In this document: in pieces, positions 1 through 64,000 of the stretch | Numbering within the stretch: the first letter of the stretch is position 1 | Layout of the letters: every line of letters starts with the position of its first letter | Assembly (NCBI GenBank): GCA_947561395.2 | Contig: OX387193.1 | Coordinates: 33,616,255 to 33,680,254, forward strand | DNA: 64,000 nt | Direction of reading: 5' to 3' | Source of the DNA: Buxus sempervirens | Lineage: Eukaryota > Streptophyta > Magnoliopsida > Buxales > Buxaceae | The notes under the pieces: model-generated | Database searches by the model: none | What the model saw: the letters and a program-made list of their open reading frames with translations, nothing else | What the model was told of the DNA's origin: nothing | Made by a program: the position numbers and the translations under genes

Positions 1-856
1 ATTTATTTTGGTCTTAAAACATCTTAATTAATCATTAAAATTGTCTAAAAATAGTTTGGAATTGAATCAGGGTTTGAAATTACGAAAATTTGCAATTTCT
101 GAATAGAGCGCCTAGGATCGCTCAGGATCGCCTCGGCGGTTTGTGGTCGGCGGTAGTTCAAAACAGGACGCCGACGATAAGTCTTCCAGCGGTCTAAGAT
201 TTATAACTAGCGCCGAGGATCGCCGAGTACCGTCGAGGTCGGCAGTCTCCCAAAAACGAACAGAAACAGTTTTAAATCATGATTTTTCTCGTTCAATCTC
301 ATTCTATCATACATATAACATTGATAGTAAACTAAATACATCAATAGATCATATAAAAACATGCTTTTGTGATTAAACGAACATAAATACCAAAAACGAA
401 CGAAAACAATGTCACCTACCTCTTTTCCACGATTGTTTCTCCTTCTCTCTCTAAACAATGATTCTCACCGGCGCGAGGTAACCCCTGGACGATGAAGAAC
501 ACAAAACCAGCACCTTTCCTCCTCCTTCTTCCTCCTCAGTCGCTCGGTTTCAAGTTTGTCGCTTGCGGCTGAAGCATACGAACGAAAATACAATCGTATG
601 TGTTTAGGTTATTTAATTGGTATATATATACTCTTTGATCACATGCATCTCACATACAAACTTTCCTATACACACTGCCCAATTAGAACACATACCTCGA
701 TATCTCATGATCGATGGTCAGATCAGCGTCCAACTCTGGATCTCCACTAATTATATCATCCCCTATAATAATAAAATATTTCCATCAATTATAACTCTCA
801 AGAATATTACTTATTAATTTATTTTATTATTTAAGGAAAATTCGGGGTTTTACAGT
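1..856 (-). mobile_element. LTR-R: probable Tekay/Del-like LTR, 5' part, reverse strand
   Basis: Read on the minus strand, position 856 begins TGTAAAACCCCGAA, the usual start of the long LTRs in this window. The rest runs off the left edge. A purine-rich leader (about 425-540 on the minus strand) is followed by a donor-like AG/GTAGGT near 419. GC-rich repeated words (CGCC, GGCGG, GATCGC) lie at 108-235. No coding region is seen. The short reading frames here look like chance. The family is inferred from the terminus and layout only. The element could be solo or part of a larger copy outside the window. Confidence 0.45.
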
Positions 857-1685
857 AGTTAATTTCCAAAAAGGTGATTTTAGCCCGGAGTGAACCACCA
901 AGTGTTTTTATTCAAATCCAACCTACGTATAAGCTAGAATTACATGTCAAGGAAGTGTCCCAACTAGAAGTGTCTCAAAATTCCAAATAACAAGGACTTT
1001 GGGTACGTTTTACCAAGGAAGGCTTTACAAAAAGTTTCTGTCCCAGATTCTCACAGAAGTAGGATAAATTGGATTCCGTCACTTCGAGCACCTTCCAATA
1101 AATCTTTAGAGATAGAAATCAAGAACCAAGACCCAGTTGTACAAGAATCAAAGAATTAAGGCATAGGTTGCCCAAATGAGTCCTGAAAAGTGGAATTTCT
1201 GGTAAAGCCAACCCTTTACCATTGAGCTTTATAGTGAGTACACCCCACTGGATATGATGGGCTTTGGCCTGGAATTTGGCACAAGACATGGAGGGCATTA
1301 GTCTGTAGTAAATTGGAAGATACACAGGGCATTGGCTCATATTGATTTGCATAACCTTAAAGGCAGTAGCCCATGGATAATGACTCAAGAAATGAAAGGG
1401 ACAATGGCCCTATGGCATTGGTATATAAACCATGAATAAAAGAGGGCAGTGGTCCATGTTTATTGATAGTGAATGGAGGGCAGTGGCCCAGAATCCACGA
1501 GAAATGAATAAGGGCTTAGCCGAATAATGACTCGGGTAAGGCCATAGGCTACCCTTGAGATCTGGCATGCCTGAGTGCAATGAACCACATGATAACTTTA
1601 GAGCAACATTACCATTGTTAATACTATATGAGTAGGATTGTTTATACACATACTCCATGGCCAAGGGCCATTGCTACGGTTCCTG

Positions 1686-2060
1686 TTGTACCGTGTTGTT
1701 TCGGCACCATGTGTAATCGGTGGCTGATGCCCATTCACTATGTGTAATTAGCAATGGATGTATATATTGTTCCGACACCATGTGTAATCGGTGGCTGATG
1801 CCCATGTGCTATGTGTATTCAGCAATGGATGCATACGTCATGTGAAATCGGCGTAGATGCCTAGCCACCATGTGTAATCGGTGAAGCTAGATGGATGTGT
1901 GTTGTTGTTGATGTTTTCGATGGTATTGTGATACCACTCCATTTACTATTGGGTAATCATCTAAGGATATTTATACGACATATGTAACCAAAGTATTAGA
2001 TGCTTACGTCATGTGAAATCGGCGTAGATCCCTAGCCACCACATGTAATCGGTGAAGCTA
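1686..2060 (+). repeat. Degenerate tandem repeat inside LTR-P
   Basis: Units built on CACCATGTGTAATCGGTGG and GCTGATGCCCAT recur with irregular spacing. They are the reverse complement of the 69-75 bp array in LTR-A (28137-28425), so the array is an ancestral part of this LTR family rather than a local expansion. Confidence 0.75.
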
Positions 2061-2274
2061 GATGGGGATAACGATTATGTATAGTATGATACCAAACCAC
2101 CTACATAACCATTGGTGAGATTGGATGAAAGACTGTATTAAATGCATTAACTGTACACTGACGCACAAGCATGCACCAATTTGTATGGCACTAAACTTTG
2201 ATAATTGATTTATGATTTCAAATAACCGCATGTCATGATTTAACCGATTGATATATGCCTAAACTGTGTTTTCT

Positions 2275-2338
2275 CGTGCATGCATGTGTTGCTTACTGAG
2301 ACATTCGTCTCACAGTTGCTTTACTTCTTATTTTTTAG
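2275..2338 (+). other. Predicted 3' splice module in LTR-P
   Basis: The order is GCATGCATG, then TTGCTTACTGAGA, then CATTCGTCTCAC, then a pyrimidine-rich run ending TTTTTTAG at 2338. This resembles a branch point, a pyrimidine tract and an acceptor AG. The same module lies at 20931-20998, 22951-23010, 27636-27712 (minus), 32783-32854 and, in Q, 2902-2963. Splicing is inferred, not shown. Confidence 0.5.
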
Positions 2339-2712
2339 ATCCATCGACGTCCGGTGTGCAAGACCGGGCCGGGGATAGAGGCAAAAAGAAAGCCTTTGGG
2401 TATAGAGAGGCAGAATTCTATAGGCCTTAGGATTTTCTTTTGTTTATACTTGTATAGTTTTAACTTGTAACCTTTACTTTTGAGAGGAGTGATATAGTCA
2501 CCCGTCATTTTGTAATCAACTCTCGTGTCATATTACATTTCTTATACATATAAACACACTTTGATATGCACATGTGTGAACTGCCTTATCACTTGCACTT
2601 GTTAGGAAAATTTTTTTAAATCCTTCGTATTTTTAGCAATTAATTGGCTCACTTGTCAATGTCTAGGACGGGTCGTGCCTTGGAGGGGCAGACTTGGTTC
2701 CGAGTCGTGACA

Positions 2713-3366
2713 TAAACACCCTAAATAACAAAGTGATAAGAATAAATGTATGATTGTTTATTCATAATTGAATTGTACACCTAAGCACAGATTTGCACTA
2801 TATGTCTTGCACTGAATTGTTGACACTTTAACTAGTATTTCAACTACCCGCATATCATGGTTTCTTCGGAATGATATTAGCCTAAACTATGTTTTTACCG
2901 AACATGCATGTGTTGCTTACCGAGACATTCATCTCATAAGTTGTTTTATTGTTTTGCTTTCAGAGCCGTCGACGTCCGGTGTGAAGGACCAGATTGGGGA
3001 CAGAGGAAAGGACAAGGCACCGGGGTATAGAGAGGAGGATTTTTACCGACCTACTTAGGACTTTATTTTCTTGTACATGATAGTCATATATTTTTGGACC
3101 TGTAAACCTTATAACTGAGAGGAGTGATTAGAATCCATCATTTTGTACTAGCCAAGTAGTTGTGTAAATAACTTTGTAGTCCACCACAGAATTTGTCACT
3201 TTCTTATACACTCTTATTATGCACATGCATCAACTGTATATCACTTCCACTCGTATTAGGAAAAATTTTAAATTATCCTTACTTTTACTAGGTCGAAAGA
3301 CCAGCCCGTGACGACCGGGGACAGGTGACTGCCTTGGAGAGGCAGACTTGGTTCCGGGTCGTTACA
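2713..3366 (+). mobile_element. LTR-Q: 3' end of a second Tekay/Del-like LTR
   Basis: This is a diverged repeat of 2100-2712. Both have GCATGCATGTGTTGCTTAC, both have the word GACGTCCGGTGTG after the AG, and both end in a GGTTCCGNGTCGTNACA-type terminus (here at 3366). The simplest reading is that P inserted into Q and this is Q's right flank; a tandem arrangement is the alternative. Q in turn sits inside the Athila LTR, whose sequence resumes at 3367. The acceptor-like CAG is at 2961-2963. Confidence 0.55.
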
Positions 3367-3560
3367 CTAGAACTCATTCATATTTGATTTCTCACTTTTG
3401 AATTTAGTAATTTATTTCTATTTTATCATTTTGGAAATTTGTCATTGAGATTTGGAATTGTCTAAATAATATAGGAAATTTGGTTAATTGGTATTTGAAT
3501 CTCCTCCTTGTGGATACGACCCATATATTTGTGGTAGTGTCCAAATTGGCAATTTTTTTT

Positions 3561-3576
3561 GTGCTGTTGCTAGGGA
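3561..3576 (+). other. Athila primer-binding site
   Basis: GTGCTGTTGCTAGGGA resembles the Athila primer site (GCGCCGTTGCCGGGGA, tRNA-Asp type) with transitions expected from methylated-C decay. It follows the LTR block containing CTCCTCCTTGTGGATACGAC, which is characteristic of Athila LTR ends. Confidence 0.65.
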
Positions 3577-4200
3577 GAATTGTTTTCGATATCAATAAAA
3601 ATTTTCCTGCATTACTTTAGACTTTATTGTTTGGTTTTTCTATTTTTGCTATTGTGTTTGGTTTGTTTAGTTTTTGTGTTTTAAGCTTTGTGCTTTTGTG
3701 TTTCGTGTTGTTTTTCTGTGTTATAATTGCATGTTTAGTAGGTCTATAGGAGTTTAATTAGTATAGTAGAAGTTTTGTGATCAATTCTAGATTTGAAGAG
3801 TTGATTTGTGATTCAAGGGCAGTTTGGTCATTTTGTCAAATTTGCTTTATCAAATTTGTTGAAAATTGGTGGGTCGCTTGGAAATGACGTGGGGAACAAA
3901 ACTCAATGCTATGCCATGACCTACGCCACGTTTCGGCCAAATTCCTTCATCTAGGCCCTTAAGTTAACAAATTTGTTGTTTTAGGAAAGAATTGATTGTT
4001 TTCGTTCAGGGGTTAGGAAAATTCATTTTGTTCTGGATTTTTGCCAATATTCTTAATTTGATTTATATTTTCAGAAATTGAAGTTATCTCAAATCTTTCC
4101 ATTTTTTGGAAAAAAAGTTTTTCTTTCTTTCTATTTGTAGTTCTTTTTGTTTCTTATTAAATTGTGTTTCTTACCTTCATTGCCTTACTGATATTAATGT

Positions 4201-5576
4201 ATGCCATGTAACAGTGAACTAATTGAGCTTTTTGATCTAGAAATTAAGAGAACCTTTCATACATTAAGGAGAATACAAAGGTTGGAGCTAGAACAAGAAC
4301 AAACAGTAGCTATGGTAGAGGATCAGAATCAGAGATTGTTACGAGATTATGCCATGCTAAATGTTAATGGAGCTCAAACTAGCATAATGAGACCTACAGT
4401 TAATGCAAATAACTTTGAGATTAAGCCTGGTCTCATTCAGATGGTGTAGCATGAGCAATTTGGAGGAGGACCTACAGAAGATCCAAATGCACACCTTTCT
4501 AATTTCTTAGAGATCTGTGATACCATCAACATGAATGGAGTTAGTGAGGATGCTATTCGGCTTAGACTTTTTCCATTTTCTTTTAAGGGACAAAGCCAAG
4601 GTTTTGTTGAATTCCAAGGCACCTAACTCTTTCACCACTTGGAATGCATTGTCATAAGCTTTTTTGAGTAAGTATTTTCCCCCAAGTAAGACTGCTAAAC
4701 TTAGAAATGATATTACTAGTTTTGTTCAATTTGATGGTGAATCTTTGCATAAAGCTTGGGAAAGATTTAAGGATTTGCAGAGGAAATGTCCACATCATGG
4801 TCTTCCTAATTGGCTGATTGTACAGACTTTTTACAATGGATTAACACATTCAGTTAGGATTACCATAGATGCAGCTACATGTGGTACTTTAATGGGTAAG
4901 TCATCAGAAGATGCATATGAGTTGTTAGAAGAGATGGCTTCTAATAATTACCAGTGGTTTAATGAAAGAGGTATGCCTAAGAAAGTTCAAGGTATGCATG
5001 ATGTAGATGGTATGAACATGTTAAATGAAAAAGGTTGACTCTTTGGTAAAGATTTTTGGTAAATTGGGTAATTGGAATGCTGATTCTAGTCCTGTGTTGA
5101 GTTGTGATTGGTGTGGAGGAGCTCACATGAGTTCTGATTGTATGTAGGTAGAGCAAGCTCAATTTGTTTCTAATTTTAACAGGCAGTAGCAACAGAACAA
5201 TCCTTATTCCAACACATACAACCCAGGATGGAGGAATCATCCAAATTTCTCATGGAATGATCAAGGTAACCAAGGTAGCAGTTCTAGACCATTCATACCT
5301 TCTGGTTTCCAACAAAGATCATCTCAACCAGAAAGTAAGCAATCTTGGGAGATAGCTATTGAGAAGTTAGCCAATGCCACTTCGGAGAGGTTTGAGAAGT
5401 TGGAAGCAAAAGTTGACCAGTTAGCTAATTCCAACAGAAATGTGAAGATGCAGTTGGGGCAGTTAGATTATTCCATAAATTCTAGAGGACAAGGCAGTTT
5501 GCCTAGTAAGACAGAGGTTAATCCCAAAGAGCATTACAGGGCAGTCAATTTGAGAAGTGGTAAGCAACTTGGTTAG
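4201..5576 (+). pseudogene. gag: Athila gag region
   Basis: The region resembles the Athila/Tat capsid-type Gag. Readable parts include the block around FVQFDGESLHKAWERFKDLQ followed by RKCPHHGLPNWLIVQTFYNG (about 4720-4845), and a zinc-knuckle-like CDWCGGAHMSSDC (about 5104-5143), which in the family binds RNA. A lysine- and glutamine-rich tail leads into the protease region. It is a fossil, not expected to make protein. Confidence 0.8.
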
Positions 5577-5591
5577 GTAAGTGGTAATACT

Positions 5592-6527
5592 GTGGTTGGG
5601 GATAAAGCAGATCAGGAAGAGGTGAATAACAAGGCCAGTGAAGAGGTTGATGACCCAGCTAAGACACCATCCCTACTACCACCTGTTGAACCTTATGTTC
5701 CTCCCATTCCTTTTCCTCAAAGACTTAAGCAGAATAAAATTGATCAACAATTTGAAAATTTTTTGAAAGTGTTTAGGAAACTTCACATTAATATTCCTTT
5801 TGCAGATGCCTTAGCACAGATTCTTGCTTATACAAGGTTCTTAAAGGATATCATGTCCAAGAAGAGTAAATTGGAAGATTTTGAGACCATTGCCTTGACA
5901 GAGGAATGTAGTGCTATTATCCAAAATAAACGTCCACCAAAGCTAAGAGATCCAGGAAGTTTTTCTATCCCTTGTACTATTGGTGATCTTAATTTTTCTA
6001 GATCTTTGTGTGACTTAGGTGTTAGTGTTTCACTAATGCCTTTATCTGTTTCCAGGAAGCTTGGGTTACAGGAGTTGAAGCCTACTACCATATCATTGCA
6101 GTTGACTGATTGATCAGTGAAATATCCTTTGGGAATTCTTGAGAATGTGCTGATCAAGGTGAAAAAGTCTAGCATTCCTGTTGACTTTGTTGTTTTAGAG
6201 ATGGAAGAAGACACAAAGATCCCTATCATTTTGAGTAGGCCTTTTCTGGCCACAACTGGTGCAATCATAGATGTAAAAAATGGTAAATTGACCTTGAATG
6301 TTGGTGAAGAAGAGGTAGAATTTAATTTATTTGAATCTGCTAAATACCTTTCTTTTACTGACCATGTTTTTAGAATTGATGTGGTAGATGAGTCAATCAG
6401 AGAGGTTTTTAGGGCTGAAAATACTAAAGAACCTCTTGAGAAGTGTTTAGTGAGTGCAGGGACAAGTAAAGATGATAATGTGGAGGTGACAGAAGTAGCA
6501 TGTGCTTTAGAGGCTACAGGTCCTTGA
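5592..6527 (+). pseudogene. Athila protease region
   Basis: After a proline-rich linker (PPVEPYVPPIPFPQRLKQNK, near 5690-5750) comes an aspartic-protease-like fold with RDPGSFSIPCTIGD and SLCDLGVSVSLMPLSV (about 5945-6050), then IPIILSRPFLATTGAIIDV (about 6220-6275), the hydrophobic strand typical of retroviral-type proteases. In the family this enzyme cleaves the Gag-Pol polyprotein. The copy is broken. Confidence 0.8.
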
Positions 6528-6593
6528 CTGAAGCGAAGAGGTATTCATTTTGAGGACTTAGGAAAAGGTAAGACACTTCCTCCTCCTTCTAAT

Positions 6594-8160
6594 GTGCAAG
6601 CACCAGTTATTGAGTTGAAACAATTACCCTCACATCTAAGGTATGCTTTTTTAGGTGAGAATGATACCTTGCCTATGATTATGAGTGATTCTTTATCTGA
6701 TGTTCAACTTGATAAATTGCTACGTGTTTTGAGATTGAGAAAGAAAGCCATAGGTTGGACTATATCATACCTTAAAGGAATTAGCCCTTCATTGTGTATG
6801 CATAGGATTCTAATGGAGGATAACCATAAACCTGTTGTTGAAAATTAGAGAAAGTTGAATCCTAACATGAAAGAAGTAGTGAGAGTTGAAGTTCTAAAAT
6901 GGTTAGATGCAGGGATTATTTATCCTATATCTGATAGTTCATGGATTAGTCCAGTGCATGTAGTACCTAAAAAGGATGGGATGACTGTGGTGCATAATGA
7001 AAATAATGAATTAATTCCCACTAGGACAGTAACTAGATGGAGAGTCTGCATAGATTATATGAAACTTAATAGTGCTATCTGTAAGGATCATTTCCCTTTA
7101 CCTTTTCTTGATCAAGTGCTTGAGAGACTTTCTAGGTATAACTATTATTGTTTTTTAGATGGTTATTTAGGGTATAACCAGATTCCTATCTTCCTAGAAG
7201 ACCAAGAAAAGACCACTTTTACTTGTTCATATGGTACTTTTGCATTCTGTAGGATTCCTTTTGGTTTGTGCAATGCACCTGCTACATTCCAGCATTGCAT
7301 GATGGCTATCTTCTCTGATTTTGTTGAGAAGATCATGGAGATTTTCAAGGATGATTTTTCTGTTTTTGGATCTTCTTTTGATAGCTTTTTAAATAACTTA
7401 TCCTTTATTTTACAATGTTGTGAGGAGACCAACCTGGTATTGAATTGGGAAAAATGTCACTTCATGGTACAGGAAGGTATTGTTTTAGGCCACAAAGTGT
7501 TAGAAAGAGGTATTGAGGTGGATCGAGTAAAGATAGAAGTTATTGAAAAACTGCCACCACCGACCAATGTAAAGGGAGTTAGAAGTTTCCTTGGTCATGC
7601 AGGGTTTTATTGGCGTTTTATCAAAGAATTTTCTAAAATCTCTAAACCTCTTTGTAATTTGTTGAATAAAGATGTTGTGTTTAATTTTGATAGTAATTGT
7701 TTGAATGCTTTCAACAGGTTGAAGCAAGAGTTGGTGTCAGCACCATTTATGGTAGCCCCAGATTGGAGTTTATCTTTTGAGTTGATGTGTGATGCTAGTG
7801 ATTTTGCTTTGGGAGCTATTCTTGGGTAGAGAAAAGATAAGAAGTTGCATGTTATTTATTATGCTAGTAAAGTTTTAAATAATGCACAATTGAATTATGC
7901 AACTACTGAAAAAGAAATTGTTGGCTGTTGTGTTTGCTTTTGACAAGTTTCCTTCTTACCTTGTAGGTTCCAAGGTGATCGTTTATACAGATCATTCAGC
8001 AATAAAATATCTGCTGCAAAAGAAAGTTGCCAAACCACGTCTGATTCGTTGGGTGTTATTGCTTTAAGAGTTTGATCTTGAAATTCAAGACAAGAAAGGC
8101 ATGGAGAGCGTGGTGGCAGATCACTTGTCTAGATTGGAAGGGCAGTCAAGAGTAGAACAA
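6594..8160 (+). pseudogene. Athila reverse transcriptase and RNase H region
   Basis: RT blocks run from LKWLDAGIIYPISDSSWISP (about 6893) through YGTFAFCRIPFGLCNAPATF (about 7230) to the DDFSVFG catalytic block (about 7350) and the thumb (VRSFLGHAGFYWRFIKEFSK, about 7580). An RNase H segment follows (FELMCDASDFALGAILG, then [13 protein letters not shown] and [11 protein letters not shown]), ending in the ADHLSRLE motif near 8120. In the family these copy the genomic RNA into DNA. The copy is broken and old. Confidence 0.85.
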
Positions 8161-8470
8161 GTGCCCATTAATGAAATCTTTCCAGATGAGCAGTTGTTTT
8201 CAGTGTCAATCATTCCATGGTATGTAAATTTGGTTAATTATTTGGTGAGTGGCATTCTTTCCCCTGATTTGAGTTATCAATACAAAAAGAAATTCTTTTG
8301 GGATGTCAAGCATTATTTTTGGGAAGAACCACTACTTTATAAACATTGTGCAGATGGGATGATTAGAAGATGTATACCCCAGGATGAGATTTAGGATATT
8401 CTTAACCATTGTCATTCCTTAGAGTGTGGTGGACATTTCAGTACCTCCAAAACAGTTGCAAAGGTATGGC
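8161..8470 (+). pseudogene. Start of Athila integrase region
   Basis: Downstream of ADHLSRLE the sequence has the pre-integrase block ([21 protein letters not shown]) and then HCHSLECGGHFSTSKTVAKV (about 8405-8465), corresponding to the HHCC zinc-binding domain. Similarity to Athila ends at about 8470, where reverse-strand copia integrase sequence takes over within a few bases. Confidence 0.75.
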
Positions 8471-9657
8471 AAAGGGTGTTTTAGGAACTATTTTAGATGG
8501 AACCTTGTTTAGGATATACACAGCAGTCCTTAAGGCCCCACTCCACATATTGAGAGGAAGATAGGAGTTGCTAATCCTACTCCTTACCATGTCCATTAAA
8601 GTCCGATTTCTTCTTTTTGCCACACCATTTTGTTGTGCCATACCGGGTATTGTATATTGTGCAACTATACCATGTTCTTATAAGAACAAAGCAAAGGGAC
8701 TAGGTCTTTGCCCATATTATGTGTATCGACCATAATATTCACCACTCCTATCAGATCTTACAATCTTGATACTTTTATCTGATTGTTTCTCTACCTCTGC
8801 CTTATAGGTTTTAAAGGCATCGAGTGCCTCAGCCTTATCATGTAAGAGGTAGAGATACATTTATCATGTATGGTCATTAATAAATGAGATGAAATAGCTA
8901 TGACCATTTTAAACATGGGGTATTGAATGGTCCACAAATATCAGTATGTATGATTCCAAGTTTCTTTGAACTCCTTTTGGCACCCTTATTGGTCTTGCTG
9001 GTTTGTTTTCCCTTTATGCAGTCCATAAAAGTACCAAAGCCAGAAAAATCAAGGGCCTTTTAGGACCCCATCATTAACTAACTTTTTTATGTGCTCTAGG
9101 GAGATATGTCCCAATCTCCTGTGCCATAAGAAAAAGTAACTTTTATTGATAATATTGCTTCCTACATTATTGTGAGATGTTGTCAGTAATGTTTGTTAAA
9201 AAACGGGATCCAGAGAGAGACTATATAAACCATTTATCAAAATACCAGAACCAATGGTAACTTTATCTTTAATTATCAGTAAAGAAGTATCTATAAACTG
9301 AAAATTAAAGCCATGAGGCACTAGTCTTGATACAAAAACTAAATTCCTATTAAAACTAGGAATATAAAAAGTCCTCTCTAAATTTAAGGTGTATCCTATA
9401 TGGAAAACGAGCCTATATGTCCCCACATCTTCCACTTTCAAATGCATTCCATTTCAGAATAGATGCTCTGAACAATTTCCTTCGGTTTCTATAGGTTGAG
9501 GAAACCCTGCAAAATAGTAGAAAAATGGATTGTAGAACCGGAGTCAATACACTAAGTGTTATCATTCTTAAAGGAATTAATATAACATACATAAGATTGG
9601 AGATTACCTTCTCTCTTCTTGATCCATTTATGATATATAGGGCAATTCTTCTTTAAA

Positions 9658-9691
<34 letters not shown>

Positions 9692-10049
9692 GCAGAAAAA
9701 ACACTTAGGTTGTACCTTATCACCACTTTTCTTCATTGGCGCCTTTTTGCCTTGCCTTTCTAGAGGACCAGTCGAACACCTTTTAGGTTGTCCTTTCTTT
9801 TGAAAAGCTAGATGAACACTCTCTAGCTTTTCTTTGTTCAACCTTCCTCTTGAATACACATGGCCAGAAGCTCATTGATTGACTATTTAGCTTTATGTAT
9901 GTTATAAGAGATCTTGAATGGCCTCTACTGACTAGGAACAGACTAAAGAATATGTCAAACCAAAAAGGATTCAGATATCTCCATGTCCAATGATTTAAGT
10001 TGGGCAGCAATGTCCCTAAGTTCCATAATATGCTCTCACATACCAATCA
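8471..10049 (-). pseudogene. Copia retrotransposon fragment: integrase to gag
   Basis: Reading leftwards on the minus strand from 10049 there is gag, a zinc-knuckle-like segment (about 9690-9720, KCFFCK), a protease/pre-integrase block (9196-9447, with FYIPSFNRNLVFVSRLV and a typical copia GILINGLYSL) and late integrase (8438-8641, QQNGVAKRRNRTLMDMVRS, LNKVPSK). RT, RNase H and the 3' LTR are not present in the window. Gag similarity stops at 10049 and resumes at 33306, which marks the insertion of LTR-E, and again at 53531 beyond Ogre-A. The copy is broken, with many breaks, and is among the oldest layers here. Confidence 0.85.
9665..9691. repeat. Poly-T tract of 27
   Basis: An uninterrupted run of 27 T lies within the copia fragment beside the zinc-knuckle codons. 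It is a likely length-variable and assembly-error-prone site. Confidence 0.9.
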
Positions 10050-10499
10050 TATAAAAACCCCGACAAGGATTATACCTTAATTATTAAGTTTAATTACTTA
10101 AAGTGTGATTATTAGACTAATTAAGTACTTGTGTTATGAAGGTGAGGTGGTCATGCTTAAGGATTTGGGGAAATCAAATGGAACTTTATTGAAGGTTACT
10201 AAGGTAAGATTAGTTAAGGTTATTTCTCAATTTCAATTGGCTAAGATACCCTCCAATTAGTTCTAGTGAATTTGAAATCAAATTATGAAAAAAATTAAAG
10301 TTAAATGTGAAAATTTTGCCTTGACGTGTGAACCTTGAATTGCGCTTTGAACTAAATCCTGTAGAAACCCTTTGATAAAGGCTTAACACCTGAACGTCCA
10401 ATTTTAACGTTTGCACGTCCAATACAAAATTTCCAGATTTCTTGTTTTGAGCCCAAACTCAATTTGCAATACTTCTAGATCATTCTTGAACACTCATTA

Positions 10500-10676
10500 A
10501 CATCAATTTGAGCCAAGTATACCTAAAGCACACCCCAAAGTGAACCTAGTGTGCACCCTTTCATGTATATCTCTCTAAGTATACCCAAGGTACTTCTCAA
10601 GTGTACCTAAAGTATCTTCTAATAATATTCAAAGAACCTTTCAAGTATACCCAAGGTATAGTATACCCAAGGTACC
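10500..10676 (+). repeat. LTR-E minisatellite, first segment
   Basis: Short units of roughly 18-22 bp on the theme AAGTRTACCYAAAGTA and CCAAGGTACC repeat here, continue at 26883-27257 and finish at 30569-30690. The three segments are one array in the U3 part of LTR-E, upstream of its TATA box, split by two later insertions. Confidence 0.8.
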
Positions 10677-11496
10677 TATGCGCGCGTCCGAACGGCAGAG
10701 CACACGTAGGCTTGAACTCGAGGCGCACTGGGGTGCGTGTCCCTCTTTTGGGACATTCGGGATTTTGGAGTCACCACTACTTGATGGGGTGCAGGCAGAC
10801 ACCTGGGTGCTTAGGTTTGTATATTAGACGGTCTCTGGCTTGAGATTCTGTGTAAGCTCTTGGTTACGGTCTGGGAAGTCTGAAAACACCTCGGTCCGCC
10901 TCGTCGGATGACGGGTCCCACGGGTTTCCCTGGTTTGAATCAACTTTATTTTTGGTCCACTCACCAAATTCCTACTCAAATATGCAATACTTTAAGTCTG
11001 TGGGGACCACTTGAATGGTATGGGTCCTTTCCTTTTATTTGATTTTATCTTTGTTATTTAAGGTGATGTGGGTCTGGAGTGGGCCCCATTGGAAGGCCCA
11101 CGGGATGCCAAGTTGGGCTTAAGTCAAGCCCAAGTCCCATTTGGGGTTACATTGCGCAACCCCCTTTTTGGGATTGGTTTATTTGATTTGGAGGTTATTT
11201 AAACATGCAAAATAATTATTGATGGGTTTAGATTTTTAAATGGGCCTATTGGGCTTTGAAGGAGGCCCAAAGACTTAACCAAATTGCCCTTGAAGCTCAA
11301 CCTTGGAATGGGCTTGGTGTTAGGCAAGACGGGTGCGGGCCTCGTTGGAAGGTCCATAAGGAGGTCTTATTGGGCTCTGGCGGGCCCAAGTCTTATGAGA
11401 GGGCCTCAGGTTGCCCAGAGGCCCAAATGGATTAATGTTACTTGATTAGATTAGATTAAACTTGCTTAAACCCGAGAAAACAGACTTTTTAATTTC

Positions 11497-11600
11497 CTAG
11501 GGTGCTGCTTGCACATTAGGTGCGGGCAGGCCTTGCCCACACTGTATGTGTGGGCGAGACCTGTCCGCTCTATGTTTGCGGGCAGGGCCTAGGGAGCAGA
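11497..11600. repeat. Palindromic word cluster, transcribed part of the Ogre-B LTR
   Basis: Three successive inverted words lie here: TGCAC..GTGCGGGCAG, then TTGCCCACAC..GTGTGGGCGA, then CCTGTCCGC..GCGGGCAGG. Each has a loop of 5-9 bases. They share the motif of the upstream cluster at 12842-13190 but not the TATCCGG word of Ogre-A. Confidence 0.7.
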
Positions 11601-12137
11601 AAAAGCCATTTTTGAGTCGGGAAGCCAAGAGCCCCTTCTCCAGTGAGTCTAGGGTCATTCGTGGGTCACTGTGTTGACCCACAATGGCTGTCTAACCTCC
11701 ATTTTTAGTAAAAAATCCAATTTTCTAGGCATTTTTTCCAAAGGGGAGGAGGGAGGAGGCTTGGGGCCTCTCCCTCTCTTCTTGTGAGTTACAGCTCACT
11801 ATTTGTAGGTGGGGAGGAGGCTCCCCACCTGGTTTCTAGCCGAAGGATAGCCCTCCCCTAAGGGAGGCACCCCATGAACCCGAGAGGTCCTTAGCGGTCA
11901 TGACCAAACCATTTACATCTAATGAACAAGCAATTCAATCATCAACCAAAATGTAGAACTTTACCTTTAACAGTGGCTAAAAGTGTGTGATGTGCTCATG
12001 CTTGCATGCAAAGGAGATGGGACTAAAACAAGAGGGTCCTAAGCATGCTCCTAGGTGCATCATGCGTGTTCATGTGTTTAGTGGGCGTGAGGAGGTGAGG
12101 GGGGCATGCAAAACATCCTATAACAATGACTAAAATT

Positions 12138-12151
12138 GGGGGGGGGGGGGG
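12138..12151. repeat. Poly-G tract of 14
   Basis: An uninterrupted run of 14 G lies within the Ogre-B LTR. A similar run of 15 G occurs at 18281-18295 in LTR-C. Confidence 0.9.
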
Positions 12152-12589
12152 AATCATGGCAATATAGATGATGGAAATGCCATTGGGGTAGGGAGATCCT
12201 AACACATCACCTAAGCATGCTTCATGGAAATGCAAAACATGATAATGGCCTAAAAAGATGTTAAAGAAAGGATTAAGGAGGGGGGTTTACAGGGGTACAT
12301 TAGATCTTCAAAAAGGGAGAACATGCTTTCCTAAACCATGAACCAAAAAGAAGGAAAAGAACCCTTGAAAAGTGCTCTTTGATACTTTAACGGGGTCTTC
12401 CCTTCTCTCCTTATCGTATGAACCTAATCCCTTCACCATGGGACTTTTATTCAAGGAGAAATGCAAGGAGAAATGAGGACAAAGGGGGACACAGCATGCT
12501 TAAATAGTAAAACAAAGCAGTAGATAGTAACACATGTTCACATGGTGCTCAACTTCATATATGTCAGATAAAATACAATGAGGGCCCTT

Positions 12590-12591
12590 AC
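12590..12591 (-). other. Donor-like site downstream of the Ogre-B TATA box
   Basis: On the minus strand CCAAG/GTAAGG begins 280 bases after the TATA box. Ogre-A has CTCAG/GTATCA at 34640, 274 bases after its TATA box. The equal spacing suggests a leader intron shared by the two elements. This is inference only. Confidence 0.35.
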
Positions 12592-12841
12592 CTTGGGGTT
12601 ACTTAACTCCTTAGAGGCATGGTGATCCCTTGTGGTCGTGGGTCGCAGCTTGGGCCTCCTTCTTGGCTCCATAACACTTCCTCCAGCTCCTTTCCTTGCT
12701 TGAGTGGAAGAGGAAGGTGATGAAAAAGGGTTTGAGGTGGTTAGAGGGGGGTTAGAGGACTTGTGAGGTGAAGAGAAGGGTTAAGAGAGTGTCTTGGATG
12801 AGGGGGAAGGGTTTGGGAACAAACAAAGGCCAGCCAACCTC

Positions 12842-13190
12842 TTGCACAGTCGTGCAGGTTGGTTATTTATAGAAAACATTTCTGTTGGCAAGCCTTGCCT
12901 GTACACTAAGTGCAGGCAAGCCTTGCGTGCACACTAAGTGTAGACGAGATATCCTTTGCGCAATGAGTGAAAATCTGCCACGTGGCGATTCGCATAGAGG
13001 ATAAGATTTTCGGAAATCTTTTTTGCCCGCATATGAAGTGTGGGCAAGACAAATTTAGTTCATTTTTGCTCCGTTCGCATACTAAGTGCGGATTTTGAGA
13101 TTTCCCAGATTTTCTCAGATTCTGGATAAGGTTTTGGATAAGATTTTGTCCGCACATTACATGCGGACAGGGCACATCCGCACATATTAT
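12842..13190. repeat. Palindromic word cluster upstream of the Ogre-B TATA box
   Basis: Inverted words include CTTGCCTG..CAGGCAAG (8-bp perfect stem), TTGCCCGCA..TGTGGGCAA and GTCCGCA..TGCGGAC (7-bp perfect). The loops are AT-rich and variants of ACTAAGT. The cluster starts just upstream, in the element's direction, of the TATA box, the same place as the TATCCGG cluster in Ogre-A. Confidence 0.72.
12864..12871 (-). promoter_or_regulatory. TATA box of the Ogre-B LTR
   Basis: TATAAATA on the minus strand lies just downstream of the palindromic cluster. Ogre-A has the identical octamer at 34366-34373 in the same context. Confidence 0.65.
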
Positions 13191-13765
13191 GCATACGCCA
13201 ACTTTCTCTCTCTTATTTTGACTGATTGATGTGATGGATTTGACGGATTCTCTCTCCTGAAGAGAGAGTCAGAATTTCTGATTTTTTATTTTTTTAATTA
13301 AGAAATCTAGATATTTTAAGAAAAAGTATTATTTTATTCAAGATATTTTTGAGAAATCAATATTATATTCAAGATATTTTATCTCACCTGTCATTTCTTT
13401 GCATTTTTGCCACGTGGGCAGCTTTCTGCATTTCTATCTCAGGGTTTGATTACTCATAACTTTCTCATCCGGTTCTGGCAAATTCAGTTGCGTCAGAACC
13501 TTGTTGGGATTACTTATCCATTGGGACAGGTTGTAGCAGATAATTCAAGTTTTGAGCGGAAATCTGAAATCGCGTCCGGAATTTTAATCTGCTCATAACT
13601 TCTTGATCTGGAACCCGATTCTGGCAAACTCAATTGCGTCGGAATCGTGTTGGAATTCCCTATCCGTTGGGGTAGGGTATGGCAGTTAATTTGCTCGAGC
13701 AGAAAGTCATGAGAGCTCGCACACCTATCCTATTCTATTTACAAAAGTGGGAAATCAAAAATTTA

Positions 13766-15942
13766 CAAGTGGGGCCAATTTGCCCAGAGGTTCTTCATTT
13801 TGCTTTTTCTTCCACCATTTCTTTCTTTTGAGGGGGCCGTCGCTTGATTGCGTCCAGACTTCTCTTTGCGAGGCTCTTTCCGGTGGAGATTGTGGAAAAG
13901 GGGGCCTGATCTATGCTCTTGTTCTTCTGGGAGAAGGCCCTCTTTTTGCTGGGGAGGAGGTCATCATTAGACAAATACTGGGATTCCTTTTGAAAGGAAC
14001 ACTCCACTATGAATGCATGGATTCTTTATTTGGAGAATAATCTGTAGGGGATAAGTGAGCTTTTTGCAATTCCTCTTTTTGTGTGCTTTGGACTACCACA
14101 TTGGCTTTCCTCCGCTTTGCCTTTCTTCCTTTCTTTTTTCTTTTCTTTGTTCTTTTCTTTTCTTTTGGTATCAAGGTGATTCTTGACATCCTCCAGTTTT
14201 CCTGCCTCCCCTGGGTTTACAAAATTCTCATTAGAGCAGGGAGGTAACTAAAATTCAAGCCGTAAGCAATTATGGCTTATTGGGTTTTATTGTGTGTGCG
14301 AGTGCACATGACTGAAATGAAATATTTTTCCAAAAGCTTTTTCATAAATTTTGTACAAGTGATTTAAAAGAAATGGCTGGACTAGTGACCATGGTAAATT
14401 GCCTTATCAACTTGAAGTGTTTTGGGATGGTGTGCTCAACACGCATTCCCATGAGATTCCTGACTTGTGCCATCAATGATTTTTCAGAGGTTTTTCAGAG
14501 GCTTAAAAGATTAGGGGTGTCTCAAGGAGTTTTCTCCCTTCCCCAGCTTTGATTTCTCTCAACTTGACCCAATTTTTTTAGGGTAGTTTCAGGATTTTCG
14601 CAATTGAGGGTTTCTCCCTTTTCTTTTCCACTGGTGTTAGGGCCTGCCCCAGCTTGAGGGTCTTTGGCTGACTTGTGTTCATCATGTCCCATCAAAGAGG
14701 TCTTGAAATTAGGACAAAACATCGGCTTGGTTTCAAGTCTGAGAAATGATGGGTTATAAGGCTCAAGTTCTTATATTTTCATTTTCAGGTTTTATTTTGT
14801 GTTTTGCCAAAGCTCATTCTTCTTTTTAGAGTCCTTCATCATTGATCTGCATGAATCTAAGTGTCACATTCTCTGCAATCAAAAAGGACTTTCTGATGGG
14901 ACGAAACGAAGGCTGAGGTTTTTGGTTTATGAAAGGAAGGGAATATGGCTCAAAGTCCTTTTGTAAAGGGCTCAAGTCATGTTCTACCATTTTTTTAACT
15001 GCTTGGGTTTTGATAACGCTTTTTCACTTTCTTCCCTTTTCTTTTTGAGGCCTTTTGTGACTTTTGCTTCCTCTTTGGCATTTTTGCTTCTTTCCTTTGC
15101 TTTGAGGATCTACCTTTGCTTCTTGCTTTGATTGGCATGCCCCGATGTGCTTTCTGTTTTTTTTTTTGTTGCACATCGACGTATTTTCTTCTTCTTCACC
15201 AAGCATCGTATTTAAGGTTCACGACTCAATGGATTAGAAGGAGAATTAGGCTCAACTGGTTTGACTAGAGATATGACTTTGAAGTTTGGGCAAATAAAGC
15301 AAAGATGGCCTTTTATCCTTTTACAGAGGTTGTGACACCTTGGTTGAATTGTTTCATGCAAATTCATTCAGGAATCTACTCATCCATTTTATTTTCTTTT
15401 TCAGCTTTGCCCCAGTGTGGGGTGGCTAGACACAACACGGGTATTTGAATAATACGATCAAGCCCAAAGTGTTTTGACTAGCGGTTCTTAAGATTCAGGA
15501 TTCATGAAGGATGGCCTCTCATCTTTTCTTAATGACACATGATGTGAAGCCGGCCTTAGCCTTTAGTTGGTTTAGACACTTTCTCTCTTCTACATTTTCC
15601 TCTCTTTTCTCTCAACGGTTATTCTGCCCCAGTGTAAGGATAGGTTTGGGAGGAAAATCAAGGTATGGATTAGAAAAGGATTGCCTTTGGCTCAGTCAAG
15701 GTTCTCATGGGACAGTATACTGCACCCAGCTGAAGACACCTTTGAGCGACTCGGCATTTTTTCATGATCATGGTAGTGCCAAAAAGGGATGCGGTCTCAG
15801 AGTGATATCATCATCGACCAAACACTTGCAAAAAAAAGTTTTTTTTTAGACGCATGTAAATAACAGAATTGTTCAAATATTCTTTAGGAAATTTCATTAA
15901 TGACTATAACAAAAGGGCAGCAGGAGTAAAGGCAACCCCCTT
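13766..15942 (-). mobile_element. Ogre-B 3' non-coding segment
   Basis: The sequence is pyrimidine-rich on the plus strand (long CTTTTC tracts), with words such as GCCCCAGTGTGGGGTGG (15412) and GCCCCAGTGTAAGG (15626). No protein domain is recognisable in six frames; the open frames are compositional. Position between the protease-linker fragment and the 3' LTR makes it the element's 3' region. I see no gene. Confidence 0.5.
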
Positions 15943-16428
15943 TTAAAAGTTGGCCTTGCAGGTTGTGAAGGGCACAGAGCTCCAGTTCCTCGGCAGTGCT
16001 TTGTCTTCTTTGTTGGCTTTAGCTATCTTCTCCGGCTCACTCCCACCTATCGTGACCATGCTGATGAATTCTTTCGGGTCACTCTCATCTGATGATGTGC
16101 ATACTGGGTCCTCAATCGCATGGGCGGACTCATCTTGGCTTTCCTCTGAGTCAGATATGTCGATGAAGGTAGGAGTGGATGGTGGCACTCCTTCGATTGT
16201 GACATCAAGAACACCGGGCCACAAGGGCATCCCTTGTGAGGGGGAGGTGAGGGAGTCTTGATCAGATTCTGGCTATGGTATGTCAGCAAGGAATGGCGAA
16301 TGCAGTTTGGTTCCGACATCGCCGACATGCAATCTGGAGGCCATTCAGCAGACCTCTGGGGACAGACTTCCGGATCGTCGACTGATGAGTTTGGGGTACG
16401 TGGCCTGCCTTGGAACATAAAGTGTCCT
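15943..16428 (-). pseudogene. Ogre-B protease-linker fragment
   Basis: Minus-strand translation includes EDPVCTSSDES, LPRNWSSVPFTTCKANF and SAEWPPDCMSAMSEPN. These match the linker of the long Ogre-A protease frame (DPICLSSDDS, LKNWSATPFAISKATI, TGWPPEYMSATSEPD). It is acidic and serine-rich, so it is probably a spacer in the polyprotein rather than an enzyme. Fossil. Confidence 0.7.
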
Positions 16429-17337
16429 TAATTTGGAGAAAAAGCAACTTAATAAGTGTTTAGGTAATATTTAGGAATTAAGTATTTATTATACATGAAA
16501 ATTAGTTAGAAGGAGGAGTTTAGATAGCGAGGGGCTTAATTGGTATAGTACTAGGAGAGAATTAGAAGGTGGAGAAAAAGTAGGAATTAATTAGAAGGTG
16601 TTTGATCCTAATTAAACCACTCTAAGGTTAGTCTATTTAAAAGAGGATTATTAGGGTTAGTTAAGGACTTTTCCTACTCAGGATAAATAGAAGAGAAATG
16701 GGTGAAAGGAGAGAATTTTTGTGTGGGAAAGAATTAGAGAAAAGAGAGGGAAGAAGAGAAGAGGGGGCTGCTACAGAGATGTCCGAATAGCCACCATCAA
16801 ACCACGATTGGGAAAGATCCAGCCGTTGGATCGACCCTAAATTTGGAGGTTTGGTTCACTACTGGTAAAACTATAATCTGAACGGTGGAGATCTGGTTTG
16901 GTGAACTCTAAGTGGGTACGAAAAATAGCAGGAGTTGGAACAGAATCGGGATTTCAAGAAAGAATGGATTTAGCGTATTGAGGCAAGTAGCAATCCATTG
17001 AAACCTGAAGGAACTGCATGGTTTTGATGTTTTTGATTTATGTAAAATCCCAAATTTTTAATGAAATTAAAAATTATTGGTTTAGTAATTAAATTAAGGT
17101 TAATTAGTAATTTTATACAGGAAGGAGACCAAGGAGTTTAACCGGGGACTTTTGGTCGAACCGGATGGGATAATTAATCAATTAAATATGATTAATGGCT
17201 GGAAATTTTTATTGGTTGGTTAGGAAGATTGATGATGTGGCAAGTAAAGGATTCTGGCAAACTAAGTGTGCTGGTGCAGAAATTTAGTGGAGTGTAGTTG
17301 CAAGGGATCGTGATTTAAGTTGCATGAAAGCGGCAAC

Positions 17338-17344
17338 TATAAAA
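17338..17344 (+). promoter_or_regulatory. TATA box of LTR-C
   Basis: TATAAAA lies about 300 bp into the LTR, preceding a purine-rich leader (GAGAAGAAGGAGAG) as in the other LTRs of the group. Confidence 0.55.
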
Positions 17345-18139
17345 GGGTGAAGGATTTCAGTTTCTGGTTTTGTTTTGGCATTGAGCGATTGAAGTGGAGA
17401 TTTCAGAAAGAGAGGAGAAGAAGGAGAGTGAGGGTTCTAAGTCAAATCTGGAGGTTGAAGCTGATCAAAGAGATTTTGTGGTGGCCGATTTGTTGCTGTT
17501 CAAGAGGAGTGAAGTTCAATTGCAGCAGAACCTGTAGTCGTCCAGGAGCTGCAAATCAGAGCAGCTGTGGTTCAAATTCAGAGGAGTTAGCTGGAGTTGG
17601 ATATAATTAGTGGAATTCTACTCCAACTTGATGAAGAACCTCAGATCTGAATAGATCTGATCTGGAAATGGAAATCTTTGCCGAGAAGTGTTGATCCGTT
17701 GGTTTTGAAGGAAGAATTCAGAACCTCCTTTGATCAATTGAAGGTTCAGTGGCTACAATCCAAAAATTAGAGGTAAGTAGCACAAATTTCGTTTTGACTT
17801 GAATGGTTTAAATTGGAAGTTGGTGTAGTTAAGATGAGCATGCAGCCGAACTTTGTTTTTGCTGATTTTGGTGCCTAGATCGGTTTATGCATGAGATGTG
17901 TTCGATTTAATTTCAAGGCAGATCTGAAGTTTAATTAAATGATTCCGATTTTGCTGAATATGATATAATAGACAAAATTAAGATGTAGTGCATTTTAGCA
18001 TTAGAAATTATTTTGCTGTAGATGAGTTTTTGTTTTGAAGAACATGCATGAACGACAAGATAAGTGTTATTGATGTGATGACTAAATTAAGTTGTGATGG
18101 TTGCTTAAGGTATGCATAGAGTCTTAGGATTATTTTAGA

Positions 18140-18700
18140 GATGATTCGCATGCAAAGCCTGCACTAGCTGTAATGGAGAAGGAGAGATTGGCCTTGGCGC
18201 TAAGCATCTCTGGTTGGTGCCAACCTTTTCAAAGATCAGCACCAGATCAAATTTCTCCAGCTATATGTGGTGGTGCAGCAGGGGGGGGGGGGGGGTTTTA
18301 TTATATAAGTAAGCCAATAACAGTAGCTTAGTTTCGTTGTAATAGGTACTTGTAATACATTATGAAAATGGGTAGGTTAAATTGCTAGTTCTGGAGGAAA
18401 AGTGAGTGTGTGCTGAGTGCTGCCTACCTCTCTAGAGGTTGGCGCCCAGCTCTTTGCAGCTCATTTTTAGCCTCTTGAAAACTTCTGTTTAATCATACCT
18501 GGAGAGCTATTTTGGTGGCTTACTTAGGTATAAATTTAAGTATTTGGATGAAGAGGTAATAGCCTCATTACACCACACAAATGGGTTTTGGCATTGAGTG
18601 CTTCTGACCTCTTTGAGGTCAGCGCAAGTTAACAAAATCAAGGAAGGCTGGCTGGTGCTAACCTCTCCAGGTTAGCCTTGGTCAGTGCCAGCTCAATAGC
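18140..18700. repeat. GC-rich repeated-word cluster in LTR-C
   Basis: Words such as TTGGCGCTAAGC, GGTTGGTGCCAACC, GGTTGGCGCCCAGC and GGTGCTAACC..GGTTAGCC recur in direct and inverted form. Equivalent clusters with other words sit at comparable distance from the donor in LTRs A, D, E, F and R. Confidence 0.6.
18281..18295. repeat. Poly-G tract of 15
   Basis: An uninterrupted run of 15 G lies inside the putative intron of LTR-C. Confidence 0.9.
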
Positions 18701-21700
18701 AGCCTATATTTTGCTCTTGAAATCTTCTGATTTATCACACTTTGGAAGCAACTTGGGGAATTTTCTTATGGGACTTAATAAAGGGTAAATTGATTTACTT
18801 TGGAACAACATGAAGTGCTAAAAAGGAAGCAAAACTAAGGTTTAAACTAATGAAACCAGCTTAATTCTTCAGCTCTCTTCTATTTGTTTTAAAGAATTTT
18901 ATTGCTATCTTAGTTTGGCGCTAATGTAGGGATTACTTAAGGAAGTTAATGGGGAGCAAATTGGCTTACCTTGAATAGACAAGAGGTGCTGGAAATGGAA
19001 TGCATGAACAATGTTGCTGAACTTAGTGGGAAGAAGGGCATGGACAGCTAAGGCTGTAGGAGGTGTTGGAGTGTTTTGATTAAATCCAAATAAGATTACT
19101 TATGTTATTTAGAGGGTTAAGATTACTTATGTTATTTATGGTGCCTAGGATTGCTGAGGAGTCTCCCAACAGCCTATTTTTCTATATTTTTGTAATTGCT
19201 TCTAATTTTCATTGGGGAAAACATTTAGGGAAGTTATTTAGAAGTTATTAACGAACTTTTAAAGGATGTGATACATTGGACATAGGATCATAAGTGAGGT
19301 ATTAATTAGGGAAATCAGAATATGGTAAGTAATGGTGTTGTGTTCTTAGTGGAAAGAATTTACGTAAGTGAACTATAGTAAATTCATTTATTATGCAGGT
19401 TATATCTAGACTTAAGTAGAGGGAATCTAAGGGAATAAGAGTGAAGAAGGTGGTGCTGAAATCAAAGTATAAAGAAGGGTTTTTATCTTATAAGAATTGT
19501 CAAATAGGTGATATAGGATATAAGGTTCTAAGGCATTGAAAATCTAAAGTAAAAATCTATATAAAACTTTCTGGTAAGGTTCAGATTTTAATTGGGAATC
19601 TTTTGAAGAAAAGTAAAGAAACACTAAAACAGTTGAGTTAAGTTAGAAGTGGAAATCAGCAAAACAATTTGAAATGAATTAGACTTGTTAAGGGGTTGCA
19701 TAGAAGATTTGTATTAAATAGAGGAAATTAGGTATAGCTTCTATAAGAAAGCTACAGTTTTGGGCCTAAAATAAGTAATACAAGACTGAATTCAATGATG
19801 GAGTTAAATTCTGGTCTTTAACATTCGAATTACCAGTTTAGCCGAAATAGACAATTTTACTAAATTTAGAACTAAAAGGATATTATTACGTATAAGGTAA
19901 GCTATTGTTGGAGAACAAAAAGCAGTAATTCAAGTATGAACCTAATATCAGTATGTAAACTCCGGTTTTAACACCCGAAAATGTCGGTTTAACTTAGAAA
20001 CATCACTTTTACATAAATGTCTCTCAAAGGGATTTTATGGAAATAAATGAAAGGAGCTTGTAAAACTTATTATTGGAATAAAGATGTGTCTATAAATTCT
20101 GATTTTGTGAATAAGGTTGAACCTTGAAGTATTAGCACTGGATTTCACCTCGGATTTGACGGGATTGTCATGATTATGAAATTTTTTTGCATTGCACCAG
20201 TTTTATGCGGATTCTACGGAAAGAGAATTTTAAATTGAATATGAATGATTGGTTTTCCTCCATGTACTTGGAGAGACAGTTGTGATGCCCATGTACTTGG
20301 GTAGCTCTGATACCTCCGTGTACTCGGGGATGCCCCATGTACTCGGGATGATATGATTGAGATTGAGATGAGTTGTGCTTGCTAGATTTCACGATTGGTT
20401 TTGGTGTTAGAATCTAGTGGGCATAGCTCGATATGGATCCATGTTAGGAGCTAGTTAGTGGAAGGGATTGTTCTTTGCTAGTTGTAATACTTTGTTCACG
20501 CACGCGTTTCCACTGTGTACTCAGTGAGGCCTGATCGTGTACTCGGCTGGCTGCGGCTATCCCTCATTTTATCGTATACTTGGACTGTGACTGGATCAGT
20601 ACATGCCAACCCATCACTGTACTGGGTGGGTTCTCCCGCAATAAGACGATGATCGTGTACTCGACATATCGCACCTAAGCCGGGAGGTGGCATAGTGAAC
20701 ACTGGCATTACCTAGTTAAAGACAGTCTTATTTCATGAGTCCTACGACGACTTATCAACTGTTGATTTGAGGTTACATATATGTTCGTTGAACTGGATTA
20801 TTCTTGTATCTCATAATGTTTGATTGGATTATTGTTGAATTACTCGGATTATTCGGAACTGAGGTGTTATCGCTGCTATTGCATGATTTACAACTATACC
20901 ATATTTTAGAACTGATGAACTGTTTTTGAGCATGCATGCGCTGCTTACTGGGATATTCGTATCTCATTCTTTTCCGTTTTTATTTGTTTTGTTTTCAGAT
21001 TCTTGTAAGGACGACACCAGCGGGTATATGCTTGGTTCATGTGAGGTAGTCTCGATTATAGTGTCTTATTGTTGAGTTTGGGTTATAGTGCACTCTGATT
21101 ATCCATATATTGTTTCATTCATGTTTTCCTTCACTCTGATATTGCTATCCTGGGTTATATATTAACCTTCGGAGATAAGTTACGGTTTTCTCTACCTAAC
21201 TTGAATCCGGGGCGTTACAATTTATCTATGATTGTTTTTATTAGCCGAAAAATTATTTTCATGGATCCATTAGGTTTTTATTGACGAGTTTTCTTGATTT
21301 TGAAGAAAAGTAGACAAGTGTTGGTGATTTATAGATTTGATTTTGTAGATGATCATAGAATGGTAATTAATTGACACAAATTAATCTAGGGTGTCGTAGG
21401 TATGATTTAGAATACTAAGGAATTAATTTAGACCAATTAAACTCAAAGAAATAGCACAAAAATCCGAAATTGGTGAAATTGACACAATCTGCCGGAATTG
21501 TACGGGCGCCTAGGCGACCTGTGCTGGGCGACCTATGTATAAAAGTTACGGAATTTAGGATTTTTAAATATGAATAAATGTTTAATAATTTTTCTAGTAA
21601 TTTGATCATTGTAACACCTTTATAAGAGTCAAATTGAAGCATAATAAATGATTAAATTTAATTTGGTATTAATATAAATAAATAAGTTCAATGAATGTAA

Positions 21701-23332
21701 ATGGGTGTATAATAGGTCGAGATTTTTGGAAATAGTAATGTGAACTAGGTTAAGCTTATATTTGGAGATTTAAAACATCTCTCAAACTTTATTGCAGGTC
21801 TGTGGAATGTGTTAGAATTTAAAAATAACAGAAAATATAAAAGTTAAAACCTTAGGTTGTAAGTATAGAAACTTGGATCTTAATTAGAGGATAATTAAGG
21901 AAATTTTAGGCAAAGACATAAAGAACCTTGCTTGTGCTAAAAAATATGAAAATTTATCTGTCTGGAACCTTTATAATTCTGTTTTCCATTGTGCTTATAT
22001 TCATGAATTTTATTTTGGATATATTTTGGAAATTGAAGGGATTTTCTCGAAAAGGTTTGATTTAAGAATCTTTTGGGTCTGGGACATGGATTTCACATGG
22101 AATTGGATATCTTGGCTAATATTATGGTATTTGGATTATGGTATGGTGATTGTTCTTTTTTATCATGGTTGAGTGATACTGCTTCCTGTGGTTGAGTTGA
22201 TACTAACTTTTACAACAGAGATGGGTAATTTTCTGTTGTAGAGATGTGTAATCCTTTACGGTAAAAGTGTGTATGCCTCCTAAAGTAGAAGTGTGTGTCC
22301 TCCCGTGCTAAAGATGCAATTTCTACGTGTTTTATTAATTTATGGTATGTGTCTAATGGGCATAGCTGAATATGGAACCATAGAATAAGCTAGGTAGCGA
22401 AGGGGTATTTATTTTGGGTTGTGTATTACCATTTGCGAGCGCGCTTCCTTTGCAAGTTAGTTCGCTCTGGAAGGTCCCATGTCTATAGGGTCATTTCGAG
22501 CCTCACTAGTGATTCCTGTACATGCAGATCAGCGGCCATCTCCATGTATTGATTTAGGGGCTGCATGCTGGTTGTTCATGCCAACTCTATGAGTTCGAGT
22601 GCAATAGTAGCTTTGCCTCAGAATAATATTCGGCTTTGAGTGTCATAGTAGCTTTGCCCATAAGACGCACGGTGGCATAGCATTGAAGAGTGTCTTCTCA
22701 AAGTCTTATCTTTCTTTGTGAGTCCTGCGAGGTCACATGTGGTTTCGTTTATGTTTTATCGATTTTGCTGAAATCTTAACATATCTTGCTTCACATGAGT
22801 TGTTTTATCGTTAAATTGACGTTGTTTTATTGTCTCCAATTATTGCTTATGTGTTGGTTTATTGTCTCAACTTTTGGTTTGATTTGAATTACTTGCCTTT
22901 GCCTTGATTAATCGTATACCTCATGACTACTTAAATTAGACCATTTTTATTGCATGCACCTGCTACTTGCTGAGATGTATGTCTCACTCTTGTTTTCACC
23001 TATTTTTCAGGTTTGCTTGGAGAGATCCTCAAGATGGGGTAGAATATTTATGGGTAGTAATGTAATTGTTATTATAGTTCACATCCTTAATAAATAGATT
23101 TTCATTGTAAATTAATTTGGATTAAAGTGAATAAAATTGCCATGTTTCCCAACATACTCTGATGTAGATAATTAATCTTAAAAATTCCTTGTTAATTTTA
23201 GATTGTTCTGGCCCCATTTTTATAGTAGCACTCCGGGTTTGGTTGTTGAATCGGATTCAGGCATCGGATTCGAGTCGGGTGCCTGTTTTGCATTGACTCG
23301 AGTTCGGGGCGTTACATCAGCTGTCCTGGCAG

Positions 23333-23655
23333 TTATAGATTCAGCTGTGGAAGTGCCGGTGGTGACTGTTCTGGCGGGATTGGCAATGGTTGAGGAGCTG
23401 GTTGTTGTGGTTGTGGTGTCGGCAGTTGCAACGGAGGTACTGGTTGCTGTGGCGGAGGTACCGGCAGTTGTTGTTGCGGTTGTACAAGTTGCTGTGGTGA
23501 TTGTAGTCTTTCCATTTGCTGAATCATGGCGGCCATCATGGCTGACATGTTGGCCACTTGCTGGTTAAGACTAGCGATCATTGAGTGGTCTTCCAGTCTC
23601 TCCAGCTCCTGAGGTGGTTGTGGAGGTAGTGTCTGCTCCTCAGTGGGATCCATCT
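23333..23655 (-). pseudogene. gag: Ogre-B gag N-terminal part
   Basis: Minus-strand MDPTEEQTL is followed by LNQQVANMSAMMAAMIQQME and a proline/glutamine-rich stretch. This is the counterpart of the Ogre-A Gag N-terminus (QQKMDSMGAVIQELM, then a proline-rich run). Only the N-terminal part is recognisable, next to the right end of LTR-D. Fossil. Confidence 0.65.
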
Positions 23656-23844
23656 GAAGCCCCCTTCCGGAACACAAAAGGTACGAGCTATGATTCACAA
23701 TCTTCAAATCCTTGAGGAATAAAAAAGGAGACAAGTTAGTGTAAAGAATTCGTACTGTACTGAGACATGGTTCATGTTAATGTAGGTTGTTATGATTTTC
23801 TGATTTCAATTTAGTAGTTATTCAACGACCAAGGGAGATTATTT

Positions 23845-24140
23845 TTTGGATTGCTAATCTCTTTTAGTCGCCATTCGGAGACAAGGGGAGAGTCCCTGAG
23901 CTGATCACTTTTTAGTCGTCATTCGGAGACAAGGAGAGAGTCCCTGAGCTGATCACTTTTTAGTCGTCATTCGGAGACAAGGAGAGAGTCCTTGGATCTC
24001 TTTTTAGTTGCCATTCGGAGACAAGGGGAGAGTCCCTGGAATTGATCTCTTTTTCGTCGCCATTTGGAGACAAGGGGAGAGTCCCTGAAATTGATATCTT
24101 TTTAGTTGCCATTCGGAGACAAGGGGAGAGTCCCTGGATT
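23845..24140 (-). repeat. Hairpin minisatellite of Ogre-B
   Basis: About six units of 45-60 bp contain, on the plus strand, TTTTTAGTCGCCATTCGGAG followed by ACAAGGGGAGAGTCCCTG. On the element strand each unit has GTCTCC..GGCGAC around a GAAT loop, a small hairpin just before ACTAAAA. It lies between leader and gag, as does the corresponding array in Ogre-A (40550-41095), and shares the CTCTCCC and CGACTAAAA words. Confidence 0.8.
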
Positions 24141-25958
24141 GGGTTTAAGAAACTACAAGAGTTGATTTTTGAAGGTTAGGTTGAAACCATTTGATTTTGA
24201 ACTTATTTGGTCGGGTTGACCTTTCTTCTGATTTGAACTCATTTTTGAGAACTTTGTTTAAGCTTTATTCAATTTAATTGATGGCCATCAGCAAGGAATG
24301 GACACTCCTTGATTTTCCTAATTCATTATTTTGGCTGAGTTGCAACCATTTCATCTTGTTAAACTTGTCTTTCCTTGATTAGGATGAAGTTGGTTAAGGC
24401 ATGGAGAGTTAAAACCATTTATTGCCCTAAGGCAATTTTGATGTACAACCGAAGGCAGTTTTGATCTTGGAAATTTTTGCACATTCTTTTCTTTGAAAAT
24501 GGTTTGACCAAACATGTTTGTACAAATGATCTTGAAGTGCATGCACTCATTGCATGAAGAGGTGTACACACAATTAAAGCAAAGGTTAAGTGATATTACC
24601 ATTCGGCAGATCTATGTCGATAGACAGATGTCAAAAACTCACCAAAAGGTGTGTGCACAGTCCTAAAAAAGGTTGGTGCCTGGCAAGGCACGACTCTTAG
24701 ACATACTTGTGTATGGAAGCACATCTGAGTCCTGATCAGCTTCTCTTTCATCTGTTCTTTCGTTTGCCTTTGATTTTAGGTGTCAAACCAAAGGAATTCA
24801 CAACTTGCCAGCGAAGGCAAAAATTACATGATATTTACAAAACTGGAAAAGAATGCAATCCTAGGGTTGTTGGGAACCGTAAGAAAGGATTTTAGCGAAG
24901 GTAGGCTGAAAAAGACCTAATTCTAGGGTTTCCCAATTTCTGCTCAGATTTGGCATGCTTTTATCTGCTTGTCTCATCTGGCTAGCTTTCATCTACTCAA
25001 AAGGCCAACTTGGACTTAGGGTGCTTTCAACGGACTCAATGGGTTGAGGCCCATGGCTCACAGGACTCAATGCATGGATCCGGGGTGGTTCCCCTGATCA
25101 AAGTTAGGTTAACTCTAAGGCAGCCCACGATTTGGGGTTCACTCAATTTGATGCAAAAGGCAGGGATTGCTGCCCCTGATGGACTCTTGAGTTTTAGATG
25201 GATTTTACTTCTCTTGTATCGTCATTCAAGCACATTCAGCATTCAAGGTTTGTCAGACGTAATAGGTGGGAAAAGATAACTAGCCCGAGACATACGCCTA
25301 CAAGGGTTTGGACCAAGTACTAGACCCTCGAGTACCACGGTAAGAAACCAGTGGCGCTATAGGAATCCAGAAACTTGAGGAGATGGGTTTACCATGCTTT
25401 CCCCGGCAAGCCACAGGAGCGTGAGGCTAATACCATCCCAAAAATTTGTTTATAGGAATCAAAAGAGTGGCTGCTAGAGGGGTCTAGGTTTTGATAAAGG
25501 AGAGATCCAATAACTACACATATCTCTTGTTAGTTCGGATCATTCACGTTGTCTCCCTCATGCATGTCACCCTACGCAGTTTTTATTAAAGCGGTAAAAC
25601 ATCCACGGTGTGGTGGGTGCCCGTGTGTGCAATTGGGTGGAGTGCTGTGTCTAACTGGGTGAGTTTGATCTAGATATTGACTGGTGAAAGGGTTTTTTAT
25701 TGCTTTATATAGTAGAGTGAAGAATTGGCACGCAAAACGATGTTTTGTGAGAGTTCCCAGGTAATTGGATGGGTCACAGCGGTCCCGTTTAAAATCCAAT
25801 TTCCTTAGGCAATTATCTTGTCCTTCATGATAGAACTCCTCAGAATACGTGTCAACGTGTATTCTACATTTTACTAAGGTGAGACAGGAAAGATTCCCTA
25901 AATCAGTCTATATCCCTCTTAAGTTGACTCTTCTTAACCAAGGTTCGACTCAGTTGAG
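24141..25958 (-). mobile_element. Ogre-B untranslated leader
   Basis: It matches the Ogre-A leader at several points in reverse. Examples are the TTTCCCCGGCAAGCCACAGG block (25398-25420, Ogre-A near 37110-37130), AGACATACTTGTGTATG (24700, Ogre-A near 37835), and the fall of AAAAATTAC..GCGAAGGC (24800-24830, Ogre-A near 37720-37750). There is no counterpart of Ogre-A ORF1 and no other gene is seen. Confidence 0.65.
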
Positions 25959-25961
25959 AAG

Positions 25962-25979
25962 TCCCCAGTAGAGTTGCCA
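25962..25979 (-). other. Ogre-B primer-binding site
   Basis: On the minus strand TGGCAACTCTACTGGGGA lies 3 bases from the LTR end at 25983. It corresponds to the Ogre-A site at 36519-36536 and to the tRNA-Arg-type primer described for Ogre elements. It fixes the orientation of Ogre-B. Confidence 0.75.
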
Positions 25980-25982
25980 GGC

Positions 25983-26829
25983 TGTGCGTGCGTCTGAACG
26001 GCGGGGCGCACGTAGGCTTGAACTCGAGGCGCACCGGGTTGCGTGTCCCTCTTTTGGGACATTTGGGATTTTGGAATCGCCACTGCCTGATGGGGTGCAG
26101 GCAGATACTTGGGTGCCTAGGTTATCTATTAGACGATTTGCGGCTTGAGATTCTGTGTAAGCTCTCAGTTACGGTCCAGGGAAGTCCGAAAATACCCCGG
26201 TCCTCCCCGTCGAGTGACGGGTCCCACGGGTCTCCCTGGTTTGAATCAACTTTATTTTTGGTCTATTCACCCAATTCCTACTCAGATATGCAATACCTTA
26301 AGTCTGTGGGGACCACCTGAATGGTATGGGTCCCTTTTATTTGATTTTATCTTTGTTATTTAAGGTGATGCGGGTCTGGAGTAAGCTCCATTGGAAGGCC
26401 CACGAGATACCAAGTTGGGCTTAAGTCAAGCCCAAGTCCCATTTGGGGTTATGTTGGGCAAACCCCTTTTTGGGATTGGTTTATTTGATTTGGAGGTTAT
26501 TTAACATGCAAAATAATTATTGATGGGTTTAGATTTTTAAACAGGCCTATTGGGCTTTGAAGGAGGCCTAAAGACTTAACCAAATTGCCCTTGAAGCCCA
26601 ACCTTGGAATGGGCTTGGTGTTAGGCAGGACGGGTGTAGGCCCCGTTGGAAGGTCCACAATGAGGTCTTATTGGGCCTGGGCGGGCCCAAGTCTCATGAG
26701 AGGGCCTCAGGTTGCCCAAAGGCCCAAATGGATTAATGTTACTTGATTAGATTAGATTAAACTTGCTTAAACCTGAGAAAACAGACTTTTAATTTCACTG
26801 GGGCCTGCCCACAAATACAGAGCAGACAG
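25983..26829 (-). mobile_element. Ogre-B 5' LTR, partial
   Basis: It is collinear with 10677 to about 11490 of the 3' LTR (same GGACATTTGGGATTTTGG, GGGTGCAGGCAGA and GGCCCAAATGGATTAATG blocks). It then passes into one palindromic word (GCCTGCCC..GCAGACAGGCC) and stops, well short of full LTR length. What follows is the inverted terminus at 26830-26877. Confidence 0.75.
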
Positions 26830-26877
26830 GCCTCGAGTTCAAGCCTACGTACGCTCCGTCGTTCGGACGCGCGCACA
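26830..26877 (+). repeat. Inverted copy of the Ogre-B LTR terminus
   Basis: The 48 bases are the reverse complement of the LTR 3' end seen at 10677-10725 and 25983-26030 (GCCTCGAGTTCAAGCCTACG, CGTTCGGACGCGCGCACA). The element therefore shows the same U5 end at both outer edges, and GTACC lies directly outside each. Confidence 0.85.
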
Positions 26878-26882
26878 GTACC

Positions 26883-27257
26883 TCTCAAGTGTACTTAAAA
26901 GTATATCCTAAGAATACCCAAATAATTTCTCAAGAATACCCAAGGTACCTCTTATGTGTACCTAAAGTATCTCTTAAGTGTACCCAAAGTACACCCAAGT
27001 ATTACCCAAGGTCCCACCAAAGTATACCTAAAGTATACCCAAGTATTACCCAAGGTACCACCAAAGTATACCTAAAGTACATCCATGTATTACCCAAGGT
27101 ATCACCCAAGTATTACTTAAAGTACCCTCCAATTATACCTATGGTACCCCACTTGTATTGCCTAAGGTACCTCATTTGTATAACTAAAGTACTCCTCTTT
27201 TATATAATTAAGGTACCCCCTTGTATAACTAAGGTACACCCTTTATATAATTAAGGT
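26883..27257 (+). repeat. LTR-E minisatellite, middle segment
   Basis: Units such as AAAGTATACCCAAGTATTAC and CTAAGGTACCCC continue the array from 10500-10676. It breaks at 27257 with the insertion of LTR-A. Confidence 0.85.
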
Positions 27258-27635
27258 TGTCACGACCCGAAACCAAGTCTGCCCCTCCAAGGCACAACCC
27301 GTCCCAGACTGTGGCAAGTGGGCCAATTACTCGTTAAAAATATGAAGGATTTAAAACTTTTTCCTAACAAGTGCAAGTGATAAAGCAGTTCATAAATGTG
27401 CATATCAAAGAGTGTTTATATATACAAGAAAGGTAATAAGACACGAGAGTTATTTACAAAACGACAGGTGACTATATCACACCTCTCAATCAGAAGGATT
27501 TACAAGTCCAAAATAAACTATACATGTACAAATAAAAATAAACCTAAGGCCTATCGAAATCTGCCTCTATATACCCAAAGGCTTTCTCTTTGCCTCTATC
27601 CCCAGCCCAGTCCTTCACACCGGATGTCGATGGAT

Positions 27636-29983
27636 CTGAAAAATAAGAAATAAAGCAACTGTGAGACGAATGTCTCAGTAAGCAACACATGCATGCACGA
27701 GAAAACACAGTTTAGGCATATATCAATCAATCAAACCATGACATGCGGCTATTTGAAATCATAAGCAAATTAACATAGTTCAGTGCCATACAAGTTGGTG
27801 CATGCTTGTGCATCAGTGTACAGTTAATCAATTTACTACAACCTTTCATTCAATCTCACTAATCGTTATGTAAGAGGTCTAGTGTTATACTACTCAAAAT
27901 TCTCATCTAGCATCACCGATTACACGCGGTGGCTAGGCATCTACGCCGATTACTCATCACATAGGCATCTAGTACGCCAATCACACATGTCATATAAATA
28001 TCCACAGATGATTACCCCAAAGGTAAATGGAGGGGTATTACAATGTAAACAATATATTAACATCAACACATATCCATCTAGCTTCATCGATTACACATGG
28101 TGGCTAGGCATCTACACCGATTACACATGACGTAGGCATCCATTGCTGATTACACATAGCACATGGGCATCGGCCACCGATTACAAATGGTGCTGGAACA
28201 ATATATATATACATCCATTGCTGATTACACATAGCGAATGGGCATCGGCCACCGATTACACATGGTGCCGGAACAATATATATATACATCCATTGCTGAT
28301 TACACATAGCGAATAGGCATCGGCCACCAATTACACATGGTGCCGGAATGATACTCATCCATTGCTGATTACACATAGCAAATGGGCATCGGCCACCGAT
28401 TACACATGGTGCCGGAATGATACTGTATAGCATGAACAGTAACAATGGCACTTGGCCATGGAGACTGAGTATAAACAATCCTATTTATATAACATGGACA
28501 ATAGTAATGCTACTTCAAATATCATGTGGATCATGCCTTCAAGCATGCCAGATTTCAAAGGTAGCCTGTGGCCTTACCCGAGTCATTCTTGGACCAAGCC
28601 CTTATTCATTACTCATGGATTCTGGGCCATTGCCCTCCATTCACTATCAATAACCATGGGCCATTGCTCTTTCATTTATTGAATCATTATCCATGTGCCA
28701 CAGCCCTTTCCCTCTCATATTACAAGTAACGGGCCAATGCCCTTGAGGTCATGCAAACCAATATGGGCCAATGACCTTCCTATCTCATAATTTAATACGG
28801 GCTAATGCCCTCCATATCTTGTGCGAAATTCCAGGCTGAAGCCCATCACATCTAGTGGGGTGTACTCACTATAAAGGTCAATGGTAAAGGGTTGGCTTTA
28901 TCGGAAATTCCACTTTTCAGGACTCATTTGGGCAACCTATGCCTTAGTTCTCTGGTACTTGTACGACTTGGTCTTGGTTCTTGATTTCTATCTCTAAAGG
29001 TTAATTATATTGTACTCGAAGTGGTGGAAACAAGTTATCCTAATTCTATAGTAATCTGGGACAGAAACTTTCGATAAAGCCTTCCTCGGTAACACATACC
29101 CAAAATCCTTGTTATTAGGAATCTTGAGATACTTCTAGTTGGGACACTTTCTAGACATGTAATTCTAGCTTATACATAGGTTGGATTTAAGTAAAAACAC
29201 TTGGTGTTCGATCTGGGTAAAACCTCATTTTTGGAGATCATCTACATTTCGTGACCCATCTTGGCAATCTATGCCCCAATCCTCTTGAAACTTATGCAAC
29301 TTGGGTTTGGTCATTGTATTCAACTTCCATAGGTTATTTGGAAGGTATTTGAAGCTGTGGAATCAATTTATCCCACTTCTATAAAAATCTGGAACATAAA
29401 CTCTCTATGAGACCTATTCTAGCAAAACGTACCCAAAATCTTTACTATTTGGAATTTGGTGACAACTCCAGTTGGAACACTCCCTAGGCTCTTAAATCTC
29501 ACTCATACATGGGTTGGATTCACACAAAATCAATCCTTAGTTCAATCTGGACAAAAATTTGGAAAATTGGGAAAACAGGGTAGGTCGCTCGAGCCTGCTT
29601 CGAGTGGCCAAAGACTTACTCTCGGGTTCCTCTATTAAGGCAATTCGCTAGAATAGTAGCTCGAGCGGCCATGACTTAAATCGCTACCTAAAACCACCGC
29701 CTGATGCCGCACTCAAGCGACTGCTCGGGCGGCCTAGGGTTTTTGACAGTTCCGAAATCCGAACTTTTGGGATTTTGGGGTTTTCTCAAATCTCACTCGT
29801 TTTGGGTGTTTTTGGGCTCTAAATTGCTCCTAGCATGTGTAGTTATATACTACCAACAAAACCCACAAGAAAAACTCCTCCTATTTGTACAAATAAAACA
29901 TTTTACATCTCAACCCTAACACATACATTCCACATAAGAAAATGGCCAAAATTGCAAAGATAGGTTGGGGTGGTATTGCTTAC
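27636..29983 (-). other. Predicted intron within LTR-A
   Basis: The minus-strand donor is GCAAGAG/GTAAGCAATA at 29983. The acceptor is TTATTTTTCAG ending 27636, preceded by TTGCTTACTGAGACATTCGT. The length is about 2.35 kb. The exon after the acceptor, ATCCATCGACATCCGGTGTG, is conserved with P and Q. No transcript evidence is available. Confidence 0.5.
28137..28425 (-). repeat. Tandem repeat of 75/69 bp in LTR-A
   Basis: There are four units starting at 28137, 28212, 28287 and 28356 with CATCCATTGCTGATTACACA and GGCATCGGCCACCRATTACA. Partial copies run left to about 27900. The first three carry an ATATATATATA segment that gives the 75-bp period. The open minus-strand frame across it is a by-product of the repeat. 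Confidence 0.9.
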
Positions 29984-30568
29984 CTCTTGCAAACACTTAA
30001 GCAAGTCTTCTTGCTTCCTTTGCAACCCACAAACAGCTCCTTTGCCTCCTTTTGGTTGCCGTTCACAAGTATCCACCAAGGAAACCCAAACGAAAATGGC
30101 TTCCTTGGGTTCTCCTATTTCCTTTCTTGTTGGTAAGGATCTCTTCTCCAAGGGGGAACGTGATGGGGAGAAAATGAAGGGAAGATGAAGAAGATTTGGG
30201 GAAAGGAGACAGGGACGAAGGAGAGAAAGGGAGAGGGGTTGGGTGTTTTTTGGGTTTGTGCAAATGGGGTATACGAATGGGGCATTTGGGGCTCTTTTAC
30301 ACTTAAACAAATATCCTCCCACCAGACATTAGATTTACGAGTTTGCCACTGCTCCCTATTTACACATAACCAACCACACTTAGCTATATTTTCTCACAAT
30401 GGGAAACCTTATTCGACAGAGTAGAGGTTGTTCACCTTCACAAGTCACTGACAAGCCAGGGCTTAGCCTCCCGACTGGCTTCAGGCTTGAGCTTATCTAG
30501 CTTCATCTACACATCACACTCACTAGTTAGGTTGTGCTAGGGATATTGGAACAGGGTTTCACAAATGT

Positions 30569-30690
30569 ACCCCAAAGCATCCCTAAAGTATACCCCTTGA
30601 AATAACTAAGGAAAACCCCTTGAAACACCAAGGTACCCCCTCAAATAACGCTAAGGTACCTCCTAGTATGCCTTAGGTACCCCCTAAGGG
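30569..30690 (+). repeat. LTR-E minisatellite, last segment
   Basis: The end of the array (CTAAAGTATACCCC, CTAAGGTACCTCC) lies about 60 bp before the LTR-E TATA box. Confidence 0.8.
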
Positions 30691-30747
30691 TTTTAGTTAA
30701 ATAAAAGTTTTGTTTAGGGGCAGATTTGAAAGGCCAAAAGTTGCGCA

Positions 30748-30754
30748 TATAAAA
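30748..30754 (+). promoter_or_regulatory. TATA box of LTR-E
   Basis: TATAAAA is in GCGCATATAAAAGGATGCC, followed by a purine-rich leader (GAAGAAGAGTGGGAG, GGGGAAGGAGAAGGAGTGG). Together with the U3 minisatellite this marks the promoter of the LTR. Confidence 0.65.
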
Positions 30755-30914
30755 GGATGCCCTAACTAAAATATCAAGTGTTTTGAACCCCTTTTCCTTG
30801 TCTTGGACGTATAGAACAAGAAGAAGAGTGGGAGCTTGCTTGAAAGCTTCAAGAAGAAGGGGAAGGAGAAGGAGTGGAGAGCTTGAAAAGAAGTTGTGAT
30901 TTTCTATTAAACAA

Positions 30915-32854
30915 GTAAGTAGCAAACCCTTAAAAACAAAATGTATTACAAAAATTCGTATTCTCTCTCTAGGGTTTGATTTATTTTGAAGAAATAATCT
31001 TGCATGTTGGTATTTGCTTCTAAAACTCGTAGGTTTTGGTTGTATAAGACTCTTGTTTAGTTTTTTATTGATTTGCTTTGGGTTTGCAACATAGATTGAT
31101 CATATTTCAGGTTTGGGTTTGAGTTTTGTATTTTGAATGAGGTTTCATGTGTTAGAGTCGTGTTCATGTGGATTTGTGATGAATCTTTGTTTTGGACGGT
31201 GTTTTTAAGTATGTTGGGATGATTTATGATCATCCCATTTGGTGTTGGAAAGGTTAGGAATGATTTGTATGAGTTTTGTGTTGAAAATAACCTAAAATAC
31301 TTCAAAACCCGACCTAGCGATTAATCCTGAAAATGGGCGATTAATCCTGAGCCAAAACCCCCAAAATCAATTTATGTTAAGGACAGGATTAGTCTCGGCG
31401 ATTAATCGCGAATCTGGATGCCTAAACGTCCGTTAGGATTAGGTTGAATACCCGAATGTCAGCCCTGTTTTTAATCTGGACGCCCGAACGTCTATTAGGA
31501 TTAGGTTGAACACCCGAACGTCAGCCCTGTTTTTGACAGTTCTTCTCCTTTTTCTTCTCCAACTATTTCCCAAACAACCTAAGCGTCCATTTACTTAAGT
31601 CTTTACATGTAAATAAGGTTTTACCCCTCATTTGGAACTATTAAAAATACTCCCAAGACCCAATTCCTAATGAATAAAAAGTCAACTTTCCAGTTCATGC
31701 CTAAATTTCTAGTTTTGCTTGATTTTCATCAAAAACCACTTTTTGAGCTTGATACCCAAATGAGTGATTTAGAAGCCCATAAAATTCTAGAAATTTTTTT
31801 AACCCTTCATTAGACTACAATCCAAATTTAAGCCCGAAACTCCTTGTAGATTTATTTAGAAAAATCATATATCCCAAAAGTCAACGTTTTTAACCAGACT
31901 TATATTTTCAAGGTCCAAAACTTTTTGTCTTGGAATCCATTGATTTTTGGTATGGTGTCTTAATTGGGAATCCTAAGTCTATCCCATTCATCAAATACAT
32001 ATTTTGAGGATTTTATGGTATTCGTTTTGATTGATTTGAATTTGTGAAAGCAAGATTGAAAAAATCTTATGTGATTTAATAAGGCTCTTGGCCTACGGTT
32101 TTATTGGTGGTGGATAGGGAATTCCACTTGGCTTTGGTTGATTTGGTAGTGGATGGGGAATTCCACTTGGCATGTGTTATGATCTAGCGTGGATGGGGAA
32201 TTCCACTTTGCTTTGGTTTGAGCACTGGTTTTACTCATAGATTTTAATGGTTTGATTTGAGTTGTGAGTCGTTTAATTGGACATTGTTCTTAGTGTGGAA
32301 CTACAGTGAGTCTAGTTTGTCTGTTGGTGTTGGCTTGTTAGCTTTAATGTCCTTGTCCATCTAGCTTTCCACTGTGGGGAATAAGTGAGGCCTTCTCGGG
32401 GCACAGGGGTGCTGTGGCAACCACCTGCCGCGAGGAACCGCTGGAGTTCTTGTGATTTATTGGGCAGTGTATGGGGTATTCCACTTGGCCTTGATTATTG
32501 CTTTGGTTTTCACTTGCCAGCCCATACTTGGGTGCTTCGCTTGCTGAGATGTCCCTAGCTAAGCTTCTCTCTGTAAGTCGTGTAGGTGGCAAATGGACTG
32601 TAGTCATTACTCTAATTTAGAAACATGCTAACCCATGAGTCCTAACATGACATACTTACTGTATTTGATTGCTTTTATGGAACTGATTTCATGTGTTATT
32701 CGATTGAGATATTTTGACTTGAGATTTATACTTTATGTTTGTGATTATTATCATGATGTTATAAAATTGCATAAGCTTTTTCTACACATGCAGTTTGCTG
32801 CTTACTAGGATTTTAAGTCTCACGCGTGTCTTATTTTACTGGATTTGTTTTTAG
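30915..32854 (+). other. Predicted intron within LTR-E
   Basis: The donor is AACAA/GTAAGTAGCAAACC at 30915, 167 bases after the TATA box. The acceptor is GGATTTGTTTTTAG ending 32854, with GCTGCTTACTAGG upstream. GC words (GGCGATTAATCCTG repeated, CCCGAACGTC) lie at 31313-31530. The same ACGTCC word is also in U3 at 10380-10415. No transcript evidence is available. Confidence 0.5.
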
Positions 32855-33305
32855 ATCCTCTTGGTGAACCACATACTGGGGCAAAGATTGAGGGTGAGCT
32901 TGAATACAGACCCAATGACTACTACTACTGCCCATAGTAGGATTCTCTTTATGATTTTGTATTTTGTTTTGGAGAATTGTAAATGGGATGTAAATATTCT
33001 TTTTGGATTTATACTCTTGGGAGATATCTTTTGTATATTCTGTATATTTTGGAGGGAACTTGTGAACGTTTAGTTGCTTTAGTTGTATATTGTTCACACA
33101 GATATCATGTTTTGGAGATTATAATATAGGTGATCTTTTGCTGGATGGAAAATTTTTATTCCATGCTTTTTTAGCTTATGCACTTTGAGGATTACTTTGT
33201 AATTGCCCAGGTTGATGATGTTAATTAGGTTCTTTTGGGCCCATAAGTAGGTCTCGGGGACGGGTCGGTGTCGTGATAGGGCAGACCCAGTTTTGGGGCG
33301 CTACA

Positions 33306-33545
33306 AATCAATCCAGTCAGCTTCAAGGATGAAAAATTCCCTATTAGGGTGCTGGCCAAGGCCTTATCAGAACTAACAAATTGATCCTCGATTGCATTCA
33401 TTAAGTCTTTAACCAATCGACATTTAGGAATAGATCCCCTTATGCTTTTGGTTATATGAGACTTAATGAGCATCATGCTAAGGCAATTAGATCGCTCCCA
33501 CCTCTCATATGATGCTTTCTACTCTGGCATACTTTCCTCCATGGG
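33306..33545 (-). pseudogene. gag: Copia gag, middle part
   Basis: Minus-strand translation gives KCRLVKDLMNAIEDQFVSSD and KALASTLIGNFSSLKLTG, typical of copia UBN2-type Gag. It is a short island between LTR-E and Ogre-A and belongs to the same copia fragment as 8471-10049 and 53531-53690. Fossil. Confidence 0.8.
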
Positions 33546-34106
33546 TGTAAGCACCTCATTTTTGCGCTCCCAAAAAGCCAGAAAATGTAAAAAACCCGGC
33601 CAAGAAGTCAAACCCTGAAGGGGTGAAAAGTTGACCTTTAAATCAGATAAAATTTGGCCACCTTGGTCTATCCCGTTGGATAAAGAATCCCGACACGGTT
33701 CCAACGCAACTGGGTTTGCAGGAATCAGAGTCCGGATAAAGGTTCTAAGGGCAGTCAAACTTGAGGGAAAGCCAAGAGTTGACTTTTCCTCGGAATCCGT
33801 GCCAAGTACTTAGCCCCATGTCATTAAATAGAGGGCTCCGATACGAGTTTAACACAATTGAGTTTGCTCGAATCGGAGTTCGGATGAGGGAGATATGATC
33901 TGTCAAAGTTTCCGAGTAGCAAAAGCCGGAAACTGCACACGTGGCGCAAGAACTGCACACGTGGCAGCCAACGCAGCAAAATATCTCAGGGACTAAATCT
34001 TAAATATAAAAATTTCGTACGGGCGATCCGTAGATATCAAAAAGGGTCAAATCGGTCGAATCGGTCGAATCAGTCAAGTCGAAGGGCAAATCCGTAATTT
34101 TTCGAT

Positions 34107-34356
34107 TTGTATCCGGTCACATATACCGGATACACTGCCTGTCCTTCATGGCCGGACTTGAAGACCGGATACATCAGGATATTCGCGCGAGATCCGCGCC
34201 GATCGCCCGACAAATTCGCGGCGGCATTTAATTTTCGAATGATTATGTCTTGTATCCGGACTTGAAGACCGGATACAAAGGGAAGCTAGGGTATCCGGAC
34301 TTCAAGTCCGGATACAAAGAGGCCTTAGTGTATCCGGCCTGAGTTGCCGGATACAT
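34107..34356. repeat. TATCCGG palindrome cluster upstream of the Ogre-A TATA box
   Basis: There are five inverted words of the form TATCCGG-N9-CCGGATA (one with a GGCCGG left arm), with loops TCACATATA, ACTTGAAGA (twice), ACTTCAAGT and CCTGAGTTG. Stems are 6-8 bp and mostly perfect. Three more lie at 35369-35473, where CCTGAGTTG recurs exactly. The same cluster is in the 3' LTR near 51123-51371. Confidence 0.88.
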
Positions 34357-34365
34357 TAAAATTTC

Positions 34366-34373
34366 TATAAATA
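34366..34373 (+). promoter_or_regulatory. TATA box of the Ogre-A 5' LTR
   Basis: TATAAATA lies 10 bases after the last TATCCGG palindrome. The 3' LTR copy is at 51381-51388. Transcription should start some 30 bases downstream. Confidence 0.75.
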
Positions 34374-34639
34374 GCAAACCAGCAGCTCATTTCCGGGGTT
34401 GGGCTTTTCTTGGCTGTCTTGAGCTTCCTCCCTCCACTCTTCTCCCACACGAATCCCCACCCCTTCAACCCCTTTTGGCCCCCATACCATCCCAAGCCCT
34501 TCCCCCCTTCTCCTTCTCCTCTCTATCCCCACTGAAAGAAGAAGGACTTGAGTGGCTGTTGGTGTTCCAAGGAGGTCTCCAGGAGCTGTACCACCCCCAA
34601 GGCATACCACCACCTTGCACAAGAGGTCAAGGACCTCAG

Positions 34640-34641
34640 GT
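34640..34641 (+). other. Donor-like site in the Ogre-A LTR
   Basis: GGACCTCAG/GTATCACT lies 274 bases after the TATA box, matched in spacing by Ogre-B (12591, minus). A pyrimidine-rich stretch ending GTCTTAG near 37993, just before ORF1, could be the acceptor. Inference only. Confidence 0.35.
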
Positions 34642-35368
34642 ATCACTCCTCTTCACGTTAGCTTCAACATATATTAAATGTAGAATTTTCTGGAATTTCT
34701 TCTGCTCTTTGTCTTCTGGCTTTGCATGGCCTAGTTTTAGCACGTTATATGCACGCACTTGGTCTCCCTGTCGTGGCATGGAGTCACCTCATGTATGATA
34801 CCCACGTAGGCCTCTTAAGGAACCATGCATGCTTAGTAAAATGCCATACTTAATATGCTGTTGTAATTATCTCGGGGAGGAGAATGTCCCTCCCCGCTCA
34901 TCTAATGTACCCCCCAGGATAAGCCCCCTTCTCTTTCCCTTCTTACGGCGCCTCCTTCTTGTTTAAAGCATGGGACTAGAGCTCTAGACTTTGCTGTTGT
35001 TTTATCTTCTTCGTGTTCTCTCTTGCACGCATGGCGATATGCATGGTAGAGCCATATGGGTCATTATCCACTGTTGTGTATGTTACGTATTAGACTAGGC
35101 CTTCCATGACAGGATAGTTACTGTCTTCATTATTCGAAAATCTGTCCATGTGAATATGCTATATGTGAATGCATGCATGAAAGAATGATCCCCTTCCCCA
35201 AGGCCCCCTTACCTTGCTGTAAATCCAAGGGGAGAAGCCAAGTGTGGCTTCTCCCAATTCTGAACCTACGTGGGCTCATCCAGGAGCCCACAAGACCCTT
35301 AACATGTCCCTGGAACCCCCTGGGATCAGTCCCAAAAGGCCAAAACCCAAAAAGGCCAATTCCAGTGT

Positions 35369-35473
35369 GATCCGGATACTCAGGTCGGATCACCTATGGC
35401 CTCTGGGTATCCGGATGCACTGGCCGGATCACCCACAGACCCTGTGTATCCGGCCTGAGTTGCCGGATACACA
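35369..35473. repeat. TATCCGG palindromes in the transcribed part of the Ogre-A LTR
   Basis: Three inverted words, GATCCGGATAC..GGTCGGATCAC, GTATCCGG..GGCCGGATCAC and GTATCCGGCC..TGCCGGATAC, repeat the vocabulary of the U3 cluster about 1 kb downstream of the TATA box. Confidence 0.85.
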
Positions 35474-36518
35474 CAGCAGCATGATTTTTTGCATGTCATT
35501 GATCCTTTGCCGAATTCTGAATGACCCGGAGCTAAACCAACTGAACCAACAGGGTTTCCGGTCCACCCGGAAACCCAACTTGGGACTCGGACCAACCGGT
35601 CCAGCTTGGCACACTTGTGGGCCTTCCAACGGGGCCCACCAAGCCCAATGAACCAAATGCATGCTAATCAAATAATCCAAGTAAAAATGAATCAAGCTAA
35701 TCGGATGGGCCCAACCAATGCGGCCCGCCCGAACCATGATATGGATGAGTGCATGAATTGTATGGTTTGGCCGAGACCAGGGGCTAGGGCCTTCCGGGCC
35801 CGCTAAAACCCACCAACCGAGCCGAGTTAGGGCACAAGCCCTAAAAGGAACTGGGCTTTCAAAGCCCAAAGCCTGGATCATGGGCCCCAAGCCCAATGAC
35901 CAGCCCACTTTGTACCAAATATAAAGATAAGTCTAAAAAACCCTTGGCCACCGTGGGGGCCCACCTGAGGGGCCCACAAACCGATCCGGCCCACCACTTG
36001 CATGAAAACTACTTAAGCTTTAAACTTGAACCTTAATAAAACCAACTCACTAAACCCAAGCCCACAGGGCCTCCCTAGGCTTAGACCGAGGCCCACAAGG
36101 GCACATGGGCTTACCCAAGCCCACCAAGGACACCGTGGGCCTCCCAACGGGGCCCACCCAATCAGACCCAGATCACTTAAGCAAGAAAAGATAAAATCAA
36201 TTAAAGGGACCCACACCAACTCAGGTGGTCTCGCCAAGACTCAATCTGAATTACATGCGGAATTAGGAATCGGGTGAGAACCAAAATAGATAAAGCTGAC
36301 TCAAAGTAGGGAACCCACGGGACCCGTCATCCGACGGGGCGGATTGGGGTGTCTACGGACTTCCCCAGCCCGCAACCGAGAACCAACCTTAGAATCTCAA
36401 AGCCGCAGACCCAAAGCCCTAAATAGACAAAATTAGGCACCCAGGTGTCCGCCTGCACTCCATCAGGCGGTGGCGACTCCGAATTACCCCGTGCCGCGTT
36501 TCCCACGCGCGCACAGCC

Positions 36519-36536
36519 TAGCGACTCTGCTGGGGA
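36519..36536 (+). other. Ogre-A primer-binding site
   Basis: TAGCGACTCTGCTGGGGA lies 3 bases after the 5' LTR. It is close to the tRNA-Arg-complementary site TGGCGACTC..CTGGGGA described for Ogre elements. Minus-strand DNA synthesis starts here. Confidence 0.8.
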
Positions 36537-38057
36537 CACTCAGCCCAGTAGGACCCTACTTAGGACCGAGTCAGCTCAAGAGGGACTTAGGCGATATTCT
36601 AGGAACTTTTGCTACCCCGCTTAGCAAGGTATAGAATACACGTAACTACGTGTTCTGGGGAGTCCTGCCACAAGGACGTGATAATTGCCTAAGGCAAGTG
36701 GAATTTAAGAGGTCCCCTGTGACCCTCCACTTACCTGGGGATTCTCCCAGGACATCGTAAAACGTGCCAATTCTGCACTTTACTATACGGGGCAGTAGGG
36801 ATTCCTTTATCACCTAAATCCAGACAAAACTCGCCCGTATAGGCACAGCACCCAGCCCAACTACACACACGGGCACACCACCACACCGTGGGTGGATGAT
36901 GGCATAGATGTAAAATTTAATTTCCCGCCTTTTGTGTAATAAAACTGCGTGGGGTGACACGCACGAGGGAGGATGCGTGAATGATCCGATCCTTGATAGA
37001 TGAGTGGTGCGGACATTGCTACTTCTTTACCAAAACTTAGACCTCTCTAGCAGCCTACCCTTCTTCTTACTATAAACTGATCTTTGGGAAGGTATTAGCA
37101 CCTACGCTCCCGTGGCTTGCCGGGGAAAGCTGGGTAAACCCATCCCCCCAGTTTTCTGAAGTCCATTAGCACCACTGGTTTCTTGCCGTGGCACGCGAGG
37201 ATCCAGTACTGGTCCAGACCCTTGTAGGCTTATGTCTCGGGCTGGGTATCCTTCCCCACCTAACGTTTCTGAATGAACCTTGCGTTGAGCATGAGAGGGT
37301 GAGTAGGATGTGAATGATGAATAAAATTGGAATAAAATTCAGAGTCCATCAGGGGCAGCAACCCCCGCTTTTTGCATCAAATGGAGTAAACCCTAGATGC
37401 TGGGCTACCTCAGCCCTGGCTTAGGAAACTCACCTAACCATGATCAGGGGAACCACCCCAGATCCATGCATGGAGTCCTGTATGCTATGGGCCCCCAACC
37501 CATTAGAGTCCGCTGGGAGCACTTTAAGTCCAGATTGGTCTTTTCGAGCAGACGAAAGCCGGCCAGATCAAAAAGACAGAGGAAAGCATGCCAGGGTACT
37601 AAACCCTAGATTTAGGGATTTTAAGCCTACCCCACTTTGAAAGCAATTTGTATCCTCCCTTTTGGCTCCCGACAGCCTTAAGGATGAATTCTTTGAAGTT
37701 TTTGTAAATATCTTGTAAACCTTCGCCTTCGATGGCAAGTTGTAATTTTTGCTATGGTCTGACACTGAAAGCAGATGAAAGAATAGATGAAAGACGGAAA
37801 GACTGGTCGGGACTTGAATGTGCTCCTCTACACAAGTATGTCTAGGAGTCGCGCCTTAACTAGAGCCAACCCCTAGGACCACACACCATGTGTGCCTGAG
37901 TTAAATTCCGCACTGTTTTGTTTTGCTCATTTTGGTGAAGCATGATAGAACTGCTAGTGGTTATCTCTTTTGCTTAAAATTATGCATGTCTTAGGACTAA
38001 CTTAGAGTCTTGGTGTGGAACCTTAATTTGACTCGGAATTTTGATCGGATAGTTGGC
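36537..38057 (+). mobile_element. Ogre-A untranslated leader
   Basis: This is 1.5 kb without a recognisable coding domain. Short frames at 37397-37640 overlap in two phases and look like chance. It aligns in patches with the Ogre-B leader. A pyrimidine-rich run precedes ORF1. Confidence 0.7.
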
Positions 38058-39491
38058 ATGGCATCTTCATCCTCATCTGAGAGAACCCGTTTCCCTAGGA
38101 TAGAGAAGTGCGCCTGGGATACCCCCTGGATCCGTTCTTGGACAAGGCAGCTCCAAGGGAGTGAGCAGATTGAATGGGAGCACAAATACCACATAGGACA
38201 GACTTTGTCCCTGTTAAATGTGCCGATTAACTGGGATATGATCCAAGTAGCCCTGCTTTTCTGGGATCCCCAGCTTTCAGTGTTTCGATTCGGGGTCACT
38301 GAGTTGACTCCCACAATTGAGGAACTTGACCTGTTCCTCCGATTTCGTGACTTAGGAGAACCCGCTAGGCCAAGTCTCAAAGAAAGTTACAAGAATGAAG
38401 CTTGTGTTTTCTTTGGCCTCTCAAGGGGAGAATTCCAGACCTCAGGAGGTGACAAATCATTCACTAGGGTCTCCAAAACATTCCTTGCTGAAAAGATAAG
38501 AAACAAAAAGCAGGAAAGACCCCGGGCTTGGTTTGACACCTTCACCCTTGTGGTTCTGTCGCAAATCTTCTTTCCAACTGGGGGAGACACCATTAATTTG
38601 GCCCTCATGGAAATTGTGGATCAACTCAGGGCAGGGTACCGAATCATGCCACTGATCCTAGCTCAACTGTTCCATTCCCTGACTTTGTCCAAAAACGGAA
38701 CTCGGAGGTTTCAAGGGTGCGCTCCCCTTCTCCACATTTGGCTGCAAGACCACCTGACGGTGTCATCACCAGTCAGTGCATATTACAAGGCAACCGGCGA
38801 CAACATCCATTGGTTGGCCCAAAGAGAGATCAAACCAGACCTACCTGCCCGTGAGGATTGGTTTAACCACTTTCTCCACCTGAAGGGAGAAACGGACATC
38901 AGATGGTGGGGTACATACAACATCCCCTACACCCCCATTGTAGCTTTCAAGAAAAGAGAGGGACTTGCCTTGATAGGACTCACCCATGCCGTGCCGTACT
39001 ATCCGATCCGGGTTTTGAGACAGTTTGGGAAACCGCAGGGAATCCCGGTCAAGGACGACTTGGGCAATTTAATTGGTCCACTCACCAAGGGACTAAGGAC
39101 CCAACTGCTGATGGAGTGGAAGACAGTGTGTGTATATCGAGAAGACGTCTTCATCGAATCACATTTTCGAGACTACGAGCAGTGGATAGCTCGGGAATTT
39201 GGCCACGACGGCCCCCCACCTCTTCAGCCTGTCGCATCAGGCGACATTCCAGTTCCGCCCCCTAACACATATAGGGACAGGGTGGCCGAACTGCAGGAGA
39301 CTCACTCCCGTATCCATTCAGCTTATGTGGATTCGGAACGGGAGAGTAGGCATGCCAATACGGCCTTGCAACATGAAATGGAATTAGTGCGCAAGCGCGC
39401 TGAGGAGGACCGACGTCTGCGGAACAAGCTTCTGCGAGCCTTGAGGAGGCAGGACGTGTCCTCCCACTATGATAATGACCAACCTAGCTAG
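38058..39491 (+). CDS. Ogre ORF1 protein, DUF7745-like
   Basis: The open frame also extends 16 codons upstream, but ATG at 38058 (MASSSSSERTRFPR) is the likelier start, giving 477 residues. Function is unknown. An extra ORF before gag is a hallmark of Ogre elements. The body has aromatic-rich blocks (EHKYHIGQTLSLLNVPINWD, LIGLTHAVPYYPIRVLRQFG) that I recognise as resembling the plant domain DUF7745. About the last 70 residues (ELQETHSRIHSAYVDSERES through LRNKLLRALRRQ) are charged and probably coiled coil. No transmembrane segment or enzymatic motif is seen. The reading frame is open throughout, in keeping with the element's youth. Confidence 0.8.
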   Translation: MASSSSSERTRFPRIEKCAWDTPWIRSWTRQLQGSEQIEWEHKYHIGQTLSLLNVPINWDMIQVALLFWDPQLSVFRFGVTELTPTIEELDLFLRFRDLGEPARPSLKESYKNEACVFFGLSRGEFQTSGGDKSFTRVSKTFLAEKIRNKKQERPRAWFDTFTLVVLSQIFFPTGGDTINLALMEIVDQLRAGYRIMPLILAQLFHSLTLSKNGTRRFQGCAPLLHIWLQDHLTVSSPVSAYYKATGDNIHWLAQREIKPDLPAREDWFNHFLHLKGETDIRWWGTYNIPYTPIVAFKKREGLALIGLTHAVPYYPIRVLRQFGKPQGIPVKDDLGNLIGPLTKGLRTQLLMEWKTVCVYREDVFIESHFRDYEQWIAREFGHDGPPPLQPVASGDIPVPPPNTYRDRVAELQETHSRIHSAYVDSERESRHANTALQHEMELVRKRAEEDRRLRNKLLRALRRQDVSSHYDNDQPS

Positions 39492-39840
39492 GCTTTGGCT
39501 TTGTTGTATTTTGCCATGAATGATGATGTACTTTGTGCCGTGACGGCGCCTTTTGATTAAAGCATGAATTTATTTCTACTTTGCTACATATTGTGCAAAC
39601 TTAATAAGAACAAGAGATAAAATAATTAATTCCCTCCAATAGGGCAAATCGGTCTCCGACAGACCACCTCTCTCCAGATAATTGCAATGTGCTTGGTCGC
39701 TGCGACCACCTAATTTCCTTTGATTGCATCTCTCTCATTGAGATCGCCAAACCCGGCAAGTGTTTAAAAACACCCGAGACTTTGAGCTCAGATCACACCC
39801 ATCTGCATCTTTTCAAGATCAGATGGTCTAACCTGTGGGG

Positions 39841-40480
39841 CACCGAAGCCGCCGACGGATAACTCGGATATTGGTGGAGGATCGTCCTGGCATAGCCTAC
39901 CCCTTTTAGTGATACCAAAGCCGCCGGTGATTAAATCGGATATTGGCTGCGGAGCGTCCGGGTACTACTAGCCGAATCCTTAGGGCACCGAAGCTGCCGA
40001 CGGATGAGTCGGATATTGGTGGAGGATCGTCCTGGCATAGCCTACCCCTTTTAGTGATACCAAAGCCGCCGGTGATTAAATCGGATATTGGCTGCGGAGC
40101 GTCCGGGTACTACTAGCTGAATCCTTAGGGCACCGAAGCTGCCGACGGATGAGTCGGATATTGGTGGAGGAGCGTCCTGGCATAGCCTACCCCTTTTAGT
40201 GACACCAAAGCCGCCGGTGATTGAATCCGATATTGGCTGCGGAGCGTCCGGGTACTACTAGCCGAATCCTTAGGGCACCGAAGCTGCCGACGGATGAGTC
40301 GGATATTGGTGGAGGAGCGTCCTGGTATAGCCTTCCCCTTTGCGAGGCGCCGAAGTCAATGGTGATTAAACCAACGACTAGCTAAGGCACGCCCGGGAAC
40401 TACTAGCCGAAGTTTGGCGCCGACGCCGCCAGTGAATGAACTGGAGATTGGCCGAGGTACGCCTGGGTGCTGCTTTTTAG
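39841..40480 (+). repeat. 145-bp higher-order tandem repeat between ORF1 and gag
   Basis: Units start with CACCGAAG at 39841, 39986, 40131 and 40276, an exact 145-bp spacing, with a degenerate tail to 40480. Each unit is itself a dimer of related halves of about 72 bp: CACCGAAGC..GATATTGGTGGAGGA and TACCAAAGC..GATATTGGCTGCGGA. It is non-coding. Confidence 0.92.
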
Positions 40481-40549
40481 CTCACCCCCTGCAAAGACCC
40501 TGCATTTGGTCAAACCCTGTGATTCTGAGTTCAAACAAAGCCCCTTAAA

Positions 40550-41095
40550 TTGAAGGTTCTCTTTCCTTGCCTAACAGCTAAAATAGATTTAGTTCAACCG
40601 GGTTCTCTCTCCCAGTCGCTTCCGAGCGACTAAAATAGACCAGCTTTCAGAAAAATAGGGTTCTCTCTCCCAGTTGCCCGCGGGTGACTAAAATAGACTC
40701 GGTTCCCAAGGTTCTCTTCCCTTGTTACCTACGGGTAGCTAAAATAGATCAGTCTTCAAATTCACCAAGGTTCTCTTCCCTTGTTACCTGCGGGTAGCTA
40801 AAATAGATCAGCTAATCCATTTAGGGTTCTCTCTCCCGGTTGCCTACGGGTGGCTAAAATAGATCCGGTTATTAGGGTTCTCTCTCCCAGTCGCTTCCGG
40901 GCGACTAAAATAGATCAGCTAATCCATTTAGGGTTCTCTCTCCCGGTTGCCTACGGGTGGCTAAAATAGATCCGGTTATTAGGGTTCTCTCTCCCAGTCG
41001 CTTCCGAGCGACTAAAATAGATCAGTCTTCAAAATTCATCAAGGTTCTCTTCCCTTGTTGCCTTAGGGTAGCTAAAATAGATTAGTTAGTCCAAA
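40550..41095 (+). repeat. Hairpin minisatellite before Ogre-A gag
   Basis: About ten units of 50-60 bp have the form GGTTCTCTCTCCC, then a short inverted repeat, then CTAAAATAGATC. The inverted part differs between units but still pairs: AGTCGCT..AGCGACT, TTACC..GGTAG, TTGCC..GGTGG, TTGCCC..GGGTGA (some G-U pairs). The Ogre-B array at 23845-24140 occupies the same place. Confidence 0.88.
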
Positions 41096-41321
41096 TCCAA
41101 TCAAACAAACAAAAACAGCATAAATCGAAGAAACAGATTCCACTAATTGCATAACCAATTTGTGTAAAATTGCACTAATGCCTGCGAATTGTCCCATCAG
41201 GTACCAAAAAATTGCTTTCAGAAGCCCGTACCTGTTAAGATCGAGGAGAAGGCTCGAAATGGACCAGCAAGGAGAGTAGACGCCGCCAGGGCAACATCCT
41301 GCAGAGTCTAGTCATGCGCAA

Positions 41322-42820
41322 GTGGTTAATGAGATGCAACAAAAGATGGACAGCATGGGTGCCGTCATCCAGGAACTAATGACAGAGCTGAGAGAGTTAC
41401 GGCAGGGCCCACCCGGGGTGCCGGTTGCCCAGCAGCCACCGCCGCAGTTCCCACCACAAGCGGAGGCGGTGCCACCGCCGCGTCCAGTAAACCCCCCTCC
41501 CCTAGCACCGCCACCACCACCACCACAGGCAGCGCCATTTCATGTGGCACAACAAGAGCAATTTCTGCCTATCCATCTGGGACAAGGTGATGAGGACTGG
41601 TACAGAACTCAGGAGGTACAGTTTGAGGAGAAGCTGACAGCAGTGAGGGAAGAGAACAGAACAGAGATGGCCGCCTTGAAGGAGCAGCTCAAACAGCTCC
41701 AACCTAGCACGGTGCAAAGTGAGGCTACCCTGGAAAGCCTCTGTTTCTTCTCAGATATCCAACTCCCGGCTAAGTTCAAATGCCCTGAGTTGCACCAGTT
41801 CGACGGCACTGGGTGCCCACTGAACCATTTAAGGTCATACTCAGGCGACATGTGCCAATATGCCAAGGAAGAACGGATCATGGTGCAATTCTTCCAAAAG
41901 TCACTAACTGGGGCCGCTTACTCTTGGTTCCTGAGTTTAGACAAGGCTAAGATCAAGACATGGAATGACCTGGCAGCAGTCTTCATCCAGCAGTACCGCC
42001 TAAACAGTCAGATTGTGCAGACTAGGGCAGAACTACAGAGGTTGACCAAGAAGAGCCATGAGTCGGTGAGAGAGTATGCCAAACGCTGGAAGGAGTTGGC
42101 AACACTAGTACAGCCGCCACTGTTGGAACAAGAGATGACATCTCTATTTATCGCGTCGCTGGGACAACCATTCTTCACTTTGTTGCTGGGGCAAAGTACT
42201 TCGAACTTCAATGACCTATCTTGACTGCGGATCGGATTGAAGACGCAGTAAGGGCCGGAAAGATAGATGGCAGTGGGCAGAGTGCCGCACCAAGGAGGCC
42301 AGTAATAGGACAGGCCAGCAGAAACCAAGGGCAGGAGCCCAGGAGGCAGGAACAGCAGGCAGTGAATTACGTGCACCCTGTACAACCCCATCATTTCTCT
42401 CAAAGACCAGAAGTAGTGGCACCCCAAGGAACCGGACAAGCTGCTTACCAAGGGGTAAGAAGAACAAGGGAAGAGATGGAGGCCAGAATGAAGCGGGTTT
42501 TCACTCCCCTCCCGTACGCGCCGGCAGAGTTGCTGCCTACTTTGCTAAAGAAGGGGTACGTGCAAGTCAAACCCCCGAACCCTCGTTTGGTCAACGCCAG
42601 AAGCTACAACGCTGCAGAGCGGTGCGAGTACCACTCTGGTGCTCCAGGGCACCACACCAATCGGTGCTGGGATTTGAGGCACGATATCCAAGACCTGATT
42701 GATAGTAAGCGCATCACGGTCGACCCCCCGGCACCACCGGCCCAGACTCCAGCAGCTGGCGTAACCACCAATCCACTCCCAGATCACTCAAAAGCCTCCA
42801 CTAGTAGAACGGCGAATTAG
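41322..42820 (+). mobile_element. gag: Ogre-A gag region
   Basis: The N-terminal coiled segment MQQKMDSMGAVIQELMTELR is followed by a proline-rich stretch (about 41400-41550), a second coiled stretch, and then a retrotransposon Gag capsid domain (LHQFDGTGCPLNHLRSYSGD through ESVREYAKRWKEL, about 41790-42100). A zinc-knuckle-like YHSGAPGHHTNRCWDLRHDI lies near 42630-42690. Gag forms the particle that packages the element RNA. The region is nearly whole; see the entry for the whole element. Confidence 0.85.
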
Positions 42821-45800
42821 GTGAGCAGCGATCAGGGCACCAGGCAGTTCGACCCTTCTACACTTATTGGCCAACCAGGGCAGACAGTGAGGGTGCAGCT
42901 TCGAGCAGGAACCCCCTCGGCAGCAAGGGTAGCTAATGAGAATACAGAGGCCCATGTCTGCACGATTGAGGATGAACCTCAGAGCAGTGAGGAGGTCTCG
43001 GGGCCATGGAACCCGGTACAGTGCGGATGGATCAGTGACTCATCCCCTCCACGCAGGGAAGGAATCGGCAGTTCCGAGGGACCCTGGTTCCGAAATGGGC
43101 CACCGGACACGGACGCGTCAGTGGGTAGTTCAAAAGTACCCCCGCAGATGTCTACCGGATGGCCACCTGAATATATGTCTGCGACTTCAGAGCCGGACCG
43201 GCAATCCCTCCCCGATCTCCTATCAGCGGAGCCAAGTTCAGAATCCTCTTCCCACGGCACGTCAGAGTGGTTCGTCCCCCCTTATGCCACGGAAGAAGAG
43301 GAACCGCCATCCACTCCTGAACGTGCAACCCTGCTTGATCCTTATGAGAGTTCAGATGAGTCCCCTGACACGGACTCAGAAGACACATCAGCGGAGGAAA
43401 GCAGGGCAGTGAACGCTATCGAAGGAGAGGGCAGTGACTGCCTCACTAATTTCCCTCTGGTGCATTTCCACCCATCCACAGACCGGGAGTTCTTCTACCC
43501 AACCCCCATCTCTCACCCTAGCCCTTTAACCCTCAACATCCACGACATCATGGACTCACCTCCACAAGACCCTTTCCCCCTTTCATTTGAACCACCCACC
43601 CTCAACCTTTCACAACTCAACCTGGAACCACCCTCGTACAACAGGGTATCCCCACCTTACCCCACTACATCTTTCCACCTTCAAGCCACCTCTGCAACCA
43701 CCATTGAAGCAGAAATCGACCGAATCACCCAATCTGGTCGATACATAAACACCGATCCCCCGCCCGTACCAGAGGGAGAGGAAGCAGAAGCAGAAGCGAA
43801 AAGGAAAGAAAGAGGGAAGGACGTGGTCACAGAATTGCCACCGACCCTCAAGAGAAAGGGAAGGGCCACAGAAGAGGAGGTCACAGATTTGCACCACAGC
43901 ATCTACACCCCCGAATACGATCTCCTCCAGCAGTTGAACAGGGTACCCGCCCAGATTTCCATAATGAGACTTCTGATTGACTCAGAGAAGCACCGGACAG
44001 TACTAATGAAGGTCCTAGGGGATGCACACGTACCAGCAAGCATTGATCCGGAACAACTAGGGGCAGTGGTGTCAGTAATCATGGCACCCCAGGCCATCTC
44101 CTTCTCTGCAGCAGATTTGCCACCGAAGGGTTGTGACCACACTGAGCCGCTCTACATAACAGTGAAGTGCGTCGATCTCATCGTGAGGCGTGCTATGATT
44201 GACAACGGGTCAGCCTTGAACATATGCCCAATGAGGACATTTCATAGTCTACAGTTGAACCCTACCATGATCAAGCCAAGTGGGCACAATGTCAGAGGCT
44301 TTGACAACGCCCGAAGGGATTCACTGGGAGAGGTCACTTTGGTGGTCATGGTCGCAGATAGGCCCTTTACCATGGAGTTTGAACTCATGGATATCAACGC
44401 CTCATTCAACTTGCTGATTGGGAGGCCGTGGCTGCATCAGGCAGGAGCAGTATCTTCCACACTGCACAGAATGGTCCGGTTCATGTCAGGCAACGAACTT
44501 ATAACAGTACATGCTGAGGATCACCGAGAGTTCGAAAGGGTCGGAGTACCCTATGTGGATTATGAGTTGCCCACCACACTCAACTTCCAAGCAGTGGAGA
44601 TGGTGCAGGTGAACCGTATCCCTGAAGCTGAAAGGGGGCGACGACTCTCGAAAAAGAGGAGAAAGCACATGTTCAGCGCTGCTGACTGCGCAGACTGGGG
44701 TCTCAGGGCCGGTGATGGATTAGGCAAGTATAAGCAGGGAATTAAGGCAGCCATCCGACCTCATGAGCAGACTACTGGTTTCGGACTGGGGTTCAGACCG
44801 CAGCCAGAAGACTACTCCCGACTCCATGGGAACCGTGCAGAGAGGAAAAGGGCAAGAACTGAAGGAAGAGACCCCCACTGGCCCATATGCACACACGGGA
44901 ACTTGTACCACCGCTTCTCTAACATGGAGCATGAAGCGGCTCAGGCTATCGAGAATATAGTCCCCCAAGGGTGGGGAGATGAGTTTTTGGAAACCCCTGC
45001 TGCAGAAGAAGACTACCTGCAAGGATTGGCTCAGATGCTCTGGGAAGAGCCGGCCCCCATGGAAGTGATTGAAGTGGACCCGTTGGCTCCTGAGGGCTCG
45101 CCAGATGACCTGCCAGCACTGGTTGCCCTGGACTCAGTCGACGAAGTTACCATGGCCTTCGCCCCACCCGACGAGCAATTCATCCCTGAAGGGATCCCAA
45201 TCAACTCTGCAATTGTGATGGAAGCGCCGTCACCTGCTCCCATTGAGGAATCCAAAGAAGAAGGTCCGGTCATGTATGTCTGCATGATGGAAGGGCGAGA
45301 CAGCTCAGGAGCGCCAACCCGCAGGCCAAGGTCGCCTCCTCCACGCCCCTATATCCCGCACCCTGGAACTCGCGATGGTTTGAACCGCATGTTCCGTAGC
45401 ATGCCCCAAGTGCTAGGGCCGGTACCGGAAGAGGTATACCATGCGGCGTACGGCAAATGGGCACCACCAGCTTACTCCTCTACAGTTCCTGGGATACCAA
45501 CTGGGATACCCATAATGTTTGCACTCCCCAGAGTTGACCCGGCCAACGAAGTCACCATCGCGTATGCACCACCCAGGGACGAGATACCGTGGGCCATCCC
45601 CATCAGTGGAGCAGGGATGGGGATATCATCAGAATCTGGCCCCCAGTCAGAGAGAAGCCAGAACAAGCCAGTGGGATGCGCAGCGCATGATCCTATTTGC
45701 CTATCTTCTGACGACAGCGCCAACATGGTACTAGCTGAAGAACCAGAAGCGGCAGTCATCATCGACGGGGAAGATCGGGCACCACTCAAAAACTGGAGCG

Positions 45801-46018
45801 CCACACCTTTTGCCATCAGCAAAGCTACCATCCCAAAGGGGGTTCCTATCACCTCTGAAATTTCCATTGTAGCTACTGCTAAAGCTTTTAATGAATACCT
45901 GAACTCTTTTTACTACTTGCATTTGTTTGAAAAAGAAAATAACAAAATGTACAACTTGAGCGTCGCGATCTTAGTATCAATCCCGACGCACACCCGGAAA
46001 GTCTGGGGCACGGGATAG
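42821..46018 (+). CDS. Ogre-A protease open frame with G-patch-like segment
   Basis: A long open frame of 1065 codons has an acidic, serine- and proline-rich first third. An aspartic protease follows (MIDNGSALNICPMRTFHSL near 44195-44250, then FELMDINASFNLLIGRPWLH near 44380-44430), with DNGSALN as the active-site loop usual for this lineage. Next comes GLRAGDGLGKYKQGI..TGFGLGF (about 44700-44790), which has the glycine spacing of a G-patch. The last third is a spacer with repeated phrases (EVTMAFAPPDEQFIPEGIPI and EVTIAYAPPRDEIPWAIPI). It is probably translated as part of a polyprotein and has no obvious ATG of its own. Confidence 0.8.
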   Translation: MSSDQGTRQFDPSTLIGQPGQTVRVQLRAGTPSAARVANENTEAHVCTIEDEPQSSEEVSGPWNPVQCGWISDSSPPRREGIGSSEGPWFRNGPPDTDASVGSSKVPPQMSTGWPPEYMSATSEPDRQSLPDLLSAEPSSESSSHGTSEWFVPPYATEEEEPPSTPERATLLDPYESSDESPDTDSEDTSAEESRAVNAIEGEGSDCLTNFPLVHFHPSTDREFFYPTPISHPSPLTLNIHDIMDSPPQDPFPLSFEPPTLNLSQLNLEPPSYNRVSPPYPTTSFHLQATSATTIEAEIDRITQSGRYINTDPPPVPEGEEAEAEAKRKERGKDVVTELPPTLKRKGRATEEEVTDLHHSIYTPEYDLLQQLNRVPAQISIMRLLIDSEKHRTVLMKVLGDAHVPASIDPEQLGAVVSVIMAPQAISFSAADLPPKGCDHTEPLYITVKCVDLIVRRAMIDNGSALNICPMRTFHSLQLNPTMIKPSGHNVRGFDNARRDSLGEVTLVVMVADRPFTMEFELMDINASFNLLIGRPWLHQAGAVSSTLHRMVRFMSGNELITVHAEDHREFERVGVPYVDYELPTTLNFQAVEMVQVNRIPEAERGRRLSKKRRKHMFSAADCADWGLRAGDGLGKYKQGIKAAIRPHEQTTGFGLGFRPQPEDYSRLHGNRAERKRARTEGRDPHWPICTHGNLYHRFSNMEHEAAQAIENIVPQGWGDEFLETPAAEEDYLQGLAQMLWEEPAPMEVIEVDPLAPEGSPDDLPALVALDSVDEVTMAFAPPDEQFIPEGIPINSAIVMEAPSPAPIEESKEEGPVMYVCMMEGRDSSGAPTRRPRSPPPRPYIPHPGTRDGLNRMFRSMPQVLGPVPEEVYHAAYGKWAPPAYSSTVPGIPTGIPIMFALPRVDPANEVTIAYAPPRDEIPWAIPISGAGMGISSESGPQSERSQNKPVGCAAHDPICLSSDDSANMVLAEEPEAAVIIDGEDRAPLKNWSATPFAISKATIPKGVPITSEISIVATAKAFNEYLNSFYYLHLFEKENNKMYNLSVAILVSIPTHTRKVWGTG

Positions 46019-46071
46019 GTAATAAGATTGCCATAAGTGAACAGGAAAAACAAAAAGAAAAGCCAGTCCAG

Positions 46072-49000
46072 ATGGCAACAACAATAAATGAAATGCATGA
46101 GCCAGTGTCCAATCCTGAAAACGAGCAAGAACTCGACAAGTCAGATTGGGGCGCTTGTCCATCGCAGCTAGAAGATTCAGACATCGTCCCCTGTGAGCCT
46201 TTCGAGCATGAGGACGGCGATGAATCATGGGAGACCCCGCTCGAAATCCAACTTGCACTGGAAAGGCACGAAAAGGGTCTCCAGGCTAACATTGAGGAAA
46301 CAGATTCAATTGACATAGGTGAAATAGCACAATCAAGGATCCTCCAAATTGGTAAAAAGCTGTCACCATTATTGAGAAAACAGATGTTTGATTTTCTTAA
46401 ATCTTATTCTGACGTGTTTGCATGGTCATACGAGGATATGCCCGGGTTAGATACGGACTTGGTTGTGCATCGGTTACCAACAAAGTCTGAGGCCGTACCT
46501 GTGAAACAGAAGCTCAGGCGCACGAAGCCAGAGTGGGCCCTGAAGATCAAGGAAGAGGTCACCAAGCAGTTGGATGCCGGATTCCTGCAAGTAACTCACT
46601 ACCCAGAGTGGTTGGCCAACATCGTGCCAGTTCCCAAGAAAGACGGGAAAGTCAGGATGTGTGTCGACTATAGAGATCTGAATAGAGCAAGTCCGAAGGA
46701 CGACTTCCCATTGCCGCACATTGATGTACTGGTGGACAATACAGCAACGCATTCAATGTTCTCTTTCATGGACGGCTTCTCTGGTTACAACCAGATAAGG
46801 ATGGCACCTGAGGATATGGAGAAGACATCCTTTATCACGCACTGGGGCACTTACTGTTACCGCGTGATGCCGTTCGGACTGAAGAATGCGGGTGCTACAT
46901 ATCAGCGTGCGATGACTCTGTTGTTCCATGACATGATACACAAGGAGATGGAGGTGTACGTGGATGACATGATAGCAAAGTCTAAGGAAGAAGAAGATCA
47001 CTTGGTGAACCTTGGAAAGATGTTCGACAGACTTAGAGAGCACAAGCTCCGGCTCAACCCAAACAAATGTGTATTTGGAGTCACTTCAGGAAAATTGCTC
47101 GGCTTCATAGTAGGCAAGCGTGGCATTGAGGTCGATCCTGTCAAAGCAAAGGCAATTCTGGAGATGCCTCCTCCGTCGACAGAAAAGGAAGTAAGAGGGT
47201 TCCTGGGCAGATTGCAGTATATCAGCAGGTTCATTGCACAGATGACTCCTGTGTGTGAGCCTATATTCAAGCTGCTAAAGAAAGACAACCCTGGGGTTTG
47301 GAATGACGACTGTCAAGTAGCATTTGATAAGATCAAGGCCTATCTGATGAGTCCACCGACGTTGGTCCCGCCTGTCCCGGGGCGACCCTTGATCATGTAT
47401 TTGACAGTCTCCGAGACGGCTGTAGGATGTGTGTTAGGGCAACACGATGAGAAAGGGCGGAAAGAACAAGCAATCTATTACATGAGCAAGAAATTTACTA
47501 ACATCGAAGTCAGATACACAGTGCTCGAAAAGACGTGTTGCGCACTGGTTTGGGCAGCTCAGAAGCTCCAACACTATTTGCTCAGTCACACAGTCTTACT
47601 AATCTCCAATCTGGATCCATTGAAGTACATCTTTGAGAAGTCAGTCTCCACTGGTAGGGTTGCCAGGTGGCAAGTTCTTTTATCTGAGTACGATATTGTC
47701 TACACGACTAGAAAGGCGATAAAAGGACAAGCTGTAGCGGATCACTTAGCAGAGCATCCACTACCGGACTACCAACCACTTCTAACTCACTTCCCAGACG
47801 AAGATGTGATGTGTACAGAATCTGCAGATGATACAGAAGAAACCAAGTGGCAGATGTTCTTTGACGGGGCAGTGAATGTGAATGGAAAAGGGATCGGAGC
47901 AGTGCTAATCTCCCCAAACGGTGTCCATCACCCAATAGCAGCAAAACTTCTGTTTGATTGCACTAGCAACATGGCCGAATATGAAGCATGTGTGTTAGGC
48001 TTGCGAGCGGCAATCGAGATGCATGTACAAGAGCTAAAAGTATTTGGTGATTCAAGTCTTATCATCTATCAAGTGATGGGAGACTGGAAGACCAGAGACG
48101 TAAAATTGGTGCCCTACCAAGAACTGGTCAAGGAATTAGAAGAGGAATTTGAGAGCGTGACATTTGACTACATGCCACGAGACGGGAACCGATTTGCAGA
48201 TGCACTAGCTACACTGGCATCAATGGCCACCATCACAAATGATGCTTGGGTGCAACCACTGGAAATAGAAATTCGGCGTTACCCTGTTTACTGCTTCAGT
48301 GTCAAGAAAAGCACACCCGAAGAGGAGCCTTGGTACACAGATATAGAGAGGTATATAAGAGACAGAATTCTGCCAGAGGGTGCCTCAGCTGCGGAGAAGC
48401 GAACTATACAGAGGTTGGCAGGGCAGTACTTCTACAGTGGGGGCAGACTGTACAAGAAGTCATATAACGATTCCCTACTGCTATGTGTCAGAGAAGCCAA
48501 GGCGCAGAAATTAATCGAGGAAGTCCATGGAGGGTTGTGCGGCGCACACATGAATGGGCATATGCTAGCAAGGAAGATTCTAAGGATGGGCTATTACTGG
48601 ATGACCATGGAAGCCGACTGCTACGCTCATGTCAGAAAATGCCAGTTATGCCAGATTTATGCCGACAATATCCATGCACCGCCGAATACGTTGTACTCTA
48701 TGACATCACCTTGGCCGTTTGCCGTCTGGGGAATCGACATGATAGGCCAGGTTCATCCAATGGCTTCAAATGGGCATCGGTTCATCTTAGTGGCAATTGA
48801 CTATTTTACCAAGTGGGTAGAGGCCATGTCCTTCGTGAATGTCAAGAAGTCTCATGTGCTCAAGTTTATCAAAAACAACATAGTCTGTCGCTACGGAGTT
48901 CCAGAAGCAATCATCACTGATAATGCCAAGAATCTGAATAATAAGGACATGGAAAAGATGTGTGAAGATCTGAAGATCAGACATCTAAACTCCACGGCAT

Positions 49001-49577
49001 ACCGGCCCAAGATGAATGGGGCAGTAGAGGCTGCCAACAAGAATCTGAAGAGGATACTCGAGAAAATGGTGGTTACCTACAGAGACTAGCATGAGAAGCT
49101 GCCATATGCACTGCACGCCTATCGGACATCGATTAGGACATCGACCGGGGCAACCCCGTTCTCCCTGGTATACGGAATGGAAGCAGTCCTCCCCGTGGAA
49201 GCACAGATTCCGTCACTCAGAATTCTGAAGGAGGCTGAAATCAGTGACGTCGAATGGGAAGAATCCAGATTTGACCAGTTGCAATTGTTGGATGAAAAGA
49301 GGATTAAGGCTTTGTGCCATGGCCAACTTTATCAACAGAGAGTGGCGCGAGCCTACAACAAGAAGGTGAAGCCACGACAGTTCAAAGTAGGAGACCTAGT
49401 ACTGAAGAGGATCTTTCCCCATCAAGAGGACGACCGTGGGAAATTCAAGCCAAACTACGAAGGGCCATTCGTAGTCCACAAGGTTCTGTCCCGAGGAGCA
49501 ATCATCCTACAATAAATGGACGGGGCAATTTTTCCTGAGCCGATAAATGCAGACGCAGTCAAACTGTACTATGCCTA
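46072..49577 (+). mobile_element. Ogre-A RT, RNase H, archaeal-type RNase H and integrase region
   Basis: RT has VPKKDGKVRMCVDYRDLNRA (about 46630), FMDGFSGYNQIRMAPEDMEK (46770) and the catalytic YVDDMIAKS (46957). RNase H follows (VRYTVLEKTCCALVWAAQKL, about 47510). A second RNase H with D-E-D spacing, FFDGAVNVNGKGIGAVLIS, NMAEYEACVLGLRAA, VFGDSSLI and NRFADALA (about 47860-48225), is the archaeal-type domain known from Tat/Ogre. Integrase has an HHCC finger (HGGLCGAHMNGH..CQLCQ, about 48525-48655) and a DDE core (GIDMIG, ITDNAKN, GAVEAANKN; about 48730-49040), then a C-terminal domain with FKVGDLVLKRIFPH. It is nearly whole. Confidence 0.9.
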
Positions 49578-50422
49578 AGATCACTCTGATTGGGAAATGA
49601 AGAGAGGCCTTCCTTGACTCTCCTTTGGATTGTAAATCCTTCCAAATACCTTAAATTCTCCCCTAGTTAGACAACTTTGAGCCTTAAAATTCTTTCAACC
49701 CGTTGCAAGTGTTCTACACATCAAACGGGCATTCCTGGCAAAGCAAAAAGAAGCAGGGCACTCTTGCCCAGAAAAAACCTCAAAGAGAAGAGAGAATGCA
49801 ATAGAAAAAGAAAAGAAAAAAGAAAGAAACACAAAATATGGGGAAATGTTTACCCAACAAAAACAGAGGTACAAATAAGCCAGGATGTAAGTCCCACCAA
49901 TAATAAAAGTAGCACACTTTGCAAACCCAAACAATTAAGCTTTTTGAGCCATCTATCCTTTCTTTCATAGCCGAGACCCAGCCTATGTTTCGTCCTATCT
50001 CTAAGACCTCTCGGATCTTGAAAGGAATGATCAAGGCAAACAGTCAGGTCTGCGTTCATCAGCAATGACGGAATTCAGAGTTTCCTAAAAAGGCTGGACA
50101 CAGCGAAAACCCGAAAAAAGGGCGTTGTGTGGTTGGTCAATCAAAAAAAAAAGAAAAAAAAAAGAGAGAGAGCTGGTCACATCTGGGTTGAACAGAGCAA
50201 GATGCAGAGGAGAGCAGTGACAGTGGAAGGCAGTAAACTGAGAAAATTGCACAGATCTGAAAGGTTCAGACTGGCCGGCTGCGCCTGAGTTAAAGACTTC
50301 ACAGTGAAAATTTCAAAGGACTTAACTCGTCAGCCATGTCGACGGAAATGCCAGGCGCAAAAACGAGATTCTTTTTCTCTTTGCCGTTCATCCGCAAGGT
50401 GACTCCGGTAAAGAGGGGCAGC
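49578..50422 (+). mobile_element. Ogre-A 3' untranslated region and polypurine tract
   Basis: It is non-coding, with two A-rich stretches (49795-49830 and 50140-50172, the second ending in GAGAGAGAG). Immediately before the 3' LTR is AAAGAGGGGCAGC (50410-50422), the polypurine tract that primes plus-strand DNA. Short frames in both strands here are compositional. Confidence 0.75.
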
Positions 50423-53400
50423 TGTAAGCACCTCATTTTTGCGCTCCCAAAAAGCCAGAAAATGTAAAAAACCCGGCCAAGAAGTCAAACCCTGAAGGGG
50501 TGAAAAGTTGACCTTTAAATCAGATAAAATTTGGCCACCTTGGTCTATCCCGTTGGATAAAGAATCCCGACACGGTTCCAACGCAACTGGGTTTGCAGGA
50601 ATCAGAGTCCAGATAAAGGTTCTAAGGGCAGTCAAACTTGAGGGAAAGCCAAGAGTTGACTTTTCCTCGATTTCCATGCCAAAAACCTTACTTTAGCCCA
50701 ACGGATAGGGAATCCCGACACGGTTCCAGCGCAACTGGGTTTGCAGGAATCAGAGTCCGGATAAAGGTTCTAAGGGCAGTCAAACTTGAGGGAAAGCCAA
50801 GAGTTGACTTTTCCTCGGAATCCGTGCCAAGTACTTAGCCCCATGTCATTAAATAGAGGCTCCGATACGAGTTTAACACAATTGAGTTTGCTCGAATCGG
50901 AGTTCGGATGAGGGAGATATGATCTGTCAAAGTTTCCGAGTAGCAAAAGCCGGAAACTGCACACGTGGCGCAAGAACTGCACACGTGGCAGCCAACGCAG
51001 CAAAATATCTCAGGGACTAAATCTTAAATATAAAAATTTCGTACGGGCGATCCGTAGATATCAAAAAGGGTCAAATCGGTCGAATCAGTCAAGTCGAAGG
51101 GCAAATCCGTAATTTTTCGATTTGTATCCGGTCACATATACCGGATACACTGCCTGTCTTTCATGGCCGGACTTGAAGACCGGATACATCAGGATATTCG
51201 CGCGAGATCCGCGCCGATCGCCCGACAAATTCGCGGCGGCATTTAATTTTCGAATGATTATGTCTTGTATCCGGACTTGAAGACCGGATACAAAGGGAAG
51301 CTAGGGTATCCGGACTTCAAGTCCGGATACAAAGAGGCCTTAGTGTATCCGGCCTGAGTTGCCGGATACATTAAAATTTCTATAAATAGCAAACCAGCAG
51401 CTCATTTCCGGGGTTGGGCTTTTCTTGGCTGTCTTGAGCTTCCTCCCTCCACTCTTCTCCCACACGAATCCCCACCCCTTCAACCCCTTTTGGCCCCCAT
51501 ACCATCCCAAGCCCTTCCCCCCTTCTCCTTCTCCTCTCTATCCCCACTGAAAGAAGAAGGACTTGAGTGGCTGTTGGTGTTCCAAGGAGGTCTCCAGGAG
51601 CTGTACCACCCCCAAGGCATACCACCACCTTGCACAAGAGGTCAAGGACCTCAGGTATCACTCCTCTTCACGTTAGCTTCAACATATATTAAATGTAGAA
51701 TTTTCTGGAATTTCTTCTGCTCTTTGTCTTCTGGCTTTGCATGGCCTAGTTTTAGCACGTTATATGCACGCACTTGGTCTCCCTGTCGTGGCATGGAGTC
51801 ACCTCATGTATGATACCCACGTAGGCCTCTTAAGGAACCATGCATGCTTAGTAAAATGCCATACTTAATATGCTGTTGTAATTATCTCGGGGAGGAGAAT
51901 GTCCCTCCCCGCTCATCTAATGTACCCCCCAGGATAAGCCCCCTTCTCTTTCCCTTCTTACGGCGCCTCCTTCTTGTTTAAAGCATGGGACTAGAGCTCT
52001 AGACTTTGCTGTTGTTTTATCTTCTTCGTGTTCTCTCTTGCACGCATGGCGATATGCATGGTAGAGCCATATGGGTCATTATCCACTGTTGTGTATGTTA
52101 CGTATTAGACTAGGCCTTCCATGACAGGATAGTTACTGTCTTCATTATTCGAAAATCTGTCCATGTGAATATGCTATATGTGAATGCATGCATGAAAGAA
52201 TGATCCCCTTCCCCAAGGCCCCCTTACCTTGTTGTAAATCCAAGGGGAGAAGCCAAGTGTGGCTTCTCCCAATTCTGAACCTACGTGGGCTCATCCAGGA
52301 GCCCACAAGACCCTTAACATGTCCCTGGAACCCCCTGGGATCAGTCCCAAAAGGCCAAAACCCAAAAAGGTCAATTCCAGTGTGATCCGGATACTCAGGC
52401 CGGATCACCTATGGCCTCTGGGTATCCGGATGCACTGGCCGGATCACCCACAGACCCTGTGTATCCGGCCTGAGTTGCCGGATACACACAGCAGCATGAT
52501 TTTTTGCATGTCATTGATCCTTTGCCGAATTCTGAATGACCCGGAGCTAAACCAACTGAACCAACAGGGTTTCCGGTCCACCCGGAAACCCAACTTGGGA
52601 CTCGGACCAACCGGTCCAGCTTGGCACACTTGTGGGCCTTCCAACGGGGCCCACCAAGCCCAATGAACCAAATGCATGCTAATCAAATAATCCAAGTAAA
52701 AATGAATCAAGCTAATCGGATGGGCCCAACCAATGCGGCCCGCCCGAACCATGATATGGATGAGTGCATGAATTGTATGGTTTGGCCGAGACCAGGGGCT
52801 AGGGCCTTCCGGGCCCGCTAAAACCCACCAACCGAGCCGAGTTAGGGCACAAGCCCTAAAAGGAACTGGGCTTTCAAAGCCCAAAGCCTGGATCATGGGC
52901 CCCAAGCCCAATGACCAGCCCACTTTGTACCAAATATAAAGATAAGTCTAAAAAACCCTTGGCCACCGTGGGGGCCCACCTGAGGGGCCCACAAACCGAT
53001 CCGGCCCACCACTTGCATGAAAACTACTTAAGCTTTAAACTTGAACCTTAATAAAACCAACTCACTAAACCCAAGCCCACAGGGCCTCCCTAGGCTTAGA
53101 CCGAGGCCCACAAGGGCACATGGGCTTACCCAAGCCCACCAAGGACACCGTGGGCCTCCCAACGGGGCCCACCCAATCAGACCCAGATCACTTAAGCAAG
53201 AAAAGATAAAATCAATTAAAGGGACCCACACCAACTCAGGTGGTCTCGCCAAGACTCAATCTGAATTACATGCGGAATTAGGAATCGGGTGAGAACCAAA
53301 ATAGATAAAGCTGACTCAAAGTAGGGAACCCACGGGACCCGTCATCCGACGGGGCGGATTGGGGTGTCTACGGACTTCCCCAGCCCGCAACCGAGAACCA

Positions 53401-53530
53401 ACCTTAGAATCTCAAAGCCGCAGACCCAAAGCCCTAAATAGACAAAATTAGGCACCCAGGTGTCCGCCTGCACTCCATCAGGCGGTGGCGACTCCGAATT
53501 ACCCCGTGCCGCGTTTCCCACGCGCGCACA
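50423..53530 (+). mobile_element. Ogre-A 3' LTR
   Basis: The LTR is 3108 bp. It is the same as the 5' LTR apart from about half a dozen base differences, a 10-bp repeat difference near 51080, and a tandem unit of about 140 bp present twice here (about 50545-50820) and once in the 5' LTR. The TATA box is at 51381-51388. Confidence 0.92.
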
Positions 53531-53690
53531 ATGGGGATGGGTGGTTCATTCTCACGAAGCGCCAAATCCAAGTCCTAGCACTCTAACGTGAGAAGTATTT
53601 TGTCCTTCCAGTCTGTATAGTTGTCACCAGACAACAATGGAAGGTATTGATTAGGGTAGGTAACAAAAGTAGGTAACACTTTAAAAGAAA
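53531..53690 (-). pseudogene. gag: Copia gag N-terminal part
   Basis: Minus-strand translation has LPLLSGDNYTDWKDKILLTL and DLDLALRENEPPIP, the N-terminal signature of copia UBN2-type Gag (NY..WK....L, then LDLALR). It is the right-hand piece of the copia fragment split by LTR-E and Ogre-A. Fossil. Confidence 0.82.
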
Positions 53691-54932
53691 AATACTTGCT
53701 TACAATTAAAACGAGGGATAAACCTTATCTAAAATTAACCAATGTCAAAATCAGGGTAAAATCTAGAACCCTTATGTGGGCAAAGGTTGCAAATTGCATA
53801 AGATTTTACCTAATTCTTGTATGATAAAGCTAGTGAATTATCCATCAAGACTAAACAAGAAATTTTGTACTTGTGGGCATAAGAATTTTCCTCATCTTGT
53901 TGCATAATTCTCTATCTTATCCTAATCACATTATAATGATAACCACTTCCCTGTGGGGCCGAGTGATTACCTTTATAACATGACTACAATTTGTGATGGC
54001 ACAACTTTATTACTTTATGTGATTCATATACATCCCAATGACATTATTTTAGAATACATATCAAAGTAACTTGAGATGTTGTGGCCACTCCCATGTTACT
54101 TTAATATTAATATACTTTCAAAATCACATATCGAAGTAACTTAGGATGCTGTGGTACTCCTTGGTTATTCTAATATGCACATTCTAACTCATTATATTGT
54201 GGACCATCATTTCTTGCATGTTATTTAACCATATATAGCGTGAAAATAAACACAAAAATAACCATGCATATGAATCAATTTAAATTAATTGGTTTATCTC
54301 ACTATGATTATTAATCATCCATACGAATTTATATATCCATATGGGCCTTATTAAATGACCACTTTGATAGAGCATATTTATGAAAAATTATTATGTATTA
54401 GAATCATACCATATGAAGACATAAACCAATTAATCATATACAAGTTAACGGGCTTGGGTAAATAAACATGCCAAATAAAAGTTTGTGATAGAAGTTGACA
54501 CTTTATAGAAAAGCAGCAAGATACTTTAAAGCTTTTCTTATATCCTTTATTGGTCGTAAAGCTGCAACCAAATCCCATAGATAGGCTAAAGTATAAGATC
54601 TTTTATCCCAAAAATTCTCCACTTGTGATTATCTTTATGGTATAGGTCCTTATACTAACCAAATAGGTCCATATACTATTTGGTGGACTTCCTTATGGGT
54701 ATTCACATGTGCACACCTGGTCTAAAGAGGGTAAAACACCAGAAAACAGGTTTTTAGGTCAAAATTCTGGCAAACAAGGCCTTAGAAAACGGTTTGGGCC
54801 CATGTACATGAGGCAAAGGGCCATGGGCTTGCGCCATGGGCCTAGGTGCGCAATCCCAACACAAAGGTATGCACCAGGGCGCAGTCCAGTCGCAGATCCG
54901 TGAGGGTGTGGACCAGCGCGGGTCTACCTTTT
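53691..54932. other. Unassigned AT-rich stretch, perhaps copia leader and LTR
   Basis: No protein domain is recognisable. A repeated phrase ATATCAAAGTAACTTGAGATG (54058) and ATATCGAAGTAACTTAGGATG (54127) occurs about 69 bp apart. GC-rich words (GGGCCATGGGCTTGCGCCATGG, 54817-54838) appear near the right edge. Position upstream of a reverse copia gag suggests leader or LTR, but I found neither LTR ends nor a primer site. Confidence 0.35.
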
Positions 54933-54975
54933 TCCTATACCTATATAAGAAGAAAGTTTGGTTCGTCAAGCAGCT
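54933..54975 (+). repeat. Candidate Helitron 5' terminus, copy 1
   Basis: It begins TC and carries TATACCTATATAAGAAGAAA, then GTTTGGTTCGTCAAGCAGCT. It is repeated with changes at 56702. The base before it is T rather than the A expected for a Helitron insertion site, so the boundary is uncertain. Confidence 0.45.
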
Positions 54976-55456
54976 CTTCTATCGACCGGCTTCTCCTATC
55001 GACGTGCTTCACTTGCTTCCGCCGCTTCCTTCAGCTGCCTCCTTCAGCTGCTTCCTACCACGTAGGACGGGGTTCTGCTGCTATTTGCTTGCATTAGCTG
55101 CCTGCTCCATTCGAGGCTGTACTTAGCTGATTCGATTTGCAACCTGCTAACTCCAATCGACATGCCTCCAACATATCAATCGACCTGCCTGCTGCACATA
55201 GACGCTACCCAAAATTGGATGTTGCCATTCCAACACGCGTCTCCCTACATGCAGAACGGTATCTACCTGGTTTCTTCGTTTTACTTTCTTCTTATTTTAC
55301 TGCTCAACGTAATACATACACGAAACAGCCATGGAAAATCCTTACTAATCACTATTTCTTGAGTTTTTGGTGCTTACTGTACCTCCAACGCAAACCATAG
55401 CTACCTGTAAGTACTGCCTGGACCCACTTTTTTATCTTCCTTTACATAACAGTTTC

Positions 55457-55776
55457 ACGCCTAGCACCTGTTTGATGAAATTTTATAAAGAAAAATTCCA
55501 AACATTGACAGACTAACGTGTATGATTTTAAAATATTTTCCATCATCTACAAATTGCTTTCCACTAATGGAAGCCTCGATTGATCTAAAACATATTTCAT
55601 TCAACTGGGATTCTTAAGTATAAAATTAATTTTATTCCTTCTGCAAAATACCTAATCACGCTTACCACCTGTTTGATGAAATTTTATAAAGAAAAATTCC
55701 AAACATTGACAAACTAACGTGTATGATTTTAAAATATTTTCCATCATCTACAAATTGCTTTCCACAAATGGAAGCC
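55457..55776 (+). repeat. Direct repeat of about 120 bp, 200 bp apart
   Basis: 55457-55575 and 55657-55776 are nearly identical (ACCTGTTTGATGAAATTTTA, AACATTGACARACTAACGTG, CCATCATCTACAAATTGCTT). A weaker pair with similar spacing follows at 55873-55940 and 56053-56118 (TTAAGAAAAAGATCACATNG). The stretch was probably built by segmental duplication with a step of about 180-200 bp. It is non-coding. Confidence 0.85.
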
Positions 55777-56701
55777 CCAATTGTATGTGACACCATTCCA
55801 TCACATCATGACCATGATTAGTGGAAACCAATTGGTTTCCATCACATAGCTAATGATTCTTATAGATTTAAAAAGATTAATTAAGAAAAAGATCACATTG
55901 CTAATATGACTGCTTTGATTTGATTAGCTTCCTTATGAATAACATTTTATTGCTTTTACAATCTTCAGAGTATTTGCAACAGCGTACTTTGTCCTTCATA
56001 GAAATTTAAAAAATCCTGATCTTTAAAGAAAGAACAATAGGAGGATTTAAAAATTTTATTAAGAAAAAGATCACATAGCTAATAGTATTGCTTTCATTTG
56101 ATTAGTTTGCTTATGAATGGTGCTTGTAATACACTGATATTGTCGCTTCAAACCATATTTCTCACTAAAGGATGCATGTGATATTTGTACAGGATGCATG
56201 TAATACACTGCTTATTAAGAATGCTGCTTGTAATTCAATGGCTGCTTTTTTTTTATGTGTAGTATATATCTGTAAGTTTGCTTGCTTTGTTAATCATGTT
56301 TAGCAATTTAGATGCAAATATTGTACAATTACTTGTACCTAAATTGTTTATCAACTCTGAATTTGCTTCTATACTTGTCAGTTCTTATTGTATACTTTGA
56401 ATGTCTGTCTACAACATTATGTATATGTAAAAGTTTCTTCATCTTGCAAACTATAGATGTACTCCAACTTCAACAAATATGTTGCAATTGCTCTTACAGT
56501 GTAAAGATAAAGAGACTAGTCATACATATATAATCTTTTTGATTGTCGAGTTGACAGTTTGGGAATATAGAAGCATATTAGTAATTCATATACGTGCATC
56601 AAGTGTTTCTCTAATAATAATAGTAGCATTCTGTTATATTTCTTTGGGTATAAAGTTTGATTGACTTTTCTATTTTTCATTATCTATTTCCAATAGATAA
56701 A

Positions 56702-56750
56702 TCTTTTACCTGTATAAAAAGAAAGTTTGAGTCGTTAAGTTGCTCTTCTA
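56702..56750 (+). repeat. Candidate Helitron 5' terminus, copy 2
   Basis: TCTTTTACCTGTATAAAAAG then AAAGTTTGAGTCGTTAAGTT aligns with the copy at 54933, and GCTCTTCTA follows in both. It is preceded by A, as expected for Helitron insertion. A small palindrome (ATCTATT..AATAGAT, 56682-56698) lies just outside it. Confidence 0.45.
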
Positions 56751-58190
56751 AGTAAGTAACATGAATATTTGATTAACATACTAAGTAAGTAATATGAATT
56801 TTATCCCTAAATGGTCAAAATCAATCATAAAATTTAAAAACCATATGTTTTATCTTGTACTTGATTGCCTTCTTTTGCTTGTATGATCTAACTATGTGTT
56901 GTTGTTTGTAGGTTCACTTTGCATCGAACTTTATCGAAAGAACATTCAACAAGAGGCTTTTCAATCCAACTATAGAAATCTTAATTTATTGGTAAGTAAT
57001 TGATTTTTTTGAATCTTATTTCTAGTTATTTATTTTTAAAATTATCCAATTTTTTTATGCCATTCAATAATTGATTTTTATGAATCTTATTTTCAGTTAT
57101 TTATTTTTAAAATTATCCAAATTATTTGTATGTTGAATCTATGAATAGCTATAGTTGAACAATTGCGTTCTTATTAAAAAAATATACATCTATTAAGTTT
57201 TTTTATTTTTCTGTATTTATTTCATTTCTATATTTTGTTTTAAATAACATTAATTGTATAGTACAAATATTTTCTTCAACCATATTATTTACTATAAAAT
57301 AATTTAAATGCAATTGTAAATATTTTTGAGCATTAGTAAATAAATATTCTTTAATTCAATGTATTTCTTAAGTTCTTCGTGTAATTACATCTTAATACAA
57401 GTATCGTATGTGTTATTTTCAGGTTCTCTTTTCTACAGTGCTTAGCATTGTGGTATTCTCTAGGTTCCGTATTTTTTTTTCATAACTGTATATTCGGTTC
57501 ATAGCTATTATGTTCACATTCAGTTATGATATGTTTTTCTGGTTGAAATGTTCACATTTCCTTCATCCATTTCATTCGTCGTGCATCATTATGTTATGAC
57601 TGTGATAAGAAAATTTTGTGATATCATCAGCTTATCTTCATAATTGTGTATATGTTCATATATCTATTTATATTATAGTTAAATCAAATTCTTGCCTATG
57701 ACACTTAATTCTTTGCCATCACAATTAATTTTTCACGATTTCTATTCCTTGTGATTTGAGTTAGTTATGCTTGGTGATGACAAATATGTGAAGAATTAGG
57801 ATAAAAGTTGGTACAAGCAAATATTATGATACCAACTGAGATATTATAGTTCATTATAAATGTTTATCATATCTTAATTACATTCAGATCTCCTATCTCT
57901 TATTTGCATTTTTGTTCTTCTACAATACTTTACTTCTATGCTCCAAATTTTTTGTTCTTGTAATCTTGTATTGGGCATGTTCTCTTCTATTGACTTTACT
58001 TATCAAAAGCTTATATTGTCTTGCTATATTTCAAATTTGTCTCATTATTTTGTTATTATTATAGTTGAAAAAATTCCTTGCTTATTATTACATTTTATTT
58101 TTTTACAAGGTGATAAATTCATCGTCTTAAATTTTTTTTTGCTTTCATGTTAATTATTGTTGCTTATGAATAATATTTTAGTGGACTACA
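56751..58190 (+). other. AT-rich Helitron 5' region without genes
   Basis: The sequence is strongly AT-rich, with a local duplication (TTGATTTTTNTGAATCTTAT at about 57001 and 57069). No domain is recognisable in any frame. Short frames such as 57938-58153 are hydrophobic only because of T-richness. Confidence 0.55.
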
Positions 58191-59295
58191 ATGGGAAAAC
58201 ATCAAAGCAAAAATAAGGATGTCAAACACAATGCTACCATTGAAGGTTTGTGATTCCTTTTTTGCTTTTCCTTTTTTTCCAAATGCATTTTTATATATGT
58301 ATAACAGTTTATTTTAAATTTCTTAATATCTTGAATACCAATGTTTACAGACAAGCTCATGCATCGTCGTCAAGTACAACGTGAGTACTATGCTAGATTA
58401 AGTATACAAGAAAAACGAGAAAGATATTTAAAGAGAAAAGAAGCTGAAAGGAAAAAAAAATCTTCATAAACTTTTCATTGCTGATTCAATCAAAGAAATT
58501 CCTTCAATAGAAAAAAAAAGATGAAGGTGTGTAAATGACATTTGAAATTTTTTCTTCTTTTATTTTATTAAATAGATATATAGCTACTTTGTACATTTTT
58601 ATTTTGCTAATTAACATAAATGAAACAGGAAATAATGAAAAGAAAGGAAAAGCTCCACAAATATCTCCATGTCATGAAATTGGTATATTCTATTATTTAA
58701 AAACAATATTATGTTCCAAATTGTTCTAAATCTAAGAAACAATACAATTCAATAATTAGATCTATTATGATAGAAGATATCTTCATGCAAGAGAACATAA
58801 TAGTTGGCCAACACAGCCTACCAAAAAGTCCGATGATTTTACTCAAGCCAACGTTTAAAAGTGATAACATGGCTTCAACAAGTAAGCATAAAGGTACGCA
58901 ATTTCTTTTCTACTTATATTGCAGTTCTTATGATTTATAAGCTAGAGTCAATGGATGAGCCCAAATTAGTAAGTTCCTAGATACTTACAAAATTCGACAA
59001 AGTTATGCTACTTTGATTTGGTTCAGCTGTAGACCATCAATGCTTGGAAACAAACTTAGATCCAACGATGACTCTTAGTCATCTTACCAACTATAGGTGC
59101 CTTAGCATTTGAGGTGTGAGCCTTAGGTCTTCAGACGCATAGAATGAGACATTGAACCAATTTGATTATGAGCAAAGTGATAATACACTCTATTACATTG
59201 TTTAACGAAACAATTTTATTCATATTCTTCAACGATGTCCCCTAAACGAAAGGACAATTTCAGATCGAATCAATCAAAAAGGCATAAAAAACAAG
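58191..59295 (+). pseudogene. Helitron Rep, 5' exons
   Basis: ATG at 58191 (MGKHQSKNKDVKHNATIE) runs to a donor GAAG/GTTTG at 58246. The acceptor TTTACAG/AC at 58350 joins in phase to KLMHRRQVQREYYARLSIQE..RYLKRKEAERKK, a basic helix-rich N-terminus usual in plant Helitron proteins. An A-run near 58451-58459 shifts the frame. Further exon-like pieces lie at 58629-58682 (after AAACAG) and about 59232-59295 (ending AACAAG/GTAAT). Exon choice rests on splice consensus and phase, so the details are tentative. Confidence 0.5.
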
Positions 59296-59427
59296 GTAAT
59301 CTTTATATATATATATATAAATACAAAATATTGCCAAAAAAAAAAAAACATTGAATCTATGATAGGCAATAAAGTTTAATATATGAACTTTCTCAACTAA
59401 AACAAATTATAATCTCTATTTTTACAG

Positions 59428-60297
59428 ACGTAGTTGATAAAGCCATACCTTCAGAAGCTACCATTTTGAAACAACACATCTGTAACTATTGTGGAGCAAA
59501 AACGTTTCCTCATGAGCCAAAAAACTTTTGTTGCTTTGATGGGAAGGTGCTTCTTACTTCAAATCACGTTCCTGATGAGCTTCTTCGACTGTTTACCTCC
59601 TCTATTGAAGATGCTATACAATTTCGCAAATGTGTTAGAACATTCAATAACACATTTGCTTTCATGTCTATTGGTGTTAAATATGACAAAAACCTTTATC
59701 AGAGGAATCGAGGTGTGTATACATTTAAGGTCCAAGGACAGATGTATCATTTCATAAATGAGTTGCTACCTCCAAATGGACATCCATCACACTTGCAATT
59801 ATACTTCTATGATACTGATCATGAAGTGGATAATAGAATTTATCAATCATCGAAGTTAAGGATTGATGTGACGAGAAGCTTAATTGATATATTGGCAGTT
59901 AATCCATACTGCAAATTCTTTCGTAGTTTGAAAGATGTCCCTAGAATTGAGAGCAATGAAATATTTATAAGATTAGATCCAAAACTAGATCAAAGGACTC
60001 ATAATGCTCCATTAGCATCTCAAGTTGCAGGAATTTGGATTGAAGATGCTACTAATATCACACCTGGAGAGCGTGATATAATTGTCTTCAATCATTATGG
60101 AAACAGTCAAAAGGTGCATCATTATTTTGGATGTTATGATCCTGTACAATATCCATTACTGTTTCCATATGGAGATTGTGGTTGGCATCACTAAATTCAT
60201 AAAGTCGATCAATCAAATCATTCTGAATATTTAGATGAAATCTTAACTAATTCAAATTTCAAATCATCTGAAGATTTGATTGAGCATGAAGATAGAG
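59428..60297 (+). pseudogene. Helitron Rep, Helitron_like_N exon
   Basis: It begins after the acceptor TTTTTACAG/AC at 59427. It encodes a zinc-finger-like start (HICNYCGAKTFPHE..NFCC) and then a Helitron_like_N domain (FNNTFAFMSIGVKYDKNLYQ, GVYTFKVQGQMYHFINELLP, LQLYFYDTDHEVDNR, HYFGCYDPVQYPLLFPYGDC). It is open for over 240 codons, then has a TAA at 60192-60194, and continues in phase to a donor at 60298 (GATAGAG/GTATAT). In active Helitrons this part precedes the HUH nuclease. The copy is decayed but not old enough to lose most codons. Confidence 0.8.
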
Positions 60298-60386
60298 GTA
60301 TATATGTTTTACTTCATAGAAATATTTTCCATTAACATCAACATAAAAAACAAATTAATTATTGCTCTCCTCAATCAGTTTTGCAG

Positions 60387-61957
60387 ACAAAAAGTTAGAT
60401 AAAAAATATATCATGCCGTCAATACTATTCTCACAAGCTACAAATCCGACCACAAACAACTTCGATTATATTACAATCTGGTCGGCTATTACAACAATTT
60501 GTTGTTGATATGTACATAAAAATTGAGAGCTGTCACTTTGATTATATTCGGAATTATTAACACAAAATTCGTGCTGATTTGTACAAAGGAATTGTTGATA
60601 GTGTTAGTGCGGGTGAAATTCAAGGTTCAAGAATTGGAAAAAGAATTGTACTTCCAAGATCATTTATCAGAGGTCCAAGAGATATGCGTCATTGTTTTCT
60701 TGATGCTATGGCTTTAGTTCAACATTTTGGGAAGCCTGACATTTTTCTGACAATGACTTGTAATCCAAGATGGGTAGAAATAAAAAGCGAATTATGTGAA
60801 GTTGAAGAAGCTCAAAACAAACCAGACTTGATCTCTAGAATATTTAAAGCAAAAGTGGAAGAATTGAAGATGGATTTGTTCAAAAGAAATATGTTTGGCC
60901 ATGTTGCTGCACACGTTCATGTTATCGAATTCCAAAAAAGAGGACTTCCTCATGCTCACTTCTTGATTATATTGGATAGAAGATCCAAAATCAAAAGTCC
61001 AGATATGTATGATGAAATCGTATCTGCTGAGCTTCCAAATAAACAGAAGCAACCACATTTGTATAATATGGTTGTTTAGCATATGATGCATGGACCATGT
61101 GGTGCATTAAATCCAACAAATGTTTGTATGCAGAATGGACATTGCAAAAATCATTATCCTCCTGAATTCTGTCAATTTACTACACAATCAAAGAACTTTT
61201 ATCCAATATACAAACGAAGAGATGCAGAACAAGTAACAGTGAGAAATGCTGTATTAGATTATCGTTGGGTTGTTCCTTACAATCCACAATTATTGGCAAA
61301 ATATGATTGTCATATGAATGTTAAAATTTGCTCAACAATCAAAGCTGTCAAGTATTTGTACAAATACATCTACAAAGGGCATGATAGAGTATCATTTCAA
61401 TTAGTTGGCAACAATTCTGAAGATGTTGATGAAATTTAGCAATTCCAATCTACAAGATGGATATCTCCACCAGAAGCAATGTGGAGGATTTACAGATTTC
61501 CATTAAATGAAATGCATCCATCTGTAACAAATTTACAGCTTTACCTTGAAAATATGCAAATTATTGCATTTCAAGAAGGTGAAAATCTACAAAGTTTGAT
61601 GCAAAGTGAACGAGGATCAAGAACAATGTTAACTGAGTATTTTCATATGAATGAAATTGATGATGCTGCACGTTAGTATTTTTATTGAGAATTTCCACAA
61701 CACTTTGTTTGGGACAATGGTAGGAAATTTTGGAAATGCAGAAAGCAAAAAATTGCTATTGGCAGAATTGTTGCTGCAAATCCGATGGAAGGAGAGAGAT
61801 ATTATCTACGATTGTTGCTGAATCACATCAAAGGTGCTACTTCGTATGACAATCTAAAAACCGTTTGTGGCATTCAGTACTCAACTTTTCAAGAAGCAGC
61901 CCAATTATTAGGATTACTTGAACATGATAATAGCTTGGAAAAATGTCTATCTGAGGC
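60387..61957 (+). pseudogene. Helitron Rep, HUH endonuclease exon
   Basis: The exon opens after TTTTGCAG and carries SCRQYYSHKLQIRP and GRLLQQFVVDMYIKIE. The HUH block is FQKRGLPHAHFLIILD (about 60942-60990), with histidines in HAH. The two tyrosines expected for strand transfer lie in KAVKYLYKYIYKGHD (about 61350-61390). Further downstream is PPEAMWRIYRFPLNEMHPSV (about 61470). In-frame stops occur at 60558, 61077, 61437, 61674 and 61683, so no functional Rep can be made. The exon runs straight into LTR-F at 61958. The PIF1-like helicase is not in the window. Confidence 0.85.
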
Positions 61958-64000
61958 TGTAACGCCCCGGATCTGTGTTGTTCAATAAAGATATAACACG
62001 TCTCACGGAGGTTAGGCAAGGATCGTTAATCAATTATGATCGCTGGATAATCATCTAACTATAACCTGTCAGAGCGCACAAATTGATTCATCCAAGAATG
62101 TAACATTTAGAATTTAACTAGAATCATATGGTTCAACTCCAAATAGACTTTAATACACCTCAAACCTTCAAATTACTCAAATTCGGAACAAGATAACCTA
62201 CAAGTCTAAGGAAGGTAATTGTAATCTTCCTCCCTATAAGCCTCAGCAGGATCTACCCCAGTAGTCGCCTCACCACGAGTATTTGAAAATCAAAACAAAA
62301 CAACAGAGTGAGATACGAATATCTCAGCAAGTAGCACATGCATGCAGAAATAGTTAATCACAGTTCAAAGCTATGCATCGATAAACATTTCGTACAATTA
62401 AACAACTAACATCAATTTCAAGTTCAAACCAAAACCCATTTCATCAGTCAAATCACATCTCAGTTAAGTACGGCAACACATCGATTGGTCAATGTCATGA
62501 CTATTGTTTGGTTGATAAATTAAACATGCCAAGTAGACACTCCACACCTCCATGTACACAGTTCCGGCCTACTCAGGGTTTCGGAAACTCTGAAATGACG
62601 GCCTACTCAGGGTTTCGTCATCCAATGCAGGCCTACTCCCCGGGTTTCTGCATTGACAACCAGGCCTACTCAGGGTGTCTGGCTGCTCTACACCGGTCGT
62701 GGCAACACACAAGGCCATGCAATTCTAACAACCAACAATAACATTACATTACTAAGCTTAAACATCTGGATCCAGGACAAGCTAAACCAAAACAGTAAAA
62801 CATCGTATAATCTCAATTCCAACATCAAAGTAAAACCATTCATTCCACATCATGTATAACTCATCACAGTTCATCACCTGTCTCTCTGGACCAAGCAGTA
62901 TCTCAATACTTTCAGTATTTTCTCATTTCCGCAAACCATGCCATTTGAATACAAAACACAGTTATTTATACCAAGACAATACATTCAGAATTTTCCAAAC
63001 AAGTGAAACCAGAAGTCAATAATTTCTCGATCAAAACTGTGTACAAATTCAAGGATAAAACAAACTAGGAACTCCTACTATTTTGGTATCCAGCACAACA
63101 CATACAATTAACCTAATCTCAAACTTAGAAACCTTTAAGAATTTGCCACTAGAATTTCCTCTAGAAATTTCATAAGTAATGCAGGTTCTAAGGTTCCCAA
63201 ACAAGTGATTGATTAAATGGTATCATCCTCAAGTCATCAAAATTACTCTTGGTTCAGTCGGAAATCAAATTCGGCAAGTATAATTGGGTATGCGCTCACT
63301 TCCTGAAGTGAGCGCCAGGTGAGCGCCAGTCGGCGGATAGGAAACAGGCTAAAATCGACTATGCGCTCACTCGACGCTAAGTGAGCGCGAGCTGAGCGAG
63401 AGAAGGGCGCGAGAAGGGCGCGGGATAGGCACGAGATAGGCGCATCTAATTTAAGTGGGCGCGAGCTCGGCGCCAGGTCAATATTTCTATGCGCCTACTT
63501 CCTGAAGTGGGCACAAGTGGGCGCCAAGTGAGCGGATACCCACTGCGATTTTCAAGTCTCTGTAATTTCGAGATCTCCATGTCTGGCTGATTTGTTTCGG
63601 TCTGTAATTGTTCCAATACACTCCCAATGTTCCCAGAATACTTCCCAACCAGTTTTGGATTTAATCTAAACACCTTTAATTTCAAATTGAATTTCAATCT
63701 CACGTTCGGACTCATGGTATTCCAGAAAACCAGAAAACTCACAATACACCAATGCATTTCAAAATACATCACGAATAAACTAAAACCTCAGTTGTAAAAC
63801 AGTGCTACTCACCCGTATACGCTTATCCCAGAATAAAAGCTTACTCCACAACCGGCCGATCACGATTTCCGGCTGCGCGTGAGGATGCAAATGTAGCCGA
63901 ACGGATCCTCTGCTCGCGAGAGAAATAACCCACCGAACTCCGACTCCAATAACCTCCTAGTAGCTCTTGCGATTCTTGTTCTTCACAGGCATAACCCTAA
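61958..64000 (-). mobile_element. LTR-F: Tekay/Del-like LTR, reverse strand, runs off the window
   Basis: Plus-strand TGTAACGCCCCGG at 61958 is the 3' terminus of a reverse LTR inserted in the Helitron Rep exon. GAGGC (61953-61957) is the expected target copy. The module GCTACTTGCTGAGATATTCG is present in reverse at 62306-62350, although a clear acceptor AG is not. Short repeats of GGCCTACTCAGGGTTTCG lie at 62565-62680. A palindromic cluster is at 63290-63535, and a donor-like CGG/GTGAGTAGCACT at 63812. It could be solo or the end of a full element. Confidence 0.78.
63290..63535. repeat. GCGCTCAC palindrome cluster in LTR-F
   Basis: GCGCTCACTTCCTGAAGTGAGCGC (shown by its arms GCGCTCAC and GTGAGCGC) has a perfect 8-bp stem. 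GCGCTCAC..GTGAGCGC recurs at 63363-63388, with variants GCGCCTAC..GTGGGC at about 63491-63513 and many direct GTGAGCGC copies between. It lies about 280-520 bases inside the putative LTR intron. Confidence 0.85.

Follow-up and report, generated by a model that had tools for sequence, protein, structure and literature searches.

Long LTRs of Buxus sempervirens may each hold an intron with a 5' splice site lockable by RNA pairing next to the branch-site hairpin

In the retrotransposons Ogre, BARE1, EVADE and CRR, part of the element RNA is spliced and part stays whole. The Ogre intron lies between ORFs, the BARE1 and EVADE introns lie in the gag-pol frame, and CRR splicing removes rt; the cited sections place none of these introns in an LTR (PMC12786077, PMC3735527, PMC6317226). 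Foamy viruses carry their major splice donor in R, ahead of the poly(A) signal (PMC3694450). In HIV-1, according to the cited passages, the major splice donor in the packaging signal is sequestered by base pairing in genome-destined RNA (PMC4576207), and in the plant THIC TPP riboswitch a 5' splice site is likewise described as blocked by pairing within the same RNA (PMC10226581).

The mapped LTRs lie in a stretch of 64,000 nucleotides of Buxus sempervirens (the window). We propose, with a probability of about 0.6, that each long LTR holds a U2-type intron whose donor can be closed off by a helix next to the branch-site hairpin. As in foamy viruses, the donor would lie inside the LTR, hence at both ends of the element, and RNA structure is presumed to govern the access of U1. 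The foamy virus structure, in an animal virus, is local, whereas the partner in the Buxus LTRs lies 1.5-4 kb off, beside the branch site, and as far as the cited text goes only the plant LTRs hold both donor and acceptor (PMC3694450). The HIV-1 pairing concerns a leader RNA with no LTR-internal intron described in the cited passages, and its partner is not beside a branch site (PMC4576207); the riboswitch, in the section cited, is ligand-controlled and acts in a gene 3'UTR intron (PMC10226581). A search of the literature, covering open-licence papers, found no description of an intron inside a plant LTR. The mapped parts are the following.

17040..21219, forward: solo LTR A17, about 4.18 kb, nested in LTR E (genome-copy homology and flanks)
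17338..17347, forward: A17 TATA-like box (sequence)
17773..17784, forward: A17 5' splice site word GTAAGTAGCACA, paired arm 1 (word scan, alignment, complement ranking)
20937..20948, forward: A17 anti-donor word TGCGCTGCTTAC, paired arm 2 (first among 3693 complements of arm 1)
20949..20966, forward: A17 hairpin, with a candidate branch A at 20966 (CUCAU)
20967..20998, forward: A17 pyrimidine tract and AG (top 3' splice site among 231 AGs, crude score)
about 30566..33304, forward: LTR C30 (genome copies; 5' boundary approximate)
30915..30926, forward: C30 5' splice site word GTAAGTAGCAAA
32794..32805, forward: C30 anti-donor word TTTGCTGCTTAC (rank 1 of 2636; 12 of 12 pairs, one G.U)
32806..32854, forward: C30 hairpin, pyrimidine tract and AG
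27258..30563, reverse: LTR D27 (genome copies)
29972..29983, reverse: D27 5' splice site word GTAAGCAATACC
27678..27689, reverse: D27 anti-donor word TGTGTTGCTTAC (rank 1 of 2972)
27636..27677, reverse: D27 hairpin, pyrimidine tract and AG
16983..16994, forward: LTR E GC-type donor word GCAAGTAGCAAT, in the left part of the LTR split by A17
22959..23010, forward: LTR E anti-donor word CCTGCTACTTGC, hairpin, tract and AG, in the right part (21220-23316; rank 1 of 2099)
63801..63812, reverse: LTR F donor word GTGAGTAGCACT
62309..62338, reverse: LTR F anti-donor word TGTGCTACTTGC and hairpin (rank 1 of 1858)
2285..2338, forward: LTR P acceptor module, truncated D27-type, donor side not kept
2909..2963, forward: LTR Q acceptor module

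Homology between A17 and its genome copies starts at about 17036-17043 and stops at 21219 in most copies, and the flanks ATTTA/ATTTA resemble a target duplication. Transcription of A17 would start about 30 nt 3' of the TATA-like box. Matching 5-bp flanks are seen by eye in four of the five D27 copies with an available left end (L046, L047, L048 and L051), while those of L049 do not match. Of the 17kb-type copies, 17 have a recognised left end; 14 of these are flanked by an identical 5-bp target duplication, and one more differs by a single base, while the other two have a common purine-rich left flank, GAGGGGAGTA, as expected of a 3' LTR after a polypurine tract. The TG...CA ends and the 5-bp target duplication are those expected for an LTR of a Ty3/gypsy chromovirus of the Tekay/Del type. 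A primer-binding-site pattern, GCGTTACA...TGGTATCAGAGC, occurs at 528 genome places, one of which (C3:37657236-37657257, minus) lies about 220 bp 3' of a 17kb-type exon-2 start, the position expected for a primer binding site. The 46 bp across the LTR start in L021 and L023 match the corresponding border of L053 and L054, both recovered through an SH3_Tf2-1 domain, at 80% identity; the 17kb-type sequences read here are LTRs.

The donor and acceptor modules lie in A17, C30 and D27 where the sequence-only reading had put them, and the junctions that it proposed (17773/20998, 30915/32854 and 29983/27636) have GT...AG ends in the orientation given. The donor-like word that it had noticed in the LTRs is real: GTAAGTAGCA, at one mismatch or fewer, has 10 sites in the window against 3.07 expected. 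The shared acceptor word TGCTTACTGAGA, at two mismatches or fewer, was borne out with 12 sites against 5.26, and for either word 0 of 100 shuffles gave as many. The strength of the observation comes from copies elsewhere in the genome, beyond these window counts. In 18 LTRs of the 17kb type, which span 8 subfamilies and share a median identity of 51%, no 10-mer beyond the first 40 bp is better conserved than GTAAGTAGCA; it ranks 18 of 992 windows, and the 17 better ones all start within 30 bp of the LTR start. The form GTRRGTAGCA, some 700-830 bp into the LTR, is found in 17 of these 18; the eighteenth reads GTAAGTTAGC. The word is kept although the exon side varies among subfamilies.

The expectation that the splice signals would be among the best-conserved columns was tested on 10-base windows. 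In the 17kb type the donor stands at 18 of 992, and the acceptor part is conserved throughout its 951 windows (hairpin rank 12, tract with AG 57, anti-donor word 161). In the 27kb type (7 rows) the acceptor module ranks 32 and the donor 449 of 3301, and in the 30kb type (9 rows) the expectation fails, with the acceptor module at 233 and the donor only at 1987 of 2736. Scored with a donor-site table, the donor is among the best five of 182-375 GT/GC sites in 28 of 38 LTRs, while a crude acceptor score places the acceptor among the best three of 88-292 AGs in all 35 scorable LTRs.

The 30kb-type family preserves the GT poorly. Eight of its members carry the core AAGTAGCAAAC (the window copy and 7 of 10 fetched copies): GTAAGT is present in two of them, and the other six have neither GT nor GC at +1/+2 and still keep the pairing core. 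Across the genome the core occurs at 1599 places, and the first 100 listed, all on contig C1, comprise 62 with GT, 30 with GC and 8 with neither. GC-AG introns favour AG at the exon end; in agreement with this preference, the exon side reads AG at 27 of the 30 GC donors among the matches listed, compared with 5 of the 62 GT donors. The variant GCAAGTAGCA is found in the window (16983) and elsewhere. Some donor words were found by their own pattern. In another family, as in L058 and L059, GTAAGTAGCAC reverse-complements the acceptor module, so that a donor-word match alone proves no donor.

Between the acceptor and the LTR end there are 220-450 bp. The sequence-only reading had taken TGCTTACTGAGA for the branch point, an assignment that we set aside, since with some donors CTTAC in the module is replaced by CTTGC or CTTGT, which leaves no A there (L061 has CUUAG). 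A branch point at CUCA(C/U), at the hairpin end and 23-33 nt before the exon, is more likely. The copy in LTR F has AA at the expected AG position. The GT/GC...AG ends in consensus context, the tract and the putative branch point fit a U2-type intron, with the exception of the 30kb-type subfamily that lacks GT/GC.

The word directly 5' of the acceptor hairpin complements the donor word, which spans +1 to about +12. This complementarity of the two modules is absent from the sequence-only reading. The A17 duplex contains one A.C mismatch and one G.U, and in LTR E the C at donor +2 pairs with a G of the anti-donor word. The anti-donor word is the best complement of the donor in 32 of 39 LTRs and among the top three in 36, out of 1,858-4,740 downstream positions; three of 42 LTRs with a donor word, in which no acceptor was recognised, are left out, and in 9 of the 39 the best of two or three acceptor candidates was used. 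Where there is a single candidate, the proportion is 25 of 30. As an offset control, words taken at 160 other offsets each picked the anti-donor word in 0 of 36-37 LTRs, compared with 30 of 37 at offset 0.

Own partners pair better than swapped ones (11.4 vs 10.5 pairs, permutation p 0.0007) in a comparison of only 8 families; copies within a family are not independent. The difference persists from +6 to +12, outside the U1 consensus (p 0.001), and with Watson-Crick pairs only (p 0.003 for the whole word, 0.009 for +6 to +12). Double changes between families convert U-A to C-G at +2, G-C to A-U at +8 and C-G to A-U at +11; position +6 shows the series U-A/U.G/C-G, and the hairpin has two further double changes. 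The covariation score is 0.270 vs 0.181 ± 0.012 in shuffled data, while two of five covariation measures do not exceed the shuffles (102 of 500 shuffles reach the value for both-side changes, and 346 of 500 that for further pair types). The family donor words retain G at +1 and +5 and purines at +3/+4, with T or C at +2, a set accepted by U1. The complementarity that covers the donor is conserved; it was not found in the L053/L054 type.

Start codons change in frequency at the donor. The 100 nt before it hold 0.44 ATG per group vs 1.58 expected from dinucleotides (15 groups, 8 of them without any ATG), and the sequence after it holds 2.44 vs 2.18 expected (14 groups). Over 330 nt in 16 17kb-type LTRs the counts are 24 vs 101 expected before the donor and 158 vs 155 expected after it; one 17kb-type subfamily shows no depletion in the last 100 nt (6 vs 5.8, three copies). 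The LTR-internal intron put forward by the sequence-only reading is well supported at the sequence level, by donors and acceptors that are mostly the top-scoring sites of their LTRs, donor conservation, ATG depletion ending at the donor and GC-donor exon ends. Its further proposal, that splicing brings gag close to the cap, is not supported, as exon 2 shows no ATG depletion (1.21 vs 1.25 expected in its first 50 nt).

From the TATA positions, the LTR promoter would give a first exon of about 140-400 nt with few start codons, followed by an intron whose length, judged by sequence signals in the copies studied, is about 1.5-4.1 kb. In the RNA, the 5' splice site and the rest of the first 11-12 intron nucleotides would pair with the anti-donor word, which directly adjoins a small hairpin whose 3' arm carries the likely branch point. 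This helix would act as a lock: once transcribed, the anti-donor word would compete with U1 and U6 for the donor and stack on the branch hairpin. Locked RNA would stay unspliced and serve as genome, and RNA reached first by U1 would be spliced to a shorter leader. As each LTR has both arms, the same lock could silence the 3' LTR donor, a role that a different, local structure reportedly plays in foamy viruses.

The cover over the donor could be tuned to another purpose. The same pairing data would be obtained if the helix joined the ends of an unusually long plant intron and, once opened by the spliceosome, aided splicing; as it adjoins the hairpin in a fold modelled with an artificial loop, it would hold the donor near the acceptor. 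We consider this unlikely, as the helix masks GU(AAGU) itself, the site that U1 and U6 require, and a bridge could sit beside it. The pairing might instead act mainly on poly(A)-site choice, with splicing secondary: at the 5' LTR, U1 on the donor would block the LTR poly(A) site, and at the 3' LTR the pairing would keep U1 away so that the site works. The foamy virus donor lies in R with a structure said, in the cited part, to block U1 at the 3' LTR (PMC3694450), and the part after the Buxus acceptor is T-rich (39.8%). A conserved hairpin, tract and AG would then be unnecessary, and we regard this explanation as improbable.

Slightly less probable still is that the arms form a long-range stem that serves the RNA in ribosome shunting, packaging or dimerisation, its likeness to splice sites being incidental. 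It would account for the end of the ATG depletion at the stem, for the 30kb-type subfamily that keeps the stem core without GT, and for the failure to find intron-less copies of the 17kb and 27kb types. The search with the exact 17kb-type exon-2 start gave 0 places with non-T at -5 vs 123 with T, and that for the 27kb type gave two, both GTCAG, single-base variants of the intron end; this result fits an unspliced genome and also no splicing at all. Against such a stem stand the U1-compatible pattern of +1 G, +5 G, purines at +3/+4 and T/C at +2, and the acceptor being a top 3' site. A caulimovirus-type ribosome shunt needs a short upstream ORF ending just before the stem; with so few ATGs in the last 100 nt (0.44 per group), such an ORF is not general, and this candidate was disfavoured. 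Chance, or short words of common ancestry, would agree with the modest window-level counts taken alone, and is very improbable in view of the rank tests, the offset control and the compensatory changes.

Against the lockable intron, an anti-donor word predicted blind in the LTR of a chromodomain element (L053/L054 type) gave no match at C1:12498900-12502500, and the pattern has 592 matches genome-wide vs 845 for its reversed control; the error may lie in the guessed donor, in the strictness of the pattern or, for this element, in the idea itself. A hairpin variant with GAGU/ACUC arms occurs at one place, which is uninformative, and the acceptor module has 0 matches in viral contigs in both scans.

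Such elements need one RNA as both messenger and genome, and LTRs of 2.7-4.2 kb place thousands of ATG-rich bases between cap and gag. If true, a covarying lock in the LTR would explain this dual use and name the exact bases. More tentatively, at slightly less than even odds, the LTRs would represent a widespread plant class with a self-regulated intron, in which a co-evolved long-range lock, wholly within the LTR, determines how much RNA becomes spliced messenger and how much unspliced genome, and solo LTRs also spread as portable promoter-exon-intron-acceptor cassettes. With a lock in the LTR, every solo LTR could bring its promoter, first exon and two splice signals into a new neighbourhood, which would bear on gene annotation and on transposon-driven gene evolution.

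The window (C19:33616255-33680254, in an assembly of 676 Mb and 247 contigs) is crowded with nested LTR elements. The LTRs considered here are the following.

LTRs of the window
LTR A17: 17040-21219, + strand, one of the three main LTRs
LTR C30: about 30566-33304, + strand, one of the three main LTRs
LTR D27: 30563-27258, - strand, one of the three main LTRs
LTR E: divided by A17 into a left part up to 17039 and a right part at 21220-23316
LTR F: ends at 61958, - strand

If the C30 start is right, D27 and C30 lie head to head, with no more than a few bases separating them (30563-30566). A recent element that looks Ogre/Tat-like occupies 33546-53530; its LTRs, at 33660-36515 and 50685-53530, share 99.2% identity, and it holds gag and RT-RNaseH-integrase ORFs. 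Within it, an ORF at 38001-39491 matches DUF7745 / plant mobile domains, a tandem array of roughly 145-bp units lies at 39693-40466 and adjoins a second one (40549-41093), and a 1065-codon open frame (42821-46018) has no Pfam match at E 0.001. Elsewhere, the ORF at 60561-61079 encodes a Helitron helicase-like N-terminal domain.

The sequence-only reading proposed that such LTRs carry an intron of their own, with junctions at 17773/20998, 30915/32854 and 29983/27636. All three lie at these coordinates as GT...AG in the right orientation; judged from them, the LTRs it called D, C and A are probably A17, C30 and D27. In the window, donor and acceptor words occur roughly two to three times as often as in shuffles. 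We took further copies from the genome (20 loci of A17 type, 10 of C30 type, 10 of D27 type and 7 of other donor/acceptor classes); the donor test excluded three A17 loci with an unrecognisable LTR start. The first 1000 bp of the 17 remaining A17-type LTRs and the window copy form eight subfamilies with a median identity of 51%. The A17 donor word ranks 18th of 992 10-base windows and is the best outside windows starting in the first 30 bp. The D27 acceptor module ranks 32nd of 3301 (seven rows). The expectation that the splice modules would be the best-conserved columns is contradicted by the C30 donor, which ranks only 1987th of 2736 (nine rows). The D27 donor ranks 449th and the C30 acceptor module 233rd. 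On the A17 acceptor side, where the last 960 bp are conserved throughout (21 rows), the word before the hairpin, the hairpin and the tract with AG rank 161st, 12th and 57th of 951. The intron side of the A17-type donor is nearly constant (GTRRGTAGCA in 17/18) and the exon side is variable.

The acceptor module consists of a hairpin, a T-rich tract and YAG, in that order. By a crude score, the acceptor is one of the three best of all AGs that follow the donor in 35/35 LTRs with a recognised AG, and the donor, scored with a donor table, ranks fifth or better in 28/38; the ten poor ranks belong to five C30-type members lacking GT, the three LTRs with a GC donor and two with GTGAGT.

The word directly before the hairpin is complementary to the donor word, and is here called the anti-donor word. 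We searched the downstream DNA of each locus for the best 12-base complement of its donor word, using 42 LTRs (18 A17-type, 8 C30-type, 8 D27-type, 6 of other classes, E and F); ten loci whose donor word or LTR start was not recognised by the pattern (L020, L022, L025, L036, L038, L039, L044, L045, L052, L058) were left out. Hairpin and tract identified the acceptor in 39 LTRs, all except L026, L035 and L049. The anti-donor word was the top complement in 32/39 and among the best three in 36/39. The best candidate was used in nine LTRs with two or three acceptor candidates; with a single candidate, the anti-donor word came first in 25/30. In 37 LTRs other than E and F, it was picked in 30 at offset 0, and words taken at any of 160 further offsets near the donor never picked it (0 of 36-37 each). 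The 11-12 bp helix folds stacked on the 5-7 bp hairpin at -17.4 to -23.2 kcal/mol, with an A spacer as artificial loop.

Comparison of eight families, with majority words where several copies exist, supports this pairing.

Donor and anti-donor words by family
A17: donor GTAAGTAGCACA; anti-donor TGTGCTGCTTAC
C30: donor GTAAGTAGCAAA; anti-donor TTTGCTGCTTAC
L063: donor GTAAGTAGCAAA; anti-donor TTTGCTACTTGC
D27: donor GTAAGCAACACC; anti-donor TGTGTTGCTTAC
L059: donor GTAAGTAGCATG; anti-donor TGTGCTACTTAC
GC class (L060-L062): donor GCAAGTAGCAAA; anti-donor TCTGCTACTTGT
E: donor GCAAGTAGCAAT; anti-donor CCTGCTACTTGC
F: donor GTGAGTAGCACT; anti-donor TGTGCTACTTGC

Own pairs outscore swapped pairs (permutation p 0.0007 for +1 to +12, and 0.001 for +6 to +12, mostly beyond the U1 consensus), also with Watson-Crick pairs only (p 0.003 and 0.009). 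Double changes occur at +2, +8 and +11, with two more in the hairpin, and position +6 shows a U-A/U.G/C-G series; in the family words, +1 and +5 are always G and +3/+4 purine, the bases that U1 accepts. Across 28 distinct rows, 92.1% of cells are paired (87.5 +/- 0.7 shuffled, 30-53% slid), the covariation score is 0.270 (0.181 +/- 0.012 shuffled), and 29 cells change on both sides (9.5 +/- 3.9 shuffled). The other two of the five measures are at shuffle level (pairs changed on both sides, 5 vs 3.7; further pair types, 18 vs 18.0). Independent changes are few because rows within a family are related.

In six of the eight C30-type members with the pairing core AAGTAGCAAA, the core is retained and GT at +1/+2 is lost (L033, L035, L037, L040, L041, L042). 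These copies may be dead relatives; alternatively, the core may serve a function other than splicing. Among the first 100 listed of its 1599 places in the genome, all on one contig, 62 have GT, 30 GC and 8 neither; AG precedes 27/30 GC donors and 5/62 GT donors. An exon end in AG is a habit of GC-AG introns, and a few lineages may also be the source of this bias.

The A of CTTAC is ruled out as a general branch point, as CTTGC, CTTGT or CTCGT replaces this motif in L060-L063, E and F. In nearly all LTRs, CUCA(C/U) stands at the end of the hairpin's 3' arm, 23-33 nt upstream of the exon. This is a fair match to the branch-point consensus yUnAy and is our predicted branch point.

Across 16 A17-type LTRs, there are 24 ATGs in the 330 nt upstream of the donor, where dinucleotide counts predict 101, compared with 158 (155 expected) in the 330 nt downstream, 1083 (1123) in the whole intron and 52 (66) in exon 2. 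With one vote for each of 15 groups, the last 100 nt upstream have 0.44 ATG (1.58 expected) and the first 100 nt downstream 2.44 (2.18); one A17 subfamily is an exception, with 6 ATGs (5.8 expected) in the last 100 nt upstream in three copies. Since ATGs are depleted only upstream of the donor, ribosomes seem to see the pre-donor part alone. Grouped counts for exon 2 reveal no overall depletion (1.21 vs 1.25 in the first 50 nt, 0.37 vs 0.74 in the next 50 nt, 1.60 vs 2.03 in the next 100 nt). This speaks against a simple leader of exon 1, exon 2 and gag; possible alternatives are re-initiation, exon 2 as a terminal exon, and a further acceptor beyond the LTR.

Perfect 5-bp duplications flank 14/17 A17-type copies, and one more is off by a single base; these copies are therefore solo LTRs. 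The high solo share, 14/17 copies with a recognised left end, is biased, as the copies (L013-L032) were picked by similarity to the solo LTR of the window. Two of them, L021 and L023, have a purine-rich left flank in common and resemble 3' LTRs. Across 46 bp spanning this LTR border, they show 80% identity to the corresponding border of L053 and L054, which were detected as elements solely through an SH3_Tf2-1 domain. The A17-type LTRs are thus likely, though not proved, to belong to a Tekay/Del chromovirus. The LTRs of L053 and L054 contain a TATA-like box and, 664-666 bp from the LTR start, an AG|GTAGGTTGATC donor. No anti-donor word was found at the place predicted for it in advance, and its pattern has 592 matches genome-wide against 845 for the reversed control; the proposed donor/anti-donor lock is therefore not shown beyond the families listed.

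The HIV-1 donor is hidden by base pairing within the packaging fold (PMC4576207), and in plants a 5' splice site is paired with the THIC riboswitch (PMC10226581). Intron-bearing plant LTR elements include Ogre, BARE1, EVADE, CRR and Bagy2, the last with a spliced env RNA; none is described there with an intron in the LTR (PMC12786077, PMC3735527, PMC6317226), and searches of open-licence papers turned up no plant LTR reported to contain an intron. Reverse transcription of spliced RNA would leave intron-less LTRs. Genome-wide, the exact A17-type exon-2 start is preceded at -5 by the T of the intron side in 123 cases and by another base in 0; in the D27 type the sole two exceptions, a count without a denominator, read GTCAG. 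The absence of intron-less copies in these two types would be expected if the RNA used as genome were always unspliced, for example because the intron holds the packaging signal, or if the intron were never spliced.
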